From assembly GCF_000384295.1 (NCBI RefSeq), contig NZ_KB913037.1, forward strand, positions 9,313,508 to 9,377,507: a stretch of DNA of 64,000 bases, read 5' to 3'. Numbering within the stretch: position 1 is the first letter of the stretch; every line of letters begins with the position of its first letter. The position numbers were made by a program, and so were the translations under genes. Positions 1 to 64,000 of this stretch are shown here, in pieces. The stretch is from Amycolatopsis balhimycina FH 1894 (GTDB lineage Bacteria > Actinomycetota > Actinomycetes > Mycobacteriales > Pseudonocardiaceae). The notes under the pieces were generated by a model, which saw nothing but the letters and a program-made list of their open reading frames with translations, was not told the origin of the DNA and searched no databases.

Positions 1-2
1 AA

Positions 3-223
3 GGCACCTACTTCGCGCAGGTCCTCGGTCATCCGGCGGGCCCGGCCCCGTACCTCAAGCTGGTGTGGCTCGCGACTTCGGTGGGCATCGTCGCCGGGGC
101 GGTGGGCTCGAGCCTCGAAGACGAGGAACGCGTCCGCCGGCGACCTACAGCCGCCGCGAGCGGGAGCGGCAGCAGCGCAACCGCGAACGCGCCGAGGAAG
201 CCGAAAGCGGCGGTGACGACTGA
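3..223 (+). pseudogene. 3' end of a small membrane protein, probably frameshifted
   Basis: The first 130 bases read in frame 3 as a transmembrane segment (LKLVWLATSVGIVAGAVGSS) followed by EDEERVRR. Codon bias and charge pattern then jump to frame 2, giving ATYSRRERERQQRNRERAEE and a TGA at 221-223. Both halves have strong third-position GC in their own frame, so the most economical reading is one gene with a single-base loss near 132-137. The result would be a membrane anchor plus a basic/acidic cytoplasmic tail. If the frame is not shifted, the frame-3 version ends about 50 bases later with a low-complexity tail. The 5' end lies outside the window and the function is unknown. Confidence 0.5.
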
Positions 224-271
224 GCGGTCACCGGGCAGCTCATCATCAGTTCCCGAGGCGTCAACCGTGTG

Positions 272-307
272 ATTGACGCTTGTCATCCAACTGATTGACT
301 GACTACA
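272..307 (+). promoter_or_regulatory. promoter region of the TetR gene with a short inverted repeat
   Basis: An inverted repeat TGAC-N4-GTCA lies at 274-285, directly upstream of the TetR gene, and a TTGACG hexamer overlaps it. A properly spaced -10 box is not obvious. Autoregulation by the TetR protein is an inference from position only. Confidence 0.22.
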
Positions 308-943
308 GTGACGGTCATGTCGGCACGGAGGGCGCCACGGCCGGAAGATCGCGGCCGGGCGGCGGAGCAGACCCGGGAGCGGATTCTCGACGCCGCCATG
401 GCCGAGTTCGGAGCAAAGGGCTACGCCGGCGCGCGCACCGCCGGAATCGCCGCGCGCGCGGGCGTGAACCCGCAGCTCATCTCGTACTACTTCGGCGGCA
501 AGCAGGGCCTGCTGGAGGAGCTCCGCCGCCGTTGGCAGGAGATCGAGGCGTCCGTCGCCGCCCCCGATGCCTCGTTCGGCGCTTCGGTCGCCGCCCATCT
601 CGACGCGACGCTCGACCGCCCCGACTGGGCCCGGTTGGTGGTCTGGCAGGCGCTGGGCGACTGCCCCTTCGCCGACGCCGAGGAGGGCGAACGCTACGCG
701 CAGGCCCAGCGGGACAGGCTGGCGAAGGGCGTGCAGCGGATCCGTGAGCGCCGGGACGCCGGCGAGGTCACCGGTGACATCGACCCGCGGTTCGCGCTGC
801 TGGTCACCTATGCGGTGGTCTTCTCGCCGATCGCCCTGCCGCAGTTCGTCAGGGGTCTGCTGGGCGACGATCCGTTGTCTCCGGCGGTCCGGCGTTGGCT
901 GCACGACCAACTGATCAAGCTGCTCGGCGCAGCCGGGGATTGA
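308..943 (+). CDS. TetR family transcriptional regulator
   Basis: This 211-aa protein has an N-terminal TetR-type helix-turn-helix at about residues 22-66 (ILDAAMAEFGAKGYAGARTA, then GVNPQLISYYFGGKQGLL). An all-helical ligand domain follows. GTG at 308 opens the frame and ATG at 317 is an alternative start; neither has a clear Shine-Dalgarno, so a leaderless or short-leader mRNA is possible. It lies 14 bases upstream of an NmrA-like oxidoreductase on the same strand, a common arrangement in which a TetR repressor controls itself and a neighbouring enzyme. The ligand is unknown. Confidence 0.9.
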   Translation: MTVMSARRAPRPEDRGRAAEQTRERILDAAMAEFGAKGYAGARTAGIAARAGVNPQLISYYFGGKQGLLEELRRRWQEIEASVAAPDASFGASVAAHLDATLDRPDWARLVVWQALGDCPFADAEEGERYAQAQRDRLAKGVQRIRERRDAGEVTGDIDPRFALLVTYAVVFSPIALPQFVRGLLGDDPLSPAVRRWLHDQLIKLLGAAGD

Positions 944-957
944 GGGAGGAGCCGGAC

Positions 958-1797
958 ATGGTCGCGGTCGTCTTCGGGGCCAGGGGGAACGTGGGTCGTC
1001 ACGTCGTCAGTGGTCTGCTCGCGGCGGGCGAGAAGGTCCGGGCGACCAGCCGGACACCCGATGCTGCGGGCCTGCCGCCGGGTGTGGAGGTCGTCGCGGC
1101 CGATCTTGAGCGTCCCGAAACCCTGCGCGCCGCGCTGGAGGGTGCCGAGAAGGTGTTCCTCTACGCCAAACCCGACGGTGTCGAGGGTTTCGTCGACGCC
1201 GCCGCGGACGCGGGCGTCCGGCACGTCGTACTGCTGTCGTCGGCGGCGGTCGTGGTCCCGGACGCGGAACGCAATCCGATCGCCCGGCAGCACCGGACCG
1301 TCGAATCGGCCATCGAGCGGTCCGGCATCGACTGGACGTTCGTCCGCCCGGGGATGTTCGCCACCAACACGCTGTGGTGGTGGCAGCGGCCGATCCGGGA
1401 CGAGGGTGTCGTGCGGAACCCGTATCCGGATGCGCAGACCGCTCCGGTCCACGAGAAGGACATGGCCGCGCTGGCGGTGACCGCGCTGACCCGGCCGGGT
1501 CACCGGCGACAGGCCTATACCGTCTACGGGCCGCAGTCGCTCACGCTGCGGCGGCAGGTCGAGCACCTCGGCGACGCCCTCGGCCGGACGATCCGCTTCG
1601 AGGTGATCTCTGTGGTCGAAGCGCGAGCGGAACTGGGCAAGACGATCCCGGCGATCGGCGTGGAGACCTTCTTGCGCCAGTGGGCGGCCCGCGACGGCAC
1701 CCCCGCGCAGGTTTCCACGACCGTCGAGGACGTCACCGGCCGGCCCGCGCGGACCTTCGCACAGTGGACCGTGGACCACGCCGGCGACTTCCGCTGA
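958..1797 (+). CDS. NmrA-like NAD(P)-binding oxidoreductase (atypical SDR)
   Basis: This 279-aa protein starts at an ATG preceded by GAGGGAGGAG. The N-terminal nucleotide-binding loop GARGNVGRHV (residues 7-16) matches the GxxGxxG pattern of NmrA/HSCARG-like atypical short-chain dehydrogenases. LSSAAVVV (about residue 90) and DWTFVRPGMF (about 125) are also typical of that family. The YxxxK catalytic pair of classical SDRs is absent, so it may act as a redox sensor or as an NAD(P)H-quinone-type reductase. It is probably co-transcribed with the upstream TetR gene, and its 3' end converges on the M1 peptidase gene. Confidence 0.85.
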   Translation: MVAVVFGARGNVGRHVVSGLLAAGEKVRATSRTPDAAGLPPGVEVVAADLERPETLRAALEGAEKVFLYAKPDGVEGFVDAAADAGVRHVVLLSSAAVVVPDAERNPIARQHRTVESAIERSGIDWTFVRPGMFATNTLWWWQRPIRDEGVVRNPYPDAQTAPVHEKDMAALAVTALTRPGHRRQAYTVYGPQSLTLRRQVEHLGDALGRTIRFEVISVVEARAELGKTIPAIGVETFLRQWAARDGTPAQVSTTVEDVTGRPARTFAQWTVDHAGDFR

Positions 1798-1799
1798 CG

Positions 1800-1830
1800 G
1801 ACCACGATGTCCGCACTGTCCGGCGTGGTC
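1800..1830. terminator. possible bidirectional terminator between convergent genes
   Basis: GACCACG at 1800-1806 pairs with CGTGGTC at 1824-1830 across a 17-base loop, between the 3' ends of the convergent NmrA-like and M1 peptidase genes. There is no U tract, which is usual in high-GC actinomycetes. The stem is short, so confidence is limited. Confidence 0.33.
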
Positions 1831-3250
1831 AGAGTGCCGGCTTGCCCGGCTGGTAGAGCCAGGTGTGGAAGAACGAGCCGAGGTCGCGGTTGGTCAGCCG
1901 CTCGACGAACTGGATGAATTGCCGCGTCGACACATTGCCGTATCGGTGAACTGTCGGCCACAGTGTGAGCACTGCGAAGAAGGCGCGGTCGCCGATCTTC
2001 ATGCGTAGCGCCTGCAGGGTCATCGCGCCGCGGTTGTAGACCAGGTCGTTGAAGATGTTGTCACGTCCGGGGTCGGCGACTTCGCCGCTCCAGTCCTTCT
2101 CGTCGGCGTAGGTCTTCGCGAAGGTCTGTTGCACGGGGACGTTGTTGAACTTCTCTTGGTAGAGCCACTCCGTGTAGGTCGCGAAGCCTTCGTTGAGCCA
2201 GATGTCCGACCAGTGCACCGGAGTGAGGCTGTCGCCGAACCACTGGTGGCCGAGTTCGTGGGCGAGCAGGTCGCCGTCGACATCGCTGGTGCGCTGGTCG
2301 TAGACCGGCCGGCTCTGTGTCTCGAGGGCATAGCCGACGCCGACGTCGGCGAGGATGCCGCCGGTCGAGTCGAACGGGTACTGCCCGTACACCGAGGATT
2401 CCCAGTGGGTGATCTGCGCCGTGGTCTGGTTGAACACCTTGCCCTGACCGGGTTTGGTGTCGATCGACTGGCCAATCGCGGTGATGTTCGGCAGGCCGCC
2501 GGCCGTCACGCCGCGGGTGACGTCGTAGTCGCCGATCGCGAGCATGGCCAGCTCACTGGCCAGCGGCCGGTTCATCGACCAGCGGAAGGTGGTCTGGTGA
2601 TCGCGCGTGGTGGTGGGCCCGGGTTCGCCGTTGGCCAGCACAGTGAGTCCGGTTGGGACGGTGATGGTCTGGGTGTAGGTCGCTTTGTCGTCGGGGGTGT
2701 CGTTCACCGGGTAGTAGGTCGCCGCGCCGATCGGCTGGTTGAGTGCGACCGCGCCGTCCTTGGTGGCGACCCAGCCGGAGAGGCCCAGCGCGGGGTCGTC
2801 GATCTCCTGCGGGACGCCGGCGTAGGTCACCGAGACGACGAACGGGCTGCCCTTCCGCAGGCCGTACGGCGGGGTGATCACCAGTTCCTGGGCACCGCTG
2901 CGGGTGAAGCCGGCGTTCAGGCCGTTCACCGAGAGTCTGCTGATCGTCAGCGGTCCCTGGAAATCCAGGTCGAAGCGGGAGAGATTCTGGGTGGCCGTGG
3001 CGAGAATCGTCGTGGTCGCGTCGATTGCGTGGGTTTCGGGGCTGAACGCCAGCCGGATGTCGTAGTGGCTGACGTCGTAGCCGCCGTTGCCCATGTCGGG
3101 GAAGTACGGATCCCCGGCGCCGGGCGCACCGGGGGAGTACGGCGATGCCGGCGCCGCCTCCGCTGCCGGGCTCGTCGCGGCCAGCAGACCGGCGGACAGT
3201 GCGCAGGAGATGACCACCAAGCGGCCACGGCTACGATCGGCGCCTCGCAT
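1829..3250 (-). CDS. secreted M1 family zinc metallopeptidase
   Basis: This 473-aa protein has a Sec-type signal peptide (basic RGADRSRGRLV, hydrophobic core, cleavage near AEAAPA at about residue 33). The gluzincin motif HELGHQWFGD starts at H331 and the third zinc ligand is E354 in WLNEGFATY, giving HEXXH-x18-E. The beta-rich N-terminal half resembles the aminopeptidase N anchor domain. At under 500 residues it is a short M1 protein without the long C-terminal helical domain, as is common for secreted actinobacterial members. The ATG start has GAGGAGG upstream. Its expected role is extracellular aminopeptidase activity on peptides. Confidence 0.93.
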   Translation of the reverse strand: MRGADRSRGRLVVISCALSAGLLAATSPAAEAAPASPYSPGAPGAGDPYFPDMGNGGYDVSHYDIRLAFSPETHAIDATTTILATATQNLSRFDLDFQGPLTISRLSVNGLNAGFTRSGAQELVITPPYGLRKGSPFVVSVTYAGVPQEIDDPALGLSGWVATKDGAVALNQPIGAATYYPVNDTPDDKATYTQTITVPTGLTVLANGEPGPTTTRDHQTTFRWSMNRPLASELAMLAIGDYDVTRGVTAGGLPNITAIGQSIDTKPGQGKVFNQTTAQITHWESSVYGQYPFDSTGGILADVGVGYALETQSRPVYDQRTSDVDGDLLAHELGHQWFGDSLTPVHWSDIWLNEGFATYTEWLYQEKFNNVPVQQTFAKTYADEKDWSGEVADPGRDNIFNDLVYNRGAMTLQALRMKIGDRAFFAVLTLWPTVHRYGNVSTRQFIQFVERLTNRDLGSFFHTWLYQPGKPAL

Positions 3251-3561
3251 GGGTCCTCCTCGGCAAGCATCGACGCTGAAGAGTAGGACCGAGCCGACAC
3301 GCGGATCAAGCCTGGTGCGACGGCGGCCTCGAAGTCCGGTTCGGGCGGTTCCTGGGCCTTTGTGTCACGCCGCCCGCGTTCCTGCGGCACAGGCACAAGA
3401 CGTGGCTGAGCGCCGGGGCCGGCGCAGTGCGGCGATGGCGAACTCCCGACGTGGCGGGTAACAGCCGGTTTGCCCGGGCGGGCCGGATCGGCGTGTGCGG
3501 TTAACTGAATCGTGACAGGTCGGCGAGGGCGGGGGTAAACGAGGGCACGGATGCTGGCCGC
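3251..3561. other. intergenic region between divergent genes
   Basis: This stretch separates the minus-strand M1 peptidase gene from the plus-strand ACT-domain gene and presumably carries both promoters. No clear gene, strong hairpin or recognisable repeat was seen in it. Confidence 0.4.
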
Positions 3562-4395
3562 ATGACCGAAGCCGAGGTACCGCCGAAGACCGGGAAGCGA
3601 GCGAGGACCTCGATCAGCCGTGAGCTGATCGAGCTCGCGGCGCTGTTCATCGCCACCGGGGTCGCCGATCTGTTCGTCAGCACGTTGTCCCACAACCGGG
3701 TCGGGCCGGTCATGCTGTTCGCGCTGGGTGGGCTCCTGGTCGCCACCGCCGCGGGGCGCCGGTGGTGGACCCACCGTGCGCGACCGAACCGGGCGCGCGG
3801 CACCGCGGCCGAACACCCGCCGCGGACCGGGGTGGCGTGGCGGGTGCGCGCCACGGTGCGTGACGTGCCCGGGAGCTTGGCCGGGGTGACGGCCGCGTTG
3901 GCGGCGCACCGCTACGACATCGTCTCGTTGCAGGTGCTCGCGGTGCCGGACGGCGTGGTGGACGAGTTCCTCGTCCGCGCGCCGGACGGCGCGACCGCGG
4001 CGGACATCGCCACGGTCACCGAACTGGGCGGTGGCCGGGACGTGCGGGTCGTCCCGGCGGACGTGCACGAGTTCGTCGACCTGCCGACCCGCGTGCTGAC
4101 CATGGCGGCCGCGGAGGAAACGGACCTGGTCCAGTTGCTGCGGGCGGTACTGGGCGAGTGCGGCATCGAACGCAAACCCGCCGGACGCCGGGGGAAAGGG
4201 GCCGGTGAAGGCATCGACGGAACGATGCTGCGGCTGGTGGACGTCGACGGCGGCGTCGTGGTGGTGACCCGGCCGCCGCTGCCGTTCACGCCGGTGGAAT
4301 TCGCGAGGGCCAAGGCTGTCCTCGACCTCCAGCGCCGCCTGGCCGGGCCGCGGGCCACCACGGCAGCGGTGATCCAGCCCCGCCTCGAGCGGTGA
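3562..4395 (+). CDS. membrane-anchored ACT-domain protein
   Basis: This 277-aa protein has a basic N-terminus and two transmembrane segments (about residues 22-65, containing LFIATGVADLF and VGPVMLFALGGLLVATAAG). A cytoplasmic ACT-like fold follows from about residue 92: VRATVRDVPGSLAGVTAALA, then the strand YDIVSLQVLAVPDG. ACT domains bind small ligands, often amino acids, and usually sit on enzymes or regulators. Here no catalytic domain is visible, so a membrane-associated sensor is an inference. It stands alone, with divergent and relic genes on either side. The ATG at 3562 is weakly supported by a ribosome site. Confidence 0.75.
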   Translation: MTEAEVPPKTGKRARTSISRELIELAALFIATGVADLFVSTLSHNRVGPVMLFALGGLLVATAAGRRWWTHRARPNRARGTAAEHPPRTGVAWRVRATVRDVPGSLAGVTAALAAHRYDIVSLQVLAVPDGVVDEFLVRAPDGATAADIATVTELGGGRDVRVVPADVHEFVDLPTRVLTMAAAEETDLVQLLRAVLGECGIERKPAGRRGKGAGEGIDGTMLRLVDVDGGVVVVTRPPLPFTPVEFARAKAVLDLQRRLAGPRATTAAVIQPRLER

Positions 4396-4415
4396 CACCG
4401 CGCGGTCTATGACCT

Positions 4416-4567
4416 TCAGAGGTCCAGGACGACGTCCTCTCCCGGCCGGGCGCAGCAGAGCGGCCGGCCCGGGTGCGCACGATCCGGTCGCCGGCCTGGA
4501 CCTGGCCCTCGGTGATGACGCGCAGGGAGAACCCCGGCCGGTGGTGCGCGACGAGCAGGGACGGCAT
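4416..4567 (-). pseudogene. relic of a MOSC / 2Fe-2S ferredoxin oxidoreductase
   Basis: Reading leftward, MPSLLVAHHRPGFSLRVITE and GQVQAGDRIVRTR match the C-terminal half of a MOSC (molybdenum cofactor sulfurase C-terminal-like) domain. In a different frame, and immediately adjacent, GRPLCCARPGEDVVLDL ends in a stop at 4416-4418. That is the typical tail of the plant-type ferredoxin domain in MOSC-reductase fusion proteins, which are normally several hundred residues long. The simplest reading is a full-length fusion gene that lost its N-terminus and its middle (FAD/NAD and most of the ferredoxin domain) by deletion, leaving about 150 bases. It lies just downstream of the M20 peptidase gene. 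Confidence 0.6.
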
Positions 4568-4581
4568 CCTCCCTCACCTCA

Positions 4582-5934
4582 TCAGCCGGAGCCGGTGCCG
4601 TAGTCCCGCAGGAACAATGCCTCGGCCAGCGCCATGTGCGCGATCTCCCGCGGTGCGACGCTTTCGTTCGGCGCGTGGATGCGTGCCTGCGGTTCCTCGA
4701 CGCCGATGAGCAGGATCTCGGCGTCGGGGTAGGTTTCGGCGAGGACGGTGCACAGCGGGATCGATCCCCCTTGGCCGAGTTGGCTCGCCGGGCGGCCGTA
4801 CGCGGTCTCCATGGCCTGGCCCATCGCCTGGTGGGCGGGGCCGCCGGTGGCGGCGCGGAACGGCTCGCCGATCGCCTCGGTCTCCACCGAGACGTCCACG
4901 CCCCACGGCGCGGCGGCCATCAGGTGCTCGCTCAGCGCGCACGCCGCGTGGTACGGGTCGACGCCGGGCGGGATGCGCAGGTTCAGCCGGGCCCGGGCGC
5001 GGGGGACGAGCGCCGCGGTGGAGCCGACGACCGGCGGGCAGTCGATGCCGAGCACCGTCACCGCCGGACGCGCCCACAGCGTGTCCGCCACTTCGCCGCT
5101 GCCGAGCAGGACGGTGCCGGGGGACAGGCCCGCGTCGGCCCGGAACTGCGCCGCCGGGTACGGGGCACCGGACCAGCGGCCGTCGCCGGGCAGGCCGTGG
5201 ACGGTCGTGTCGCCGTCGTCGTCGCGCAGGGTGGCCAGCACCGTCACCAGCGCGGCGAGCGCGTCCGGGGCGGGGCCGCCGAACATGCCGGAGTGCAGTT
5301 CGGACGGCAGTGCTTCGACGTGGACGACGACGTTGACCATGCCGCGGAGGCTGACCGTCACGGCGGGGTACCCGACGGCGACGTTCCCGGTGTCGCCCAC
5401 CAGGATCGCGTCGGCGCGCAGCAGCTCGGCGTGCTCGGGAACGAATGCCTCGAGCCCGCCGGTGCCCTGTTCCTCGGAACCCTCGACGACCAGCTTGAGG
5501 TCGACCGGCACGTCGTCGCCGAGGGCCCGCAGCGCGGTGAGGTGCATGAGGATGTTGCCCTTGCAGTCGGCCGCGCCGCGGCCGTACCAGCGTCCGTCCA
5601 CTTCGGTCAGCCGGAACGGCGGTGTCCGCCACTCGTCGTCCGCCAAGGGCGGCTGGACGTCGTAATGCGCGTAGAGAAGCACGGTCGGGGCACCCTCCCG
5701 GCCGCACGGCCGGGAACCGACCACGGCCTGGCTGCCGTCCGGGGTGTCGGCGAGGTCGGTGGCGAACCCGGCCTCGGTGAACGCGTCGGCCACCCAGATC
5801 GCGGCGCGGTGGCATTCCTCGGGCGGGAACTGCCGGGGGTCCGCGACCGAGCGCAGGGCGACGAGGTCCGCGAGTTCGTCGCGAGCCCGCGGCATCAGTT
5901 CCTCGACCCGGCTGCGGAGATCCATCGCGCTCAC
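4582..5934 (-). CDS. M20 family metallodipeptidase
   Basis: This 450-aa cytosolic zinc peptidase has the family pattern: LLYAHYDVQPP (first metal His and Asp), GRGAADCKGN (bridging Asp), VEGSEEQGTGG (catalytic Glu pair), GDTGNV and a late His in RIHAPNES. The length and motifs fit the ArgE/DapE/CNDP-like dipeptidase group, which hydrolyses dipeptides or N-acyl amino acids. The GTG start overlaps the stop of the upstream small membrane protein gene (GTGA), so it is translated from an operon with the amino-acid permease. Import followed by hydrolysis of a peptide or amino-acid derivative is a reasonable inference. Confidence 0.92.
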   Translation of the reverse strand: MSAMDLRSRVEELMPRARDELADLVALRSVADPRQFPPEECHRAAIWVADAFTEAGFATDLADTPDGSQAVVGSRPCGREGAPTVLLYAHYDVQPPLADDEWRTPPFRLTEVDGRWYGRGAADCKGNILMHLTALRALGDDVPVDLKLVVEGSEEQGTGGLEAFVPEHAELLRADAILVGDTGNVAVGYPAVTVSLRGMVNVVVHVEALPSELHSGMFGGPAPDALAALVTVLATLRDDDGDTTVHGLPGDGRWSGAPYPAAQFRADAGLSPGTVLLGSGEVADTLWARPAVTVLGIDCPPVVGSTAALVPRARARLNLRIPPGVDPYHAACALSEHLMAAAPWGVDVSVETEAIGEPFRAATGGPAHQAMGQAMETAYGRPASQLGQGGSIPLCTVLAETYPDAEILLIGVEEPQARIHAPNESVAPREIAHMALAEALFLRDYGTGSG

Positions 5935-6296
5935 CCGGCCTTCTCGGGACAGTAGACGTCGATGACGAGCTGCCGTACGCGGACCAGCGTCTCCGGCGGG
6001 AGGGCGGGGAGCGCCGCGGGGCCGCTCGCCCGGGCGAGCGCCGCTTCCGGGTCGGCGCAGATCGAGCCGCCGTCCGTGCCGAGCAACCGGACGAGCTGGT
6101 CGCGCGACGGCACCCGCGCCCCCTCCTGGGTGAGCCGGACCGCGAGGCGGTCGGCTTTCGCTTCCGCTTCGGCGGACGCCCGCGCGGACCGGGAGACGAA
6201 GTAGCCGGCCGCGAGCAGCGCGCCCAACACGATACCCACGGCCAAGTAGACGAGCATCCGCTGCGTCCGGGTCGACCGTTCGTCCACAGTGGTCAT
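5931..6296 (-). CDS. small single-pass membrane protein of the permease operon
   Basis: This 121-aa protein starts at the ATG at 6296, preceded by GGAGGTGAGC and overlapping the permease stop codon (ATGA). Residues about 15-34 (MLVYLAVGIVLGALLAAGYF) form one transmembrane helix. An alanine/charged helical segment and a tail with two cysteines follow, the second at about residue 116 (VYCPEKAG). No family is recognised. Translational coupling on both sides suggests a small accessory subunit or regulator of the transporter/peptidase pair. Confidence 0.8.
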   Translation of the reverse strand: MTTVDERSTRTQRMLVYLAVGIVLGALLAAGYFVSRSARASAEAEAKADRLAVRLTQEGARVPSRDQLVRLLGTDGGSICADPEAALARASGPAALPALPPETLVRVRQLVIDVYCPEKAG

Positions 6297-7765
6297 GACG
6301 AGCTCACCTCCGGTTGCCGCCACGACGGTTTGCGCAGGCGGTAGAACAGGAACGGCACCAGCAGGCCGAGCCCGAGCGCGCCGCCCGCGACGATCCCCAG
6401 GTACACCCACGGGCTGCCCGACCCGAACTGCGAAGGCGGGACGAATCCCACGAACAGCGCGGCGAGCGACGCGCAGAACCCGATGCCGCACAGGCCGACG
6501 AGCATCGGCGCGCGGAAGCCGCGCGGGTGGTCCGGGAACTTGCGCCGCAGTCGCACGGCCGCGACGAACATCAGCAGGTACATGATCAGGTACACCTGGG
6601 TGGTGATGACCGAGAAGATCCAGTACGCGCTCGACACGTCCGGGATGAACGCGTAGAGCAGCGCGATCAGCGTGGTGACCGCGCCCTGGGCGACGAGGAT
6701 GTTCTGCTGCACGCCCCGGCCGTTGAGCCGCTGGAGGAACGGCGGCAGGTACCCCTCCTGCCGGGCGATCAGCAGCAACCCCTTCGACGGGCCGGCCAGC
6801 CACGTCAGCATCCCGCCGAGTGAGGCCAGCACGAGCAGGATGCCGATCACCGGGGTCAGCCACTGGATGCCGAAGCCGGCGAAGACGGCGTCGAAGGCCT
6901 GCATCACCCCGGCCGTGAGCGAAAGCTGGTCGGACGGGACCACCCAGCTGATCGCGAGGGCGGGCAGGATGAAGATGAGCAGCACGAGCCCCATCGCGAG
7001 GAACATGGCGCGGGGGAACTCCTTGCCCGGTTTGCGCAGCGACGACACGTGCACCGCGTTCATCTCCATGCCCGAGTAGGACAGGAAGTTGTTCACGATC
7101 AGCACGAGGCTCGCCAGCCCGGCCCACGCGGGCAGCAGGTGGCTCGCCGACATCGGCGCCGCGGACGGGTGGCCCCGCCCGAGGAACACGAGGCCGAGGA
7201 CCACCAGCAGCGCACCGGGGATGAGCGTCCCGATGACGAGCCCGCCGCCGGCGAGCCCGGCCACGCCCTTGGTGCCCCGGGAGGAGATCCAGACCCCCGA
7301 CCAGTACGCGACGACGATCACCGCGGCCGTCCACCACCCGCTGGTCGCCAGATCCGGGTCGAACACGTACGCGAGTGTGCTGGCGACGTACCCGAGCAGG
7401 CTCGGGTAGTAGAAGATCGTCATCGCGAACTGGCACCAGACGGCCAGGAAGCCCGCCGGCTTGGAGATCCCGAGCGCCACCCAGTTGTAGACCCCGCCGG
7501 GCCAGCCGGAAGCCAGCTCGGCGGAGACCAGCGAGGTCGGCAGCAGGAACACGATCGCCGGGACTACGTAGAGGAAAACGGCAGCCAGGCCGTACACGGC
7601 CATCGTCGGCGAGGGGCGCAGGCTCGCGACCGAACCGGTCGTCATGAGCGCGAGGGCGACCCAGGAGATCCACGCGGCGGCCGGCGGCCGAGCCCGTCTG
7701 CTCCCGCCGGCGGGTGGCGGCCCCGCGGATTGCGGGGACCGGCTCGGTCGGTTGGTGGTGGTCAT
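6293..7765 (-). CDS. APC family amino-acid permease (GadC-like)
   Basis: This protein of about 490 aa starts at the ATG at 7765, with GGGAGG 9 bases upstream; an in-frame GTG at 7837 is less likely. It has about twelve hydrophobic segments. GWPGGVYNWVALGISKPAGF in the second segment region is characteristic of amino-acid/polyamine/organocation permeases of the glutamate:GABA antiporter type, and SYSGMEMNAVHV fits the sixth helix. It is the first gene of an operon with a small membrane protein and an M20 peptidase. The substrate is probably an amino acid or a derivative; specificity cannot be read from sequence. Confidence 0.9.
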   Translation of the reverse strand: MTTTNRPSRSPQSAGPPPAGGSRRARPPAAAWISWVALALMTTGSVASLRPSPTMAVYGLAAVFLYVVPAIVFLLPTSLVSAELASGWPGGVYNWVALGISKPAGFLAVWCQFAMTIFYYPSLLGYVASTLAYVFDPDLATSGWWTAAVIVVAYWSGVWISSRGTKGVAGLAGGGLVIGTLIPGALLVVLGLVFLGRGHPSAAPMSASHLLPAWAGLASLVLIVNNFLSYSGMEMNAVHVSSLRKPGKEFPRAMFLAMGLVLLIFILPALAISWVVPSDQLSLTAGVMQAFDAVFAGFGIQWLTPVIGILLVLASLGGMLTWLAGPSKGLLLIARQEGYLPPFLQRLNGRGVQQNILVAQGAVTTLIALLYAFIPDVSSAYWIFSVITTQVYLIMYLLMFVAAVRLRRKFPDHPRGFRAPMLVGLCGIGFCASLAALFVGFVPPSQFGSGSPWVYLGIVAGGALGLGLLVPFLFYRLRKPSWRQPEVSSS

Positions 7766-7976
7766 GGCTGTCGGCCTCCCGGGACTCGCCTCGACGGGTT
7801 GCCTCATCGTGTTCCAGGTGGAGTCCGGCCGGGTCACCCGCGACGGGCGAGACCGGCTCGTCGGCGTGGCAGTTCGTCGAGGACCGGACTTCTGCGGTGC
7901 CGGCCGGCCTCTGCCGATGAAGCGGGCCAGTCGTCCCTCTGGGCGGGACTAACGGGACAGCCGCTCACCCGCGAGC

Positions 7977-8900
7977 CTACGAAGTGCTCGAGCGGGTGCT
8001 CGAATGGGCATCGCCGCCCAGTTGCCACATCTCGTAGTTCCCGCATTCCGCCGTGATCTCGGCCGCCGCTTGAGCCGCGGCGAAGAAGTCTTCGGCCACC
8101 GGCGAGAGCTGCGATGCCGCCATCGCGAGGCACACCTGATCGGGCGCCAGATCCGGGACGGGCACGTAAACGACATCCGGGCGTGAGTAGAACACCGTCG
8201 CCGAACGGGCCAGGAACGAGATGCCCCGGCCGGCCGCGACGTGCTCGAGCGTTTCGTCCACCCCGCGCACCAGGTATCCGGCGTTGGGGTGCGGGCGCCT
8301 GGTGGGCTGCGTGCTCGTGTCGGCCACCCAGACCAGCGGCTCGCCGGCCAGGTCGGCCTCGGTGACTTCTTCCTTGCCTGCCAACCGGTGGCCGACGGGC
8401 AGCACCGCCACCCGCGGCTCGGTGTAGAGCGGGGCGACGCGCAGGCCGGCCTCGTCGATGGGCAGTCGCACGTAGCCGACGTCGACGCGGCCGTCGAGCA
8501 GCATCGGGGCCTGGTCGTCGCCTTCCATCCGCTGCACGTCCACGACCACGTCCGGATGCCGGGCCTCGAACGCCCGCGTCGCCGGGATGACCGGGATGCC
8601 GGCCCGAAAGCCGACCACCAGCCGCCGGCTGCCGCGGGCGGCCATGGTCACCCGGCGGCGGACCGCGTGCGCGGAGGCGAGCAGCGGACCGGCGTCGTCC
8701 AGCAGTTGCCGGCCCGCGTCGGTCAGCGCTACGCCGTGGCTGTCCCTGGTGAACAGCGAGGCGCCGAGATCCTTTTCCAGCGCGCGGATCTGCCGGCTGA
8801 GTACCGGCTGCGCGATGTGCAGCTTCTCGGCGGCGTGGCCGAAATGGAGCGTCTCGGCGACGGCGACGAAGTAACGCAGCTTGCGCAGGTCCAGATCCAC
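7977..8900 (-). CDS. LysR family transcriptional regulator
   Basis: This 307-aa protein starts at a GTG at 8900 with GGGAGG 4-9 bases upstream. The winged helix-turn-helix occupies residues 1-60 (LRKLRYFVAVAETLHFGHAA and QPVLSRQIRALEKDLGASLF). A periplasmic-binding-like effector domain follows to the end. It is divergent from three oxidoreductase genes that begin at 9029; LysR proteins typically activate a divergently transcribed operon from the shared intergenic region (8901-9028). The inducer is unknown. The C-terminal Ser/Thr-rich tail is beyond the conserved domain. Confidence 0.92.
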   Translation of the reverse strand: MDLDLRKLRYFVAVAETLHFGHAAEKLHIAQPVLSRQIRALEKDLGASLFTRDSHGVALTDAGRQLLDDAGPLLASAHAVRRRVTMAARGSRRLVVGFRAGIPVIPATRAFEARHPDVVVDVQRMEGDDQAPMLLDGRVDVGYVRLPIDEAGLRVAPLYTEPRVAVLPVGHRLAGKEEVTEADLAGEPLVWVADTSTQPTRRPHPNAGYLVRGVDETLEHVAAGRGISFLARSATVFYSRPDVVYVPVPDLAPDQVCLAMAASQLSPVAEDFFAAAQAAAEITAECGNYEMWQLGGDAHSSTRSSTS

Positions 8901-9028
8901 GGTGCCTCCCGGTCCGGCGATGCCTCGAGGGTATCGCAACGGCCGAAAGAGGTCTTGGACAGCAACTCGGGGCGACGGCAACCATGGAAATCGAGGGCGT
9001 TCCATCCCACTTCGGAAAGCAGCACACC

Positions 9029-9652
9029 ATGAGCGGTATCAGCATCATCGGCCTGGGGACCATGACCCGCGCCATAGCCACCCGCGCGATCGAGGGCGGC
9101 AACGCCGTCGAGGTCATCGGCCGCGACGCGGTCAAGGCGAAAGATCTGGCCGCCGAGCTCGGCAGCGGCACCACGGCCGGGACATTCGGCACCACCCCGG
9201 CCGGCGACCTCGTCATCCTCGCCGTGCCCTATGCCGGCGCCGTGCCGATCGTCGCCCAGTACGGAGACGCGCTCGCCGGCAAGGTCGTCATCGACATCAC
9301 CAACACCGCCAACCCCGACGCCACCGGGCTGGTCACCCCCGACGGCACCTCCGGTGCCCAGGAGATCGCCGAGGCCGCCCCGGCGAGCGCGCACGTCGTG
9401 AAGGCGTTCAACACCGTCTTCGGCCACATCCTGGCGCAGGGCGGCCCGCTGGACGTGCTTCTCGCCGGCGACGACGCGCAGGCCAAGGCGAGCGTCTCGG
9501 CGTTGATCGAGACCCTCGGGCTGCGCCCGCTGGATGCCGGCGGCCTGGAGGTGGCGCGCTGGCTGGAAGGGACGGGCCTGCTGATGATCAGCCTGGGCCG
9601 CCACGGCGTGGGGAACTTCGATTTCTCCCTCGGCGTCAACCCCGCCGGCTGA
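9029..9652 (+). CDS. NADPH-dependent F420 reductase-like oxidoreductase
   Basis: This 207-aa protein begins MSGISIIGLGTMTRAIATRA, a GxGxM dinucleotide-binding fold placing it with the NADP-binding F420 reductase/coenzyme F420-dependent family. VVIDITNTANPD and HVVKAFNTVFG are family-typical strand-loop segments. The ATG has GGAAAG upstream; an in-frame ATG at 8984 would begin inside the divergent promoter and is disfavoured. It is the first of three consecutive Rossmann-fold genes opposite the LysR gene. The substrate may be F420 or another deazaflavin or quinone; only the NADP fold is supported directly. Confidence 0.85.
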   Translation: MSGISIIGLGTMTRAIATRAIEGGNAVEVIGRDAVKAKDLAAELGSGTTAGTFGTTPAGDLVILAVPYAGAVPIVAQYGDALAGKVVIDITNTANPDATGLVTPDGTSGAQEIAEAAPASAHVVKAFNTVFGHILAQGGPLDVLLAGDDAQAKASVSALIETLGLRPLDAGGLEVARWLEGTGLLMISLGRHGVGNFDFSLGVNPAG

Positions 9653-9700
9653 GCACATCCGCACCAAAGCAGCCTTCCCCCACTCTCGCAAGGAAAAGTC

Positions 9701-10636
9701 GTGCGCGTTTTCGTCACTGGCGGGACCGGCCATTCCGGTTCCTACATCATTCCCGAGCTCATCGCCGCCGGGCACGAGGTCACCGGCCTGGCGCGCTCGG
9801 ACACGGCTGCGACGGCGCTGTCCGCGCTCGGCGCGAAAGTGCGTCGCGGCGACCTCGAGGATCTCGACGGGCTCAAGGAGGCGGCCGCGGATTCCGACGG
9901 CGTCATCCACGTCGCGCACCGGCAAGACCTGCTTCCCTCCGGCGGGCTCGACGCCGTGGCCGCCGCCGAGGTCCCGATCATGCTCGCCTACGGCGAAGCG
10001 CTTGCGGGGACCGGCAAGCCGCTGGTCGCGGCGGGCAGCATCGGCTCGCCAGGCAACCTGGGCCGGCCGGCCACCGAAGAGGACCCGGCCCTGCCCGGCG
10101 GCGACGAGCACACGGGCACTCTGCGGGTTCGCAACATCGTGGAGACCACCGTCATCGGCCTGGCCGGGCAAGGAGTGCGGTCCTCGATCGTGCGGATCGC
10201 CAACATCGCGCACAGCACGACCGACCAAGCCGGCTTCCTCATGCGGCTGATCGCACTCGCCAAGGAGAAAGGCGTCGTCGGCTATCCCGGAGACGGCGCC
10301 AACCAGTGGAACGCCGTGCACGCCCGCGATCTCGCCTCCGTCTTCCGCTTGGCGCTGGAAAAGGGCCCGGCAGGCAGCTATTGGCACGCGGTCGGGGACG
10401 GAGCCATCCCGCTCCGCGACATCGCCGAGGCCATCGGCAGCCGGCTGGGCCTGCCCGTCGTGAGCATCCCCGCCGATGAGCTGATGGTGCCCGGATACTT
10501 CGGGTTCCTCGCCAACGTCGTCACGCGGAGCTACCCGGCCTCCAACCTCATCACCCGCCAGGCGCTCGGCTGGGAACCCGCCCAGCCCGGCCTGCTCGCC
10601 GGTTTGGACAACGGTCACTACTTCCCCGCCGGCTGA
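9701..10636 (+). CDS. NAD-dependent epimerase/dehydratase-like SDR
   Basis: This 311-aa protein has a GTG start preceded by AAGGAAAA. FVTGGTGHSGSYIIPELIAA at residues 4-23 is the extended-SDR GxxGxxG site, and GDLEDLDGL supplies the second nucleotide contact. The usual YxxxK region is replaced by GTLRVRNIVETTVIGLA, so this is an atypical extended SDR. The position in a LysR-linked trio of NAD(P) enzymes suggests detoxification or redox modification of a small carbonyl compound. This is inferred from context. Confidence 0.85.
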   Translation: MRVFVTGGTGHSGSYIIPELIAAGHEVTGLARSDTAATALSALGAKVRRGDLEDLDGLKEAAADSDGVIHVAHRQDLLPSGGLDAVAAAEVPIMLAYGEALAGTGKPLVAAGSIGSPGNLGRPATEEDPALPGGDEHTGTLRVRNIVETTVIGLAGQGVRSSIVRIANIAHSTTDQAGFLMRLIALAKEKGVVGYPGDGANQWNAVHARDLASVFRLALEKGPAGSYWHAVGDGAIPLRDIAEAIGSRLGLPVVSIPADELMVPGYFGFLANVVTRSYPASNLITRQALGWEPAQPGLLAGLDNGHYFPAG

Positions 10637-10650
10637 GGACAGGAACCCCC

Positions 10651-11319
10651 ATGACAACAGTGGGACTCATCGGAAGCGGGAACATCGGCCTCACCGTCGC
10701 GCGGCTCGCCGCCGAGGCCGGCCACCAGGTCGTGCTCAGCAACTCGCGCGGTCCCGAAACGCTCGCGGACACGGCCGCGAAGCTGGGGCCGCGAGCGTCC
10801 GCGGCGACGAGCGAACAGGCCGCGGCGGCCAGTGACATCGTCGTGATCACGGTGCCGGTCAAGGCTTTTCCCCACCTGCCCGCCGCGCCACTGGCCGGCA
10901 AACCGGTCGTCGACACGTGCAACTACGGCCCCGAGCGTGACGGGCACATCCCCGAACTCGACAGCAACGCGCTCACCTCGAGCGAACTGCTGCTGCGCTA
11001 CCTCCCGGACGCCCTGCTCGTGAAAGCGTTCAACAGCATCTTCTTCAAGCACCTGCTGTCACTCGCCCGCCCGGCTGGGGCGGCCGACCGCTCGTTCCTG
11101 CCGATCGCCGGGGATTCCGCACCGGCAAAGGCTGCGGTGACCGAGTTCATCGACTCCATCGGGTACGGCGTCGTGGACGCGGGACCGCTGACCGAGAGCT
11201 GGCGGCAGGCGACGGGCACACCGGTGTGGGGCACCCCGTACGGGCCGTACTCGAACGAGAAGGGCCGGCCGGCCGGCGAGGACGCCATCCGCGCGGCACT
11301 GGCCGCCGCAGCGCGGTAA
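10651..11319 (+). CDS. NAD(P)-binding oxidoreductase, F420-reductase-like
   Basis: This 222-aa protein begins TTVGLIGSGNIGLTVARLAA, an N-terminal Rossmann motif. It has the same architecture as the gene at 9029 but a different sequence (for example VVLSNSRGPETLADTAAKLG and LVKAFNSIFFKHL). The pair are probably old paralogues flanking the SDR gene. The gene starts 14 bases after the SDR stop with AGGAAC as ribosome site. After its stop about 170 bases remain before the convergent LAL regulator, containing only doubtful short reading frames. Confidence 0.85.
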   Translation: MTTVGLIGSGNIGLTVARLAAEAGHQVVLSNSRGPETLADTAAKLGPRASAATSEQAAAASDIVVITVPVKAFPHLPAAPLAGKPVVDTCNYGPERDGHIPELDSNALTSSELLLRYLPDALLVKAFNSIFFKHLLSLARPAGAADRSFLPIAGDSAPAKAAVTEFIDSIGYGVVDAGPLTESWRQATGTPVWGTPYGPYSNEKGRPAGEDAIRAALAAAAR

Positions 11320-11489
11320 CCGCCCGGTGGTGCGCGCGGCGGCGCCGACGGCACTGTGGACCGAGCACGACCCCTACGGTGGACGTCCCGCCGTCCACGG
11401 GCGCACCGCCGCCGACGCGGCCGGCACCATCGAAGGAGCCGCACTGTGACCGGGGAAGTCCCGCACTTCCGCCCGACGGCCCACCCGGG

Positions 11490-14366
11490 TCAGGTGGTGT
11501 CACTGGGAACGGCCAGTGCGCCGGCGATTTCGTCGCGGCCGCGGATGCGGAGTTTGCGGTAGGTGTTGCTGAGGTGCCATTCGACGGCTTTCACGGTGAT
11601 GAACAAGGAATTCGCGATCTGGCGGTTCGTGTGGCCGTCGGCGGCGAGCCGGGCTACCCGGCTTTCGCTGGGCGTCAGCTCGGCGGTGGTGTCGCGGCGG
11701 GACGGCGCTCGGCCGCCGGCGAGGTGGACTTCCGTGCGTGCCCGGCGCGCGAGGTGCGTCGCACCCAGCGTTTCGGCGAGGGCGAGGGCGTCGCGCAGGG
11801 TGTCGCGGGCTTCGGCCGGGCGGCCGGCGCGGCGGATGGCGGCGCCGAGTTCGACGAGCGTGGTGGCGTGCTCGAGGTGTGCCGCACAGCTGTGGTGGAG
11901 GTCGGCGGCGGAGCGGAGTAGTTCGATCCCCTGCGCGCCGCGAGCGAGCAGGCCGGCGGCGCGGCGGGCGACGCCGATGGCGCGCGGGGCGCCGAAGCGT
12001 TCGGCGAGGGCGAGTTCCTCGTTGATGAGCGGCTCGGCGGCATCGCGCCGGCCGAGGCGCAGCGCGGCCAGCCCGGCCTCCGAGCGCCAGGACAGCATCA
12101 CCGGGTTGAGCTGGACGATCTCGACGAGATGCTGTCCGCAGGCGGTGAACGCCCGCAGCGCCTCGGCGTCCTGACCGCGCCGGGCGGCGACCCGGCCGGC
12201 CGCCGCGAGCCGCCAGGCCGCGAAGAGCCCGAAGGGCGTGGCATGCTCTTCGACCGCCGCGAGCACCGTCTCGGCCTGGTCGGTGTCGTCCTGCTCGAGG
12301 AGCGCGGTGACCAGGCAAAGACCGGCCGCCGAGACGTACATGTGCCCCACCCCGCGCCAGACGTCGAACGCGGTGCGGGCGTCGTGCTCGGCCTCGGCGA
12401 CCGGCCCGGTCCACAGGATCTGCCGGGCACGGAACACCGACGCGCCGGCGAGGGCGATCGTCGACCCGCGCCGCCGCGCGTCCGCCAAGGCGAGCTGGAA
12501 GGCGTGCTCGGCCGTCGCGTAGTCGTCGCAGTAGCTCAGCGCGCCCATGGTGTGCCACAGCGCCTGGGAGTCGGCGCCGCCCTCGGTGGCCAGGCGTCCC
12601 CCGGCGAACAGGTCCCTCGCGACGGTCAGCAGTTCGTCGCGGTTCCCGCCCGCGCCCATCCGCATGATCATCGCCTTGCTGGTCAGTGCCCGATCGGCCG
12701 GGCTGTCCAGCCGGGTCGGCCGGTCGAGGATCGCCCGCACCCGCCGGTGGGCGTCGGCCGCCTGGTTCGGGCTCAGCATCGCCGAGGTCAGGTAGGCCGC
12801 GTCCAGACCGGCGGCGAGCTCGTCGGTCTGCCCGTCGCCGTCGCCCTCGAGCTCCGCCCGCCCGCGCAGGCATGCCTCGCACGCCTCGTCAAGCCGCCCC
12901 CGGTCGTGCAGGAGCCGGCTCAGCTCGAGCAGCAGCGTCGCGCGGGTACGGGCGTCGCCGGCCAGTTCGACGGCCTCCGTCAGATGCTCGATGGCCTCCT
13001 GCCCGCCGGTGGCACCTTCGGCGCGGCCCAGCTCGGCGAGCACTTCCGGCCGGGCCGCCGCCGAGGGCGGTTCCCGCAGCGCCCTGTCCAGATACCGCAC
13101 CGCGGATGCGGGCGCGCCGCGAGCGAAGGCCCGGCGAGCCGTCACGCGCAGCGTGGTGACCACCTCGTCGTCCTCCCCCGGCGGCGACTCCAGCAGGTGG
13201 GCGGCGACGCACTCGTCCGCCGCACCGTCCCCGACCAGCAACACGGCGGCCTGGCGGTGCAGCTGGGCGCGTCTGCGCGGCAGAAGCTCGTGGTAAACGG
13301 CGGTACGCACCAGCGGATGGATGAACTCCAGCGGGTCACCCGGCCTGAGCAGGTCCGCGCGGGTCAGCTCGTCCGCGGCGTGCGCCGCCTCCGAGGTGTC
13401 GACCTCTGCCAGCTCCGCGGCCATCGTCAGCGGGGCGTCGTTCTCGAACACGGCGACCGCCCGGGCCAGCCGGTACGCGGCCGGCGACAGGGCTGCCAGC
13501 CGGCGCCGCACCGAGCGGGCCAGCGAACGCGAGGCGAGCGCCACACTCCCGGCCAAGATCTCCGCGTCGGTGCCACCGGGGTGCACCTCGATGGCCGCCA
13601 GCAGCTCCCGGAGGTGCAGTGGGTTGCCGCCGGTCAATTCCAGGCAGCGGCGGCAGAAGCCGTCGTCGGCGTCCGGGCGGCGACGGCGGACGAGCTCGGC
13701 GACCGCGTCCGGTCCGAGCGGCTCGAGCCGGCGCTCCTGCACGTCAGGATCGCCGGCCAGCCGCGCGAGCACCCTGTCCTCGCCCCGGGTCCCCGGCCGG
13801 GTGGCGACCAGAACGGCGATCGGCAGGTCGGTCAGGCGGCCGAGCAGGAACGTCAGCCAGCGCAGCGACGGACCGTCCGCCCACTGGGCGTCGTCGACCG
13901 TGATCAGCAGCGGCGTCCGCTCGGCCAGCCGCACCGCCAGCCAGTAGAGCCCGTGCAGGATCGCGAACGCCGCATCGGACGCCGGCAGGTCGCCCGGCTC
14001 CTCGGCGGCGCCGAGCACCAGCCGGGCAGCGGTCGCCGGGCCGGTCAGCAGCTCCGCTTGCGCACCGCCGCCCGCCCACCGTTCGAAGAGGGTCCGCGTG
14101 ACGCCCCAGGCGAAGGCCCGTTCCAGCTCGTGGCCGCGCGCTCGGAGCACCACGTGCCCCTGGTCGCGAGCCAGCGCGGCGGCGTGGTCGAGCAGCGTCG
14201 ACTTCCCCAGCCCCGCGGCGGCCTCGACCAGCAGCAAACCGCCGCGGCCCGCGTCGGCGGCGGCCACCAGCGCGGCCACCGCGGTCAGCTCGCCGGCACG
14301 CTCCAGGAGTTCCGCCTGCCGTGGCCCGGTGTCCTGTTCGGGTAACACAATCCCGAATTCTGGCAC
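11490..14366 (-). CDS. LAL-type LuxR regulator with AAA ATPase domain
   Basis: This large regulator of the LuxR (LAL) class is about 958 aa. It has a Walker A (EAAAGLGKSTLL) near residue 50, a Walker B (LLITVDDAQWADG) near 160, a long helical TPR-like middle and a C-terminal LuxR HTH (LTPSESRVARLAADGHTNRQ, then FITVKAVEWHLSNTYRKL). The start is uncertain: GTG at 14366 has an AGGGCGG upstream, GTG at 14348 is immediately followed by a TTA codon, and the frame stays open to 14432. If either upstream start is used, the TTA codon lies inside the gene and suggests bldA dependence. It is divergent from the MFS-GNAT gene and probably activates it. Confidence 0.9.
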   Translation of the reverse strand: MPEFGIVLPEQDTGPRQAELLERAGELTAVAALVAAADAGRGGLLLVEAAAGLGKSTLLDHAAALARDQGHVVLRARGHELERAFAWGVTRTLFERWAGGGAQAELLTGPATAARLVLGAAEEPGDLPASDAAFAILHGLYWLAVRLAERTPLLITVDDAQWADGPSLRWLTFLLGRLTDLPIAVLVATRPGTRGEDRVLARLAGDPDVQERRLEPLGPDAVAELVRRRRPDADDGFCRRCLELTGGNPLHLRELLAAIEVHPGGTDAEILAGSVALASRSLARSVRRRLAALSPAAYRLARAVAVFENDAPLTMAAELAEVDTSEAAHAADELTRADLLRPGDPLEFIHPLVRTAVYHELLPRRRAQLHRQAAVLLVGDGAADECVAAHLLESPPGEDDEVVTTLRVTARRAFARGAPASAVRYLDRALREPPSAAARPEVLAELGRAEGATGGQEAIEHLTEAVELAGDARTRATLLLELSRLLHDRGRLDEACEACLRGRAELEGDGDGQTDELAAGLDAAYLTSAMLSPNQAADAHRRVRAILDRPTRLDSPADRALTSKAMIMRMGAGGNRDELLTVARDLFAGGRLATEGGADSQALWHTMGALSYCDDYATAEHAFQLALADARRRGSTIALAGASVFRARQILWTGPVAEAEHDARTAFDVWRGVGHMYVSAAGLCLVTALLEQDDTDQAETVLAAVEEHATPFGLFAAWRLAAAGRVAARRGQDAEALRAFTACGQHLVEIVQLNPVMLSWRSEAGLAALRLGRRDAAEPLINEELALAERFGAPRAIGVARRAAGLLARGAQGIELLRSAADLHHSCAAHLEHATTLVELGAAIRRAGRPAEARDTLRDALALAETLGATHLARRARTEVHLAGGRAPSRRDTTAELTPSESRVARLAADGHTNRQIANSLFITVKAVEWHLSNTYRKLRIRGRDEIAGALAVPSDTT

Positions 14367-14373
14367 GGTGACC

Positions 14374-14425
14374 GCCCTGGGGTACACCTCGTGAACCTGG
14401 GGTCGTGCCTGGGGTTCCGCCCCAG
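14374..14425. promoter_or_regulatory. cluster of CCTGGGGT repeats in a divergent promoter
   Basis: CCTGGGGT occurs as direct repeats at 14376-14383, 14396-14403 and 14408-14415. An inverted CCCCAG lies at 14420-14425, forming a small hairpin with the last copy. The cluster lies between the LAL regulator start and the MFS-GNAT start. Its order of elements (CCTGGGGTA, then CTC, then ACCTGGGGT, then GTGC) resembles the inverted repeat after the second LuxR gene at 22351-22380. Binding by the LAL protein is an inference. Confidence 0.45.
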
Positions 14426-14461
14426 TGCCCACGGGGGTGACCGGCGCGCACGCTGCCTGCC

Positions 14462-16360
14462 ATGAGCTTGTTCGTCCGGACCTTCGCCATCACCTCGTCG
14501 GCGTGGTTCCTCTTCGCACTGGACCGCCTGGCGGTCACCACCGCCCTGCCGGTGATCAGGACCGACCTCGGCGCCGGCCTCGCGGGCGCCGAGTGGACCG
14601 TCAACGCCTACACCCTGTCCTTTGCCGTGCTGCTGCTGGCCGGGGCGGCGCTCGGCGACCGCTTCGGTCGTCGTCGCCTGTTCGCGATCGGTCTGGCGGT
14701 CTTCACCGCCGGGTCGGCCGCGGCGGCGCTCGCGCCGGACGTCGGGACTCTGGTGGCGGCCCGCGCGGTCCAGGGCGTCGGCGGGGCGATCTTCGCGCCG
14801 CTGTCCATGACCCTGCTCAGCGCGGCGGTCCCGGCGGCCCGCCGCGGGGCGGTGCTCGGCGCGTGGGGCGGGGTCGGCGGCCTGGGGGTGACCGCCGGGC
14901 CGCTGCTGGGCGGTGCCCTCACGAGTTTCGCCGGCTGGCAGTGGATCTTCTGGCTGAACGTCCCCCTCGGCCTGGTGCTGGTGCCGCTGGCATGGCGGCA
15001 CCTGGAGGAGAGCCACGGGCCACACGGGCGGCTCGACCTGCGCGGCGTCGCGCTCAGCGGCGCCGGGGTGTCCGGCGTGGTGTGGGCGGTGATCCGGGCG
15101 GGCGGTGACGGCTGGGCACGCCCGGATGTGCTGGTGGCGCTGGTGTTCGGCGTCCTGGCACTGGCGCTGTTCGTGGTCTGGCAGACGCGGGCGCCGGCGC
15201 CGATGCTGCCGATGCGCTTCTTCCGTCACCGGGCCTTCGCCGCGGCCAACCTCACCGCGCTGCTGATGTACGCGGCGCTGTTCGGCGCGCTGTTCCTGGT
15301 CACCCAACTGCTCCAGACCGGGTTGAGCGCCTCGCCGCTTCAGGCGGGGTTGCGCATGCTGCCGATGGTCGTGATGCCGATGCTGCTGGCGCCGGTGGCC
15401 GGCGCCCTGTCCGACCGGTGGGGCACGCGTCCGTTGATGGCGCTCGGGGTGGCGCTGGTCGCGGCCGGGCTGGGCTGGCTCGCGGCCGTGACCGCGCCGG
15501 GCGTGGCCTACGGCGCGCTGGTCCCGGGATTGATCATGCTGGGTACGGGATCGGCGCTGTTCTTCGCGCCGGCGGCCGCCACCGTCCTCGGCGCGGTGGC
15601 GCCGCGTGAGCAGGGGCAGGCTTCCGGCGCGGCGACCGCCGTGCGGGAGATCGCCGTGGTCCTCGGGGTCGCGGTGCTCGCCTCGGTCTTCGCCGCCCAC
15701 GGTGATCTCGGTTCACCCGCCCGGCTCGTCGCCGGCGTCGTGCCGGCACTGTGGCTCGGCGCGGCGCTCGCCGGTGCCGGCGTACTGGCCGCGCTCGCAC
15801 TGCCGCGCGCCAACGGCGTTCCGCTGGTGCGGGCGGCCGGACCCCGCGACCACGCGGCGATCCGCGAGGTGCTCGGTGTCGCCTACGCCCAGTACGCGGG
15901 CGACGTCTCCCCCGAGGTGTGGGACGCCTACCGCGCCGACCTGCTCGACCTCGACCGGCACGCCCGCCACGGGCAGCTGCTGGTCGCGGAGGTCAAGGGG
16001 AAGGTCGCCGGCTACGCGGCGTTCTACCCGGACGCCACCGTGCAGAACCTGGGCTGGCCGGGCGGCTGGGCCGGCGGCCGGGGCATGGGCGTGCATCCGG
16101 ACTTCCGCGGCCAGGGCGTGGCCGACGCGCTGATGGCCGCGCTGGAACACCGGGCCCGCGAGTCGGGCGCCCCCGTCTTCGCCTTCCACACCTCCGGCTT
16201 CATGACCGCGGCGCTGGCGCTCTACGCGCGCCTCGGCTACCGCCGCGCGCCGGAGTTCGACCGCGACATGAACGCCTACTACGGCCTCGACGCCTGCCGC
16301 CCCTGGGCGGCGCTCGCCTACCTCAAGTACCTGCCCGCATCAACCGGAGGAACACGATGA
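14462..16360 (+). CDS. MFS drug exporter fused to a GNAT acetyltransferase
   Basis: This 632-aa protein has about fourteen hydrophobic segments in residues 1-445 of the DHA2/EmrB drug-proton antiporter type; [16 protein letters not shown] fits the loop 2-3 signature. Without a break it continues into a GNAT acetyltransferase domain at about residues 446-632, with the acetyl-CoA loop [18 protein letters not shown] and the closing strand [17 protein letters not shown]-acetyltransferase fusions of this form are unusual. Coupling modification to export is a plausible role. The stop overlaps the ATG of the acyl-CoA synthetase gene (ATGA), and expression is probably driven by the divergent LAL regulator. 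Confidence 0.9.
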
Positions 16361-17997
16361 CAACCCTGTCCTGCACCCGCGGCGCGACCGATCTCCCGCT
16401 GCTGGAGGAGACGATCGGGGACAACTTCGACCGCACCGTCGCCCTTCACGGCGACCGCGACGCTCTCATCGAGCACGCGACCGGCCGGCGCTGGACCTAC
16501 ACCCAGCTCCGGGCCGACGTCGACGCGCTCGCGCACGGCCTGATCCGGCTGGGCGTCGAGACGGGCGACCGGGTCGGCATCTGGGCACCCAACTGTCCCG
16601 AATGGACACTCCTGCAGTTCGCCACCGCCAAGGTCGGCGCGATCCTGGTGTGCGTCAACCCCGCGTACCGGACACACGAACTGTCCTATGTGCTCGACCA
16701 GGCCGGGATCCGCACGCTCGTCGCTGCATCAGGCTTCAAGGGCGCCGACTACGCCGCGATGATCGACGAGGTGCGGTCGGACTGCCCGGACCTGCACGAC
16801 GTCGTGGTGATCGGCAGCCCGGAGTGGAACGCGCTTCCCGACCGCGATGGCGATCCGCACGTGCTGGCGCGGCGGCAGGCCGCACTGTCCCCGCACGACG
16901 CGATCAACATCCAGTACACCTCGGGGACCACCGGCCACCCCAAGGGCGCCACCCTGACCCACCACAACATCCTCAACAACGCGTTCCTGACCGCCGAGGT
17001 CTGCGAAATCACCGAAGCCGACCGGATCTGCATTCCCGTCCCGCTCTTCCACACCTTCGGCATGGTGATCGGCAACCTCGGCGCCACCACGCACGGCGCG
17101 TGCATGATCTACCCCGCAACGGGGTTCGACCCCGCGGCCACCCTCGCCGCGATCGCCGAGCACCGGTGCACGGTCCTCTACGGAGTGCCGACGATGTTCA
17201 TCGCCGAACTGGCCGTGCCCGGATTCGAAGGCTTCGACCTGTCCAGCCTGCGCACCGGCGCCATGGGCGGCTCGCCGTGCCCGATCGAGGTGATGAAGCA
17301 GGTCGTGGCGCGGATGGGCATGACGGAGGTGACGATCATCTACGGCATGACCGAGACCTCGCCGGTGTCCACCCAGACCCGCGTCGACGACCCGATCGAC
17401 CGCCGGGTGTCCACTGTGGGCAGAGTGCACCCGCACGTCGAGATCAAGATCATCGACCCGGAGACCGGCCGGACCGTGCCCCGCGGCGAGCCCGGCGAGC
17501 TGTGCACCCGCGGCTATTCGGTGATGCTCGGCTACTGGGACCAGCCGGACAAGACCGCCGAGGCGATCGACACCGCCGGCTGGATGCACACCGGCGACCT
17601 CGCCACGATGGACGACGACGGCTACCTCAACATCACCGGCCGGATCAAGGACATGGTGATCCGGGGTGGGGAGAACGTCTATCCCCGGGAGATCGAGGAG
17701 TTCCTCCACACCCACCCCGACATCCACGACGTCCACGTCATCGGCGTCCCCGACGAACGGTACGGCGAGGAGATCATGGCCTGGATCAAACCGCGTCCCG
17801 GCGCCGCCGGACTCAGCGCCGAGACCATCCGGTCGTTCGCCGGCGGGAAACTCGCGCACTACAAGATCCCCCGCTACGTCCACCTCGTCGACGACTTCCC
17901 GATGACCGTCAGCGGCAAGGTGCGCAAGGTCGAAATGCGCGCCACGGCGATCGAGCTCCTCGGTCTCGGCACAGCCGCGGCGGTCGAACACGCCTGA
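16357..17997 (+). CDS. fatty acyl-CoA synthetase (AMP-binding ligase)
   Basis: This 546-aa protein has the complete set of adenylate-forming motifs: [16 protein letters not shown] (P-loop-like A3), [10 protein letters not shown] (A5), GWMHTGDLA (A7), [20 protein letters not shown] (A8, hinge) and [10 protein letters not shown] (A10, catalytic Lys). The overall sequence is of the medium/long-chain fatty-acid-CoA ligase type. It would activate a carboxylic acid to the acyl adenylate and then the CoA ester in the cytosol. It is translationally coupled to the MFS-GNAT gene, so the two probably act on the same class of compound. Confidence 0.93.
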
Positions 17998-18020
17998 AGA
18001 GCACGGCTCAGCGGCAACGA

Positions 18021-18048
18021 TCGGTGCGGCGGGGGACCGCCGCACCGA
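18021..18048. terminator. strong bidirectional hairpin terminator
   Basis: A perfect 12-base-pair stem (18021-18032 pairing with 18037-18048, core GGTGCGGCGG) with a four-base GGGA loop lies between the convergent acyl-CoA synthetase and LLM oxidoreductase genes. It lacks a U tract but is the expected form for this genome. Confidence 0.7.
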
Positions 18049-18053
18049 GCCGG

Positions 18054-19115
18054 TCACTTGGCCTGCGCTGTGGTGCGTTCGCCGACGTGCCGGCGTAGTG
18101 CTGGTGCAATCTCCTCGCTCAGCCGGTGCAGCGATTCCTCCACCGCCTCGGACGGCAACCCGCCCCAGTCGGCCAACGCTTGTACCCGGTCGAACCGCAG
18201 CTCGTCGTGCAGCTCCGCGAGTTTGGCCGAGACGTGCTCGGAGGTCCCGATCATCAGGTGCCGTCCGGCCCGCATCCCCAGCTCGAACTCCTCGGAAGCG
18301 ACCAGGAAGCCACCGCCACCAGGGTGCTTGGGGCGCAGGAAGTCCCGGTAGTAGGGATAGGTCGACGTGGCCTCCCGCGTGCTCGACGCGCCGAAGTAGT
18401 GCAGCGCGACTCCCAGCCGCAGGTCGTTCGCGTGCCCGGACCGGTCGCCGGCCTCGCGGTAGACGTCCGCCAGCTGCCGCAGCCGCGTGGGTGTCCCGCC
18501 GATGTATCCCAGGATCATCGGCAGTCCCAGTCTTCCGGCACGAGCCGCACTGGCCGGGGTGCCACCGACGCCCAGCCAGACCGGCAGGGGCTCCTGCGCG
18601 GCCCTGGGCACGATCGCCGCGTCATCGAGCGGAGCACGGAACCGGCCCTGCCAGGTGACGGCCGGTTGTGCCCGGATCTTCAGCAGCAGCTCGAGTTTCT
18701 CCTCGAACGCGTCGTCGTAGTGACTGAGGGGCAAGCCGAAGAGCCCGAACGGCTCGGGGTAGGCGCTGCGGCCCGCGGTGATCTCGGCGCGGCCCGCGCT
18801 CAGCAGGTCGAGCGTGGCGAAGTCCTGGTAGACCCGGACCGGATCGAGTGCGCCCAGAGTGGTGACGGAACTGGTCAGCCGCAACCGAGTCGTCCTCGAC
18901 GCGATCGCGGCCAGCACGACGGCCGGCGAGGACACCGCGAAGTCGGTGTTGTGGTGCTCGCCCAGCCCGAAGTGGTCCAGCCCGAGCTCATCGGCCAGCA
19001 CGGCGAGCGACACGATCTGTTCGACGCGGCCCGAGGGCGTGCGACGAGAACCGTCCACTGTGAACGGTTGTACGTCGGCCAGCGACGCGATCCCGATATC
19101 GACCCGCCGGCTCAC
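18054..19115 (-). CDS. LLM class flavin-dependent oxidoreductase
   Basis: This 353-aa luciferase-like monooxygenase starts at a GTG that overlaps the stop of the upstream gene (GTGA). Typical signatures are LGLDHFGLGEHHNTDFAVSS (about residues 44-63), TTRLRLTSSVTTLGALDPVR and GLPLSHYDDAFEEKLELL. Members use FMN or F420 for oxygenation or hydride transfer. The substrate is unknown. It forms a two-gene operon with the DUF1579-like gene, divergent from an HxlR regulator that is the obvious candidate controller. Confidence 0.92.
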   Translation of the reverse strand: MSRRVDIGIASLADVQPFTVDGSRRTPSGRVEQIVSLAVLADELGLDHFGLGEHHNTDFAVSSPAVVLAAIASRTTRLRLTSSVTTLGALDPVRVYQDFATLDLLSAGRAEITAGRSAYPEPFGLFGLPLSHYDDAFEEKLELLLKIRAQPAVTWQGRFRAPLDDAAIVPRAAQEPLPVWLGVGGTPASAARAGRLGLPMILGYIGGTPTRLRQLADVYREAGDRSGHANDLRLGVALHYFGASSTREATSTYPYYRDFLRPKHPGGGGFLVASEEFELGMRAGRHLMIGTSEHVSAKLAELHDELRFDRVQALADWGGLPSEAVEESLHRLSEEIAPALRRHVGERTTAQAK

Positions 19116-19606
19116 GCGCGAACCGCTTCCTCTTCGTCGACCGGGATCCAGCCCTCGCCGAGGTCGATTTCGCCCACGTGGTGGTACGCGTCGGCGCCTC
19201 GTCGCGTGAACGTGTCCCGCAGTGGCACGGTGGCGCCGTTCATCGTGATGGTTCCCTGGAACCGCAACCGGTCGCCCACCCAGCCCGCGGAGCGCTGCAC
19301 CGCGCGTCCGCCGTTGCTGTCGTACCAGTCGGCGACGAATTCGCCGGTGGCCGGGTCGTAGCCCCACACGTAGCGGGCACTCAGCGGGGCCGGGTTCTCC
19401 GGTGTCGGCAGTTCGGCCGTGCCCAACGTGATCCAGAAGCCGCGCTGCTCACGGGCGCCGTCGATCCGCATCCGGATCGGCTTGCGCGGGCCGAACGGGG
19501 TCTCGTGGAAGACGCCGGGAGCGTCCCAGCTGCCCACGAAGAAGTCCAGCTCGCGCAGGCGCTTGTGCGGAACCGGTGCGCCGGTCCCGGTCGGATCGGA
19601 TGTCAT
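19112..19606 (-). CDS. DUF1579-like small beta-barrel protein
   Basis: This 164-aa protein starts with MTSDPTGTGAPVPHKRLREL. The segments DFFVGSWDAPGVFH, YVWGYDPATGEFVADWYDSN and DTFTRRGADAYHHVGEIDLG resemble the DUF1579 family of lipocalin-like barrel proteins. Its ATG has GAGAGGA upstream. Translational coupling to the LLM oxidoreductase suggests it binds or presents the same substrate, but no catalytic residues are recognised. Confidence 0.75.
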   Translation of the reverse strand: MTSDPTGTGAPVPHKRLRELDFFVGSWDAPGVFHETPFGPRKPIRMRIDGAREQRGFWITLGTAELPTPENPAPLSARYVWGYDPATGEFVADWYDSNGGRAVQRSAGWVGDRLRFQGTITMNGATVPLRDTFTRRGADAYHHVGEIDLGEGWIPVDEEEAVRA

Positions 19607-19625
19607 GGTGTTCCTCTCAAGTCGC

Positions 19626-19659
19626 TTCAATTTTGAAAGTACACTATTGAAAACATAGT
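19626..19659. promoter_or_regulatory. A/T-rich divergent promoter with two inverted repeats
   Basis: TTCAA-TT-TTGAA lies at 19626-19637 and ACTAT-N7-ATAGT at 19643-19659, in a conspicuously A/T-rich 90-base spacer between the LLM operon and the HxlR gene. Both are the size expected for a dimeric winged-helix regulator. Binding by the HxlR protein is inferred from position. Confidence 0.5.
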
Positions 19660-19696
19660 TGGCAAGGAAAGTTAGAGTTGGTAAAGTTGCCGCGCC

Positions 19697-20047
19697 ATGA
19701 AGGGGAAAGACGAGCCGGAGCCCGAGAACGGGTGCCCTGACTTCCACACGGCCATCGAGCTGATCGGCCGCCGGTGGACCGGCGTGATCTTGGTTCAGCT
19801 GTTTTCCGGCGCGTTGCGGTTCAACGAGTTGCGTGAACGCATCCCGCGCATCACCGACGCGATGCTTTCCCAGCGGCTCAAGGAGCTTGAGCTGGCCGGA
19901 GTCGTGGAGCGGGTGGTGACGGTCGCCCGACCGATCGAGGTTCGCTACACGCTTACGGGCATCGGCTCGCGACTGGGGCCGGTACTGGACGCGGTCAAGG
20001 CGTGGAGCGTCGACTGGGCGGCTCACCAGGCGGGAGAACTCGGTTGA
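19697..20047 (+). CDS. HxlR family transcriptional regulator
   Basis: This 116-aa winged-helix regulator has a conserved cysteine near the N-terminus (ENGCPDFHTAIELIGRRWTG) and recognition elements LRFNELRERIPRITDAMLSQ and RLKELELAGVVER, as in HxlR/YodB-type proteins that often sense electrophiles or redox state. It is transcribed away from the LLM/DUF1579 operon across an A/T-rich operator-like spacer and is likely its repressor. Confidence 0.92.
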   Translation: MKGKDEPEPENGCPDFHTAIELIGRRWTGVILVQLFSGALRFNELRERIPRITDAMLSQRLKELELAGVVERVVTVARPIEVRYTLTGIGSRLGPVLDAVKAWSVDWAAHQAGELG

Positions 20048-20125
20048 GGTCCGTCAAACGGCCGATGACGGCCTCGTCCGCCGTTCCGGGATCTGTCACG
20101 GCAGGGACCACGCCACAGGAGTGTC

Positions 20126-22348
20126 ATGACCACCAGTCGCCCCGCCGGACCGCTGCTGGCGGTCAAGCACACGGTCCCGCCGGTGCGGCGGGGGACTGTC
20201 GAGCGCGCCGAACTGGAGCAGGTGCTCCGTGACGCCGACAGCCGCCTGATCCTCGTCGCGGCACCTGCCGGCTGGGGCAAGACCAGCCTGCTCGGCCGGT
20301 GGGCCGCGGACCCGGGGCCGGAGGTCACCGTGGCGTGGGTGTCGCTGGACGAGGGCGACGACGATCCGGTGCGGTTCTGGCGCTATGTGCTGACCGCGCT
20401 CCACGAGGCGGGCGCGGTCGGATCGGCCGCGCTCGAAGCCGTGGTCGCGCCGGGTGCGGAGCCGATCGATCTCGCCCTGCCGATCCTGCTCAACGAGCTG
20501 GCCGCGTCCTCTCGGCGGCACGTGCTGGTGCTCGACGACTACCACGTGCTCGCCGACGCACGCATCCACGAGAGCCTCGAGTACCTCATCGGATACCTGC
20601 CGCCCACGGTGCGGATCGTCGTCGCCGGGCGGGCCGACCCGCCGCTCCCGCTGGCCCGGCTGCGGGCCCGCGGTGAGCTGACCGAGCTGCGCGCCGACGA
20701 CCTGCGTTTCACCCCCACCGAGGCGGCCGGCCTCGTCGGCGCGGTTTCCGGCCGGACGCCGGCGGCCGGTGACGTGCTGGCGGCGTGGCGGCGGACCGAG
20801 GGCTGGGCCGCCGGCCTGCAGCTCGTCGGGCTGGCGCTGCGCAACGGCGCCGACGGCGCGGCGGGGGACCGGCACGTGCTGGACTACCTCGCGTCCGAAG
20901 TACTGCCCTCTCTCGACCCGGCCGGCCGGGACCTGCTCGTCGCGACCGCGCGACTCGAACGACTCTCCGGCGCCTTGTGCGACGCGGCACTGGGCACCAC
21001 CGGCTCGGCCGGGATCCTGGACGCGCTCGACCGCGCCGACCTCTTCGTCACGTCGATGGACGCCGCCGGCGAGTGGTACCGCTGCCACCCGCTGCTGCGT
21101 GACGCCCTGCTGCGCGAATCACCGGACGGGCGTGACGTTCTCGCCCGGGCGGCCGCCTGGTACGCCGGGCAGGGCCGCCTGGACGACGCCGTGCACCACC
21201 ACCTGCTCGCGGGCGACCCCACCGCCGCCGCCGAGGTGCTGCGGGACGGGTCCGGCTGGTTCCTCGATCGGGGGCTCGCCACCACTTTCCTGTCCCTCGG
21301 CGAACGGCTGCCCGAGGACGCTGTGTCGCCGCAGCTCGCGTTGGCGCTCGCCTACGCCGCCCGGCCCGGCTCCGGGGACGGGCGCGTCGCGCACTGGCTG
21401 GACCTGGCCGAGCGCGGGACCGGTCCGGAGCACTCCGTCTTCGGCTGGCACGACGCCCGCGCCGCACTGCTGACCATGCGCGCGGTCAGCGTTCCGGAGT
21501 CGGAACCGGAGGTCGCCATCGAGCTGGCCGAGCGGGCGGTGGCGCTCGAGGACGCCGCCGATGCCGGGCCTTCTCCCGCGGCGCGAGCCGCCTTGGGCAG
21601 TGCATACGCTCGCAGCGGCCGGTTCGCCACCGCGGCACCGATGCTGCTGGATTCCTGGCGGCAGCGGGAAACCGCCGGCTGGACCGTGGGTCTCTCCGTG
21701 CAGATCGGCGGCTTGCTCGGCCTCACGCTCCTCGCGCTCGACCGCGGCGACGACGTCGACCGGCTGCTGCGCCAGGCCGTGCCGCTCGCCGACCGCGTCG
21801 AGCAGGACTGGGGCGCCGCCGCCATCCCGGTCGTCGCCGCGCTGCGCGTCGTCCAGGGGCGGCACGCGTACCTGCGCGGCGACGTCCGGGTGGCTCGCGA
21901 CCTCCTCGAGCGGGCGATCGCGAACGCCGAGGCCGACGCCCGGCACCTGACCGTCATCGGCGCCCTGGTCTTCCTGGCCGACGCCGAGCTGGGCTGCGGC
22001 CACGCCCCCGCCGCCCGCACGGCCCTCGCCCGCGCGAGAGAGTTCGCCGACGACAACGCACCGGTGACGCCGACCGCGGCGGAGTGGCTGGAGCGGGCCG
22101 AACAACGGATCGGACGGGCGTCGGTCCGGACGGCCACCCGCGCGGGCCGGCTCGCCGAGCCGCTCACCGACCGCGAGCTGTCGATCCTGCGGGTCATGCC
22201 CGGATCGGTGTCGCAGCGCGAGATCGCGGCCGCGCTCTACCTCTCGATCAACACGGTCAAGGCCTACACGAAGAGCCTGTACCGCAAGCTCGGCGTCGGC
22301 TCCCGCGCCGACGCGGTGGCCGCCGCTCGCGACCTCGGCCTCATCTGA
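20126..22348 (+). CDS. MalT-like LuxR family regulator with P-loop ATPase
   Basis: This 740-aa protein opens with a MalT-type STAND ATPase: Walker A AAPAGWGKTSLL near residue 50 and LVLDDYHVL (Walker B) near residue 135. A long TPR-like helical region follows, ending in a LuxR HTH (LTDRELSILRVMPGSVSQRE, then INTVKAYTKSLYRKLGV) at the C-terminus. The ATG has ACAGGAG upstream. It is followed on the same strand by an inverted repeat and an operon encoding a small protein, an Acg-like nitroreductase, a membrane protein and an FAD monooxygenase, which it probably regulates. Confidence 0.92.
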   Translation: MTTSRPAGPLLAVKHTVPPVRRGTVERAELEQVLRDADSRLILVAAPAGWGKTSLLGRWAADPGPEVTVAWVSLDEGDDDPVRFWRYVLTALHEAGAVGSAALEAVVAPGAEPIDLALPILLNELAASSRRHVLVLDDYHVLADARIHESLEYLIGYLPPTVRIVVAGRADPPLPLARLRARGELTELRADDLRFTPTEAAGLVGAVSGRTPAAGDVLAAWRRTEGWAAGLQLVGLALRNGADGAAGDRHVLDYLASEVLPSLDPAGRDLLVATARLERLSGALCDAALGTTGSAGILDALDRADLFVTSMDAAGEWYRCHPLLRDALLRESPDGRDVLARAAAWYAGQGRLDDAVHHHLLAGDPTAAAEVLRDGSGWFLDRGLATTFLSLGERLPEDAVSPQLALALAYAARPGSGDGRVAHWLDLAERGTGPEHSVFGWHDARAALLTMRAVSVPESEPEVAIELAERAVALEDAADAGPSPAARAALGSAYARSGRFATAAPMLLDSWRQRETAGWTVGLSVQIGGLLGLTLLALDRGDDVDRLLRQAVPLADRVEQDWGAAAIPVVAALRVVQGRHAYLRGDVRVARDLLERAIANAEADARHLTVIGALVFLADAELGCGHAPAARTALARAREFADDNAPVTPTAAEWLERAEQRIGRASVRTATRAGRLAEPLTDRELSILRVMPGSVSQREIAAALYLSINTVKAYTKSLYRKLGVGSRADAVAAARDLGLI

Positions 22349-22350
22349 AC

Positions 22351-22380
22351 CCACCCCGGGTAGAACTCCCACCGGGGTGG
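22351..22380. promoter_or_regulatory. inverted repeat downstream of the MalT-like regulator
   Basis: CCACCCCGG (22351-22359) and CCGGGGTGG (22372-22380) form a perfect 9-base inverted repeat with a 12-base centre containing GTAGAACTCCC. It could terminate the regulator mRNA. Its resemblance to the CCTGGGGT cluster near 14400, and its position 36 bases before the next start codon, make an operator for a LuxR-type activator at least as likely. Confidence 0.45.
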
Positions 22381-22415
22381 TGCGCCGGCACCCGGGCCGG
22401 CGGCACGCTCGCCCC

Positions 22416-22631
22416 ATGAACACCGACGCCTCCCGCTACCGGGTCACCGTGGCCGGTCCCGTGGCCGAGGGCGTTCTCGCGACACTCCGCGCGCGTTTCG
22501 ACCTCGAGTCCGTCCGGCCCGGCGACGACGGCACCGAGCTCGTGGTGGCCGGGGTGGACCAGGCGGCCCAGCGAGCCCTGCTGACCCTGCTCTGGGACAC
22601 CGGCCACGTCGTTCGCTCCGTCACCCCGTGA
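22416..22631 (+). CDS. small hypothetical protein with a ferredoxin-like pattern
   Basis: This 71-aa protein (MNTDASRYRVTVAGPVAEGV, later FDLESVRPGDDGTELVVAGV and DQAAQRALLTLLWDTGHVV) alternates strands and amphipathic helices in a beta-alpha-beta arrangement like small ACT/ferredoxin-fold proteins. It lies immediately after the LuxR-associated inverted repeat and before the nitroreductase gene. No function is recognised. Confidence 0.7.
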   Translation: MNTDASRYRVTVAGPVAEGVLATLRARFDLESVRPGDDGTELVVAGVDQAAQRALLTLLWDTGHVVRSVTP

Positions 22632-22651
22632 TTCCGGACTGGAGGCTCACC

Positions 22652-23860
22652 ATGCAGACCGTCTCGAACGACCCGGTCGCGGCACCGCGGCCGGCCGGCG
22701 GATTCAGCCGCCGGCGCCTGCTGAAACTGCTCGGCGCCGGCGGTGCCACCGTGGTCGTCGCGGGCACCGGCGCCTTGAGCTACCGGGTCTACGACACCGC
22801 CGCGCTCGGCCCGGGGCGTGGCGACGCCTACGACCCGTGGCAGCACTGGCGGGAGACGCCGGGCTTGCTCGGTGCGGTGGGGGCGGCGGTACTGGCACCG
22901 AGCCCGCACAACACCCAGCCGTGGGGCTTCGGGATCCGCGCCGACGGCGTGGACGTGTATGTCGACGCGGCCCGCGACACCGGCACGGTCGATCCCTTTC
23001 ACCGCGAGCAGCACGTCGGCATCGGCTGCGCGCTCGAGAACCTCGTGCTGGCGTGCCGGGCGCGGGGACTGCTCCCGACGGTGACGCTGCTGCCCGACGG
23101 CCCGGCCGGTCCGCGGATCGCCGAGGTCGCCGTCCGGCCCGGGCCGCCGGCGCCCAGCCCTCTGTACGACGCGATCGGCGACCGGCACACCAACCGCGGA
23201 CCCTTCGAGGCCACCGCGATCGAGCCCGAAACGCTGAACGAACTGGCCGACCGGACCGGGGCGGACGACGTCGAAGTGCGCTGGATCGCCGATCCGGCAC
23301 CCCGGGCGGCGATGAGCCGGCTCCTGATCGACGCCGCGGCGGCCCTGTGCGACGACGACCAGCAGTCGCGGGACAACTTCGCGTGGTTCCGCGGCACCAA
23401 CGACGACATCCAGCGCTACCGGGACGGACTGACCTTGGGCGGCCAGGGGTTCGGCCCGCTGATGCTCGCGATCGCCAAGCTGCTGCCGGCGTCGTCACGC
23501 GCCGACGGCGATCAGTTCTGGCTCAAGCAGACGACGACGGTGCACACGGCGACCGCCGCGGCTTACGGCGTGCTCACGTCCCGCACGCCCGACGACCGGG
23601 CCACCCAGCTCACCGCCGGGCGGCTGCTCGAGCGCATCCACCTCGCCGCGACCGGCCGGGGCATCGCCCTGCACCACATGAACCAGGTCACCGAGCGGAT
23701 CGATCGTGAACGCAGTACCGGGGCCGCGCCGGCGTTCGGGCCGCGGTTCGCCGAGCTGCTGCCGCGCGGGGAGCAGCCGCTGCTGACCTTCCGCGTCGGC
23801 TATCCCGTGCGCGCGGCGGCCCCCAGCCCGCGCCGCGCGGCCGCGCAGGTCGTCCGATGA
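22652..23860 (+). CDS. exported Acg-type nitroreductase family protein
   Basis: This 402-aa protein starts at an ATG with GGAGG 6 bases upstream. FSRRRLLKLLGAGGATVVVA near residue 18 is a twin-arginine signal with a hydrophobic stretch, so it may be exported folded with its flavin. APSPHNTQPWGFGI (about residue 85) and DRHTNRGPFE (about 180) are typical of the Acg/nitroreductase-like proteins of actinobacteria, some of which bind or sequester FMN rather than reduce nitro groups. It is coupled by ATGA overlap to the next membrane protein. Confidence 0.87.
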   Translation: MQTVSNDPVAAPRPAGGFSRRRLLKLLGAGGATVVVAGTGALSYRVYDTAALGPGRGDAYDPWQHWRETPGLLGAVGAAVLAPSPHNTQPWGFGIRADGVDVYVDAARDTGTVDPFHREQHVGIGCALENLVLACRARGLLPTVTLLPDGPAGPRIAEVAVRPGPPAPSPLYDAIGDRHTNRGPFEATAIEPETLNELADRTGADDVEVRWIADPAPRAAMSRLLIDAAAALCDDDQQSRDNFAWFRGTNDDIQRYRDGLTLGGQGFGPLMLAIAKLLPASSRADGDQFWLKQTTTVHTATAAAYGVLTSRTPDDRATQLTAGRLLERIHLAATGRGIALHHMNQVTERIDRERSTGAAPAFGPRFAELLPRGEQPLLTFRVGYPVRAAAPSPRRAAAQVVR

Positions 23861-24516
23861 GCGCGCGTCGGCTTGCCGGCGGTCTCGGCCTGGCCGGCGG
23901 GCTGATCGGCGTCGCCGCCGGGCTGACGCAGGCGATCGCGGGCGACCGGATCCCGCAGTGGAGCGGGGACAAGCAGACCCCCGCCGCGCTGGGGCTGCTC
24001 ACCGTCGCGCTGTCGTTGGTCGCCGTGCTCGCAGCGGTTCGGCAGCACCGGACCGGGCTCACCGCCGGGCAGCGAGCCGCGTGCGCTCTGGGGCTGGCCG
24101 GCCCGGGCCTGCTGTGCCTCACCACGGTGGGCAGGCTCTGGTACCTGCCGGCCGTGCTGCTGATCGTGGCAGGGGCTTTGACGATCGAATCCTGGCGCGA
24201 CACGGCCGCCGCGGTGGCCACCGGCCGGTGGCGCGTCCTGCTCGGCGCTCTCGGTTGCTGCCAGCTGCTGATGTCGGCCACCGCGGCGCCCGCGCCGATG
24301 GTGCTCGGCGCCCTCGGCGGCATCGCTCTTCTCGCCGCCGCCTGGGTGGACCCCCGACCCCGGTGGGGGCTCTGGGCACTCGTCGTCGCCGGGACCGTCC
24401 CCTTCGCCGTCCTGGGCTGGACGGCGATCGTGCCCCTGCTCGTCACCGTCGAGGCGTTCGCCCTCGCCGCGGTGCGCAAACCCGTTGCAGGAAAACAAGA
24501 CAGGAGTACGTCATGA
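23857..24516 (+). CDS. polytopic membrane protein
   Basis: This 219-aa protein has six or seven hydrophobic segments and small-residue-rich helices (LAGGLGLAGGLIGVAAGL, LGLLTVALSLVAVLAAV, LLGALGCCQLLMSATAA). No family is recognised. The ATG overlaps the stop of the nitroreductase gene, and the end overlaps the FAD monooxygenase start, so it is the middle of a tightly coupled operon. It might anchor or supply substrate to the neighbouring flavoproteins; this is an inference. Confidence 0.8.
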   Translation: MSARRLAGGLGLAGGLIGVAAGLTQAIAGDRIPQWSGDKQTPAALGLLTVALSLVAVLAAVRQHRTGLTAGQRAACALGLAGPGLLCLTTVGRLWYLPAVLLIVAGALTIESWRDTAAAVATGRWRVLLGALGCCQLLMSATAAPAPMVLGALGGIALLAAAWVDPRPRWGLWALVVAGTVPFAVLGWTAIVPLLVTVEAFALAAVRKPVAGKQDRSTS

Positions 24517-25910
24517 TCGAGCAGACCACTGTCGCGATCGTCGGTGCCGGCCCCGCCGGGCTGTTGCTCGCCGGAGACCTGGCCCGGGCCGGCGTCGACG
24601 TGACCGTGCTGGAGCGGCGCGGCACCGAGTCCAACCTGACCCGGGCGTTCGGCGTCCACGCCCGCACGCTGGAGCACCTGGATGCCCGCGGGCTGGCCGA
24701 CGAGGTCGTCGCCGGCGGTGCGCCGGTCCGGCACCTGCGCCTCTTCGACCACCTGCGGATCGACCTGGGGACACTGCCGACGAGGTTCCCGTACCTGCTG
24801 ATCACCCCGCAGTACAACGTGGAACAGGTGCTCGGGAAGCGCGCGATCACCGCCGGTGCGCGCATCGTGCGCGACGCCGAGGTGACAGCGCTGCGGCAGG
24901 ACTCCGACGGCGTCGAGCTCACCGTCGGCGGCGCGGTGATCCGAAGTGACTACGCGGTCGGCGCCGACGGCGTGCACAGCGCCGTCCGCGAGGCACTCGG
25001 CCTGCCGTTCCCCGGCCAGTCGGTGCTGACCTCGATCATGCTCGCCGACGTACGGCTGACCGACGCTCCGGAGGACGTGCTCGCGGTCAACGCCGTCGGT
25101 GACGCGTTCGCGTTCGTCGCTCCGTTCGGCGACGGCTGGTACCGGATCTTCGCGTGGGACCGCCGCCACCAGCTGCCCGACACCGCACCGGTGACCCTCG
25201 ACGAGATCCGCGCCGTGACCCGCCGCGCGCTGGGCACCGACTTCGGGGTGCGCGAGGCCCGGTGGATGTCCCGGTTCCACAGCGACGAACGCCAGGCGCC
25301 GCACTACCGGGTGGGACGGGTGTTCCTGGCCGGCGACGCCGCGCACGTCCACTCGCCGGCGGGCGGCCAGGGCATGAACACCGGGCTGCAGGACGCGGCC
25401 AACCTCGGCTGGAAGCTCGCGGCGGCGGCGCGGGGCTGGGCGCCCGAGGGGCTCCTCGACACCTACGAGGACGAGCGGCACCCGGTCGGCCGTCTGGTCC
25501 TGCGCAGCAGCGGCGCCATCATCCGGCTGGCGATGATCAAGTCGCGGGCCGGACGCCTGGCCCGCACCGTCGTGGGCGGCGCCGCGCTGCGTCTCCCACC
25601 GGTGGCGCGCAAAGCCGCCGGCACCATCTCCGGCATCGGCATCGACTATCCCCAGGCGCCCCGGGTGCGGGACATCGCGTTGCGGGACTCCCGCCGGTTG
25701 TACGAGGTGCTGCGCGACGGCAAGTTCGTGCTCGTGGCGCCGGAAGCGGCCAGGCCCGCGATCGCCGGCCGGGAGGACCGGGTCGTGCTCGCCCCGCCGG
25801 CCGACGCGGCAGTGCCGTGGACCCTGGTCCGCCCGGACGCGCACGTGGCCTGGCAAGGCGAGCCGGCCACCCTGCGCGCCGCGCTGGTACGCGCGGGACT
25901 ATCCGGATGA
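24513..25910 (+). CDS. FAD-dependent aromatic monooxygenase (PHBH fold)
   Basis: This 465-aa protein starts at an ATG with AGGAG upstream. It shows the three group A flavoprotein hydroxylase fingerprints: VAIVGAGPAGLLLAGDLARA (ADP binding), YAVGADGVHSAVREALGL (DG motif) and FLAGDAAHVHSPAGGQGMNT (GD motif). A thioredoxin-like C-terminal part is retained. The relatives include the rifampicin and polyketide hydroxylases. The gene ends the nitroreductase operon. The substrate is not predictable; hydroxylation or inactivation of an aromatic compound is the general role. Confidence 0.92.
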   Translation: MIEQTTVAIVGAGPAGLLLAGDLARAGVDVTVLERRGTESNLTRAFGVHARTLEHLDARGLADEVVAGGAPVRHLRLFDHLRIDLGTLPTRFPYLLITPQYNVEQVLGKRAITAGARIVRDAEVTALRQDSDGVELTVGGAVIRSDYAVGADGVHSAVREALGLPFPGQSVLTSIMLADVRLTDAPEDVLAVNAVGDAFAFVAPFGDGWYRIFAWDRRHQLPDTAPVTLDEIRAVTRRALGTDFGVREARWMSRFHSDERQAPHYRVGRVFLAGDAAHVHSPAGGQGMNTGLQDAANLGWKLAAAARGWAPEGLLDTYEDERHPVGRLVLRSSGAIIRLAMIKSRAGRLARTVVGGAALRLPPVARKAAGTISGIGIDYPQAPRVRDIALRDSRRLYEVLRDGKFVLVAPEAARPAIAGREDRVVLAPPADAAVPWTLVRPDAHVAWQGEPATLRAALVRAGLSG

Positions 25911-25944
25911 CGCCCCGGTTCACCCCTCAGTCCGGCGCCGAACC

Positions 25945-26020
25945 ATGCCAACCATGTCTGGCATAACTACAAATTTGCAACGGTACAAAGTTTGGTACCA
26001 TTTCACTGGGGTGCTAGGCT
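25945..26020 (+). promoter_or_regulatory. promoter and operator-like repeats of a TetR gene
   Basis: Inverted repeats ATGCCA-N8-TGGCAT (25945-25964) and GGTAC-N8-GTACC (25982-25999) flank a CAAATTTG palindrome. A candidate -35 TTGGTA (25992-25997) is followed after 17 bases by TAGGCT (26015-26020). Transcription would then begin almost at the start codon, implying a leaderless mRNA. The repeats are plausible autoregulatory sites. Confidence 0.45.
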
Positions 26021-26023
26021 CCG

Positions 26024-26695
26024 GTGGTGACCTCCCTCGACTCCGAACCCGGGCGCCGGGAACGAAAGAAGGCGGCAACTCGCCGCACGCTCAGCGACAC
26101 CGCCATGCGGCTTTTCTTCGAGCGCGGCTTCGACGACGTCACCGTCCGGGAGATCGCCGAGGCGGCGGACGTGTCGGCGACGACGTTGATGAACTACTTC
26201 CCGTCCAAGGAAGCCTTGGTGTTCGATCTGGACGAGGACATCGAGCGCTCGCTCGTCGCGGCGGTGGCCGAACGTCCGCCGGACACCTCCGTGCCAGAGG
26301 CCTTGCGGCGCTACATGCGGGCGCGCGTCGAGCGCGCGGTCTCGGGCCCGCACGATTCCCAGTTCATGAAGCTCGTGGTGACGACACCGGCGCTGAGCGA
26401 CTACTGGCGCAAGATGTGGCTACGCCACGAAGAGGCACTCAGCCGCGTGCTGGCTCAGGAATTCGCGCGGGCCGAAGGAGACCTGCGGTGCCGGGCTCTG
26501 GCCCACTTCACCCTGGAAGCCTTCACGCTGGCCACGCAGTCCGCCGACACGACCCGGATGATCGACGTGGCCTTCGAGATCCTGGAGCACGGCTGGCCGT
26601 CCGCCACCGAGGCCCACCGCCGTCAGGCCGGAGGCTCGTCGGGGAGTAGGTCCAGCGGGTTGGCGGCGGTCCCTTCGGCGGAACCATTTCTCTGA
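26024..26695 (+). CDS. TetR family regulator
   Basis: This 223-aa regulator has its HTH at about residues 15-60 (ATRRTLSDTAMRLFFERGFD, then DVSATTLMNYFPSKEALVF). A typical TetR helical C-terminal domain follows. No Shine-Dalgarno is seen at the GTG starts (26024 or 26027), consistent with a leaderless transcript from the promoter just upstream. Its last 73 bases overlap the end of an oppositely oriented TetR gene. The last 25 residues (Ser/Gly-rich) exist only in this overlap and are not part of the domain. Confidence 0.88.
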   Translation: MVTSLDSEPGRRERKKAATRRTLSDTAMRLFFERGFDDVTVREIAEAADVSATTLMNYFPSKEALVFDLDEDIERSLVAAVAERPPDTSVPEALRRYMRARVERAVSGPHDSQFMKLVVTTPALSDYWRKMWLRHEEALSRVLAQEFARAEGDLRCRALAHFTLEAFTLATQSADTTRMIDVAFEILEHGWPSATEAHRRQAGGSSGSRSSGLAAVPSAEPFL

Positions 26696-27267
26696 TCGCT
26701 CCAGCCGTTCTCGAGCAGGTCGAAGATGGCATGCACGGACTCGCGCGGGTGCGGGTCGAGCCCGGCGAGACCGGGAACCTCGAGGACGAACCGGGCGAGG
26801 GCGTGCAGGGCGGGGTCGGTGGTCTCACGGCCGGTGGCCGCGGCGATCGCCGCGGCCAGGACGCCTTCCGCGGAGGTCCACAGTTTGCGCTGGTACGCGC
26901 GCAACGCCGGGGTGCGCAGGATCAGGTCGAGCATCTCACGCCGCTCGGCCGACATGTCCGTCGCGAACGGTCCGCGGCTCAGCATGAACCCGCGCAGCGC
27001 CGCCAGCACCGACTGGCCGGCGGGCCGGTCGCGGACGGTCGCGGCGAGTGCCTCGCGTCGTTCGACACCATCGTCGAAGATCACTGCTTCCTTGCCGTCG
27101 GGAACGTGCTTGAACAGTGTGGCCAGCGAGACGTCGGCCTCCTCCGCGATCTGGGCCACCGTCACGCCGTCGTAGCCACGCTCGAGGAACAAGCGCAACG
27201 CCGCCGCGGCCAGCGCCTGGCGCGTCTGGACCTTCCGGCGCTCCCGGCGCCCCATCGTCGTGGCCAT
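26623..27267 (-). CDS. TetR family regulator, divergent from an FAD monooxygenase
   Basis: This 214-aa protein begins MATTMGRRERRKVQTRQALA and has a TetR HTH (ALRLFLERGYDGVTVAQIAE and DVSLATLFKHVPDGKEAVIF) in residues 10-65. It is transcribed away from the TetX-like monooxygenase gene, with only 84 bases between the start codons, and is the likely repressor of that gene. Its 3' end overlaps the neighbouring TetR gene on the other strand. The two proteins are similar in domain layout, which suggests an old duplication. Confidence 0.92.
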   Translation of the reverse strand: MATTMGRRERRKVQTRQALAAAALRLFLERGYDGVTVAQIAEEADVSLATLFKHVPDGKEAVIFDDGVERREALAATVRDRPAGQSVLAALRGFMLSRGPFATDMSAERREMLDLILRTPALRAYQRKLWTSAEGVLAAAIAAATGRETTDPALHALARFVLEVPGLAGLDPHPRESVHAIFDLLENGWSDQRNGSAEGTAANPLDLLPDEPPA

Positions 27268-27292
27268 GGGCTCACGGTACCTCAGAAAGCAG

Positions 27293-27330
27293 AAGACATC
27301 TGAATCCAGAGTCGCTATACTTTCAGAGTC
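27293..27330 (+). promoter_or_regulatory. sigma-70-like promoter with direct repeats
   Basis: AAGACA (27293-27298) and TATACT (27316-27321) are separated by exactly 17 bases, a good vegetative-type promoter for the monooxygenase gene. CAGAGTC is directly repeated at 27307-27313 and 27324-27330. CTGAA/TTCAG half-sites lie around the -10 box, as expected for a repressor operator bound by the divergent TetR protein. Confidence 0.55.
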
Positions 27331-27351
27331 ACTTCGAGTTCAGGAGGAATC

Positions 27352-28491
27352 GTGAGCACACCGACGATCGGCATCGTGGGCGCCGGGCTGGGCGGGCTGA
27401 TGCTCGCGCGAGTCCTGCAGGTCCGCGGTATCTCCGCCACGATCTACGAGTTGGAGGAGTCTCCTGACACGCGCACCCAGGGCGGCATGCTCGACATCCA
27501 TGACTTCAACGGGCAGGTCGCGCTTCGTGATGCCGACCTGTTCGAGGAATTCCTGGCCGCCGTTCACACCGGCGGCGAGTGCACGCGCATCTTGGACAAG
27601 CACAACAACCTCCTGCGAGAGGACCCGGACGACGGTGACGGCCGCCGTCCCGAGGTCGATCGCGGCCGGCTGCGGCGGATCCTGCTCGACTCGCTGCCCG
27701 CGAGCACCATCCGGTGGGGCAGCAAGGTCACCGGAGCCCGCCCGCTCGGCGGCGGCCGGCACGAACTGACCTTCGCCGACGGCCGGCACACCACAACCGA
27801 GGTGCTGATCGGCGCGGACGGCGCGTGGTCCCGGATACGCCCCCTGCTGTCGGACGCCCAGCCCGCGTACGCCGGGATGTCGTTCGTCGAAGCCGAACTG
27901 TGCGACGCCGACACACGGCACCCTGTTTCCGCCGCTGTCGTCGGCGCGGGCATGCTGTTCGCGCCGGCGCCGGGCAAGGGCTTCCTAGCGCACCGCGAAC
28001 CGGACGGCAGCCTGCACGTCTACGTCGCGCTCGAGGTCTCGCCGGACTGGATCGGCAGTGTCGACTTCACCGACCCGGTCAAGGCCAAGGCCGTCGTGGC
28101 AGAGCACTTCGCCGACTGGGCGCCCGAACTGCGGGCCCTGATCACCGACGCGGACGGCGCGCTGATCCCGCGGACCATCAACGCACTGCCGGTCGGACAC
28201 CGATGGGAGCGGGTACCGGGAGTGACGCTGCTGGGCGACGCCGCGCACCTGATGTCGCCGTTCGCCGGTGAGGGCGCCAACCTGGCCATGTTCGACGGCG
28301 CCGAGCTCGGCAAGGCGATCGCCGCACACCCCGACGACGTCGAGGCCGCCCTGGCCGCATACGAGAATGACCTGTTCCCACGCAGCGCGGAAGCTGCGCA
28401 GGAAGCCGCGGACAATCTCGTGCTGTGTTTCGACGACAACGCGCCACAGAGCCTTCTGGCCCAATTTGCCGCCTACGACGGAGCCCACTGA
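27352..28491 (+). CDS. TetX-like FAD-dependent monooxygenase
   Basis: This 379-aa protein has a GTG start behind AGGAGG. GIVGAGLGGLMLARVLQVRG (FAD ADP site), GGMLDIHDFNGQVALRDADL (region of the tetracycline-destructase group), VLIGADGAWSRIRPLL (DG motif) and TLLGDAAHLMSPFAGEGANL (GD motif) are present. The GG-L-D-H-G-like motif places it near TetX/FAD monooxygenases that hydroxylate antibiotics. Substrate specificity cannot be inferred. It is driven by a clear promoter facing a TetR gene, which suggests drug- or metabolite-inducible expression. Confidence 0.92.
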   Translation: MSTPTIGIVGAGLGGLMLARVLQVRGISATIYELEESPDTRTQGGMLDIHDFNGQVALRDADLFEEFLAAVHTGGECTRILDKHNNLLREDPDDGDGRRPEVDRGRLRRILLDSLPASTIRWGSKVTGARPLGGGRHELTFADGRHTTTEVLIGADGAWSRIRPLLSDAQPAYAGMSFVEAELCDADTRHPVSAAVVGAGMLFAPAPGKGFLAHREPDGSLHVYVALEVSPDWIGSVDFTDPVKAKAVVAEHFADWAPELRALITDADGALIPRTINALPVGHRWERVPGVTLLGDAAHLMSPFAGEGANLAMFDGAELGKAIAAHPDDVEAALAAYENDLFPRSAEAAQEAADNLVLCFDDNAPQSLLAQFAAYDGAH

Positions 28492-28578
28492 TACCGAGCA
28501 AGATCCAGGCGGCGAGCGACCGTCGGCGCAGCTGCTGCCGCTCAGGAAGCGCTTTACCGGCGAGGCATGCGAGAATTA

Positions 28579-28594
28579 CCCTGTAGCTGCAGGG
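28579..28594 (+). promoter_or_regulatory. palindrome upstream of the peptide precursor gene
   Basis: CCCTGTAGCTGCAGGG is a nearly perfect 16-base palindrome 70 bases before the precursor start. It is the only strong symmetrical element in the 172-base spacer. It may be an operator or a leader hairpin. No convincing -35/-10 pair was found around it. Confidence 0.3.
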
Positions 28595-28663
28595 CGGCCG
28601 GCGGATGACTTCATCGGTGCGTCACCCACTGTTCGGAATTCGTATCGAAACGAGGGGGAAAAG

Positions 28664-28888
28664 ATGAAATCCACGCCCACTGCCGCGCTCACGGTGACGA
28701 ACCTCGCGGAATCCGGCGATCGTTCCGATGCCGGCCGCGGCGTTCGGGTATTCGCCGCTCCGGCGTCCGCGCTCACCGTGACGCCACTGGCCGAGCGTGA
28801 CGAACACAGTGGCACCGGCCGCGGCGTGACCATGTACAACGAAGCCGGAAAGGCCGACCCCGGTTCGGCCGCCGCGGAACCGCGCTGA
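28664..28888 (+). CDS. putative RiPP precursor peptide with two core repeats
   Basis: This 74-aa peptide starts at an ATG preceded by GAGGGGGAAAAG. It contains two imperfect 23-residue repeats: residues 8-30 begin ALTVTNLAE and end GRGVRVF, and residues 36-58 begin ALTVTPLAE and end GRGVTMY. Thirteen positions are identical, and both units end in an aromatic residue. The peptide has no cysteine, no hydrophobic signal sequence, and an Ala/Gly/Pro-rich tail. It lies directly upstream of a B12-radical SAM peptide maturase. Repeated cores, small size and context make it a ribosomally made, post-translationally modified peptide precursor. No known precursor family is recognised. Functional assignment is inferred. 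Confidence 0.75.
   Translation: MKSTPTAALTVTNLAESGDRSDAGRGVRVFAAPASALTVTPLAERDEHSGTGRGVTMYNEAGKADPGSAAAEPR
28685..28753 (+). repeat. precursor repeat unit 1
   Basis: Codons 8-30 of the precursor. The unit shares ALTVT-x-LAE, a central Ser, GRGV and a terminal aromatic with unit 2 at 28769-28837; the 15-base linker between them encodes AAPAS. Confidence 0.7.
28769..28837 (+). repeat. precursor repeat unit 2
   Basis: Codons 36-58 of the precursor. The unit ends GRGVTMY where unit 1 ends GRGVRVF. Nucleotide divergence at synonymous and non-synonymous sites shows that it is an old duplication held at selected residues rather than a recent copy. Confidence 0.7.
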
Positions 28889-28908
28889 CCGGCGAAGCAG
28901 GCGGTTCG

Positions 28909-30795
28909 ATGCCCCGCGGGCGCGTTCCCCGCACCTGCCTGGTTTCGATGCCGTGGCACTCGCTGCACCGCCCCTCCCTCGCGCTCGGCGTACTGCGCGC
29001 TGCGTGCGCACGGGAGGGGCTTCCGGTCCCGGTTTCCTACCACGGCAGTCTCGCCTTCGCCGACATGATGCTGCGGGCGGGTCTGACCGTGGGCGACTAC
29101 GCGGAAATGGCGGACACCGGGTTCCACCATTCGCTCGGCGAATGGATCTTCGCGGGTGCGCTCAACGGACCCGATTTCGGTTATGCGGGCATGCGGGACC
29201 TGGCCCGCCGTGCCGGCCTGCCCTTCCGCATCGCCGCGGCGGTTCGTGAGCTCGCGGATGAATTCACCGATCAGGCCGCCGAGGCGATTCTCGCCCACGA
29301 GCCGGAACTGGTCGGCTTCAGCGCGACCTTCAGCCAGACCATCGCCAGCCTCGCGGTGGCCAGGCGCATCAAGGACCGGCGACCGGGCGTGCAGATCCTC
29401 CTCGGCGGCTACTCGACCGACGGCCCGATGGGCGTGGCGCTGCACCGGGAGTACCCGTTCGTCGACTACGTCCTGCGCGGCGACGCCGACGTGACTTTTC
29501 CGAAACTGCTGCTGGCCCTCGCCGAATGCCACGCGACCGGAACCCGTGACGGCCTCGACGACGTGCCCCAGCTGTGCCGGCGTGACGACGACGGCGCCAC
29601 CCGGGTCAGTCCGTGCCCGTCCCGGTTGGTCTCGCCGACGTCGATCACGACACCGGACTACGACGACTGGTTCGCCGCCGTTCCCGCTTCCGTCGCGGCC
29701 CGCGTCGAACCCGAGTTGGTCGTGGAGTCCTCCCGCGGCTGCTGGTGGGGCGCGAAACACCACTGCGTCTTCTGCGGACTCAACGGCACCGCGATGACCT
29801 ACCGGGCCAAGCCCGCCGAGTCCTTTGTGGACGAGGTGCTCGGGCTGGTGCGCCGGCACCGGATCCTCGACGTCACCACGATCGACAACATCCTGCCGAA
29901 CGAGTACTACCGGTCGGCGCTGCCGGAGCTGGCCGGCGCCGGCCACGACCTGCGCATCCACTACGAAATCAAGGCCAACGCGCAGATCGGGGACGTGGCC
30001 GCGCTGCGGGCGGCCGGGGTGTGGGACGTCCAGCCCGGCATCGAGAGCCTGGTCGACGACGTGCTGCACCGGATGCGCAAGGGCGTCCGCGGGGCACACA
30101 ACGTGCGGATGCTGCGCGACGGTGCTTCGGCCGGGCTCACCATCGCCTGGAACTGGTTGTACGGGTTTCCGGGCGAACGCGTGGCGGACTACGCCGCGGT
30201 CGTGGCCCAGCTGCCCGCCCTGGTGCACCTGCAACCGCCCAGTGGTGCGGCACGTATCGCCCTGCAACGGTTTTCGCCGAACTTCGACGACCCGCGGCAG
30301 GGCTTCACCGAGCGTCGCCCGGCGGCGGGGTCGCGCCTCGTCCACGACATCGACGACCCGGAGCGGCTCGCCGAGCTCGTCTACTCCTTCGACACCCCGG
30401 ACCAAGGACTCACGGCCGAAGAGGTCACGCCGCTGGTCGACGCGCTGGCCTCGTGGACCGCGGGCTATGCGGGGAGTGCGCTGATCGCCCGCACGATCGA
30501 CGACCTCGTGGTGATCCGGGACCGGCGCCACGGCTGGGCGCCGGTCGACCACGTACTCGAGCACCCGCGTGAAATCGCGGCCTGGCGAGCACTGGAAACC
30601 GGCCGCGCCCCGCTCCGGGTACTCGCCGAACAGAACCACGAATGGGACCCGGACGACTTCGGCCACTGGCTTCGCCGGCTCGAGGAGGCCGGCCTGGTCT
30701 TCACCGACGGCAATTTGTGGATCACCCTGGCCACCTCGCCCACCGTGGCGCGGAAGACCCCCTTGCCGTTGCCGGTTCTCACGCCGTCCGCCTGA
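28909..30795 (+). CDS. B12-binding radical SAM peptide maturase (rSAM-ocin type)
   Basis: This 628-aa enzyme has an N-terminal cobalamin-binding-like region (CLVSMPWHSLHRPSLALGVL, ELVGFSATFSQTIASL, QILLGGYSTDGPMGVAL). A radical SAM domain with C278, C286 and C289 in CWWGAKHHCVFCGLNG follows. That spacing (C-x7-C-x2-C) and sequence are the hallmark of the RiPP maturation radical SAM protein 1 group (TIGR03975). It should bind a 4Fe-4S cluster, SAM and probably cobalamin, and modify the upstream precursor, perhaps by C-methylation or another radical reaction. The chemistry is inferred. The N-terminal MPWHSLHRP motif sits where family members start. Confidence 0.92.
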   Translation: MPRGRVPRTCLVSMPWHSLHRPSLALGVLRAACAREGLPVPVSYHGSLAFADMMLRAGLTVGDYAEMADTGFHHSLGEWIFAGALNGPDFGYAGMRDLARRAGLPFRIAAAVRELADEFTDQAAEAILAHEPELVGFSATFSQTIASLAVARRIKDRRPGVQILLGGYSTDGPMGVALHREYPFVDYVLRGDADVTFPKLLLALAECHATGTRDGLDDVPQLCRRDDDGATRVSPCPSRLVSPTSITTPDYDDWFAAVPASVAARVEPELVVESSRGCWWGAKHHCVFCGLNGTAMTYRAKPAESFVDEVLGLVRRHRILDVTTIDNILPNEYYRSALPELAGAGHDLRIHYEIKANAQIGDVAALRAAGVWDVQPGIESLVDDVLHRMRKGVRGAHNVRMLRDGASAGLTIAWNWLYGFPGERVADYAAVVAQLPALVHLQPPSGAARIALQRFSPNFDDPRQGFTERRPAAGSRLVHDIDDPERLAELVYSFDTPDQGLTAEEVTPLVDALASWTAGYAGSALIARTIDDLVVIRDRRHGWAPVDHVLEHPREIAAWRALETGRAPLRVLAEQNHEWDPDDFGHWLRRLEEAGLVFTDGNLWITLATSPTVARKTPLPLPVLTPSA

Positions 30796-30806
30796 GAAGG
30801 AGCCAC

Positions 30807-31439
30807 ATGCGTACCCTGGCCGCTCCGCACCCGGCGTGGCCCGAAACGGTCGAACTCGACTTCGGCCGGATCGACGCCGATCCCGGCACCGCACTGCGTG
30901 TCGTGGCCGGACTGGCCGGGCGTGCGCAGCGGTTGCGGCTGCCGGAGCCGTTCGCCTTCGGCGAATTCGCGCACCGCGACGCGACGATGGTGCGCTTGCT
31001 CGCGGCCGCCGCGGCGGCGTTCGTTCCGGTGGACTGGACCTTACGGGAGCCATTGCCGGGCCCCATTCCCGAACGCGCCCTGTGCCATCTGCCGCCACCA
31101 CGGGACGACGGGGAACCCGGTCGCCGCTGGCGTGAAGCCCACGACGTGGGCCTCTGCACCTACCGGTACGGTCCGGGGTTCGTCCTCATCCACGACACCC
31201 GCCCGGGCGGGCCGATCAACCGCGTCCACGTCGAAGCCGGCTGGGTCGACACGTTCCGGACCCTGGCCGGCACGGACCGGCCGCCGGCCGACGGGCCCGC
31301 GGCGGATCTCCTCGACCAGCTGGCGGCTCACCAGCTCGCCCTGCGGTTGGACGACCGGTACGCCGTCATGTTGCCGTACCACGCGGATCGGCGTCCGCCA
31401 CCCGGCCGGGTGGTCCCGTCGGTGAAGCCGAGCCTATGA
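30807..31439 (+). CDS. DUF5825-like partner of the radical SAM maturase
   Basis: This 210-aa protein starts at an ATG with GAAGGAG upstream, 11 bases after the maturase stop. It resembles the DUF5825 proteins that accompany RiPP maturation radical SAM methyltransferases in actinomycetes (ELDFGRIDADPGTALRVVAG, GLCTYRYGPGFVLIHDTRPG, HQLALRLDDRYAVMLPYHAD). No catalytic motif is evident. A role in precursor binding or delivery is possible. Codon 79 is TTA (31041-31043), rare in this genome, suggesting bldA-type developmental control. The stop overlaps the MFS start (ATGA). Confidence 0.75.
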   Translation: MRTLAAPHPAWPETVELDFGRIDADPGTALRVVAGLAGRAQRLRLPEPFAFGEFAHRDATMVRLLAAAAAAFVPVDWTLREPLPGPIPERALCHLPPPRDDGEPGRRWREAHDVGLCTYRYGPGFVLIHDTRPGGPINRVHVEAGWVDTFRTLAGTDRPPADGPAADLLDQLAAHQLALRLDDRYAVMLPYHADRRPPPGRVVPSVKPSL

Positions 31440-32686
31440 CCGGCGCCTCGCCGGAAGCCTCGACGTCGGCCGGGCTGCGCGGGCATCGCGCGTTCCGGTT
31501 CCTGTGGACCGCGGACGCCGCCTCGCAGCTGGGTACCGCCGCCGCGACCGCGCTGGTGCCCCTGCTCGCCGCGACCACCCTCGGCGCCACTCCGCTGCAG
31601 ATGGGACTGCTCACGGCGGCGGAGACCGTGGCGTTACTGGTCATCGGCCTGCCCGCCGGTGCCTGGATCGACCGGACCCGCCGCCGCCGCGCGGTACTCG
31701 TCGGCGCCGACCTCGTCCGGGCTCTGCTGTTCTTCGGGCTTCCGGTCGCGGGCTGGACCGGTGTGCTGGACTTCGGGCAGCTGCTCGTCACGGCGGTTCT
31801 CGTCGGCGTCGCGACCGTGTTCTTCGACGCCGCCTACCAGGCGTACCTGCCGGTGGTGATCGGGCTGGAGAACCTGGAAACCGGCTACGCGCGCCTGCAG
31901 ATCACCCTGTCGGTCGCCGCGGCCGCCGGGCCCGGCATCGGTGGCGTGCTCACTCGCGTGATCGGTGCCGCCTCCGGGCTGCTGCTCACCGGGGCGGGCT
32001 ACCTGGCTTCGGCCGCGCTCCTGTCGCGCGTCCGGGCCGTCGTGCCGCCGATACCACCGCGGCCGCGGGAGGTGCGGCTACGCACCGAGATCGCCGAGGG
32101 TCTCCGCTACATCGCCGGCCACCGCCAGCTCCGCCTCCTGGCCGTCGCGAGTTCCGTCGCCGCCTTCTTCACCGCGGGCTTCATGTCCATGGAAGTCCTG
32201 TTCTTCACGCACGACCTGCACCTGGACGCGGCGGGCGCGGGCGTGCTGCTGGCCCTGTCGGGCGTGGGCAGCGTCATCGGCGCCGCGACGACCGGCCGCT
32301 GGACCCGCCGCCTCGGGGCGGCTCGCGCCAACTGGCTGGTGCCGGTGCTGACGTGGCCACCCCACCTGCTGCTCCCGCTCGCCCAGCCGGGCCCGATCGG
32401 ATTGGTCCTGGCGGCAACGGGAATCGTCATCCACGCCGCCGGCGGTACGACCTACAACGTGATCGTGATGACCCGCCGCCAGCACCTGACACCGGACGCA
32501 CTGCGCGGCCGCGTCCACACGAGCATGCGCGTGCTCATCTGGGGAACCATGCCACTCGGCGCGCTGGCCGCGGGAGTCTTCGCCGAGTCAGTGGGTACGC
32601 GCGCGACCCTGACCATCGCCGTCGCCGGAATCCTCATCGCGATCGTGCCCGCGGCCCGGTCCGCCCGCGACCACGTTGCCCCTTGA
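31436..32686 (+). CDS. MFS exporter of the peptide locus
   Basis: This 416-aa protein has twelve predicted membrane helices. The loop sequence GAWIDRTRRRRAVLVGADLV after helix 2 fits major facilitator antiporters of the MFS_3/enterobactin-exporter type. It is translationally coupled to the DUF5825-like gene, and no ABC or peptidase-containing transporter is present, so it is the best candidate for product export. Codon 67 is TTA (31634-31636). A leader peptidase is not encoded nearby; cleavage may be done by a housekeeping protease. Confidence 0.9.
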   Translation: MTGASPEASTSAGLRGHRAFRFLWTADAASQLGTAAATALVPLLAATTLGATPLQMGLLTAAETVALLVIGLPAGAWIDRTRRRRAVLVGADLVRALLFFGLPVAGWTGVLDFGQLLVTAVLVGVATVFFDAAYQAYLPVVIGLENLETGYARLQITLSVAAAAGPGIGGVLTRVIGAASGLLLTGAGYLASAALLSRVRAVVPPIPPRPREVRLRTEIAEGLRYIAGHRQLRLLAVASSVAAFFTAGFMSMEVLFFTHDLHLDAAGAGVLLALSGVGSVIGAATTGRWTRRLGAARANWLVPVLTWPPHLLLPLAQPGPIGLVLAATGIVIHAAGGTTYNVIVMTRRQHLTPDALRGRVHTSMRVLIWGTMPLGALAAGVFAESVGTRATLTIAVAGILIAIVPAARSARDHVAP

Positions 32687-32797
32687 TCAAAGGGGAGCGG
32701 TAGCCGTGACCTGGGCACTAAAGCGCCACTAAAGACTTCCTACGGCTCAACCGGCCACCTTTCTCGCGGGCCGCTGTCGCTGGGCAGCGCCGACGAG

Positions 32798-32818
32798 CCA
32801 ACCGGGTGATGCGGTTGG
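32798..32818 (+). repeat. small hairpin before the lectin gene
   Basis: CCAACC (32798-32803) and GGTTGG (32813-32818) can form a 6-base stem with a 9-base loop just upstream of the GGGGAGAG ribosome site of the lectin gene. It could modulate translation; the stem is short. Confidence 0.25.
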
Positions 32819-32837
32819 CATCCAGAAAGGGGAGAGC

Positions 32838-33386
32838 ATGAAACGCGGTCTGATTCGTGCCGTCACCGCTGTCACCATGGCCGTTGCCGCGGCTGTCGGT
32901 TTCGTGGTTCCGGCGACAGCGGCGACTTCCGGGAGAGTCTCGCCGGCCGGTGCCGTCGCCAACGGCACCTACCGGTGGGCCAACGCCAACAGCGGGCTGT
33001 GCCTGGCCTACGCCGTGGACAAGCGGGGCGCGAACCGCCAGGAGGGCTGCGACGGCAGTGACTACACCATCTACTGGGACGCCGTGAACGTCGGCGGCGA
33101 CAACTACCGGCTCATCAACGAGCACAACGGCCAGTGCCTGTCCATCTGGCGCGGCGACACCGGCGACAACGCCCAGGTCGGCATCTACGCCTGCGTCGAC
33201 ACCCCCGCGGAGATCTTCACCCTCGTACCGGCGACCTCGCCGGCGTTCGCGGGTGCCTACCAGTTCGTGAACGTCAACAGCGGCAAGTGCGTGGCGGTCG
33301 GCGGCGCCCGGACGAACTACGGTGCCTGGGTCATCCAGTGGACCTGCGCGCAGAGCGGCGAGTTCATGTGGCGCCCGTACAGCTAG
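32838..33386 (+). CDS. secreted ricin-type beta-trefoil lectin
   Basis: This 182-aa protein has a Sec signal peptide (MKRGLIRAVTAVTMAVAAAV, cleavage near ATAAT at about residue 29). The mature part is one RICIN/beta-trefoil domain with repeats of the N-x-x-SG-x-C-L type: NSGLCLAYAVDK, HNGQCLSIWRGD and NSGKCVAVGGAR. Six cysteines fit three disulfides. No catalytic domain is attached. The expected role is extracellular carbohydrate binding. It is a single gene between the peptide locus and the convergent SARP regulator. Confidence 0.88.
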   Translation: MKRGLIRAVTAVTMAVAAAVGFVVPATAATSGRVSPAGAVANGTYRWANANSGLCLAYAVDKRGANRQEGCDGSDYTIYWDAVNVGGDNYRLINEHNGQCLSIWRGDTGDNAQVGIYACVDTPAEIFTLVPATSPAFAGAYQFVNVNSGKCVAVGGARTNYGAWVIQWTCAQSGEFMWRPYS

Positions 33387-33485
33387 CGTTCCGCACCGGG
33401 GATCCGGTCGACGCGTGAGGCGAGGATCTCGCGAGCGTACGTGGTCCACCACGGACGGCGCGGGATCCTCGTTCCGGACCGGGGT

Positions 33486-36302
33486 TTACCGGGAACCCTC
33501 ACCGGCGTGCTCGTCGAGGCTTTCCAGCCGCCGCTGGACCTGGGCGGCGTCGGAGTCGCGTCCGTGCGCCTCGTACAGCTCCGCCGCTTCCCGCCAGACC
33601 ACCCGGGCCAGTTCGTGCCGGCCGAGGGCGACGTACGGGTGGCCGAGCCGGTCGAGGGTCGCGGCGGACTCGTACGTGTTGCCCAGCCGGCGGAAGAGCG
33701 TGAGCGCCTGCCGGTAGTGGTCGATGGCCCGGTCGTGGTGGCCGGTGTGGTGGTCGATGTAGCCGAGACTGTCCAGCGTGTCCGCCTCGCCGCTGGGGTT
33801 GTCGTGCCGGCGGTGCAGGGTCAGCGCGGCCTGGCAGTGCGCGCGGGCGGTGTCGTAGTCACCGAGCCGGGAGGCGTGCCAGCCCACCCCGTTGAGCGCG
33901 TTGGCTTCCCAGGCCGGCCGGTCGAGGGCGCGGCACAGTTCCAGCGCACGGGTGGCGTGCTCCAGGGCCCGGCTGTTGTCCTCCCGCCGCTCCCAGGCCC
34001 GGGCGAGCTGGTGGTGGGCGAGAGCCTGCTCGGCGGTGTCGCGGTCGCGCTCCGCCAAGGCGAGGGACTGGTGCAGGTGCCGGCTCGCGTCTTCGTGACG
34101 GTCCAGTTCGCCCTGGGCGCGTCCGAGGTAGCGGTGCGCGCGGGCGGCGGCGAGGTCGGGCAGGTGCGCGGCGACGTCCACCGCGGCCCGCCACGCGGAA
34201 AGATCGTCCTGACGGTGTCCGCGCCGGGCGTGGAAGGTGGTCAGGACCCAGGCCAGCTGCCAGACCCGGGCGTCCCAGCCGTGGTCGAGGGCGGCTCGCT
34301 GGGCGGCCACCAGGTTGGCGTGCTCGGTCTCGAACCAGGACATCGCCGCCGCCATGTCCGGCAGTTCGTGAGGGTTCGCGTCGGGGGCACGTGCCTCGAG
34401 CAGGACAGCCGGGCGACGGGAATCCACCAGCCGGTCGGCCGCGTGGGCGGTGTGGAGGTAGAAATCGAGCACGCGCCGCAGCGCCGTTTCCCGTTCGGCC
34501 GGGTCGTGCCGCTGGGTGGCGTATTCGGTGGCGTACAGGCGGACCAGGTCGTGCATCCGGTACCGGCCCGGTGTGTGCTGCTGGAGCAGGCACGCGTTCT
34601 CCAGCTCGTTGAGCAGCGCCCGGGTCGCGCCGGACGGCCGGCCCAGCAAGCCGGCGGCGGCGGGCAGGCCGATGTCGGGGCCCGGTGCCAGGCTCAGCAG
34701 GCCGAACGCGACCCCGGCCGCGTCGGACAACGCGTGGTGGGACCAGGACAGGACGGTGCGCAGGGTGACCCGCGGATCGCCCGGGTCCAGGGCGTCCAGG
34801 CGACCGGACCGGTCGCGCAGCTCGTCCGCGAGGACGGCCAAGGGAAAGCCGGGGTGGCGGGTGGCGCGGGCGGCCACGATGCCCAGCGCCAACGGCAGGC
34901 CCGCACAGCAGGCCACCAGCTCGTCGACCGCCTCGGGTTCGGCGGCGACCCGGTCGTGGCCGAGGTGGCGGGTGAGCAGGTCACGGGCCTCGCGCTCGGA
35001 GACGACGTCGAGGTCGACGCAGTGCGCGCCGTGGGCGGTGACGAGCCCGCCGAGGTGGCGACGGCTGGTGACCAGCACCGTGCAGGTGGGACTGCCCGGC
35101 AACAGCGGGCTGACCTGGTCCGTGTCGCGGGCGTTGTCCAGCACGATCACCATGCGCTTGCCGGCCACCAGGCTGCGGTACAGCCGCACTTGGGCGTCCG
35201 GGTCGACCGGGATCGTGGCCGGGTCAACGCCGAGGCTGTCCAGGAAGCCGCGCACCGCCGTGACCAGGGGAACCGGTTGCCCGGCGGGGTCGAAGCCGCG
35301 CAGGTCGACGTGCAGCTGCCCGTCCGGGAACCGGTGGAGGCGGGTGTGGGCCCAGTGCAGCGCCAGCCAGGTCTTGCCGATCCCGCCGGTGCCGCCGATC
35401 GCGGAGATCATCACCGTGCCGCCCGTGTCCGGCTGTTCGGTCAGGATGGCGTCCAGCCGGGCCAGTTCGGCGGCGCGGCCGGTGAACAGCCGGGGTGGGG
35501 CAGGCAGCTGCCGCGGCACCGGCGTGGCCGGCGGCTCGGTGCGCGCCGCCGGCCCGGCCAGGTCGGGAGCGGCGTGGAGGATGCGCTGGTACAGCTGCCG
35601 CAGTGGTGGGCTCGGGGACACGCCGAGTTCGTCGGCGAGATCGCGGCGGAGCTGCTCGTACCGTGCCAGCGCGTCGGCTTGGCGGCCGCCGCGGTAGAGC
35701 GCGAGCAGGTACTGGCCGGCCAGGCGTTCGTCCAGCGGATGACGCTCCACGCGGTCGGCCAGCTCGGCGAGCAAGCCGGCGTGCTGCCCCAGGCGCAGCC
35801 GGATGTCGGTGAGATCGAGCTCGACCGCGTGGCGCTGCTGCAGGAGCGTGGTGCGCACCGAACCGACCCAGTCCGTGTCCGTCACACCCGCGAGAGGATC
35901 TCCCCGCCACAGCCCGAGCGCCCGGGTGAACGAGTCGACGGCGCGGTCGTCCTGCCGGCCGGCGCGGGCCTGCTCGCAGAGAGCCCGGAACCGGTGCAGG
36001 TCGACGAGTTGCGGATCGACGACGAGCCGGTAACCGGCCGGGTGTGTCGTGACGGCGACGCCGGGCACGGCGGCGAGTGCCTTGCGCACCAGGGCAATGC
36101 GCTGGTGGACCGCGCCGCGCGGGTGCCGGGGCAGGCGATGCGGGCGCCAGGCCCGATCGAGCAGCTGATCGACCGACACGACGTGGTTGGCCTCGACCAG
36201 CAGCACCCCCAGCAGACCGCGCAGCTGGGCGAAGCCGATGGTGACCGGAGTGCCGTCGACGGCGGCCTCGACTTCGCCGAGCAAGCGGAATTCCACCGTC
36301 AC
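33486..36302 (-). CDS. AfsR/SARP-family pathway regulator with NB-ARC and TPR domains
   Basis: This 938-aa protein starts with MTVEFRLLGEVEAAVDGTPV, the usual SARP opening. A winged-helix DNA-binding domain and a bacterial transcriptional activation domain follow to about residue 250. An NB-ARC ATPase comes next (ISAIGGTGGIGKTWLALHWA near residue 300, VIVLDNARDTDQV near 385), and then TPR repeats (about residues 630-930) such as LEHATRALELCRALDRPAWE. The start at 36302 is chosen by homology although the frame stays open to 36734. Such regulators activate antibiotic clusters; the P450 gene and the peptide locus are candidates. Confidence 0.9.
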   Translation of the reverse strand: MTVEFRLLGEVEAAVDGTPVTIGFAQLRGLLGVLLVEANHVVSVDQLLDRAWRPHRLPRHPRGAVHQRIALVRKALAAVPGVAVTTHPAGYRLVVDPQLVDLHRFRALCEQARAGRQDDRAVDSFTRALGLWRGDPLAGVTDTDWVGSVRTTLLQQRHAVELDLTDIRLRLGQHAGLLAELADRVERHPLDERLAGQYLLALYRGGRQADALARYEQLRRDLADELGVSPSPPLRQLYQRILHAAPDLAGPAARTEPPATPVPRQLPAPPRLFTGRAAELARLDAILTEQPDTGGTVMISAIGGTGGIGKTWLALHWAHTRLHRFPDGQLHVDLRGFDPAGQPVPLVTAVRGFLDSLGVDPATIPVDPDAQVRLYRSLVAGKRMVIVLDNARDTDQVSPLLPGSPTCTVLVTSRRHLGGLVTAHGAHCVDLDVVSEREARDLLTRHLGHDRVAAEPEAVDELVACCAGLPLALGIVAARATRHPGFPLAVLADELRDRSGRLDALDPGDPRVTLRTVLSWSHHALSDAAGVAFGLLSLAPGPDIGLPAAAGLLGRPSGATRALLNELENACLLQQHTPGRYRMHDLVRLYATEYATQRHDPAERETALRRVLDFYLHTAHAADRLVDSRRPAVLLEARAPDANPHELPDMAAAMSWFETEHANLVAAQRAALDHGWDARVWQLAWVLTTFHARRGHRQDDLSAWRAAVDVAAHLPDLAAARAHRYLGRAQGELDRHEDASRHLHQSLALAERDRDTAEQALAHHQLARAWERREDNSRALEHATRALELCRALDRPAWEANALNGVGWHASRLGDYDTARAHCQAALTLHRRHDNPSGEADTLDSLGYIDHHTGHHDRAIDHYRQALTLFRRLGNTYESAATLDRLGHPYVALGRHELARVVWREAAELYEAHGRDSDAAQVQRRLESLDEHAGEGSR

Positions 36303-36402
36303 ACGAGCCCCCCACCGAAGCCACCACCCGACTCGATTCGCCGCAGATATACCTATCCGTCCGAGCCGGTCGGCACAACCAACGACCGGGCGAACGTCGT
36401 GC

Positions 36403-36430
36403 CCGGGTGTCCCCGGTCCGGGTATCCCGG
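36403..36430. repeat. tandem near-palindromic repeats upstream of the SARP gene
   Basis: CCGGGTGTCCCCGG (36403-36416) and CCGGGTATCCCGG (36418-36430) lie about 100 bases upstream of the SARP start codon. They have the size and placement of a regulator-binding site but not the exact 11-base period usual for SARP heptamers. Confidence 0.35.
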
Positions 36431-36594
36431 CTGACCATGTGCGGAGCCTCGGATTGCGCTGATCCCCGGCGCGGTTCCCGGGGTCAGGCCGGGCGCAGCC
36501 GGTCGCGCAGACCGGCGGCGAGCCCGGTGACCGTCGCAGGTCGACGAGTCCGCCGCCGTACTCGACCAACCGGGGGCGGCGAGCCCCGCCGAGC

Positions 36595-36765
36595 GTGCCG
36601 ACCGTCCTCATTGGACGCCCGCTGACCGGCCTCATCCTCAACCGGGTCGCCGGCGGCCCCGCGGACTGGCGGTCGGTGCCCCGGCTGCGGCGGATCCACG
36701 CGGTCTCCACGCTCACCTGCGCGGCGGTCACCATCGCCTGCGTCCGCCGCGCCCGGCGTCCCTGA
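36595..36765 (+). pseudogene. fragment of a membrane protein gene (DUF3159-like tail)
   Basis: About 57 codons read VLIGRPLTGLILNRVAGGPA, then DWRSVPRLRRIHAVSTLTCA, with strong third-position GC and a stop at 36763-36765. The pattern resembles the late part of DUF3159-type integral membrane proteins, but there is no upstream coding sequence and the tail is replaced by a basic stretch. A decayed remnant in the 630-base SARP-P450 spacer is likely; the rest of that spacer shows no clear gene. Confidence 0.4.
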
Positions 36766-36931
36766 CCATGTCACGTACGGCAGCGCGTGAGGTTCTGGAC
36801 GATTGCGGGGCGCCGGACGTTCGACTCATTGGCGCCGCCTGCCATCCGGGTGAAGCCGGGCCCGGGCCCTGCCTCGGTGCGGGCGCTTCGGAGAAGACTG
36901 CGGGAACCGTTTCGCCACTGGAGGGAGCATC

Positions 36932-38155
36932 ATGTCCGCAGCCGCCGACGAAGCCCTGCTGTCCTTGTCGACCCCGGCGGGGCTGGCCGATCCGTACCCG
37001 GTCTACGCGAAGCTCCGCGAAGAGACGCCGATCTTCCGCAGCGAGGTCTTCGGCGGCTGGGTGCTCAGCCGGTTCGCCGACTGCCAGCGGGTGCTCGCCG
37101 ACGGCGAGACCTTCCTGGTGCTGGACGCGCAGTGGCGCGACCGGTACAGGCCGGGCTGGCGCGACAACCCGGCGATGGTGCTGCTGGCCGGTCTTCTGCC
37201 GTGGAAGAACCCGCCGGAACACACGCGCGAGCGCCGGCTGCTCATGCGGGATTTCACCGTCCGGCGCGTCCAGGGGCTGGAGCCGGCGGTCCGCCGGGCG
37301 GTCGACCGGGTGCTGGATCGCTTCGCCGACGCGACGGTGGACGGGACCGCGGCGGAGTTCGTCGGCACGGTGCTCTACCCGCTCGGGATGGCGGTGATCG
37401 GCGACCTGGTCGGGGTGCCCGAAGCCGACCACGACCGGCTCCGCCGCGTCACCGACCTGATCGGCAAGCAGGTCGACCCGGCGATGTCGGCGGACCTGCG
37501 CGCCGAGGTCGACGCGGCCGCCGTCGAATTCCGTGCCTACTTCGCGGACTTGATCGCGCGGCGGCGTGCGGAACCTCGTGACGACCTGACGTCCGCCCTG
37601 CTGGCCCGGCCTACCGCCGACGTGGAGCTGATGTCGGAGGAGGACGTGCTCAATTCGCTTGTCGTGTTGTTCGGCGGCGGCTACGAGACGACCGCGGGTG
37701 CGCTGGGCAACGGGATCTTCGCGCTGCTGACCCATCCGGAGCAGTTCGCGCTGCTCGCGGGTGATCCCGGGCTGGCGACCGGGGCGGCCGAGGAGATGTT
37801 GCGGTGGGACGGGGCCGCGCAGATGAGCCAGCGCGCGGCGGTCCGGCCGGCGGTGCTCGACGAGGTGGAAATCCCGGCGGGGGACGCGATCGTCGTGCTC
37901 ACCGGAGCGGCGAACCGGGACCCCGCGCGCTTCGCGGACCCGGACCGGTTCGACATCACCCGCGACACCGGCCGGGGCCTGTTCTTCGGGCACGGCCTGC
38001 ACCTGTGCCTCGGCGCGGCCTTGGCGCGCCTTGAGATGACAGTGCTGCTCGAACAGCTGGGGAAACGCTTTCCGGCGTTGCGGATCGGGGGTGAGGTGCA
38101 GCGCCGCCAGAACCCGGCGCTGCGCGGGATGGCTGCCCTGCCGCTCACCCGGTGA
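36932..38155 (+). CDS. cytochrome P450
   Basis: This 407-aa soluble bacterial P450 has an I-helix oxygen-binding motif GGGYETTAG (about residue 249) and a K-helix ExxR in AEEMLRWDG. The heme ligand cysteine is in FFGHGLHLCLGAALARLEM (about residue 355). The ATG has GGAGGGAGC upstream. No ferredoxin gene is adjacent, so electrons come from elsewhere. It is divergent from the SARP gene across a spacer with repeats, so it may belong to that regulator's target set. The substrate is unknown. Confidence 0.95.
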   Translation: MSAAADEALLSLSTPAGLADPYPVYAKLREETPIFRSEVFGGWVLSRFADCQRVLADGETFLVLDAQWRDRYRPGWRDNPAMVLLAGLLPWKNPPEHTRERRLLMRDFTVRRVQGLEPAVRRAVDRVLDRFADATVDGTAAEFVGTVLYPLGMAVIGDLVGVPEADHDRLRRVTDLIGKQVDPAMSADLRAEVDAAAVEFRAYFADLIARRRAEPRDDLTSALLARPTADVELMSEEDVLNSLVVLFGGGYETTAGALGNGIFALLTHPEQFALLAGDPGLATGAAEEMLRWDGAAQMSQRAAVRPAVLDEVEIPAGDAIVVLTGAANRDPARFADPDRFDITRDTGRGLFFGHGLHLCLGAALARLEMTVLLEQLGKRFPALRIGGEVQRRQNPALRGMAALPLTR

Positions 38156-38248
38156 AGCGCAGCCCTTGGCCCTCCGAATCGGACGGGTGGGCGCGGCGGA
38201 CACCACGGGACCGGGAACGGCGGCAGCTTCGGCGCGACCAGCGCGAGA

Positions 38249-38911
38249 TCAGTTGCCGTCCTCGTCACCGCGGTGCCCGTTCACGCAGCTGGTGGGTTTG
38301 TCGCGCAGGCACACTTTTCCGCCCGCGACGCGCAGGCCGACGGTGTCGAACGCGGTGACCCAGTTGCCGGCGATCGCCTTCTGGGCGGGGGCGAGCTGGA
38401 TCAGGCCGGAGCACACGGCCGCGTGGAGCTTGTTCTCCACCGCGTCTTTCGGGTTCGGGATCGTGCCGGGTTCGACCCACAGGTTGCGGGGATCGTCCGG
38501 GGCGCCGCCGAGTTCGAGGCTGACCAGGTGGTCGTACTCGCCCTTGTCGCCGGGTGCCAGGTCGTAGGAGCGGGCGGAGGCGGCCTTCATCGTGTTCGTT
38601 TTGGATGTCGGTGGACGGACGGTCTTGGTCCACCCGGTTTTGCAGATCGTGTCCTTGATGGTGTCCTGCCGTACCGCGGGGTTCACGGCGCCGGGGGTGC
38701 AGTGCGGGTCGGGCAGCGGCTGGCCGTCGCGGGTGCCCAGCTTGCAGGTGTCCGGCTTGGGCATCGCCGCCGAGGAGGTCCCGACCGGCAGGTCGCCGGG
38801 AGCTGTGCTGGGTGCCGGGGCCGCTGTGTTGGGCACATGGCAGCTGGTGACGGCCAGCGCGGTGAGTACGACGATCGCCCATCGGCTGGTGCGGGGCTGG
38901 GAAGAGGGCAC
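38249..38911 (-). CDS. HNH-like exported lipoprotein
   Basis: This 220-aa protein starts at the GTG at 38911 with AGGAG upstream; the open frame extends to 38989. A hydrophobic segment WAIVVLTALAVTSC ends in a lipobox cysteine, so it should be a membrane-anchored extracellular protein. Near residue 140, EYDHLVSLELGGAPDDPRNL carries the DH-x-N spacing of HNH/beta-beta-alpha-metal endonuclease folds and is followed by NKLHAAVCSG. Several cysteines suggest disulfides. Nuclease activity is not established for this group. Confidence 0.8.
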   Translation of the reverse strand: MPSSQPRTSRWAIVVLTALAVTSCHVPNTAAPAPSTAPGDLPVGTSSAAMPKPDTCKLGTRDGQPLPDPHCTPGAVNPAVRQDTIKDTICKTGWTKTVRPPTSKTNTMKAASARSYDLAPGDKGEYDHLVSLELGGAPDDPRNLWVEPGTIPNPKDAVENKLHAAVCSGLIQLAPAQKAIAGNWVTAFDTVGLRVAGGKVCLRDKPTSCVNGHRGDEDGN

Positions 38912-39101
38912 GGGGAATCTCCTGCGTCGGCAGTGGCGGCGGGGACGACTGACCTGCCCGGCGCGGGACGAGGTCTGACAGCGGTTCACCTTCTACCCGC
39001 CGTGCCTGGCGTTGAACCGCGTCGCCACGCCTTGCCTGCGACCGGCCCCGTCGAAGGTCGGGATGTTCCGGACGGTGCGACAGCAACCCGGCGCGTGGTG
39101 A

Positions 39102-39866
39102 TCAGCCGAGGGCGTGGACCCCGCCGTCGACCATGATCATCGAGCCGGTCGTGGCCGGGAGCCAGTCCGACAGGACCGCGCAGACGCTCTTCGCCACCGG
39201 GGCCGGGTCCGTGCTGTCCCAGCCGAGCGGGGCGCGGCCGGCCCAGCCGTCTTCGAAGGCCGAGGCGCCTGGCATGGCCTTGGCGGCCATGGTCTTCACC
39301 GGGCCGGCGCTGACCAGGTTGACGCGGATGCCCCGCGGGCCCAGTTCCTTGGCCAGGTACCGGTTGACCGACTCCAGCGCGGCCTTCGCGACGCCCATCC
39401 AGTTGTAGACCGGCCACGCGACCCGCGCGTCGAAGTCCATGCCCACGATCGACGAGCCCCGGTTCAGCAGCGGCAGGCACGCCTTCGCCAGCGACATGAA
39501 CGAGTACGCCGAGACGTCGACGGCGGTCTTCACGTCCTCGGCCGGGGCGTCCAGGAACGGCGCGCCCAGGCAGCTCGGCGGGGCGAAGCCGATCGAGTGC
39601 AGCACGCCGTCGAGACCGTCGACGTGCTCGCGGACGCGGCCGGCCAAGGAGTCCAGGTGCTCGGTGTTCGTCACGTCCAGCTCGAGGACCGGCGCGGGTT
39701 CCGGGAGCCGCTTGGCGATGGTCTTGACCAGTGACACGCGGCCGAAGCCGGTGAGCACCACCTGCGCGCCCTCCTGCTGCGCGATCTTGGCCGTGTGGAA
39801 GGCAAGTGACGCGTCGGTGATGATGCCGGTGATCAGCAGGCGCTTGCCTGCGAGCAGTCCGGGCAC
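39102..39866 (-). CDS. InhA/FabI-type enoyl-ACP reductase
   Basis: This 254-aa protein starts at a GTG at 39866 with GGGAGG upstream. [20 protein letters not shown] (NADH loop), [25 protein letters not shown] (catalytic Tyr and Lys) and [18 protein letters not shown] align clearly with mycobacterial InhA. It reduces 2-enoyl-ACP to acyl-ACP with NADH. It is the last gene of the nine-gene operon. It is separated from the SDR by an exporter gene, so it is not the usual mabA-inhA pair. It may serve a dedicated acyl chain or be an inhibitor-resistant copy. Confidence 0.9.
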
Positions 39867-39920
39867 GGGTCCTCCCAAGTCTTGTTCGGGGAAACATCGC
39901 CGGTCAACGCAGAGAACCGG

Positions 39921-41153
39921 TCAACGCAGAGAGCGGAGCACCGGGCTCGCGGCGACCAGGCCGGCACCCGCCAGTACGACGCCGCCGCAGGCCAGGAACA
40001 GCGTCGTCGTGCCGTACGGCAGCAGGACGCCGGCGATCACGTAGGAGAACGGGTCGAACGCCACCGTGGCCAGGACGACGAGGCTCATCACCCGGCCCAG
40101 CAGGTGCTGGGGCACGCGCTCCTGCAGGGTGGCCACCACGACCACGCCGAGGAACGCGGACCCCAGGCCGACGAGGGTGACGACCGCCGTCGCGGCGGCG
40201 ACCGTGGTGACGACGGCGAGCCCGGCGGTGCCCGCGCCGATCGCCGCGACCCCGCCGGCCACGGTCCAGCCGCGCCGCGCGGGCGGGCGCCAGCCGGCGA
40301 TCAGTGCGCCGGCGAGTGAGCCGGCACCGAAACCGGAGAGCACGACGCCCAGTGATCCCGCCCCACCGAGGCGTTGTTCGGCGAGCACCGCGCCGCCCAC
40401 GAGCACGGGGCCCACGACCGCGATGTTGATCACGGCGATGGCCGCCAGCATCCCGCGCACAACCGGTTCGCGCCAGGCATAGCCCAAGCCCGCACCAAGG
40501 GCACGCGCACTGCCGGGCCGCTCGCCATCGCCGGCACTGCGACCCCGCCCGGCCACGCGGACGAGCGTGCTGAGCGCGATCGCGGCGAGTGCGGCGATCG
40601 CGGCGATCCCCCCGAGCGTCACAACGAAGCCCGCCGCGGCGACGACCCCGGCGGCCACCGCCGGGCCGACCAGATCGCCGGTCGACTCCGCCCCCTGCAC
40701 CACTGCGTTGACCCGGGAGAGCTTCTCGGGCGGCGTGAGGGCCGGGAGCAAGGCCAGGGCCGCCGGGAAATACGCGGCGTCGGCCATCCCGAGCAGGCCG
40801 GCCAGCAGCGCGACGGCCGGCACCGACGGCGAAGTGAACGTGACCAGGGCGCCGAGGGCGAGCAGGACGGCGACCCGCAGCCACGACGCGCCGACCACGA
40901 CCCGGGCGGGGTCGAGGCGGTCGACCAGCACTCCCGCGGGCAGCAGGAGCGCGGCTCGCGGCAGGGCCACGGCCAGCAGGACGAACCCCGTGGTGAGCCC
41001 GGGTTCCGACAGGCGGAGCACGTAGAGCGTGAGCCAGACCAGGAACAGCGCATCGACCACCGCCGCGAGTCCTTGGCCCACGACCAGGCGGCGCAGGTGC
41101 GGATCGCCGAGCGGCTCGCGCGGCCGCGACCGGGCGGCCGTTCCCCTCGTCAT
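39921..41153 (-). CDS. MFS efflux transporter of the acyl-product operon
   Basis: This 410-aa protein has twelve membrane helices and the MFS loop motif LVDRLDPARVVVGASWLRVA between helices 2 and 3; the cluster context suggests product export. It follows the SDR gene after 79 bases and precedes the enoyl reductase. No regulator is linked to it, which fits co-expression from the operon promoter rather than substrate induction. Confidence 0.9.
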   Translation of the reverse strand: MTRGTAARSRPREPLGDPHLRRLVVGQGLAAVVDALFLVWLTLYVLRLSEPGLTTGFVLLAVALPRAALLLPAGVLVDRLDPARVVVGASWLRVAVLLALGALVTFTSPSVPAVALLAGLLGMADAAYFPAALALLPALTPPEKLSRVNAVVQGAESTGDLVGPAVAAGVVAAAGFVVTLGGIAAIAALAAIALSTLVRVAGRGRSAGDGERPGSARALGAGLGYAWREPVVRGMLAAIAVINIAVVGPVLVGGAVLAEQRLGGAGSLGVVLSGFGAGSLAGALIAGWRPPARRGWTVAGGVAAIGAGTAGLAVVTTVAAATAVVTLVGLGSAFLGVVVVATLQERVPQHLLGRVMSLVVLATVAFDPFSYVIAGVLLPYGTTTLFLACGGVVLAGAGLVAASPVLRSLR

Positions 41154-41232
41154 CGCCGGTTCCCCCGGCCACCTCGTGCACTGATCGACAGCATGAATTC
41201 TTCCGCTCGTGGGTTCCGGATCGCCGGCGGGA

Positions 41233-42003
41233 CTACGCGATGTGCGCGCCGCCGTCGATCGTCAGAGTGGTGCCGGTGATGTACGACGCCGCGTCGGAGA
41301 CGAGGAAGACCAGCGCCGCGGCCAGCTCGTCCGGCCGGCCGACGCGGCCCGAAAGCACCCGCGGCAGCATCGCCTCGAGGTAGCCCTCGGCGTAGCCGCC
41401 GGTCATCGCGGAGGTGAAGAAACCCGGCGCGAGGGCGTTCACGCGAATGCCCTTGCCGGGGGTCCACTGCTGGGCGAGATCCCGGGTGAGGCCGAGCAGC
41501 CCGGCCTTCGAGGCCGAGTAGGCGGCCTGCGGCAGACCGCCGGTCACCAGCGCGAGGATGCTCGAGACGTTGACGATGGCGCTGCCGGGAAGCATCACCG
41601 CGCCCGCGGCCTGGGCCATCCAGTAGGAGCCGTTGAGATTGACGTCGACGACCTCGCGGAACTGCTCCGGGGTCTCCTCGGTCGCGGGGTGTTCCCCGCT
41701 GATCCCGGCGTTGTTGACGAGGATGTCCACCCGCCCGAACGCGTGCATGGCCGCGCCGATCAGCGCACGGCAGTCCGCCGGGTCGGCGATGTCGGTCCGC
41801 GCGGTGACGGCCCGGCGGCCGAGCTTCTCGACGGCCGCGCGGGTGACCTCCAGCTTGCCGGCGCGCCGTGCCCCGAGCACGACGTCGGCGCCGGCCTCGG
41901 CCAGCGCGGTGGCGAACGCGATGCCCAGCCCCGAAGAAGCGCCGGTGACCACGGCGACCCGGCCGTCGAGCCGGAAGCGATCGAGGACGCCCGGCGCGGT
42001 CAC
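41233..42003 (-). CDS. short-chain dehydrogenase/reductase (FabG-like)
   Basis: This 256-aa classical SDR has TGASSGLGIAFATALAEAG (nucleotide site), LVNNAGISGE, VNVSSILALVTGGLPQAAYS with Tyr-x3-Lys (YSASKAG), and a C-terminal DGGAHIA. It could act as the beta-ketoacyl-ACP reductase of the operon or reduce an amino ketone or acyloin product. The GTG start overlaps the ACP stop (GTGA), so the two are made together. Confidence 0.93.
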   Translation of the reverse strand: MTAPGVLDRFRLDGRVAVVTGASSGLGIAFATALAEAGADVVLGARRAGKLEVTRAAVEKLGRRAVTARTDIADPADCRALIGAAMHAFGRVDILVNNAGISGEHPATEETPEQFREVVDVNLNGSYWMAQAAGAVMLPGSAIVNVSSILALVTGGLPQAAYSASKAGLLGLTRDLAQQWTPGKGIRVNALAPGFFTSAMTGGYAEGYLEAMLPRVLSGRVGRPDELAAALVFLVSDAASYITGTTLTIDGGAHIA

Positions 42004-42242
42004 CGGTGGCCGGCGACGTAGTTCACCGCGTCGCCGACGGTCCGCAGCTCCGCGACCTGGTCGTCGGGGATCCGCAGCGCGAACCGGTCTTCGACCTGGA
42101 CGGTGATCTCCACCATCGACAGGGAGTCGATGTCGAGATCGTCGGCGAACGACTTCTCGGCGGTCACCTGGGCGGAGTCGAGGCCGGTGACCAGTTCGAC
42201 GATCTCGGCGAGACCGTCGAGAATGTCGGTGTTGTCCACCAT
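42000..42242 (-). CDS. acyl carrier protein
   Basis: This 80-aa protein has the phosphopantetheine serine in DDLDIDSLSMVEI (near residue 39) and the acidic four-helix layout of type II ACPs. The ATG has AAGGAG 8 bases upstream. It carries acyl intermediates for the KS, the alpha-oxoamine synthase and possibly the condensation protein. No discrete phosphopantetheinyl transferase is encoded in the operon. Confidence 0.95.
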   Translation of the reverse strand: MVDNTDILDGLAEIVELVTGLDSAQVTAEKSFADDLDIDSLSMVEITVQVEDRFALRIPDDQVAELRTVGDAVNYVAGHR

Positions 42243-42288
42243 GGGGTTTCTCCTTCTTGCTGGGCTGGGAGCTTGCTTGGCCGGGAGG

Positions 42289-43536
42289 TCAGAGCCCGAG
42301 ACGCCACCGGTAGGCGAGGAGGGTGCGCAGGAAGCCGTCCATCTGCTCCTCGGTGTGGCCCGCGTGCGGGAACAGGCGCAGCAGCGCCTGGTTGCGGGAG
42401 ACGGCCGGGTAGGAGAAAACGGGCACCAGGTAGCCGTCCTCGACGAACCACTCGCGCATCTGCAGGGCGGCGGCGTCGTTCCCGATCGGCACCGAGAGCA
42501 TGTACGACTCGGTCGGCGTCGTCGGTGTGCCGATCTCGTGCATCTGCCGGCGCAGGCGGGCGGCGTGCGCCAGGTAGTCGTCGACGATCTTCGGGTTGCC
42601 GGCGAGGACTTCGATCGTGCGCTCGGCGGCGTACGCGGTGGGTGGCTGGATGGCGGCGGTGAACATCGAGGTTCCGGAGAGCAGTTCGAACGCGTCGATG
42701 GCCGCCGCCGGTCCGGCGATCGCGCCGCCTTCCAGGCCGATGGCTTTCGACAGGGACACCATGACGAAGTCGGCCCGCTCCCGGATCGCGGCCGCCTCCC
42801 GGGCGTACGGCCGGTTTTCGGGCCCGTAGACCATGAAGCCGTTCGCGTCGTCGATCATGCTGATCGCGCCGTGCCGGTCGCACTCGTCGAGGATCTCCAC
42901 GATCGGCCCCATGGTGCCGTCGGCCGAATAGATGCTCTCGGCGATCACCACCGTCTTGCGGCTCCGGACGCGGTCGAGGATACCGGCCAGGTCGGCGACG
43001 TCGTTGTGCCGGAAGGCGTGGACGTTGCGGCCGTAGCCGAGTCCCTCGAGGCCTTTCCAGATGCTCCAGTGGACGTCCCGGTCGACGACGAAGACGGTGT
43101 CGCGGTTGCGCACCTCGATCCCGGCGTCGAAGTGCGCGGAGCTGCTCATGGCGTGGACGAACCCGATGTTGGCCAGCAGCCCGGTGGCGAAGCTGATGGC
43201 CCGCTCCTTGCCCGTGTGGCGGGCGATCGTCTCCTCCAGCACCTGGTGCGGGCGGCAGATTCCCTGGGTCATCCGGGATCCGCTGGTGCTCAGGCCGTGG
43301 GCGAGCGCCCCTTCGGCGAAGTGCCGGCGCACCGAGACGTGGCGCTCCAGCTCGAGAAAGCTGATGCTGGCGAAGTTCACCAGCTCGCGGCCGTTGCGGA
43401 CGATGGTCGGCCCGATCGGCCCGTCCACCACCGGCGGGCGGTAGGCCGTGTCGTGGGTGTTCGCCTCGACGAACTCGGCGAAGCCCCACGGGGCCAGGCG
43501 GTCCACGGACGGTGCGGAACTGGGGGATGTGGTCAT
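42289..43536 (-). CDS. alpha-oxoamine synthase (AONS-like PLP enzyme)
   Basis: This 415-aa fold-type I PLP enzyme has SLSKAIGLEGGAI (Schiff-base lysine) and VDRDVHWSIWKGLEGLGYGR (stacking histidine region). In IDDANGF (about residue 229) the usual D-x-A-H reads D-x-A-N. Family members (AONS, KBL, ALAS, SPT) condense an acyl thioester with an amino acid and lose CO2, giving an alpha-amino ketone. The gene is coupled to the condensation gene upstream by ATGA and precedes the ACP by 46 bases, so acyl-ACP is the likely acyl donor. Confidence 0.9.
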   Translation of the reverse strand: MTTSPSSAPSVDRLAPWGFAEFVEANTHDTAYRPPVVDGPIGPTIVRNGRELVNFASISFLELERHVSVRRHFAEGALAHGLSTSGSRMTQGICRPHQVLEETIARHTGKERAISFATGLLANIGFVHAMSSSAHFDAGIEVRNRDTVFVVDRDVHWSIWKGLEGLGYGRNVHAFRHNDVADLAGILDRVRSRKTVVIAESIYSADGTMGPIVEILDECDRHGAISMIDDANGFMVYGPENRPYAREAAAIRERADFVMVSLSKAIGLEGGAIAGPAAAIDAFELLSGTSMFTAAIQPPTAYAAERTIEVLAGNPKIVDDYLAHAARLRRQMHEIGTPTTPTESYMLSVPIGNDAAALQMREWFVEDGYLVPVFSYPAVSRNQALLRLFPHAGHTEEQMDGFLRTLLAYRWRLGL

Positions 43537-45428
43537 GACGGGGTTTCTCCTCCACGAGGGGCGCGGGGCGGTGCGGGCTCCAGGGCCGCGGCGAGGTGGC
43601 CGAGCGAGGCCGGTCCGGCCAGCTCGTCCGGCGCGATCCCGGTGAAGCCGGACCGCTGCAGCAACTCCAGCACCCGCGGGACGGCGACCAGGGTGACTCC
43701 GTGGCCGGCGAGGCAGCGGTTCATGTCGACGGCGCCGTCGCCGGGGCTCACCTCGGCCACGGCGGCGGCCAGCGCCCGTTCGGCGGCCGTCGTGGGCGGG
43801 CGGAACGGAATCCGCAGCGTGGCCGCGTCGGCTTCGGGACCGGCCGGGGACAGGAGATAGCGGCCCGGGGCCACGAGACCGGGCACTTCGCCGAGGTGGT
43901 CGAGGACGTGCCGGTGCAGGTCCTCGGCGGTGACCTCGCCGTCGACGCGGACGTGCGCGACGAGCTGCGGTTCGTCGTCCCCCACGGGGTGCTCGCCGGG
44001 TGTCACCGTCACGTCGAGCACGCCGGCATGGCCGCGGAGTACGTCTTCGACCGTCGTCAAGCACGCCCATCCCTGCGGTGCGCGCCACCAGCCGGCCGCG
44101 GCCGGGGTGCGGGAGCGTGCCGGGACCGGGCAGTCGGCACCGCGGGCCAGCCGGCGCAGGAGACCGCACAACCGGGCGGGCAACGCCGTTGCCTGCCCGG
44201 CGTCGAACAGGTGGTCGCCGACGGTGACGTCGAGGGTGACGAACCCCGTGTCCCGGCTGAAGTCGACGAAGAGCGTCTCGCAGGGTTCGTCAGGGGCGCT
44301 GCGGATCCAGGTGGCCGGCCCGTCCGGCGGCGTGGCCGCCGCGGGAACCAGGTAGTCGCGTGGCCACGAGTAGCAGTTGTACTCGATGGTGGGCACGGCA
44401 ACGACCCCGCGGCGACGGTCCTGCCGGGCCAGGGCGGCGACCAGCTCCGCTGGGTGGTGCCGGCCGTGCCGGTAGGCCGCCGCGGAGGCGGCGGCGACCG
44501 AGGCGGCCACCTCGCCGAACGCCGCGCCCGGGCGGAGCTCGATCTGCACCGGAACCGTCAGCGCCCAGACGCCGACGCTGGTGCGCAGCGCGGCCCTGGC
44601 CCGGTTGGAGACCACCACCGACGCGAGGAACCGGTGTTCGCCGGTGTGCGCGGCGACCTCGTGGGCCAGTGCCGCGAGCACGACGACCTCCGGGCTGACC
44701 CGGTACCGCCGGGCGACGCGGTCGAGATCGTCATACGCCTCGACTGAGCGGTGCTGGAGGCGGTGGCGCCCGGTGCCGTCGCCGCGCCCGCCGAACGGGG
44801 CCAGCACCCCGGCCGGATTGCCCGCGAGCCGCGTGAGCCACTCGCGTTCGGCCGCGCGGGCACGGTCCGGGTCCTGGACGGCGACCGTGTCGAGCGGGTG
44901 CACGGCCGCGTCCGCCGGTCCGCCGGCCCCGCGCAGGAGATCGTGCAACTGGCCGATCAGCGCCGCCAGCCCCCAGCCGTCGACCATGACGTGGTGGGCT
45001 GCCACCAGGACCGCGCACGGCTTTCCCGCCTCGAGCAGCACCCTGGCGCGCCAGGGCGGGTTCCGCTCGGGGTCGATCGGGCAGGCGGCCAGCGCCGCGG
45101 TGGCCGCCTCCAGGGTGACGGCGTCGGCGACGGGGACGTCGACGCAGTCGACCGGCAGCGGGGCCCAGTCCGCGTGGTGGACGTGCTGCACCGGGCGAAG
45201 CGGGTCGATGGTGCTGCGCAGCGCCTCGTGGCGGGCGGTGAGGGCGGCGAGTGCCTCGTGCACGTCGGCGACGGTCGCCGGGGGCGGGATGTGGCAGTGG
45301 TCGGCGAGCGGCGTCGGGTTCACCCGCCGCGGTGCGGGAATGGTGTGCTCGTACCAGTGCCACTGCTGGACCCAGTTCAGCGGTCCGCTGCGGGTGACGG
45401 TGGCCGGGGGCGCGTTCATCACCCTCAC
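43533..45428 (-). CDS. free-standing condensation protein with ANL-tail and dead carrier domain
   Basis: This 631-aa protein starts at GTG 45428, overlapping the KS stop; ATG 45419 is possible. Residues 1-430 are an NRPS condensation-type domain with intact HHVMVDGWG (about residue 140). From about 450, VEDVLRGHAGVLDVTV and VRVDGEVTAEDLHRHVLDHL resemble the C-terminal subdomain of adenylating enzymes. The last 75 residues look like a carrier fold, but the position of the phosphopantetheine serine in LAGHGVTLVAVPR is Gly. It therefore cannot be loaded and may serve for docking. It probably forms an amide or ester with an ACP-bound chain. Confidence 0.88.
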   Translation of the reverse strand: MRVMNAPPATVTRSGPLNWVQQWHWYEHTIPAPRRVNPTPLADHCHIPPPATVADVHEALAALTARHEALRSTIDPLRPVQHVHHADWAPLPVDCVDVPVADAVTLEAATAALAACPIDPERNPPWRARVLLEAGKPCAVLVAAHHVMVDGWGLAALIGQLHDLLRGAGGPADAAVHPLDTVAVQDPDRARAAEREWLTRLAGNPAGVLAPFGGRGDGTGRHRLQHRSVEAYDDLDRVARRYRVSPEVVVLAALAHEVAAHTGEHRFLASVVVSNRARAALRTSVGVWALTVPVQIELRPGAAFGEVAASVAAASAAAYRHGRHHPAELVAALARQDRRRGVVAVPTIEYNCYSWPRDYLVPAAATPPDGPATWIRSAPDEPCETLFVDFSRDTGFVTLDVTVGDHLFDAGQATALPARLCGLLRRLARGADCPVPARSRTPAAAGWWRAPQGWACLTTVEDVLRGHAGVLDVTVTPGEHPVGDDEPQLVAHVRVDGEVTAEDLHRHVLDHLGEVPGLVAPGRYLLSPAGPEADAATLRIPFRPPTTAAERALAAAVAEVSPGDGAVDMNRCLAGHGVTLVAVPRVLELLQRSGFTGIAPDELAGPASLGHLAAALEPAPPRAPRGGETPS

Positions 45429-46687
45429 ACCGCTCGGACCACGAGGGCGGCGTTGTGGCCGCCGAAGCCGAACGAGTTGCTGAGCGCGATCCGCATCCCC
45501 TCGTGGTGCTGGGTCTTGTGCGGCACGAAGTTGATGCCGGGGTCGATCGGGTCGTGGCAGTTGATCGTCGGCGGGACATCACCCGTGCGGAGGGCCTGGA
45601 TCGAAGCCACGAGCTCGACCGCCCCGGCGGCACCGATCATGTGCCCGGTCATCGACTTGGTGGAACTCACCGGGATCCGGGTGACCCGGGACCCCAGCAC
45701 CTTGCGCAGGACGGCCGCCTCGGTGGCGTCGTTGAGCAGCGTTCCGGTGCCGTGCGCGTTGACGTAGTCCACGTCCGCCCCGGTGATTCCCGCGTCGCGC
45801 AGTGCCGCTTCGACGGCGAGGCGGGCGCCCCGGCCCTCCGGATGCGGGGCGGTCCAGTGGTGGGCGTCGGAACTCGCCCCGTAACCGGTGAGTTCGGCCA
45901 AGGCGCTCGCCCCGCGCCGTTCGGCCACCTCGGCGGCCTCCAGCACCACCACGGCGGCTCCCTCGCTCATCACGAACCCGTCGCGGTGCGCGTCGAACGG
46001 CCGGCACGCCGCGGCCGGGTCGTCGTTGCGTTTGGACAACGCGCGGGCGTTGCCGCTGCCCGCGAGGTCGATGGTGGTGACGCAGGCGTCGGCGCCGCCG
46101 GCGAGGACGATGTCGGCCTCTCCGGTACTGATCATGCGCATCGCCGCGCCCACCGCGTCGGCGCCGCTGGCGCACGCGGTGCTCTGGGCACGGCTGGGCC
46201 CCTGGGTGCCGAGCCGCATGCTGATTTCGCCGGCCGCGCTGTCCATGGCGGTCGTGATCTGGGTGAACGGGCCGATCGCCCGCGGCCCCTTGGCGCGGAG
46301 CCGGTCCGCGGCGCGGTAGATCGACCCCACCGGGCCGTAGCCGCTGCCGATGACGACGGCGACCCTCGGCGCCAGGCGGTCGTCGACGACGAGCCCGGCG
46401 TGTTCGCAGGCCTCCAGCGCCGCGGCGAGCGCGAACTGGGCGTACGGGTCGGCGCGGCGGCTGACCATCGGGGGCATGTACCGGCCGGGGGTGAACCCGC
46501 GGACCTGGCCGCCGATCCGGACGTCGAGATCGGTCACGTCGATCACGTCCACGGTATCGACGCCGCTGCGGCCGGCCAGCATCGCCGTCCAGGTCTCGCC
46601 GGCGCTGTGGCCCAGCGGCGTCACCGCCCCGTACCCGGTGACCAGCACCCGCCGCCTGCCGTCACTGCGCGTTCTTGCGTCCGTCAT
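45425..46687 (-). CDS. beta-ketoacyl-ACP synthase (FabF-like KS)
   Basis: This 420-aa protein is a condensing enzyme with Cys in STACASGADAVGAAMR, His in VNAHGTGTLLNDATEA and the second His in STKSMTGHMIGAAGAVE, plus a terminal NSFGFGGHNAALVV. The complete Cys-His-His triad supports chain elongation. There is no chain-length factor or AT. Its ATG overlaps the ThDP enzyme stop (ATGA). With the operon's ACP, SDR and enoyl reductase it makes a nearly complete fatty-acid elongation set; only a dehydratase is missing. Confidence 0.95.
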   Translation of the reverse strand: MTDARTRSDGRRRVLVTGYGAVTPLGHSAGETWTAMLAGRSGVDTVDVIDVTDLDVRIGGQVRGFTPGRYMPPMVSRRADPYAQFALAAALEACEHAGLVVDDRLAPRVAVVIGSGYGPVGSIYRAADRLRAKGPRAIGPFTQITTAMDSAAGEISMRLGTQGPSRAQSTACASGADAVGAAMRMISTGEADIVLAGGADACVTTIDLAGSGNARALSKRNDDPAAACRPFDAHRDGFVMSEGAAVVVLEAAEVAERRGASALAELTGYGASSDAHHWTAPHPEGRGARLAVEAALRDAGITGADVDYVNAHGTGTLLNDATEAAVLRKVLGSRVTRIPVSSTKSMTGHMIGAAGAVELVASIQALRTGDVPPTINCHDPIDPGINFVPHKTQHHEGMRIALSNSFGFGGHNAALVVRAV

Positions 46688-48372
46688 TGGGGAACCACCT
46701 CGGCGTCGCGGACGGGCGGGGCGATGTCGCCGGGGTCGACCGGCACCATGAGCACGGCTGTGCGTCCCTGCGCGCAGAGCCGCCGGGCGGCCAGGATTTC
46801 CTCGGTCAGCGCGGCCTTGTCGCGCAGCACGTGGTAGTGCATGTCCGTGCCGTCGACCACCGGCGGCGGCGCGCCCGGGCTGATGAAGGGGTGGCGTCCG
46901 GCGTCGAGGCCGAGCCGGGCGCGCTGGGCGTCCAGCCAGCCGTAGCCGCCGTTGCACAGCACCACGTACAGCACGCCGCCGTGGGCCGCGGCGGCGGCGG
47001 TGATGTCCGCGCGGGCCGCGACGAACGCCCCGTCCCCGACGAACGCGGTGACTTCGTGGTCCGGGGCGGCCAGCTTGACCCCGACGGCCGCGGCCGCGCC
47101 GAAGCCCAGGGGGGTTTGCTCCGACGGGACGATCGATCCCCCGCCGGCGTGGAAGGGGAAGCAGTAGGACCACATGTCCTGCAGCCCGTTCTCCTGGACC
47201 AGCACGCGGCGCTCGCCGCCGGTGGCGTCGAGCGCGGCGAGCAGCTCGGCGATGCGGATGCCCGGCAGCGCCGCCGCGCGGGCCAGTTCCGCCTCCACCT
47301 CGACGGCCATGGCCTTGCGGGCGAGCGCGATCTCGTTCGCCCACGCCGTCGTCGCCTCGGCGTTGCGGTCCTCCGCCAGCGCTCGCGACCAGCCGAGCAC
47401 CGCGTGCCGGGCGTCGCCGAGCACGCGGGGGCCGGGGAACTCGGCCGACAGCCCGCCCGGATCGATGTTGACCTGGACCACCGGGACCGGGGGCCACGGC
47501 GTGCCGCCTTCGACGGCGGTCTCCTCGAGCCGCCCGGCGAGCGACACCACCAGGTCGCAAGCCGACCACAGCTCGCGGGCGGGAGCCGCGGCGTAAAGGC
47601 CGGCCACGCCGCAGAACAGCGGGTGGCCCTCATCGACGGCACCGCGGCCGGACGCGGTGGTGAACAGCGCCGCGCCGAGGCGTTCGGCGAACCGCTCGAC
47701 CACACCGTCGTCGTTGTGGTGCCGCAGGCCACCGCCCACCAGCACGACCGGGCGCCGGCTGCCGCGGAGCGCGGCCAGTGCCGGTCCCGGCGGCACGGGA
47801 CCGGGTTCGAGGACCAGGGATTCCGGCCGCCCCGGCAGTGCTTCCGGGACAACGATTTCCGCGGTGCGGACGTCATCGGGGATCTCCAGGTACACGGGTC
47901 CGGCCGGCGGCCCGGCGGCCCGGGTCATCGCCGTCACCGTCGCGGGAACGACCCGGGCGGGGTGTCCCACCCGGTGCGCCCACCGCACGAGGGGCGCCGC
48001 CACGGCGACCTGGTCGAGTTCCTGGAATCCGCCGCTGCCCCGGCGCCGTTCGGGTGTGCCGGCGGCGAGGACGAGGACCGGTGCCCCGGACTCACGCGCC
48101 TCGACCAGCCCCGTGGCCGCGTGCGTGACGGCCGGCCCTTTGCCCAGCGCGCAGACGGCGAGCCGGCCTGACTGCAGCGCGTAGCCCGTCGCCATGTACA
48201 TCGCGTTGCGCTGGTCGCGGCACGGCACGACGTCCAGGCCGGCGGCGTCGAGCGCGCACAGCAGCTCCAGGTCGTCGCCGGGCAGCCCGAAGCAGGTGCC
48301 GACCTCGTTCGCCACCAGCAGGTCGACGATCGCGGACCACGCGCCGGCGTACCGCTTGCCCGTCCGGCTCAC
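46684..48372 (-). CDS. ThDP-dependent acetolactate synthase-like enzyme
   Basis: This 562-aa protein has the three-domain fold of the acetohydroxyacid synthase/pyruvate-oxidase family. The ThDP-binding motif is GDGAFVAARADITAAAAAHG with NGGYGW. The N-terminal region that normally contains the catalytic Glu (HEQ-type) reads CRDQRNAMYMATGYA, with Asp53 at the Glu position. Such enzymes decarboxylate 2-oxo acids or form acyloins by carboligation. The replacement predicts altered chemistry. It is coupled at both ends to neighbouring genes by ATGA overlaps. Confidence 0.92.
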   Translation of the reverse strand: MSRTGKRYAGAWSAIVDLLVANEVGTCFGLPGDDLELLCALDAAGLDVVPCRDQRNAMYMATGYALQSGRLAVCALGKGPAVTHAATGLVEARESGAPVLVLAAGTPERRRGSGGFQELDQVAVAAPLVRWAHRVGHPARVVPATVTAMTRAAGPPAGPVYLEIPDDVRTAEIVVPEALPGRPESLVLEPGPVPPGPALAALRGSRRPVVLVGGGLRHHNDDGVVERFAERLGAALFTTASGRGAVDEGHPLFCGVAGLYAAAPARELWSACDLVVSLAGRLEETAVEGGTPWPPVPVVQVNIDPGGLSAEFPGPRVLGDARHAVLGWSRALAEDRNAEATTAWANEIALARKAMAVEVEAELARAAALPGIRIAELLAALDATGGERRVLVQENGLQDMWSYCFPFHAGGGSIVPSEQTPLGFGAAAAVGVKLAAPDHEVTAFVGDGAFVAARADITAAAAAHGGVLYVVLCNGGYGWLDAQRARLGLDAGRHPFISPGAPPPVVDGTDMHYHVLRDKAALTEEILAARRLCAQGRTAVLMVPVDPGDIAPPVRDAEVVPQ

Positions 48373-51014
48373 CGCCCACCCGCCGCGACCGGCTCGACCG
48401 TCCGGAGACTCCGCGCCGCGGCCTGCGACATGAGCAGGGGTTCGGCGTGCCGCTCACCGCCGTAGGAGCGGTAGTTCGCCATCATCCCGAAGCCGCCGAA
48501 CGGGCGGTTGCCGTCCTCGGCGTCGAGCAGCGTGTGGTTGACGCAGGTCCGGTGATACTTGGAGAGCGCTTTCACAGTCTCCGGATCATTGCCGTAGACC
48601 ATCGCTCCCAGCGCGCGCTCGCTGAAGTACGGGCCGGCCAACCGTTCGCGCAGACGTCTCGCGCCGGGATAGGACACGACGTTGAAGATCGGGGCGAACA
48701 TCTCGTCCAGCGGAATCTTGTCGTCGAAGTCCCACAGCAGCACGGTCGGCTCGACCCGGCGGGACCGCAGATCGATGTGCCCGCCGTGCCGGATGCGGCG
48801 CACGTGGCGTACCAGGTAGTCCGAGCAGTCCACCAGCGCCGAGTCGTAGTAGATCGGACCGTAGCCGGCGGCGGGGTCGCTGTTCTGCCCGAACCGCAAC
48901 GAGGCCAGTTCGGTGGTCAGCAGGTCGACGAATTCCCCGGTGCGCCGCTGGGGCACGAACACCACATCGGGACCGAAACAGTCTTGACCGGAATTGTACA
49001 GCCGGATCCTCGCGACATCGTGTGCCGCGCGCGTGAGGTCGGCGTCGGGAGCGATCACGAAGGGGTTGATGCCGTGCCCGAAGAAGAGGAAAAGCTGGTC
49101 CTCGGCCAGCCCTTCACGGACCGTCTCGGCATTGGTGTAGTTGCCGGTGAAGGCGATGAGGTCCGCCTCGCGCACCGGCCCCGTCACGAACTTGCGCTGA
49201 CTGAGGTCGGAAAGCTCGATGGGCAGGCCGTGCACCGGCGCCAGCAGCGCGTGCAGGCGCCCCAGCTGGCTTTTGATCTGGCTGGACGGCCGGAAGACGA
49301 TCCGGTCGGTGTACAGCGACGTCACCAGCAGGTAAAGCGCGTACGAATAGAGCGGGATGTTGGAAGGCATGAACACCGCGGCTCTGGGCACCTGGCCGGG
49401 CCGGACCCGGCGCATCTCCTCTTCCGCGCCGTCGAGGGTGGCCAGGAACGAACGAATCTCCGCCGCGGCCGTGTGGTGGGGGGAGATTTCGCGGAGGATT
49501 TCCAGCACCGCGCCCTCGTTGCCGGCCACGTACCGGCGCACCGCGCGGAGCGCGTCCACGCGGTCGGCGAAGGGGATGCGGTATTCGGCCGCGCTGACGG
49601 CCGAGCCGGACTCGATGGTGGTGAGCGACGAGGGCAACGAGGACATGGCAATCTTTTCCAGAACGGCCAGGTCGGGCTTTCCCGAGTTCGTGAGGGGCAA
49701 CGCGGGAAGCACGACGATGTGATCGGGTTGCTCGTGGTGGGCGAGCACGGAGCGCAGGACCCGTTTCCAGTGCGCGGGCTCGTGTTCGTCGGGGTCCGCG
49801 ATCACGAACACCAGCCGGGTGCCCAGCCGCTCGTCGGGGACGGCGACGACTTCCGCCTGCGCGCCGCCCGACTCCGCCTGCTCGGCGAGGTGGTCGGGGT
49901 AGAGGGTGTGGCCGTTGCGGTGCACGGCGTGCCTGCGCCCGATCGGGAACACGCGGCCGGCGTCGTCGAGCAGGCCGATGTCGCCGGTGCGGTGCACGGG
50001 ACCCGGAGCGGGAACGACCTCGCCGTCATCGCCCAGATGACCGGTCATCAGGCCGTCACTGCGGACGACGAGTTCGCCGAGCCGGCCGGGGGGAAGCGGC
50101 CGGCCGTGCTCGTCGTGGACTTCGACGACCACGCCGGGCAGCGGCGGCCCACACCCGACCGGGTCGGAAAGGGGCGCCAGCGCGATGTTCCCCACCTCGG
50201 TCGCGCCGTACCCGTCGAGCAGGTGCCGGCCGGTGCGGGCGTGGAACCGGGCCGCCAGGGTGCGCCCCAGCGGCGCGCCGCCCACGCACCAGGCCCGGAC
50301 CCGCTTCAGCGCGTCACCGAGCGCGGGCCGGCGGTCGAGCAGGTTGAGCAGGCTGTAGTAGGTCGACGGGGCCGCGTCGACGACGGAGAGGCCGTGGTCC
50401 ACGCCCAGCGAGAGCGCCCGGTCCAGGCGCGTGGCCGGCCCGTGGACCACCAGCGTGCCGCCACCCAGCCACCAGCAGAGCACCAGCGACAGACCGTACT
50501 GGTGGGAGTACGGCAGGAGGGGCAGGAAGACGTCGTCGGGCCGGTAGCCCATGCGTTCCGCGCTGAGGGTGAGGTTGCGCAGGATCGAACGACCGGAGCG
50601 GACGATGCCCTTGGGGGTGCCGGTGGTGCCCGACGACCACGAAATCGCGGCATCCCGGCGCCGTGTCCAGGCCGTGAAATCGGGCTCGGCCGCCGCAATC
50701 GACGCGGGCGGTGGCGCCGCGGTATCGCCCGTTCCGCTGCTGATTTCGAGGATCGTGCGCGCCTGGGCGCGGATCAGCGAGCGTTGTGCCGGGGAGGCCC
50801 GGTGATCGGCCAGGACCACCGACGCGTCGAGGTGAATGAGCGCCAGTAAATCGACAACCCATTCAGGGGAATTGCCCCCGCTCAGCAGTACCCGCGAACC
50901 GGGTTCGATACCGCTTCGGGCGAGGAGTTCTGTGGCGGCGAATACGCGGGCCACGATTTCGTCGTACTCCCAGATCTGTCCTTCGGGCGAAATAAAACGT
51001 TTCAAGACGGGCAA
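48369..51014 (-). CDS. adenylating enzyme fused to an aldehyde-dehydrogenase-like domain
   Basis: This 881-aa protein begins at a TTG with GAGGAG upstream. Residues 1-450 are an adenylating domain: SWSSGTTGTPKGIVRSGRS, LDGYGATEVG, VHRTGDIG and PLTNSGKPDL (A10 Lys). Residues 460-881 resemble an aldehyde dehydrogenase, including LIAFTGNYTNAETVR, LYNSGQDCFGPDVVFV with a catalytic-type Cys, and PFGGFGMMANYRSYGGERHA. Activation of an acid and its reduction to an aldehyde is the simplest role. It is the first gene of the operon, and codon 56 is TTA (50847-50849), suggesting bldA-dependent onset. Confidence 0.9.
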   Translation of the reverse strand: MPVLKRFISPEGQIWEYDEIVARVFAATELLARSGIEPGSRVLLSGGNSPEWVVDLLALIHLDASVVLADHRASPAQRSLIRAQARTILEISSGTGDTAAPPPASIAAAEPDFTAWTRRRDAAISWSSGTTGTPKGIVRSGRSILRNLTLSAERMGYRPDDVFLPLLPYSHQYGLSLVLCWWLGGGTLVVHGPATRLDRALSLGVDHGLSVVDAAPSTYYSLLNLLDRRPALGDALKRVRAWCVGGAPLGRTLAARFHARTGRHLLDGYGATEVGNIALAPLSDPVGCGPPLPGVVVEVHDEHGRPLPPGRLGELVVRSDGLMTGHLGDDGEVVPAPGPVHRTGDIGLLDDAGRVFPIGRRHAVHRNGHTLYPDHLAEQAESGGAQAEVVAVPDERLGTRLVFVIADPDEHEPAHWKRVLRSVLAHHEQPDHIVVLPALPLTNSGKPDLAVLEKIAMSSLPSSLTTIESGSAVSAAEYRIPFADRVDALRAVRRYVAGNEGAVLEILREISPHHTAAAEIRSFLATLDGAEEEMRRVRPGQVPRAAVFMPSNIPLYSYALYLLVTSLYTDRIVFRPSSQIKSQLGRLHALLAPVHGLPIELSDLSQRKFVTGPVREADLIAFTGNYTNAETVREGLAEDQLFLFFGHGINPFVIAPDADLTRAAHDVARIRLYNSGQDCFGPDVVFVPQRRTGEFVDLLTTELASLRFGQNSDPAAGYGPIYYDSALVDCSDYLVRHVRRIRHGGHIDLRSRRVEPTVLLWDFDDKIPLDEMFAPIFNVVSYPGARRLRERLAGPYFSERALGAMVYGNDPETVKALSKYHRTCVNHTLLDAEDGNRPFGGFGMMANYRSYGGERHAEPLLMSQAAARSLRTVEPVAAGGR

Positions 51015-51181
51015 CTAGTGCTCCTCGGTGCCAGGGGTGTATTCGGCTTCCTGGTCGCACATGTTCGTGAACCCAAACCGGGCCCTAATTCTCATGGCCT
51101 GCGGCGGCGATCCGATGACCGGCACGCAGGTCTTGTGTCACCGCGAGTCGCTTTTGCGCATCTCGACCATGACTCACAGCA

Positions 51182-51210
51182 AATGTAGCGACAGCCTCAG
51201 GGGAGGTCAA
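51182..51210 (-). promoter_or_regulatory. candidate operon promoter
   Basis: On the minus strand TTGACC (51210-51205) and TACATT (51187-51182) are separated by exactly 17 bases. They lie about 170 bases upstream of the adenylating-fusion start. This is the best promoter match in the spacer and would drive the whole nine-gene operon. Confidence 0.5.
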
Positions 51211-51680
51211 GTGATCGGCCAGAACGGGAAGTCTATGCCGAACAAACGAGCGGTATCGGCGGGTAAACTGTGCGCTTCGAGCACTTGGGTTGTTCACCGT
51301 TCGGACGATTGACAAGCACGTTTTGGCGTTTTTTCACGTTGTTTCAGGGGGTGTCCGGCGGGTGCGAATGGCGTAACTGGGAGGATGTTGAGCGTTTGAC
51401 CAGCGATTTTGACGTAACGCGGGCAAGGTCGGCTCAAGATCGTTTCGTAAGTGACTTAATTGGGCTGGAGTGTCACCAAGGTGGGGTGGCGAAGCTGCGG
51501 TAACCGGATTGATGGTGACGTCGAACACGCGGAGAATCGACGTCCGGCTCAGGCCGTGGTCGGCGGCCGCGGCCTGACCGGCCCGGTCGCGTACGCGACG
51601 ACGACCCAGCTGGTGTTCATGTCTCGTGTACGCCACCGTGGGCCTGGCGGAACCGTCCAGGGGTGGTACCGGTGTGGCGG
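51211..51680. other. A/T-richer intergenic stretch without a convincing gene
   Basis: Base composition drops noticeably here (runs such as GTTTTGGCGTTTTTT near 51320). Short open frames exist on both strands, but none shows coding bias, a ribosome site or a recognisable fold. It probably holds regulatory DNA for the operon plus decayed sequence bordering the gene fragments that follow. Confidence 0.4.
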
Positions 51681-51803
51681 GGCCTCCAGAACGACCCGGC
51701 CGTCGATGACGCGTTTGACGGGCCGGCCGGTGGCGGCGAGGCAGGCGCGGCTGAGGGTCTTGACGGAGTACCCGAATCGCGCGGCGTAGTCCGGCGAGCC
51801 GGG
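51681..51803 (-). pseudogene. fragment of an AraC-type DNA-binding domain
   Basis: About 40 residues read SPDYAARFGYSVKTLSRACL, then AATGRPVKRVIDGRVVLEA. This is the characteristic helix-turn-helix half of AraC/XylS regulators. The frame continues on both sides with sequence unlike any regulator, and the second HTH (normally following KRLL) is missing. It is a broken remnant. Confidence 0.55.
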
Positions 51804-51811
51804 TGGTCTGG

Positions 51812-51930
51812 TAGGACCGCTCCACGGCGGTCGTCGACCGGTTCGTGCGACCGGACTACATCCAGCACAACCCACTCGCCCCGACGGCACCGCGGCGCTC
51901 AAGAACCTCGGCACGGCGGCCGCGGCGTTC
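51812..51930 (+). pseudogene. fragment of a SnoaL-like polyketide cyclase/isomerase gene
   Basis: DRSTAVVDRFVRPDYIQHNP and LAP are followed after a one-base frame change by DGTAALKNLGTAAAAFLQ. Together they match the start of SnoaL-like NTF2-fold proteins (Y-I-Q-H-N-P-x3-DG). An in-frame stop precedes the segment and the rest of the domain is absent. It is a decayed fragment adjoining the nitrilase-like gene end. Confidence 0.5.
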
Positions 51931-51939
51931 CTGCAGCGC

Positions 51940-52791
51940 TTACAGCGGACTGAACCGCTTCGGCCGCCGTGCGGAATAGGCCTCCGGTCGTCGTTCCCCG
52001 AGATGGTCGCGAGCCCGCCGGGCGGTGGTGATCTCCGCATCGACGTCCACTTCGGCGACGACGAGGGCGGGCCGCGATCCGGTCCGGGCGCGGGTGGTGC
52101 CGTCCGGGCCGACCACCTTCGCCAGGCCGAGGAAGCGTGTTCCGTGCATGACACCGGCCTGGTTCGCCGAAGCGAGCACCACCTGGTTCTCCACCGCCCG
52201 CACGCAGTCGTACACATCGAACAGCCGGGCCTGGCGGTCCCGCGTGAGCGTCGGCGCCCGGCTGCTCGTCGCCCACGAACACAGGCACGCGATGATGCTC
52301 GCGCCGTCGAGGGCGAGGCCGCGGGCGGGTTCGGGGACCGCCTTCTCGTAGTCGAGCAGCATGCCCAGCCGGCCGGCCGGGGTGTCGAACGCGGTGAATT
52401 CGCTGCCCGGCTCCTGGAGGAGCGCCTCGGCCGCGGACAGGTACACCTTGCGGTGCCGGCCGAGCAAGCCGTCGCCGGTCACGCACGCCGCTGCCGAATA
52501 CCGCTCGCCGCCCTCGCCCGCTTCGGTGTAGCCGAAGCACACCACCAGTTCCGCGGCCAGGTTCGCGACTTCACGCACCTCCGGGCCGTCCGGGGCGAGT
52601 GCCGGCGGCAGGTGCTCGGGATCCGCCCGGCCGAAGTCGGCGAAGGAGCCGCCGAGCGTGCCGTCCGGCAGCACCAGCACCGCGGCGCCCGCCCCGCGGG
52701 CTTCTTCGGCCAGCGCGGCGACACGGCTGAGGTCGAACGTGAGGTCGCGGCCGAAGTGCGCCGCGGCCGTCGCGATCCGGGTGAGTCCCAT
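51940..52791 (-). CDS. nitrilase-fold protein with replaced catalytic residues
   Basis: This 283-aa protein has the carbon-nitrogen hydrolase fold and the conserved lysine (GRHRKVYL, K115). The catalytic Glu position reads Asp (VLPDGTLGG, D43). The nucleophile Cys position reads Asp (LGMLLDYEKAVPEPARGLAL, D147, where active enzymes have ICYD-x3-PE). The surrounding sequence is otherwise well conserved, with GASIIACLCSW and VENQVVLASANQ. It may be a non-hydrolytic binding protein or have changed chemistry. It lies beside gene fragments and close to the acyl operon but is separated from it by about 900 bases. Confidence 0.85.
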   Translation of the reverse strand: MGLTRIATAAAHFGRDLTFDLSRVAALAEEARGAGAAVLVLPDGTLGGSFADFGRADPEHLPPALAPDGPEVREVANLAAELVVCFGYTEAGEGGERYSAAACVTGDGLLGRHRKVYLSAAEALLQEPGSEFTAFDTPAGRLGMLLDYEKAVPEPARGLALDGASIIACLCSWATSSRAPTLTRDRQARLFDVYDCVRAVENQVVLASANQAGVMHGTRFLGLAKVVGPDGTTRARTGSRPALVVAEVDVDAEITTARRARDHLGERRPEAYSARRPKRFSPL

Positions 52792-52800
52792 CCGCTCCTC

Positions 52801-53676
52801 CTAGTCTGTCTTGGCGGCGCGTCTCAACGCCCATCGGCGGAAAAGCTGTGTCCCGACGAGGGTCACGAGCAGACCCGCGAGCAGCGTCGAACGGCCGATA
52901 CCGCCGTGGGAAGCGGCCGGCAGAGCTTGCGCGGAGCCGGTTGCCTGGCCGCCGAGCCCCTGCATCCTCGCGTCGACCGCGGGCACCTGGGGCACCGCCG
53001 CGGGCCCGTAGTCGTAGGCGACCCGGTCCGGCGGGATGCCGGGTCCGGGGATCCCGCCCGGTCCGACGGCGCCGGGGAACTGTGCCCCGAGCACCGCTTC
53101 GGGCAGGCCCGGGCTGGTGACCGTCGGGCCGGTCGCCGCCGGGGCGGCCGGCGCCGTCGCCGGCGGGGTGCCGCCGGTGGCCGGTGGCCGGTGGCCGCCG
53201 GACGGCGGGGACGACGGAGGCGCCGGGGCGGGCACGGGCGTGCCGGGTTTCGTCCTGACCCCGCAGTTCGCGCCCAGCATCGCGCGCACCGTCGGGGAAA
53301 GCGCGTCGACAACAGGAGCCAGGAGCGAGATCCGGCGCAGCTCGCCCAGCACGGCGTCGGCCACGGCGCTGCCCGGGATCAGGCCGTCGGCCGCGCCGAT
53401 CGAGCCGAGCGTGATCGGCGGCAGCGCCTGCCAGATCCCGGTGAAGGCCGGCCGGAGGACGTTGAGCGGGTCCAGCGGGGCCAGCGCCGCGAGGAGCTGG
53501 GGGGCCACGGCCGCGGGTTTGAGCGACACGAGCTGGCCCGGCTCACCCTGCACGGTCACCGCGCAGCTGTCGAGCACCACCGGCTGTGCCGCCGCGGACG
53601 GAGACGCGGTGGCGGTGGCCAGCGCCGCCGACACCGCCGTGGCCGCGAGAACGCGCCGCACACTGGGGAATTCCAT
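52801..53676 (-). CDS. secreted Pro/Ala/Gly-rich cell-surface protein
   Basis: This 291-aa protein has a signal peptide (residues 1-30, ending SAAAQP) and a mature domain with two cysteines (VVLDSCAVTV and GANCGVRT). A long Pro/Thr/Gly linker covers about residues 140-240. The C-terminus is a hydrophobic helix (TLLAGLLVTLVGTQLFRRWA) with basic residues, like a cell-wall or membrane anchor. No family is recognised. It is coupled, with a five-base gap, to the MmpS-like gene upstream. Confidence 0.75.
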   Translation of the reverse strand: MEFPSVRRVLAATAVSAALATATASPSAAAQPVVLDSCAVTVQGEPGQLVSLKPAAVAPQLLAALAPLDPLNVLRPAFTGIWQALPPITLGSIGAADGLIPGSAVADAVLGELRRISLLAPVVDALSPTVRAMLGANCGVRTKPGTPVPAPAPPSSPPSGGHRPPATGGTPPATAPAAPAATGPTVTSPGLPEAVLGAQFPGAVGPGGIPGPGIPPDRVAYDYGPAAVPQVPAVDARMQGLGGQATGSAQALPAASHGGIGRSTLLAGLLVTLVGTQLFRRWALRRAAKTD

Positions 53677-53681
53677 CACGG

Positions 53682-54185
53682 CTACCTCGAGGACGGGCGG
53701 ATCACGGAGGAACAGGAGACCTGGGTGCCCGGCCCGTGCGACGAGGCCTGGTGCACCACGTTGCCGTCGACGCTGACCGTGCAGCCGATCGAATCCGCGT
53801 TCTCGTTGTTGGCGGCCAGCACCTGGACGACGCCGAGCCCGGGACCGACCTTGAGCGTGAACTCCTTGCGCCACGGCAGATCCCCGTTCACGACGGTCTC
53901 GGTGCCGTTCACGCCGTCGATCACGTACTTGATCTCCGGAGATTTGCCGGAACCGGTCACGGTGTAGACGACCTGGTGCTCGGTCGTGGGCAGCTTGACC
54001 TGGTCCCACCCGGCCGGTTCGGCCGGGGTGAACACCTCGGTCGCGATGACCACGGCGACCGCCACCGTGGCCGCGCCGAGTACCCAGGGCAGCCACCACG
54101 TGCGCTGCGCCAGCCGGAACGTCCTGCTCCGCGGCACCGGGGACGGTTTTCCGTCCGGTTTCGGTTTCGCCGTTCCCGTGGTCAT
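53682..54185 (-). CDS. MmpS-like membrane protein
   Basis: This 167-aa protein starts at an ATG with AAGGAG upstream. After a cytoplasmic basic segment it has one transmembrane helix (WWLPWVLGAATVAVAVVIAT). An extracellular beta-sandwich follows with QVVYTVTGSGKSPEIKYVID and two cysteines (IGCTVSV, QVSCSSV), as in MmpS-type accessory proteins. No MmpL partner is adjacent, so it may act alone or with a remote transporter. It forms an operon with the secreted Pro-rich protein. Confidence 0.8.
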   Translation of the reverse strand: MTTGTAKPKPDGKPSPVPRSRTFRLAQRTWWLPWVLGAATVAVAVVIATEVFTPAEPAGWDQVKLPTTEHQVVYTVTGSGKSPEIKYVIDGVNGTETVVNGDLPWRKEFTLKVGPGLGVVQVLAANNENADSIGCTVSVDGNVVHQASSHGPGTQVSCSSVIRPSSR

Positions 54186-54532
54186 GGCCGGCTCCTTCGG
54201 CAGGCGGAAACGATCATGGATGGCTCTCACTTTCTTGGCGTCTTCTCAGGTGCTCGGCACGGTGATATGGGAAGGTCGGAAGACGAAAGGCGCGGGCTTC
54301 CTGGCGCCTCGATGGCGACATAGTGACACGCCGCCGGTTGTTCTGGCCAGTGTCCGCCGAATGGGCTCAGCGTGGCCGGGACCTCGGCGTTAACCTGCCG
54401 GAAACGACTGCCGCGCAGCGAAATGGCGAGAGATTTTCGCTGCTCAGAGGCCTGTTCGGGGTAGCGCGACGCTCGGCCGGGTGGGCTACTTCGCGGAGCC
54501 GTTGTGGGGTGGGCGGTAATTCGCTTCCGGGT
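54186..54532. other. intergenic region upstream of the copper-type secreted gene set
   Basis: This first part of an 870-base spacer between the MmpS-like gene and the large cupredoxin protein shows no convincing coding frame. It should carry the MmpS-operon promoter on the minus strand. The structured element at 54533-54643 follows, and the remainder to 55059 likewise shows no gene. Confidence 0.4.
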
Positions 54533-54643
54533 CAAATAGGTGCCAGGCCGCCGCGTGCCCGGTCGGCCGACAGAAATGTCATGATCAGCGTGGACCGCGT
54601 TCCGCGCGGCTCGATCGTCACTTCGGGCCGTGGCACCTATTTG
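54533..54643. repeat. long inverted repeat element (stem-loop of about 111 bases)
   Basis: CAAATAGGTGCCA at 54533-54545 is perfectly complementary to TGGCACCTATTTG at 54631-54643. The pairing extends inward with GGCC/GGCC across one bulged base, giving 17 base pairs in all around an 82-base centre. It could be a structured non-coding RNA, a leader element or a short MITE-like insertion. No target duplication is visible. Confidence 0.5.
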
Positions 54644-55059
54644 CATTGCCGGTCATTCTTCTGCCTACTCGGAAAATTACGTCTTTCACTGCGGAAACAA
54701 GTTGTGAACGGCTCTTGGTAATCCACAGTTAACAGTGCCGAGAAGCGTTGTACACACGCCGCAGCCCTAATTGTGGCTCCACGTCCACGGCGTTCGGTCG
54801 ATCGGTGAGGACCAGATGGCGCAGCAGCCACGCGGACGGGGAACACCGGAAAGGCCCATTCGCGGCCGGGCTCCGCCGAAGTAGCCCGTGCTCCGCGACT
54901 CCTCTCATCCGGGTGGCCGGACCCGGGTGCGGTATTCGCGCGGCCAGTCCAATTCCCCCCAAGCCCAAGAACAGTGCAGCACCGAAGCCACCAAGGATCC
55001 CCGCCCCGATCGGGAACCCCGGGTGGCCGGCGCTGCCCCTGCGAAGAGAAGGGAAAACG

Positions 55060-57891
55060 ATGCGTCCATCGCATCCGTTGCGCAGGTTCTCCTCCGGCGG
55101 GCTCCGGCGTCGCCGCCGAGCCTCACGGGCCATGGTCCTGGCGACGACCGTGGTCCTGAGCACCCTCGGTGTCGTGTTCACCGGGCCGGCTCCGGCGTCG
55201 GCGGCCACGACCAACGTCCAGCAGAAGAACCTCAGCTTCGACCCCGCCGACATCTCCATCGCCGTCGGCGACACCGTCACCTGGACCAACACCGAAACCG
55301 ACGGCACCACGCACAGCGTGGTGCAGTCCGGCGGCGGCGAGATCAACTCGCCGGACATGCCGCCGGGAGCCTCGTTCTCGCACACCTTCGGCAGCCCCGG
55401 CACGGTGAACATCACCTGCCGGTTCCACCCCGACATGTTCATGTCGGTGCACGTCGGCAACGGCACGCCGCCGACCACGACCGCACCGCCGACGACCACG
55501 GCGCCGCCCACCACGACGGCCCCGCCGACGACGACCGCCCCGCCGACCACCACGGTCCCGCCCACCACGACAGCGCCACCGGGCACGACGGTGCCGCCGT
55601 CGAGCGGAACCCCCGCGCCGACGACGACCACCGGCCCCGGCGGGTCGCCGATCGGTGTCGGTCCGCTGCCGGTCAGCTTCCGGCTCACCGACGACAACGG
55701 GTCCTGGTACAACACGAACCTGAACCTGTTCGGCACCAAGTCCCTGGCCGTGGCGGAGCTGCCCCGGCTCAACCTGGGCAAGGTGCTCGGCCTCCTGCCG
55801 TCGCTCGATCTGTCCAAACTGCCGTTGCTGGGCAACGGCGCGCTGGATGGGACGAGTGCGAACAACCTGCTCGGCGGGGCCGTCTCGCAGCTGAGCAAGC
55901 TGCTGCCGAGCGGCAGCTCCACGCCCGACGTCGGCAACCTCGGCGTCGACCCGGCCCAGCTGCTCAACATCGGTGCGTTGCGCAGTGCGGTCGGGCAGAT
56001 CCTGCCGTCCGGCGACGCACGGGCCGCGCGGGCGAACAGCCTGCTCGACCAGTTCCAGCAGCAGGTCGCGGCGCAACCGGCGAACGCGCCGGTGTCGCTG
56101 GACAAGCTGCCGGTCGGGGTGGACCTGATGAACCTGCTCGACGAGCTGAAGAAGTGGGCCAGCAACGACATCACGCTGCCGGTCACGGTCAACTTCGGGG
56201 TGGGCCAGCCCTCCGCGGCGTCCGCGCACACCGCGACCAGCCTGATCTGGCCGGACGGGGCGAAGGGCTTCCCGTACGACCAGGGTGGCGCCTTCGTCGG
56301 CAACCAGACCGTCCAGCTCACCGAGCCCGGCCTGTACGCCTTCCAGTGCAAGATCCACCCGTACATGCTCGGCGCCGTCGTGGTCGACGACCCGCTCACC
56401 CCGGGCCTGGACTTCGGCAAGAAGCTGCACGTCAACAGCCGCAACCTGCTGGTGCCGTCCAACGCGGACATCATCACGCAGCTGGTGACGAAGTTCTTCA
56501 ACATCACCGCGCCGGGCAACTGGCAGAACTACAGTGCCACGCAGGAAACGGAGTGGAACCCGTCGGACTACCCGCCGGCGCCCATCCTGACCTACGACGA
56601 GGCGGGCAACCCGCAGCTCATCCCACTGCTCAGCCTGTACCTCAAGGAACACCAGGGCGTGCCGAAGAAACTCGCGGCCGCCAACAAGAAACCGGCGGTG
56701 CCCGGCGTCGGCGAGGTCTGGGTCGACACCGAGATGGAGACCACGGCGGGCAAGACCAAGCCGGGGACCGCGACGCGGGTGAACGTGCAGAACTGGGACG
56801 TCGAACGGAAGGTCGCGCTGCCCCAGGTCAACATGAACAACCCGCACAACATGTGGACCGACAAGGACGAGAAGGTCATCTACCAGACCGAATGGTTCAG
56901 CAACAAGCTGGACGTCTTCGACCGGGCCAGTGGTGCGTTCATCAGGCAGATCGAAGTCGGCCCCGACCCGTCACACGTGATGAGCCGGACCGACACCGGG
57001 CAGCTGCACGTCGCGCTCAACGGCGGCGGGGCGGTGATGGAGCTGTCGCCGGACGCCACGAAGATCGACCGGCGCATCCCGGTCCAGCTACCGGGGGAGA
57101 AGATCGCCCATCCGCACGCGCACTGGATGACCGGGGACGGGTCGACGATGATCACGCCCAACGTCAACCTGTACAACGCCACGGTCGTCGACATCCCGAG
57201 CGGGCAGATCCGGCACGAGCAGACCGGCGAACTGCCGATCGCCTCGGGCATGACACCGGACGGCTCGAAGGCGTACGAGGCCGACTTCTCCGGTGCCACG
57301 GTTTCGTGCATCTCGCTGAAGGCCGACGCCTGTGTCAGTGACGCGGGGGCGAAGCAGCACTACAAGAAGATCGACCTGTGGGCCAACTACGATCCCGTCA
57401 AGGGCCCGTCCGGGGACTGGGGTGGTCTGGACATCCAGATCCCCGTGGCGCCGGACAACTCCGCGGTGCTGGTGGCGAACACGCTGACCAACAACATCAC
57501 GGTGATCGACCCGAAGACGGACAAGATCGTCAAGTGGCTGCCCTGTGACTCCGGCTGTCATGGCATCAACTACGGGGCGAAGAAGGGCGGAGGCTACTAC
57601 GCCTACGTCTCCAGCAAGTTCTCGAACGCGATGTCCGTGGTGGACCCCGACCCGAACGGCGACGGCAACCCGGCCGACGCCGCCGTGGTCGGGCGGATGG
57701 TGCTGACCGCCGGTCCGAACACCGCGACCGACGACAAGGTCACCGGATACGCGGGCATGGGCGGCATGGGTGTGCTTCCGATCCCGCTCGCCTACGAGGG
57801 CTGGGTGCAGCAGGCGCCGGGCAACGCGGTCAACGACCAGTTGACCTGCCGGCAGCGTAACCCGGTCGCCTTCGCGACCGTGTGCAAGTAG
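55060..57891 (+). CDS. secreted protein with two cupredoxin domains and a beta-propeller
   Basis: This 943-aa protein starts at an ATG after AGAGAAGGG. A signal peptide (about residues 1-50) precedes a plastocyanin-like domain with type 1 copper ligands (THSV His, then CRFHPDMFM Cys, His and Met). A PPTTTA repeat linker spans residues 137-180. A second cupredoxin domain near residues 385-447 has HTATSLIWP and CKIHPYMLG as ligands. The last 380 residues look like a YVTN/seven-bladed propeller (TGQLHVALNGGGAVMELSPD). It is probably a surface copper or redox protein. Genes that follow encode copper oxidase and transport proteins. Confidence 0.85.
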   Translation: MRPSHPLRRFSSGGLRRRRRASRAMVLATTVVLSTLGVVFTGPAPASAATTNVQQKNLSFDPADISIAVGDTVTWTNTETDGTTHSVVQSGGGEINSPDMPPGASFSHTFGSPGTVNITCRFHPDMFMSVHVGNGTPPTTTAPPTTTAPPTTTAPPTTTAPPTTTVPPTTTAPPGTTVPPSSGTPAPTTTTGPGGSPIGVGPLPVSFRLTDDNGSWYNTNLNLFGTKSLAVAELPRLNLGKVLGLLPSLDLSKLPLLGNGALDGTSANNLLGGAVSQLSKLLPSGSSTPDVGNLGVDPAQLLNIGALRSAVGQILPSGDARAARANSLLDQFQQQVAAQPANAPVSLDKLPVGVDLMNLLDELKKWASNDITLPVTVNFGVGQPSAASAHTATSLIWPDGAKGFPYDQGGAFVGNQTVQLTEPGLYAFQCKIHPYMLGAVVVDDPLTPGLDFGKKLHVNSRNLLVPSNADIITQLVTKFFNITAPGNWQNYSATQETEWNPSDYPPAPILTYDEAGNPQLIPLLSLYLKEHQGVPKKLAAANKKPAVPGVGEVWVDTEMETTAGKTKPGTATRVNVQNWDVERKVALPQVNMNNPHNMWTDKDEKVIYQTEWFSNKLDVFDRASGAFIRQIEVGPDPSHVMSRTDTGQLHVALNGGGAVMELSPDATKIDRRIPVQLPGEKIAHPHAHWMTGDGSTMITPNVNLYNATVVDIPSGQIRHEQTGELPIASGMTPDGSKAYEADFSGATVSCISLKADACVSDAGAKQHYKKIDLWANYDPVKGPSGDWGGLDIQIPVAPDNSAVLVANTLTNNITVIDPKTDKIVKWLPCDSGCHGINYGAKKGGGYYAYVSSKFSNAMSVVDPDPNGDGNPADAAVVGRMVLTAGPNTATDDKVTGYAGMGGMGVLPIPLAYEGWVQQAPGNAVNDQLTCRQRNPVAFATVCK
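55468..55599 (+). repeat. PPTTTA hexapeptide coding repeats
   Basis: Seven 18-base units encoding PPTTTA or close variants (PPTTTV, PPGTTV) form the linker between the first cupredoxin domain and the rest of the protein. Codon choice varies between units, so the array is maintained at protein level. A glycosylatable flexible wall-spanning linker is the likely function. Confidence 0.85.
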
Positions 57892-57978
57892 CAGGACACC
57901 CGAAGAGGTCCGGGGGCGGCGCACCGCGTCGTCCCCGGCCCTTCCTCGCCCGTTTCTTCCCACGCAGAAGGGAATTCG

Positions 57979-59079
57979 ATGCCTTTTCCACAACGGCCGG
58001 GCGCGGCCATCGCCCGGAGACTCCGGGCGCCGCACAGCCGGGTCCTGCGGTTCGTCGTGCTCGGCTCGGTCGTCGGGCTGACCGCGGCCGCGGCCGTCGG
58101 CCCGGTGCGGTCCGCGGTGAGCGCCGCGGAACCGGTGAACGTCGAGCAGGCCGCGGTCACGCAGCTGCTGCAACGTCCGCTGGGGACGGCGTTCGGCCAG
58201 CAGTCGCAGGCCGAGGCCGACCTCGGCGACGGCACCACGCTCGCGGCCTGGGAGCTCAAGAACGGGGTCAAGGAGTTCCACCTGACCGCCGCGCCGCTGA
58301 CCTGGGAGACCGAGCCCGGCCGCACCAAGCAGGCGCTGGCGTTCAACGGGCACGTTCCGGGGCCGGTCATCCGGGTCAACCAGGGCGACAAGGTCCGGAT
58401 CGTGGTCAAGAACGACATGGCGAAGCCGACCGCGGTGCACTGGCACGGCATGGAGCTGCCGAACGACCAGGACGGCGTGCCGATGCTGACCCAGCCGGAC
58501 ATCGAGCCGGGCCAGAGCTTCACCTACGAGTGGACGGCGGTGTCGACCGGCACCCACTGGTACCACTCGCACGAGGACGGCGACCAGGAAGGCCGCGGCC
58601 TCTACGGCGCGCTCGAGGTCGTGCCGACGCTCGGCGACATCCCGGCCGAGCGCGACGTCCGGATCATGACCGGCGACGGCCCGCTCGGGTTCGTCTTCAA
58701 CGGCAAGAGCTACCCGGCGACGACGTCGATCGCCGCGAAGGTCGGTGAGCGGGTGCACATCCGGCTGATCGGCACCGGACCGGAGATGTTCCACGCCATC
58801 CACATCCACGGCGGGTACTTCACCGTCGTGGCCCAGGACGGCCGCCCGCTCGCGGTCCCGCAGGAGATGGACACCGTGACCCTCGGGATCGGGCAGACGT
58901 TCGACCTGATCTGGGTCCCGGTCCGGACCGGGAAGTGGATGATCCACTGCCACGTCTTCTCCCACTCCGAGGTGTCGACGGGGATGACCGGCATGGTCAC
59001 CATCGCCGACGTCCACCCCGCCACCATCGGGCTGCCCGGTCTGCCGGGTGTCACCGAGTCCCCGTCGCAGCACAACTGA
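57979..59079 (+). CDS. secreted two-domain multicopper oxidase
   Basis: This 366-aa protein has a twin-arginine-like N-terminus (IARRLRAPHSRVLRFVVLGS) and all four copper-site motifs: HWHG (residues 154-157), HWYHSH (193-198), FHAIHIHGG, and MIHCHVFSHSEVSTGM. Only two cupredoxin domains are present, as in small laccases, which act as trimers. It oxidises phenols or cuprous ion with O2. It is the second gene of a copper-related series and probably co-expressed with the YcnI-like gene 14 bases downstream. Confidence 0.93.
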   Translation: MPFPQRPGAAIARRLRAPHSRVLRFVVLGSVVGLTAAAAVGPVRSAVSAAEPVNVEQAAVTQLLQRPLGTAFGQQSQAEADLGDGTTLAAWELKNGVKEFHLTAAPLTWETEPGRTKQALAFNGHVPGPVIRVNQGDKVRIVVKNDMAKPTAVHWHGMELPNDQDGVPMLTQPDIEPGQSFTYEWTAVSTGTHWYHSHEDGDQEGRGLYGALEVVPTLGDIPAERDVRIMTGDGPLGFVFNGKSYPATTSIAAKVGERVHIRLIGTGPEMFHAIHIHGGYFTVVAQDGRPLAVPQEMDTVTLGIGQTFDLIWVPVRTGKWMIHCHVFSHSEVSTGMTGMVTIADVHPATIGLPGLPGVTESPSQHN

Positions 59080-59093
59080 GCCCTGGAGCCGAC

Positions 59094-59819
59094 ATGTCCG
59101 TTTCCCGCACCACCGCCCGGCGGGCCGCCGCCGTTTCCGTGCTCGGCGTGGCCGGTGTGTTCCTCGTGCAGCCCGCCGCCTTCGCGCACGTCACGGTCAC
59201 CCCGGCGAACCCCGCCGCGCCCGGCGGCTACGCCCGGGTGGCCTTCACCGTCCCCAACGAAAAGCCGGGCGCTTCGACCGTGAAGCTCGAAGTGGTGCTG
59301 CCGCCCGACCACCCGCTCGCCTCGGTCTCGGTGCAGCCGGTGCCGGGCTGGACGGTGACCCCGCAGCGGTCCAAGCTGCCCCAGCCGGTGCAGACCGACG
59401 ACGGCCCGGTGACCGAGGCCGTCACCTCGATCGTGTGGCAGGGCGGGCAGGTGCAGCCCGGCCAGTTCCAGCAGTTCCTGGTCTCGCTGGGGCCGCTCCC
59501 GACGGACACCGACAAGCTGGTGTTCAAGGCCGTTCAGTCCTATTCGGACGGATCGGTGGTGCGCTGGATCGACGTGCCGGACGGCAGCGGTGCCGAGCCG
59601 GAACACCCCGCGCCGACGCTGTCGCTGACCGCCGCGCCCGCGCCGGCCGCCGCCGGGCCGGCGGCCGCCACGACCGACTCGACCGCGCGGGCGCTCGGCG
59701 GCGGTGGGCTCGCCTTCGCGATCGCCGCGTGCGGCTGGGCGTGGCAGTCGCGGCGGCGGGCGAAGCAGGAGCCCACCCGGCCTTCCCCGGTGGCGCGCAA
59801 GCCGAAGATCGGGGTCTGA
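59094..59819 (+). CDS. YcnI/DUF1775-type copper-binding exported protein
   Basis: This 241-aa protein has a signal peptide ending AAFAHVTVTP, so the mature protein starts with histidine, the known monohistidine brace copper ligand of YcnI. GWTVTPQRS supplies the conserved Trp. The barrel segments TSIVWQGGQVQPGQFQQFLV fit DUF1775. A C-terminal helix and basic tail anchor it to the membrane. It acts in copper acquisition, usually beside CopC/CopD, exactly as here. Confidence 0.92.
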   Translation: MSVSRTTARRAAAVSVLGVAGVFLVQPAAFAHVTVTPANPAAPGGYARVAFTVPNEKPGASTVKLEVVLPPDHPLASVSVQPVPGWTVTPQRSKLPQPVQTDDGPVTEAVTSIVWQGGQVQPGQFQQFLVSLGPLPTDTDKLVFKAVQSYSDGSVVRWIDVPDGSGAEPEHPAPTLSLTAAPAPAAAGPAAATTDSTARALGGGGLAFAIAACGWAWQSRRRAKQEPTRPSPVARKPKIGV

Positions 59820-59823
59820 AGCG

Positions 59824-59864
59824 GGCGGTGGCGCGGCCGACCGGTCCTCGGCCGTGCCACCGCC
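59824..59864 (+). terminator. strong stem-loop between copper genes
   Basis: A 17-base-pair stem (59824-59840 with 59848-59864, one G-U pair) and a 7-base loop lie between the YcnI-like and CopC-CopD genes. It should terminate or attenuate the upstream mRNA, so the two copper genes may be transcribed unequally. Confidence 0.65.
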
Positions 59865-59900
59865 TTCCCGCCCGTCCCCTCCGCCCGCGAAAGGAACCCC

Positions 59901-61649
59901 GTGCTCGCAGCAACGTCCCGCCGGCCGGTGGCCGCGGCTTTGATCCTCGCGCTCCTCGTGCTCGTGCTGGTCCCGGGTACCGCGTCGGCGCACGCCGTGC
60001 TGCTGGCCACGACCCCGGGCAACTGGCAGGTCGTCGACGCGTCGCCGCACGAGATCTCGTTGCGGTTCAACGAACCCGTGGACGTCGGGCTGGCGGAGAT
60101 CGGGTTGCTGGGCCCGCGCGGCGACGCCATCGAGGGCCTGCCCCGCCCGGTGCACCCCGGTGGGCAGCGCGAGCTGGTCTCGGTGGCCGTGCCCAGCACG
60201 CTCGCGACCGGCACGCACACCGTGACCTACCGGGTGGTGTCCGCGGACTCCCACCCGGTGCGGGGGGCGTTCAGTTTCAGCGTCGGGCAGCCCACCCCGA
60301 CCTCGGACGCAGCCGCCGCGCCGGCGGCCGACGGGGGAGACGGCCTCACCACGGCGGCGTACGGCGTGGTGCGCTGGACCGGCTACGCGGGGCTCGCCGT
60401 CCTGATCGGCGCGGCGTTCTTGGCCGCGCTGCGGCGGCCGGGTGGCGAGCCCCGGACCGGCGACCGGCGGCTGATGTGGCTCGGCTGGACGGCGCTGGCT
60501 TCGGCGACCGTGCTCGGGTTCCTGGCCTACGGGCCGTATGCCGCCGGCCGCCCGCTCTCGGCGTCGGGTGACTTCGCGTTGCTCGGCTCGACGCTCGGCA
60601 GCCGGATGGGACTGGTACTCGCCGTGCGGCTGGCGCTGCTGGCGGCGGTGGCGGGGTGGCTCGCCTGGTGGCCGCGCGTGCCGCGAAACCCGTGGTGGCA
60701 CGGCGGTGCCGTGCTCGGGGCCGGGGTCGCGCTCGCGACGACGTGGAGCCTGGCGAATCACAGTGCGGCCGGCGAGCACACCGGGTTCGCGGTCGTCGCC
60801 GACACCGTGCACCTGACCGCGATGAGCGTCTGGATCGGGGGGCTGGTCGCTTTGCTGGTGCTGCTCAGGAGAGTGGACGACGTGGGCGGGCTGCGGCACG
60901 CGGTCCCGCGGTTTTCGCAGGTCGCCGCGGTGTGCGTGGCCGTCCTGGTGGTCACCGGTACTTTCGAAGCCTGGCGCCAGGTCGGTACGCCGTCGGCACT
61001 GGCCGGGACGACGTACGGCACGATCCTGGTCATCAAACTGGCCTTGGTCGCGGTGCTCGTCGCACTGGGCGGGGTGGCGCGCCGGTGGGTGCGCCGTACC
61101 TACGCCGAGCCGGTGACCACGGTGGCGCAGCGCAAGCGGGCCCGGCGCGGACCGGCCGAGCCGGAGGTGCGGCGCTTCCGGCGCGCGATCGGTTTCGAGG
61201 CCGCCGTCGCCGTCTTCGTGCTCGGGTTCACCGCCGCTCTGGTCAGTGTGGAACCGGCGCAGGCGCAGGTGGCCCGGGAGGCGGCCGCGCCGAAGATCCC
61301 CGCCTACACCGGTCCGGTGAACACCGTGCTGCCGTTCGACGCGGGCGGCACGGCCGGGCGCGGGCAGCTGGCGGTCGACATCTCGCCGGGGCGGATCGGG
61401 CCGAACGAAATGCACCTGACCGCGCTCGACGCGCAGTCGCGGCCGCGCGAGGTGGCGGAACTGCGGGCCGAGCTGCGGCTGCCCGACCGCGCCGTGGGGC
61501 CGTTGCCGGTCCGCGTGGAGTACGCCGGGCTGGGCCACTACGTCGCCGGGGCTTCGATCGCCATGCCGGGGCAGTGGGAGCTCACCGTGGTCGTCCGGAC
61601 GTCCGAAGTGGACCAGGCGACGATCCGCATTCCGCTCGGGATCCGGTGA
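59901..61649 (+). CDS. CopC-CopD fusion copper transport protein
   Basis: This 582-aa protein starts at GTG 59901. The signal region ends ASAHAVLLATTP, giving the N-terminal His of CopC. The CopC domain continues with RFNEPVDVGLAEIGLLGP and SADSHPVRGAFSFSVG. A polytopic CopD segment of about eight helices follows, containing ALATTWSLANHSAAGEHTGF and VHLTAMSVWIGGLVALLVLL. A C-terminal extracellular part ends the protein. Copper is bound outside and imported. The stop overlaps the GTG of the next gene (GTGA). Confidence 0.93.
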   Translation: MLAATSRRPVAAALILALLVLVLVPGTASAHAVLLATTPGNWQVVDASPHEISLRFNEPVDVGLAEIGLLGPRGDAIEGLPRPVHPGGQRELVSVAVPSTLATGTHTVTYRVVSADSHPVRGAFSFSVGQPTPTSDAAAAPAADGGDGLTTAAYGVVRWTGYAGLAVLIGAAFLAALRRPGGEPRTGDRRLMWLGWTALASATVLGFLAYGPYAAGRPLSASGDFALLGSTLGSRMGLVLAVRLALLAAVAGWLAWWPRVPRNPWWHGGAVLGAGVALATTWSLANHSAAGEHTGFAVVADTVHLTAMSVWIGGLVALLVLLRRVDDVGGLRHAVPRFSQVAAVCVAVLVVTGTFEAWRQVGTPSALAGTTYGTILVIKLALVAVLVALGGVARRWVRRTYAEPVTTVAQRKRARRGPAEPEVRRFRRAIGFEAAVAVFVLGFTAALVSVEPAQAQVAREAAAPKIPAYTGPVNTVLPFDAGGTAGRGQLAVDISPGRIGPNEMHLTALDAQSRPREVAELRAELRLPDRAVGPLPVRVEYAGLGHYVAGASIAMPGQWELTVVVRTSEVDQATIRIPLGIR

Positions 61650-62401
61650 ACGCCGTGTTGTCAGGGGAAGAGATGGTCCGGCGCGACGCACGGCGGCTGC
61701 CCGAAGCCGCGCTGGAAGACCTGCGCCGCCGCGCGGTCGCCGCCGTCGAGTCCGGCCGTTCGCGCAGCGACGTGGCCCGCTTGTTCGGCGTCTCCCGCAA
61801 GACGGTCGGGAACTGGGTGACGGCGTACCGGGACCTCGGCGAGGACGCGTTCCGGCCCCGGACCCGCGGCAGGCGTCCCGGTGAGCAGCTGGCGCTCGCG
61901 CCCGGCCAGCAGGCCGCCGTCCTCGAGGCCGTGACCGGGCGGATCCCCGAGGAACTCGAGCTGCCGTACCGGGTGTGGACGCGGCAGGCGGTCGCGGAGC
62001 TGGTCAACCGCGAGTTCCGGATCACGCTGAGCCTGAAGACCGTCAGCGGCTACCTGGCGCGCTGGGGGCTGCTGCCCGCGCCGGCGAACGTGCTGGAGGC
62101 GCTGCGCGGCAGCGGGCCGGCGGGGCACCGCTCGGCCGAGGGCGTCTGGCTGACGTGGCATCGGACCCCGGCGGGGCTCGACGTCCTGCTCGCGGCGTGC
62201 TACCGGGGTTCGCTGTACTTCGACGTCCGGACAGCGCCCTTCGAAGCCGCCGCGGTGACGGACTTCCTGCGCCGGCTGGCCGACCAGCTCGACCGGCCGA
62301 TCGGCGTCGTCGTGCGCCGCTGGCCTGCCGGGCAGACCGGCCTGGTGCGGACCTGGCCCGGTGCCCCGGACCCGCGGATCACCGTGCGGTTCGCGCATTA
62401 G
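61646..62401 (+). CDS. IS630-derived HTH protein coupled to CopC-CopD
   Basis: This 251-aa protein starts at a GTG overlapping the CopD stop. Residues 20-70 are an HTH (LRRRAVAAVESGRSRSDVAR, SRKTVGNWVTAYRD). A second winged HTH (WTRQAVAELVNREFRITLSL) follows, as in IS630-type transposases. The DDE catalytic region is not conserved and instead reads EGVWLTWHRTPAGLDVLLAA and VVVRRWPAGQTG. This points to a transposase-derived protein now serving a cellular role, possibly DNA binding that controls the copper genes. A paralogue lies at the right edge in opposite orientation. Confidence 0.75.
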   Translation: MNAVLSGEEMVRRDARRLPEAALEDLRRRAVAAVESGRSRSDVARLFGVSRKTVGNWVTAYRDLGEDAFRPRTRGRRPGEQLALAPGQQAAVLEAVTGRIPEELELPYRVWTRQAVAELVNREFRITLSLKTVSGYLARWGLLPAPANVLEALRGSGPAGHRSAEGVWLTWHRTPAGLDVLLAACYRGSLYFDVRTAPFEAAAVTDFLRRLADQLDRPIGVVVRRWPAGQTGLVRTWPGAPDPRITVRFAH

Positions 62402-62934
62402 GATTTCTCGACACCCAGTTTGATCGCCGCCGTGCGCCACGCCGTGCCCGACCAGTCCAGTTCGAACACGAAAATGGTGCGGTTCGCGGGCACGGTTTCG
62501 GTCGTGGCGCCCGCGCGGTCGAGCACCTTCAATTCGTCCTGGTCGAAAAGCACGGTCACGGTCGGTTTTTCCGGTGACCCGCCGGGAACGGCGCTGCGGA
62601 AATGGACGCGGCCGCCCTGGTAGGTGGCACCCGCGGCCTTGTCCCGGTCGAGCTGCGCGGCCAGCTGGGTACAGGCCTCGCAGGTCGGCGCGGCCAGGCC
62701 GCGGAGCGGGCCGGCGTCGAGTGACCGGTAGCCGTAGTCGACCAGGTCCAGCCAGTGCGTGGCGAACGACGTCGCCCCCTGAGCGTCCTTTTTGGCCGCG
62801 GGTGGCGGCATCGGCGGCACGGACGCGGTGGTCGTCGCCGGGGCGGCCGGAGCACCCGAGGTGCTGCACGCGGTGGCGAGCAGGCCGGCGGCGAACGTGA
62901 TCGCGGCGCAGCGGCCGCCCCGGGAGGAACGCAT
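62398..62934 (-). CDS. DUF6318-like lipoprotein
   Basis: This 178-aa protein has a lipoprotein signal (ITFAAGLLATACSTSG, lipobox cysteine near residue 23) and a Pro/Thr-rich spacer. Its NTF2-like domain contains HWLDLVDYGYRSLDAGPLRG and the disulfide pair CEAC (PTCEACTQLAAQLDRDKAAG), typical of DUF6318. Its function is unknown. It converges on the IS630-like gene, overlapping it by four bases. Confidence 0.85.
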   Translation of the reverse strand: MRSSRGGRCAAITFAAGLLATACSTSGAPAAPATTTASVPPMPPPAAKKDAQGATSFATHWLDLVDYGYRSLDAGPLRGLAAPTCEACTQLAAQLDRDKAAGATYQGGRVHFRSAVPGGSPEKPTVTVLFDQDELKVLDRAGATTETVPANRTIFVFELDWSGTAWRTAAIKLGVEKS

Positions 62935-63086
62935 GGAACGGAGGATGGCACAGTTCGCGGGAAATCCGTCGGCCGGTTCATTAATGGCGCGTTACGAGAT
63001 GCCCGCTCGGGCGGAACGCACGCGGTGAAGTATCTGTGTCGTATTGTTTCGCCGACTCTGTGCTTTCGGTGCTTTATGCTTCTGGA

Positions 63087-63209
63087 ATGCCGAATCTGTG
63101 CTGGGGCACCACCGAATCGATCGCCGCGGTGAGCCGGCGCTACCCGGCGCGGCCGTCGCCCGACCCGCGCGCGGAGACCGAACGGGTCGTCAACCGGGCG
63201 GCAGGATGA
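63087..63209 (+). CDS. possible 40-aa small protein
   Basis: An ATG at 63087 opens 40 codons (MPNLCWGTTESIAAVSRRYP and PARPSPDPRAETERVV) with strong third-position GC, ending at 63209 and overlapping the convergent gene by 20 bases. No convincing Shine-Dalgarno is present and no family is recognised. Upstream DNA is A/T-rich. It may instead be a truncated gene end. Confidence 0.3.
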   Translation: MPNLCWGTTESIAAVSRRYPARPSPDPRAETERVVNRAAG

Positions 63210-64000
63210 ACCGGGCCGGAAAGCCGGCCGGCACCGACCGCAGGACCTCGTGCGCGCCGGCGGGCCACCGGCCGACGACGACGTTGAGTCCCCGGCCGGC
63301 CTGCGCGGCCAGCTCACGCAGGAACGCGGTGACGTCCCCGGCGTCGAACGGTCCCAGCCGGGCCTGGAAGTGGAGCACCCCGCGGTTGGTGACGGCGACC
63401 AGTACGTGCACGTCGCCGAAGTGGGTGCGAAAGCCGGTCAGCAGGTTGTGCCCGGCCGCGACCGGGCCGCGGCCGGTGTCCGGCGGGGTGTGCGGCCGGG
63501 TCCAGGCGAGCCACAGCGGCTCGCCGTCCGGCAGCCACGTGCCGGCACCCGCGGCGGGCCGTTGGACGGGGACGAACACCGGGATCGGGCGCCGCGCCGG
63601 ATCCGGCGTGAGGGCGGCTTCCTCGATCAGCCCCCACCGGCCGAGGTAGTGCGTCACCGTCGTGGCGCTGAGCAGGATCCGGTACCGGTGGTTGACGAAC
63701 TCGGCCACCGCCTGGCGGTTCCACAGCCGGTGGGGCAGGCCGTGCGTCTCCGGGGACCCGGCGATGATGGCCTTGATCGTCGCCGCCTGGTGTGGCGGGG
63801 AAAGCACCAGTTGTTCGCCTGGGCGGCGGCCACGGGGTTTCGGCCGGAGGGCGGGGTCCCCGGCGGTGCGGTACGCCTGCACCCAGGCCCCGACCGTCTT
63901 GCGCGACACCCCGAACATGCGCGCCACCTCGACCCGGGAAGCGCCTGCCTCCACGGCTGCCACGGCTCGTCGACGCAAGACTTCCAGCGCCTCGGCCGGC
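63190..64000 (-). CDS. IS630-derived HTH protein, 5' end outside the window
   Basis: This partial protein (about 270 residues visible) is a clear paralogue of the gene at 61646. Both have VARMFGVSRKTVGAWVQAYR-type HTH sequences, then RPKPRGRRPGEQLVLSP, WNRQAVAEFVNHRYRILLSA, LGRWGLI, and a C-terminal DVTAFLRELAAQ...VVVGRWPAG segment. A Pro-rich insert of about 60 residues (residues 135-195 of the visible part) distinguishes it. The frame remains open at the right edge (EALEVLRRRAV), so the true start lies beyond 64000. Confidence 0.72.
   Translation of the reverse strand, partial: PAEALEVLRRRAVAAVEAGASRVEVARMFGVSRKTVGAWVQAYRTAGDPALRPKPRGRRPGEQLVLSPPHQAATIKAIIAGSPETHGLPHRLWNRQAVAEFVNHRYRILLSATTVTHYLGRWGLIEEAALTPDPARRPIPVFVPVQRPAAGAGTWLPDGEPLWLAWTRPHTPPDTGRGPVAAGHNLLTGFRTHFGDVHVLVAVTNRGVLHFQARLGPFDAGDVTAFLRELAAQAGRGLNVVVGRWPAGAHEVLRSVPAGFPARFILPPG

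Follow-up and report, generated by a model that had tools for sequence, protein, structure and literature searches.

A probable RiPP cassette of Amycolatopsis combining a B12-radical-SAM maturase, a DUF5825 partner and a new type of putative precursor

Clavusporins are reportedly RiPPs made by a B12-radical-SAM (B12-rSAM) enzyme together with a DUF5825 protein, and Zhang, Li, Overton and Seyedsayamdost are said to have described them in Nat Chem Biol in 2025. According to one published account, a B12-rSAM/DUF5825 pair homologous to the one considered here C-methylates clavusporins (PMC12257519), and another attributes removal of the clavusporin leader to a prolyl oligopeptidase, MpcP (PMC12951456). 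A related locus lies in a 64,000-nucleotide stretch (the window) of the 10.86 Mb genome of Amycolatopsis balhimycina FH 1894. Reading of the open reading frames identified four co-directional genes between 28664 and 32686, with products of 74, 628, 210 and 416 aa (Table 1). A preliminary description of this DNA had assigned them to a single operon, and the ORFs, the ribosome-site-like sequences and the ATGA overlap (31436–31439), in which the MFS start overlaps the DUF5825 stop, were found as it had stated. A TTTACY/TACCCT pair about 80 bases upstream of the peptide start in six sequences is promoter-like; a scan with the sigma-70 consensus did not flag it. Rfam returned no match at E≤1 for 27000–34000, so that interval contains no listed cobalamin riboswitch.

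Table 1. Positions of the cassette features within the window
Feature	Position	Strand	Remarks
Promoter-like pair TTTACC - 18 nt - TACCCT, left edge of conserved block	28553..28582	+	kept as TTTACY, 17–18 nt, TACCCT in six genomes
Putative RiPP precursor, 74 aa, Cys-free, two imperfect repeats	28664..28888	+	
First repeat, residues 8–31, weakly or not constrained	28685..28756	+	dN/dS 1.05; entropy 1.21 bits
Second repeat, residues 36–62, strongly constrained; proposed recognition strand LTVTxLAE and core	28769..28849	+	dN/dS 0.21; entropy 0.27 bits
RGVTMYNEA, residues 53–61, proposed core or part thereof	28820..28846	+	8/9 residues invariant in 42/42 proteins
B12/radical-SAM maturase, TIGR03975, 628 aa	28909..30795	+	
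CWWGAKHHCVFC, cluster-binding CX7CX2C, residues 278–289	29740..29775	+	kept across 97 maturases
Maturase C-terminal RRE-like (PqqD-like) domain, residues 525–606	30481..30726	+	model and profile match
DUF5825 protein, 210 aa, homologue of maturase C-terminal half	30807..31439	+	PF19142; profile-profile comparison
DUF5825, possible RRE-like domain, residues 115–188	31149..31370	+	
MFS transporter, 416 aa, proposed exporter	31436..32686	+	PF07690, PF05977; within conserved block of five other carriers

The locus resembles the clavusporin system in having a TIGR03975-type maturase followed by DUF5825, with an MFS gene nearby. When the peptides before 20 Streptomyces DUF5825 loci were compared, six proved to be of an HNDP type and seven of an IKKV type, and seven loci had none that was convincing under the filter used. 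In both HNDP-type loci scanned for peptidases (L171 and L173), a prolyl oligopeptidase gene lies nearby, as does an MFS gene; by analogy through this prolyl oligopeptidase, rather than through precursor sequence, the HNDPL-type Streptomyces loci are taken to be probably of the clavusporin type. Whereas these clavusporin-like loci possess an HNDPL-type precursor with a hydrophobic C-terminus, the Amycolatopsis precursor is of an ALTVT/GRGVTMYNEAG type with a polar proposed core, its MFS gene is placed after DUF5825, and Pfam and NCBIfam searches combined with a six-genome comparison revealed no peptidase in the four-gene conserved block. The cassette probably works like the clavusporin system yet misses two features expected of a member, the prolyl oligopeptidase and an HNDPL-type precursor.

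The IKKV-type B12-rSAM/DUF5825/MFS loci (L181–L183 and L185–L188), for which we know of no published name, have maturases belonging to the same 17-row tree group as the cassette maturase (support 99), and five of the seven place the MFS gene after DUF5825, as in Amycolatopsis. Their precursors (about 27–48 aa, EIKKVxVRxE...), however, do not visibly resemble the ALTVT peptide. Judged by its sequence, the Amycolatopsis peptide is a third precursor type among B12-rSAM/DUF5825 loci. Three further Amycolatopsis loci, with maturases at 46–58% identity, contain other small ORFs at the precursor position. RiPP precursors usually change faster than their enzymes, and for this reason these ORFs are not counted against the assignment. 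The small ORF before a 58%-identical maturase (L119) was considered as a relative of the precursor and rejected, as it scores 2.1 bits. At two Amycolatopsis loci (L120 and L121) an identical 32-aa small ORF, MAIKKVRLEK..., stands before the maturase, and the gene ahead of this ORF encodes a conserved protein of 252 aa that by eye resembles a diiron (ferritin-like) enzyme.

The identification of the second gene product as a TIGR03975 B12-rSAM maturase held: the protein scores 493.4 bits to TIGR03975 (cut-off 281.85), which NCBIfam names RiPP maturation radical SAM C-methyltransferase, and 33.1 to the B12-binding domain PF02310 (cut-off 32.1), with Pfam Radical_SAM at 27.5, just below its cut-off of 29.5. 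Maturase loci for comparison were the best 80 of 130. One alignment (A2, 79 rows) left out L113, L179, L184, L185 and L188 for doubtful starts (5 of 71 distinct locus proteins), as well as L081, which is the window, and P0056, and had P0043–P0055 added; a second (A3, 97 rows) combined the window with 96 of 114 maturases, the rest being removed by hand as redundant, long or doubtful. Within the CX7CX2C motif, C278 and C286 are invariant and C289 is present in at least 90% of the 97 maturases. The predicted model matches the fold of the B12-rSAM methyltransferases TokK, CysS and TsrM, and its top structural match is OxsB. TIGR03975 (rSAM_ocin_1) maturases without DUF5825 share both family and fold with the cassette enzyme, and the C-terminal domain is present in the same fold across them. 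The strain's own genome encodes three more TIGR03975-like maturases (L082, L083 and L084; 34–39% identity) with no DUF5825 hit, which mark other possible RiPP loci.

The remaining two genes were also correctly named in the preliminary description: the exporter candidate matches MFS_1 and MFS_3 in Pfam, and the third gene product is a DUF5825 protein (PF19142, 63.6 bits, cut-off 25). Profile-profile comparison of DUF5825 with the C-terminal half of the maturase gave a probability of 98.1 and a score of 104.7, against at most 23.3 in shuffles. This establishes homology at the sequence level and characterizes DUF5825 as an apparent detached homologue of that half, which retains a stub of the radical-SAM barrel. 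The search for structural neighbors of the DUF5825 model with Foldseek gave no PDB match at E≤0.001, and among the open-licence papers listed none deals, by its title, with where DUF5825 came from or how it folds.

DUF5825 is directly 3' of a TIGR03975 maturase in all 28 loci examined. In Amycolatopsis it occurs in 8 of 80 genomes, in nine copies, each adjoining a maturase at least 47% identical to that of the window; 91 of 392 Streptomyces genomes have a match (90 above cut-off), and an even sample across the phylum gave 4 of 396 genomes above cut-off. In a tree of 97 maturases, a single branch with SH-aLRT support of 100 splits the 37 paired with DUF5825, on the cassette side, from the 60 unpaired, and the pairing state changes once on the tree, against a mean of about 30 over 500 shuffles. 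The tree was built by a quick method and has several long branches flagged; "unpaired" denotes no DUF5825 hit within the fetched locus (flanks of 1.5–6 kb), and L059 is counted as such although its locus has a 125-aa ORF with a score of 18.9 bits. In Streptomyces, one locus was also seen to carry DUF5825 twice (L190, 5554–6132, numbered on the minus strand; L014, 3477–4046), the second copy, at L190, having no TIGR03975 maturase directly before it.

Both proteins end in a part that appears, from predicted models, to adopt a fold resembling the leader-binding RRE. The modeled maturase C-terminus comprises three strands, three helices and two strands, and its comparison with PqqD-family domains from 29 of 30 loci (L214 was omitted) gave a probability of 93.4 and a score of 52.4, whereas none of 100 shuffles scored above 19.6. 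The DUF5825 model appears to have three strands and a winged helix, as in the maturase C-terminus, an arrangement that recalls RREs (PqqD-like; TbiB1 of a lasso peptide). In contrast to these, the cassette has one RRE-like domain fused to the maturase and apparently another in the partner, DUF5825. The maturase complex would then contain two RRE-like domains, which are predicted to bind the peptide.

The peptide is encoded in 6 of 80 Amycolatopsis genomes, the window's included, and a maturase at least 92% identical is found in the same six. Persistence of the 74-aa frame in close relatives had been named as a point to check, along with its converse, unrelated sequence beside homologous maturases; all six genomes of the close group keep the precursor, and the converse applies at the three loci of 46–58% identity. 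Comparison of 17–19 kb around the cassette in each of the five other carriers (dc-megablast, window 16000–46000) defined a block with edges at 28518–28550 and 32670–32686 and a DNA identity of 90–94%. Outside this block the flanks differ, except for one 67% match at 34.5–35.8 kb in one carrier (L124). Identity of the cassette is lower than that of rpoB in 15 of 15 genome pairs, the closest case being 94.26 versus 94.33, and the two also conflict in order: G000 is nearest to G061 by rpoB and to G065 by the cassette. Since cassette and rpoB rank the genomes differently, lateral movement of the cassette is likely on sequence grounds. Megablast detected no plasmid match for 28500–32700, and none of the five other carriers presents a clean empty site, a flanking FAD gene having distant matches alone (best 66%).

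Several neighboring genes were recorded as well. A ricin-type lectin gene (32838–33386) directly follows the cassette and a 1082-aa BTAD/NB-ARC/TPR regulator (33486–36734) is encoded on the other strand, both outside the conserved block. Upstream, a row of ORFs at 20126–24516 comprises a regulator of LuxR/MalT type (740 aa), an ORF of 84 aa, an FMN oxidoreductase of the Acg family (NF047509, 229.8 bits against a cut-off of 199) and a protein of 219 aa for which no match was found. An 881-aa protein combining AMP-binding and aldehyde dehydrogenase domains is encoded on the minus strand at 48369–51014.

The two repeats of the 74-aa peptide, described earlier as imperfect, are genuine and alike beyond chance, the half-to-half score being 69 against a maximum of 39 over 1000 shuffles of the peptide. 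In dN/dS estimates pooled from all pairs among six related sequences, which are not independent, residues 8–31 gave 1.05, residues 36–62 gave 0.21 and the tail 0.40. Mean entropy in 42 proteins follows the same order (1.21, 0.27 and 1.02 bits for first repeat, second repeat and tail). R53, G54, V55, T56, M57, Y58, N59 and A61 are invariant in 42/42 proteins, as are L37, T40, A43, E44, R45 and D46, and E60 is present in 38. In the first repeat LAExDDR is fairly well kept (E16 in 37 and R20 in 38 of 42); GRGV is kept poorly (G26 in 17 of 42) and is missing from one of the six genomes. Strong constraint is therefore confined to the second repeat. The earlier proposal that the enzyme modifies each repeat is not supported by this difference in constraint, from which we infer one product derived from the second repeat, with a single core probably located around its GRGVTMYNEAG.

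The peptide matched nothing in NCBIfam, Pfam or PHROGs, as anticipated when it was described as belonging to no recognized precursor family. The family numbers 42 proteins including the window's own, which marks the 74-aa frame as conserved, and 44 after a profile search, run on the 7,993 candidates with the most words in common, that brought in P0057 and P0058. Among 150 genomes of the taxonomic family, representing 46 genera, two matched, and both belong to the genus of the window. By sequence, the putative precursor constitutes a new family, paired with a minimal four-gene architecture.

These data have led us to propose, as the probable interpretation, that the locus is a self-contained RiPP cassette that probably moves laterally. 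This is argued for by the four-gene block being all that the six genomes have in common at this locus, by the occurrence of precursor and maturase in the same genomes, by purifying selection on the second repeat, by membership of the maturase in a C-methyltransferase family with TokK, CysS and TsrM as fold matches, by the homologous pair reported to C-methylate clavusporins, by the invariable position of DUF5825 after its maturase in the loci examined, and by the controlled homology between the two proteins and their RRE-like fold. The 74-aa peptide would be the substrate, with LTVTxLAE of its second repeat as the likely recognition strand, to which the RRE-like domains of the maturase C-terminus and of DUF5825 would bind. 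The invariant stretch around GRGVTMYNEAG would hold the core, and the enzyme would C-methylate the second repeat at one residue or a few, in or near this stretch, by analogy to the clavusporin pair. Export would be carried out by the MFS protein, and since the cassette lacks a peptidase, cleavage would fall to an unlinked protease encoded outside it. The first repeat may be a copy in decay or else serve as an additional strand for recognition.

Instead of C-methylation, the B12-rSAM enzyme of the same cassette might carry out another reaction, for instance a cross-link (e.g., via Tyr58), an epimerisation or ring formation. The chemistry of B12-rSAM enzymes is diverse: PbsB is reported to cross-link ortho-tyrosines (PMC12257519), and OxsB, the top structural match of the maturase, is described as a ring-contraction B12-rSAM enzyme. 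A Tyr also lies within the invariant stretch; the C-methyltransferase name that NCBIfam gives to TIGR03975 and a DUF5825 pairing like that of the C-methylated clavusporins make this unlikely. The resemblance between the repeats and the retention of LAExDDR in the first would also suit a peptide with two cores and two related products, a reading that we consider improbable in view of the relaxed dN/dS of the first repeat and the decay of its GRGV equivalent. Still less credible is that the peptide is a small regulator or an operon leader peptide with the substrate encoded elsewhere. No product is known for the cassette and precursor types vary among relatives, as this would allow, but selection on the second repeat acts at the amino acid level, the peptide co-occurs with the maturase, 13 of the 20 DUF5825-paired maturases from Streptomyces have a small ORF at the corresponding upstream position, and Rfam is silent over the interval.

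The proposed RiPP cassette also suggests, tentatively, how its partner protein may have come about. A maturase lineage could possibly have duplicated its substrate-binding half and released the copy as a separate protein, so that DUF5825 would be a partial copy, devoid of the cluster and the cobalamin domain, providing a second RRE-like domain, and the active enzyme would be a two-RRE heteromer to which the Amycolatopsis precursor may bivalently present two LTVTxLAE-like strands and one core.

The cassette adds a putative precursor family to a recently recognized class of B12-radical-SAM RiPPs and is small enough for direct reconstitution. It gives DUF5825 a testable role and origin, namely substrate presentation by a maturase-derived domain. 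If this is true, RiPP partner proteins can arise via detachment of a maturase domain.
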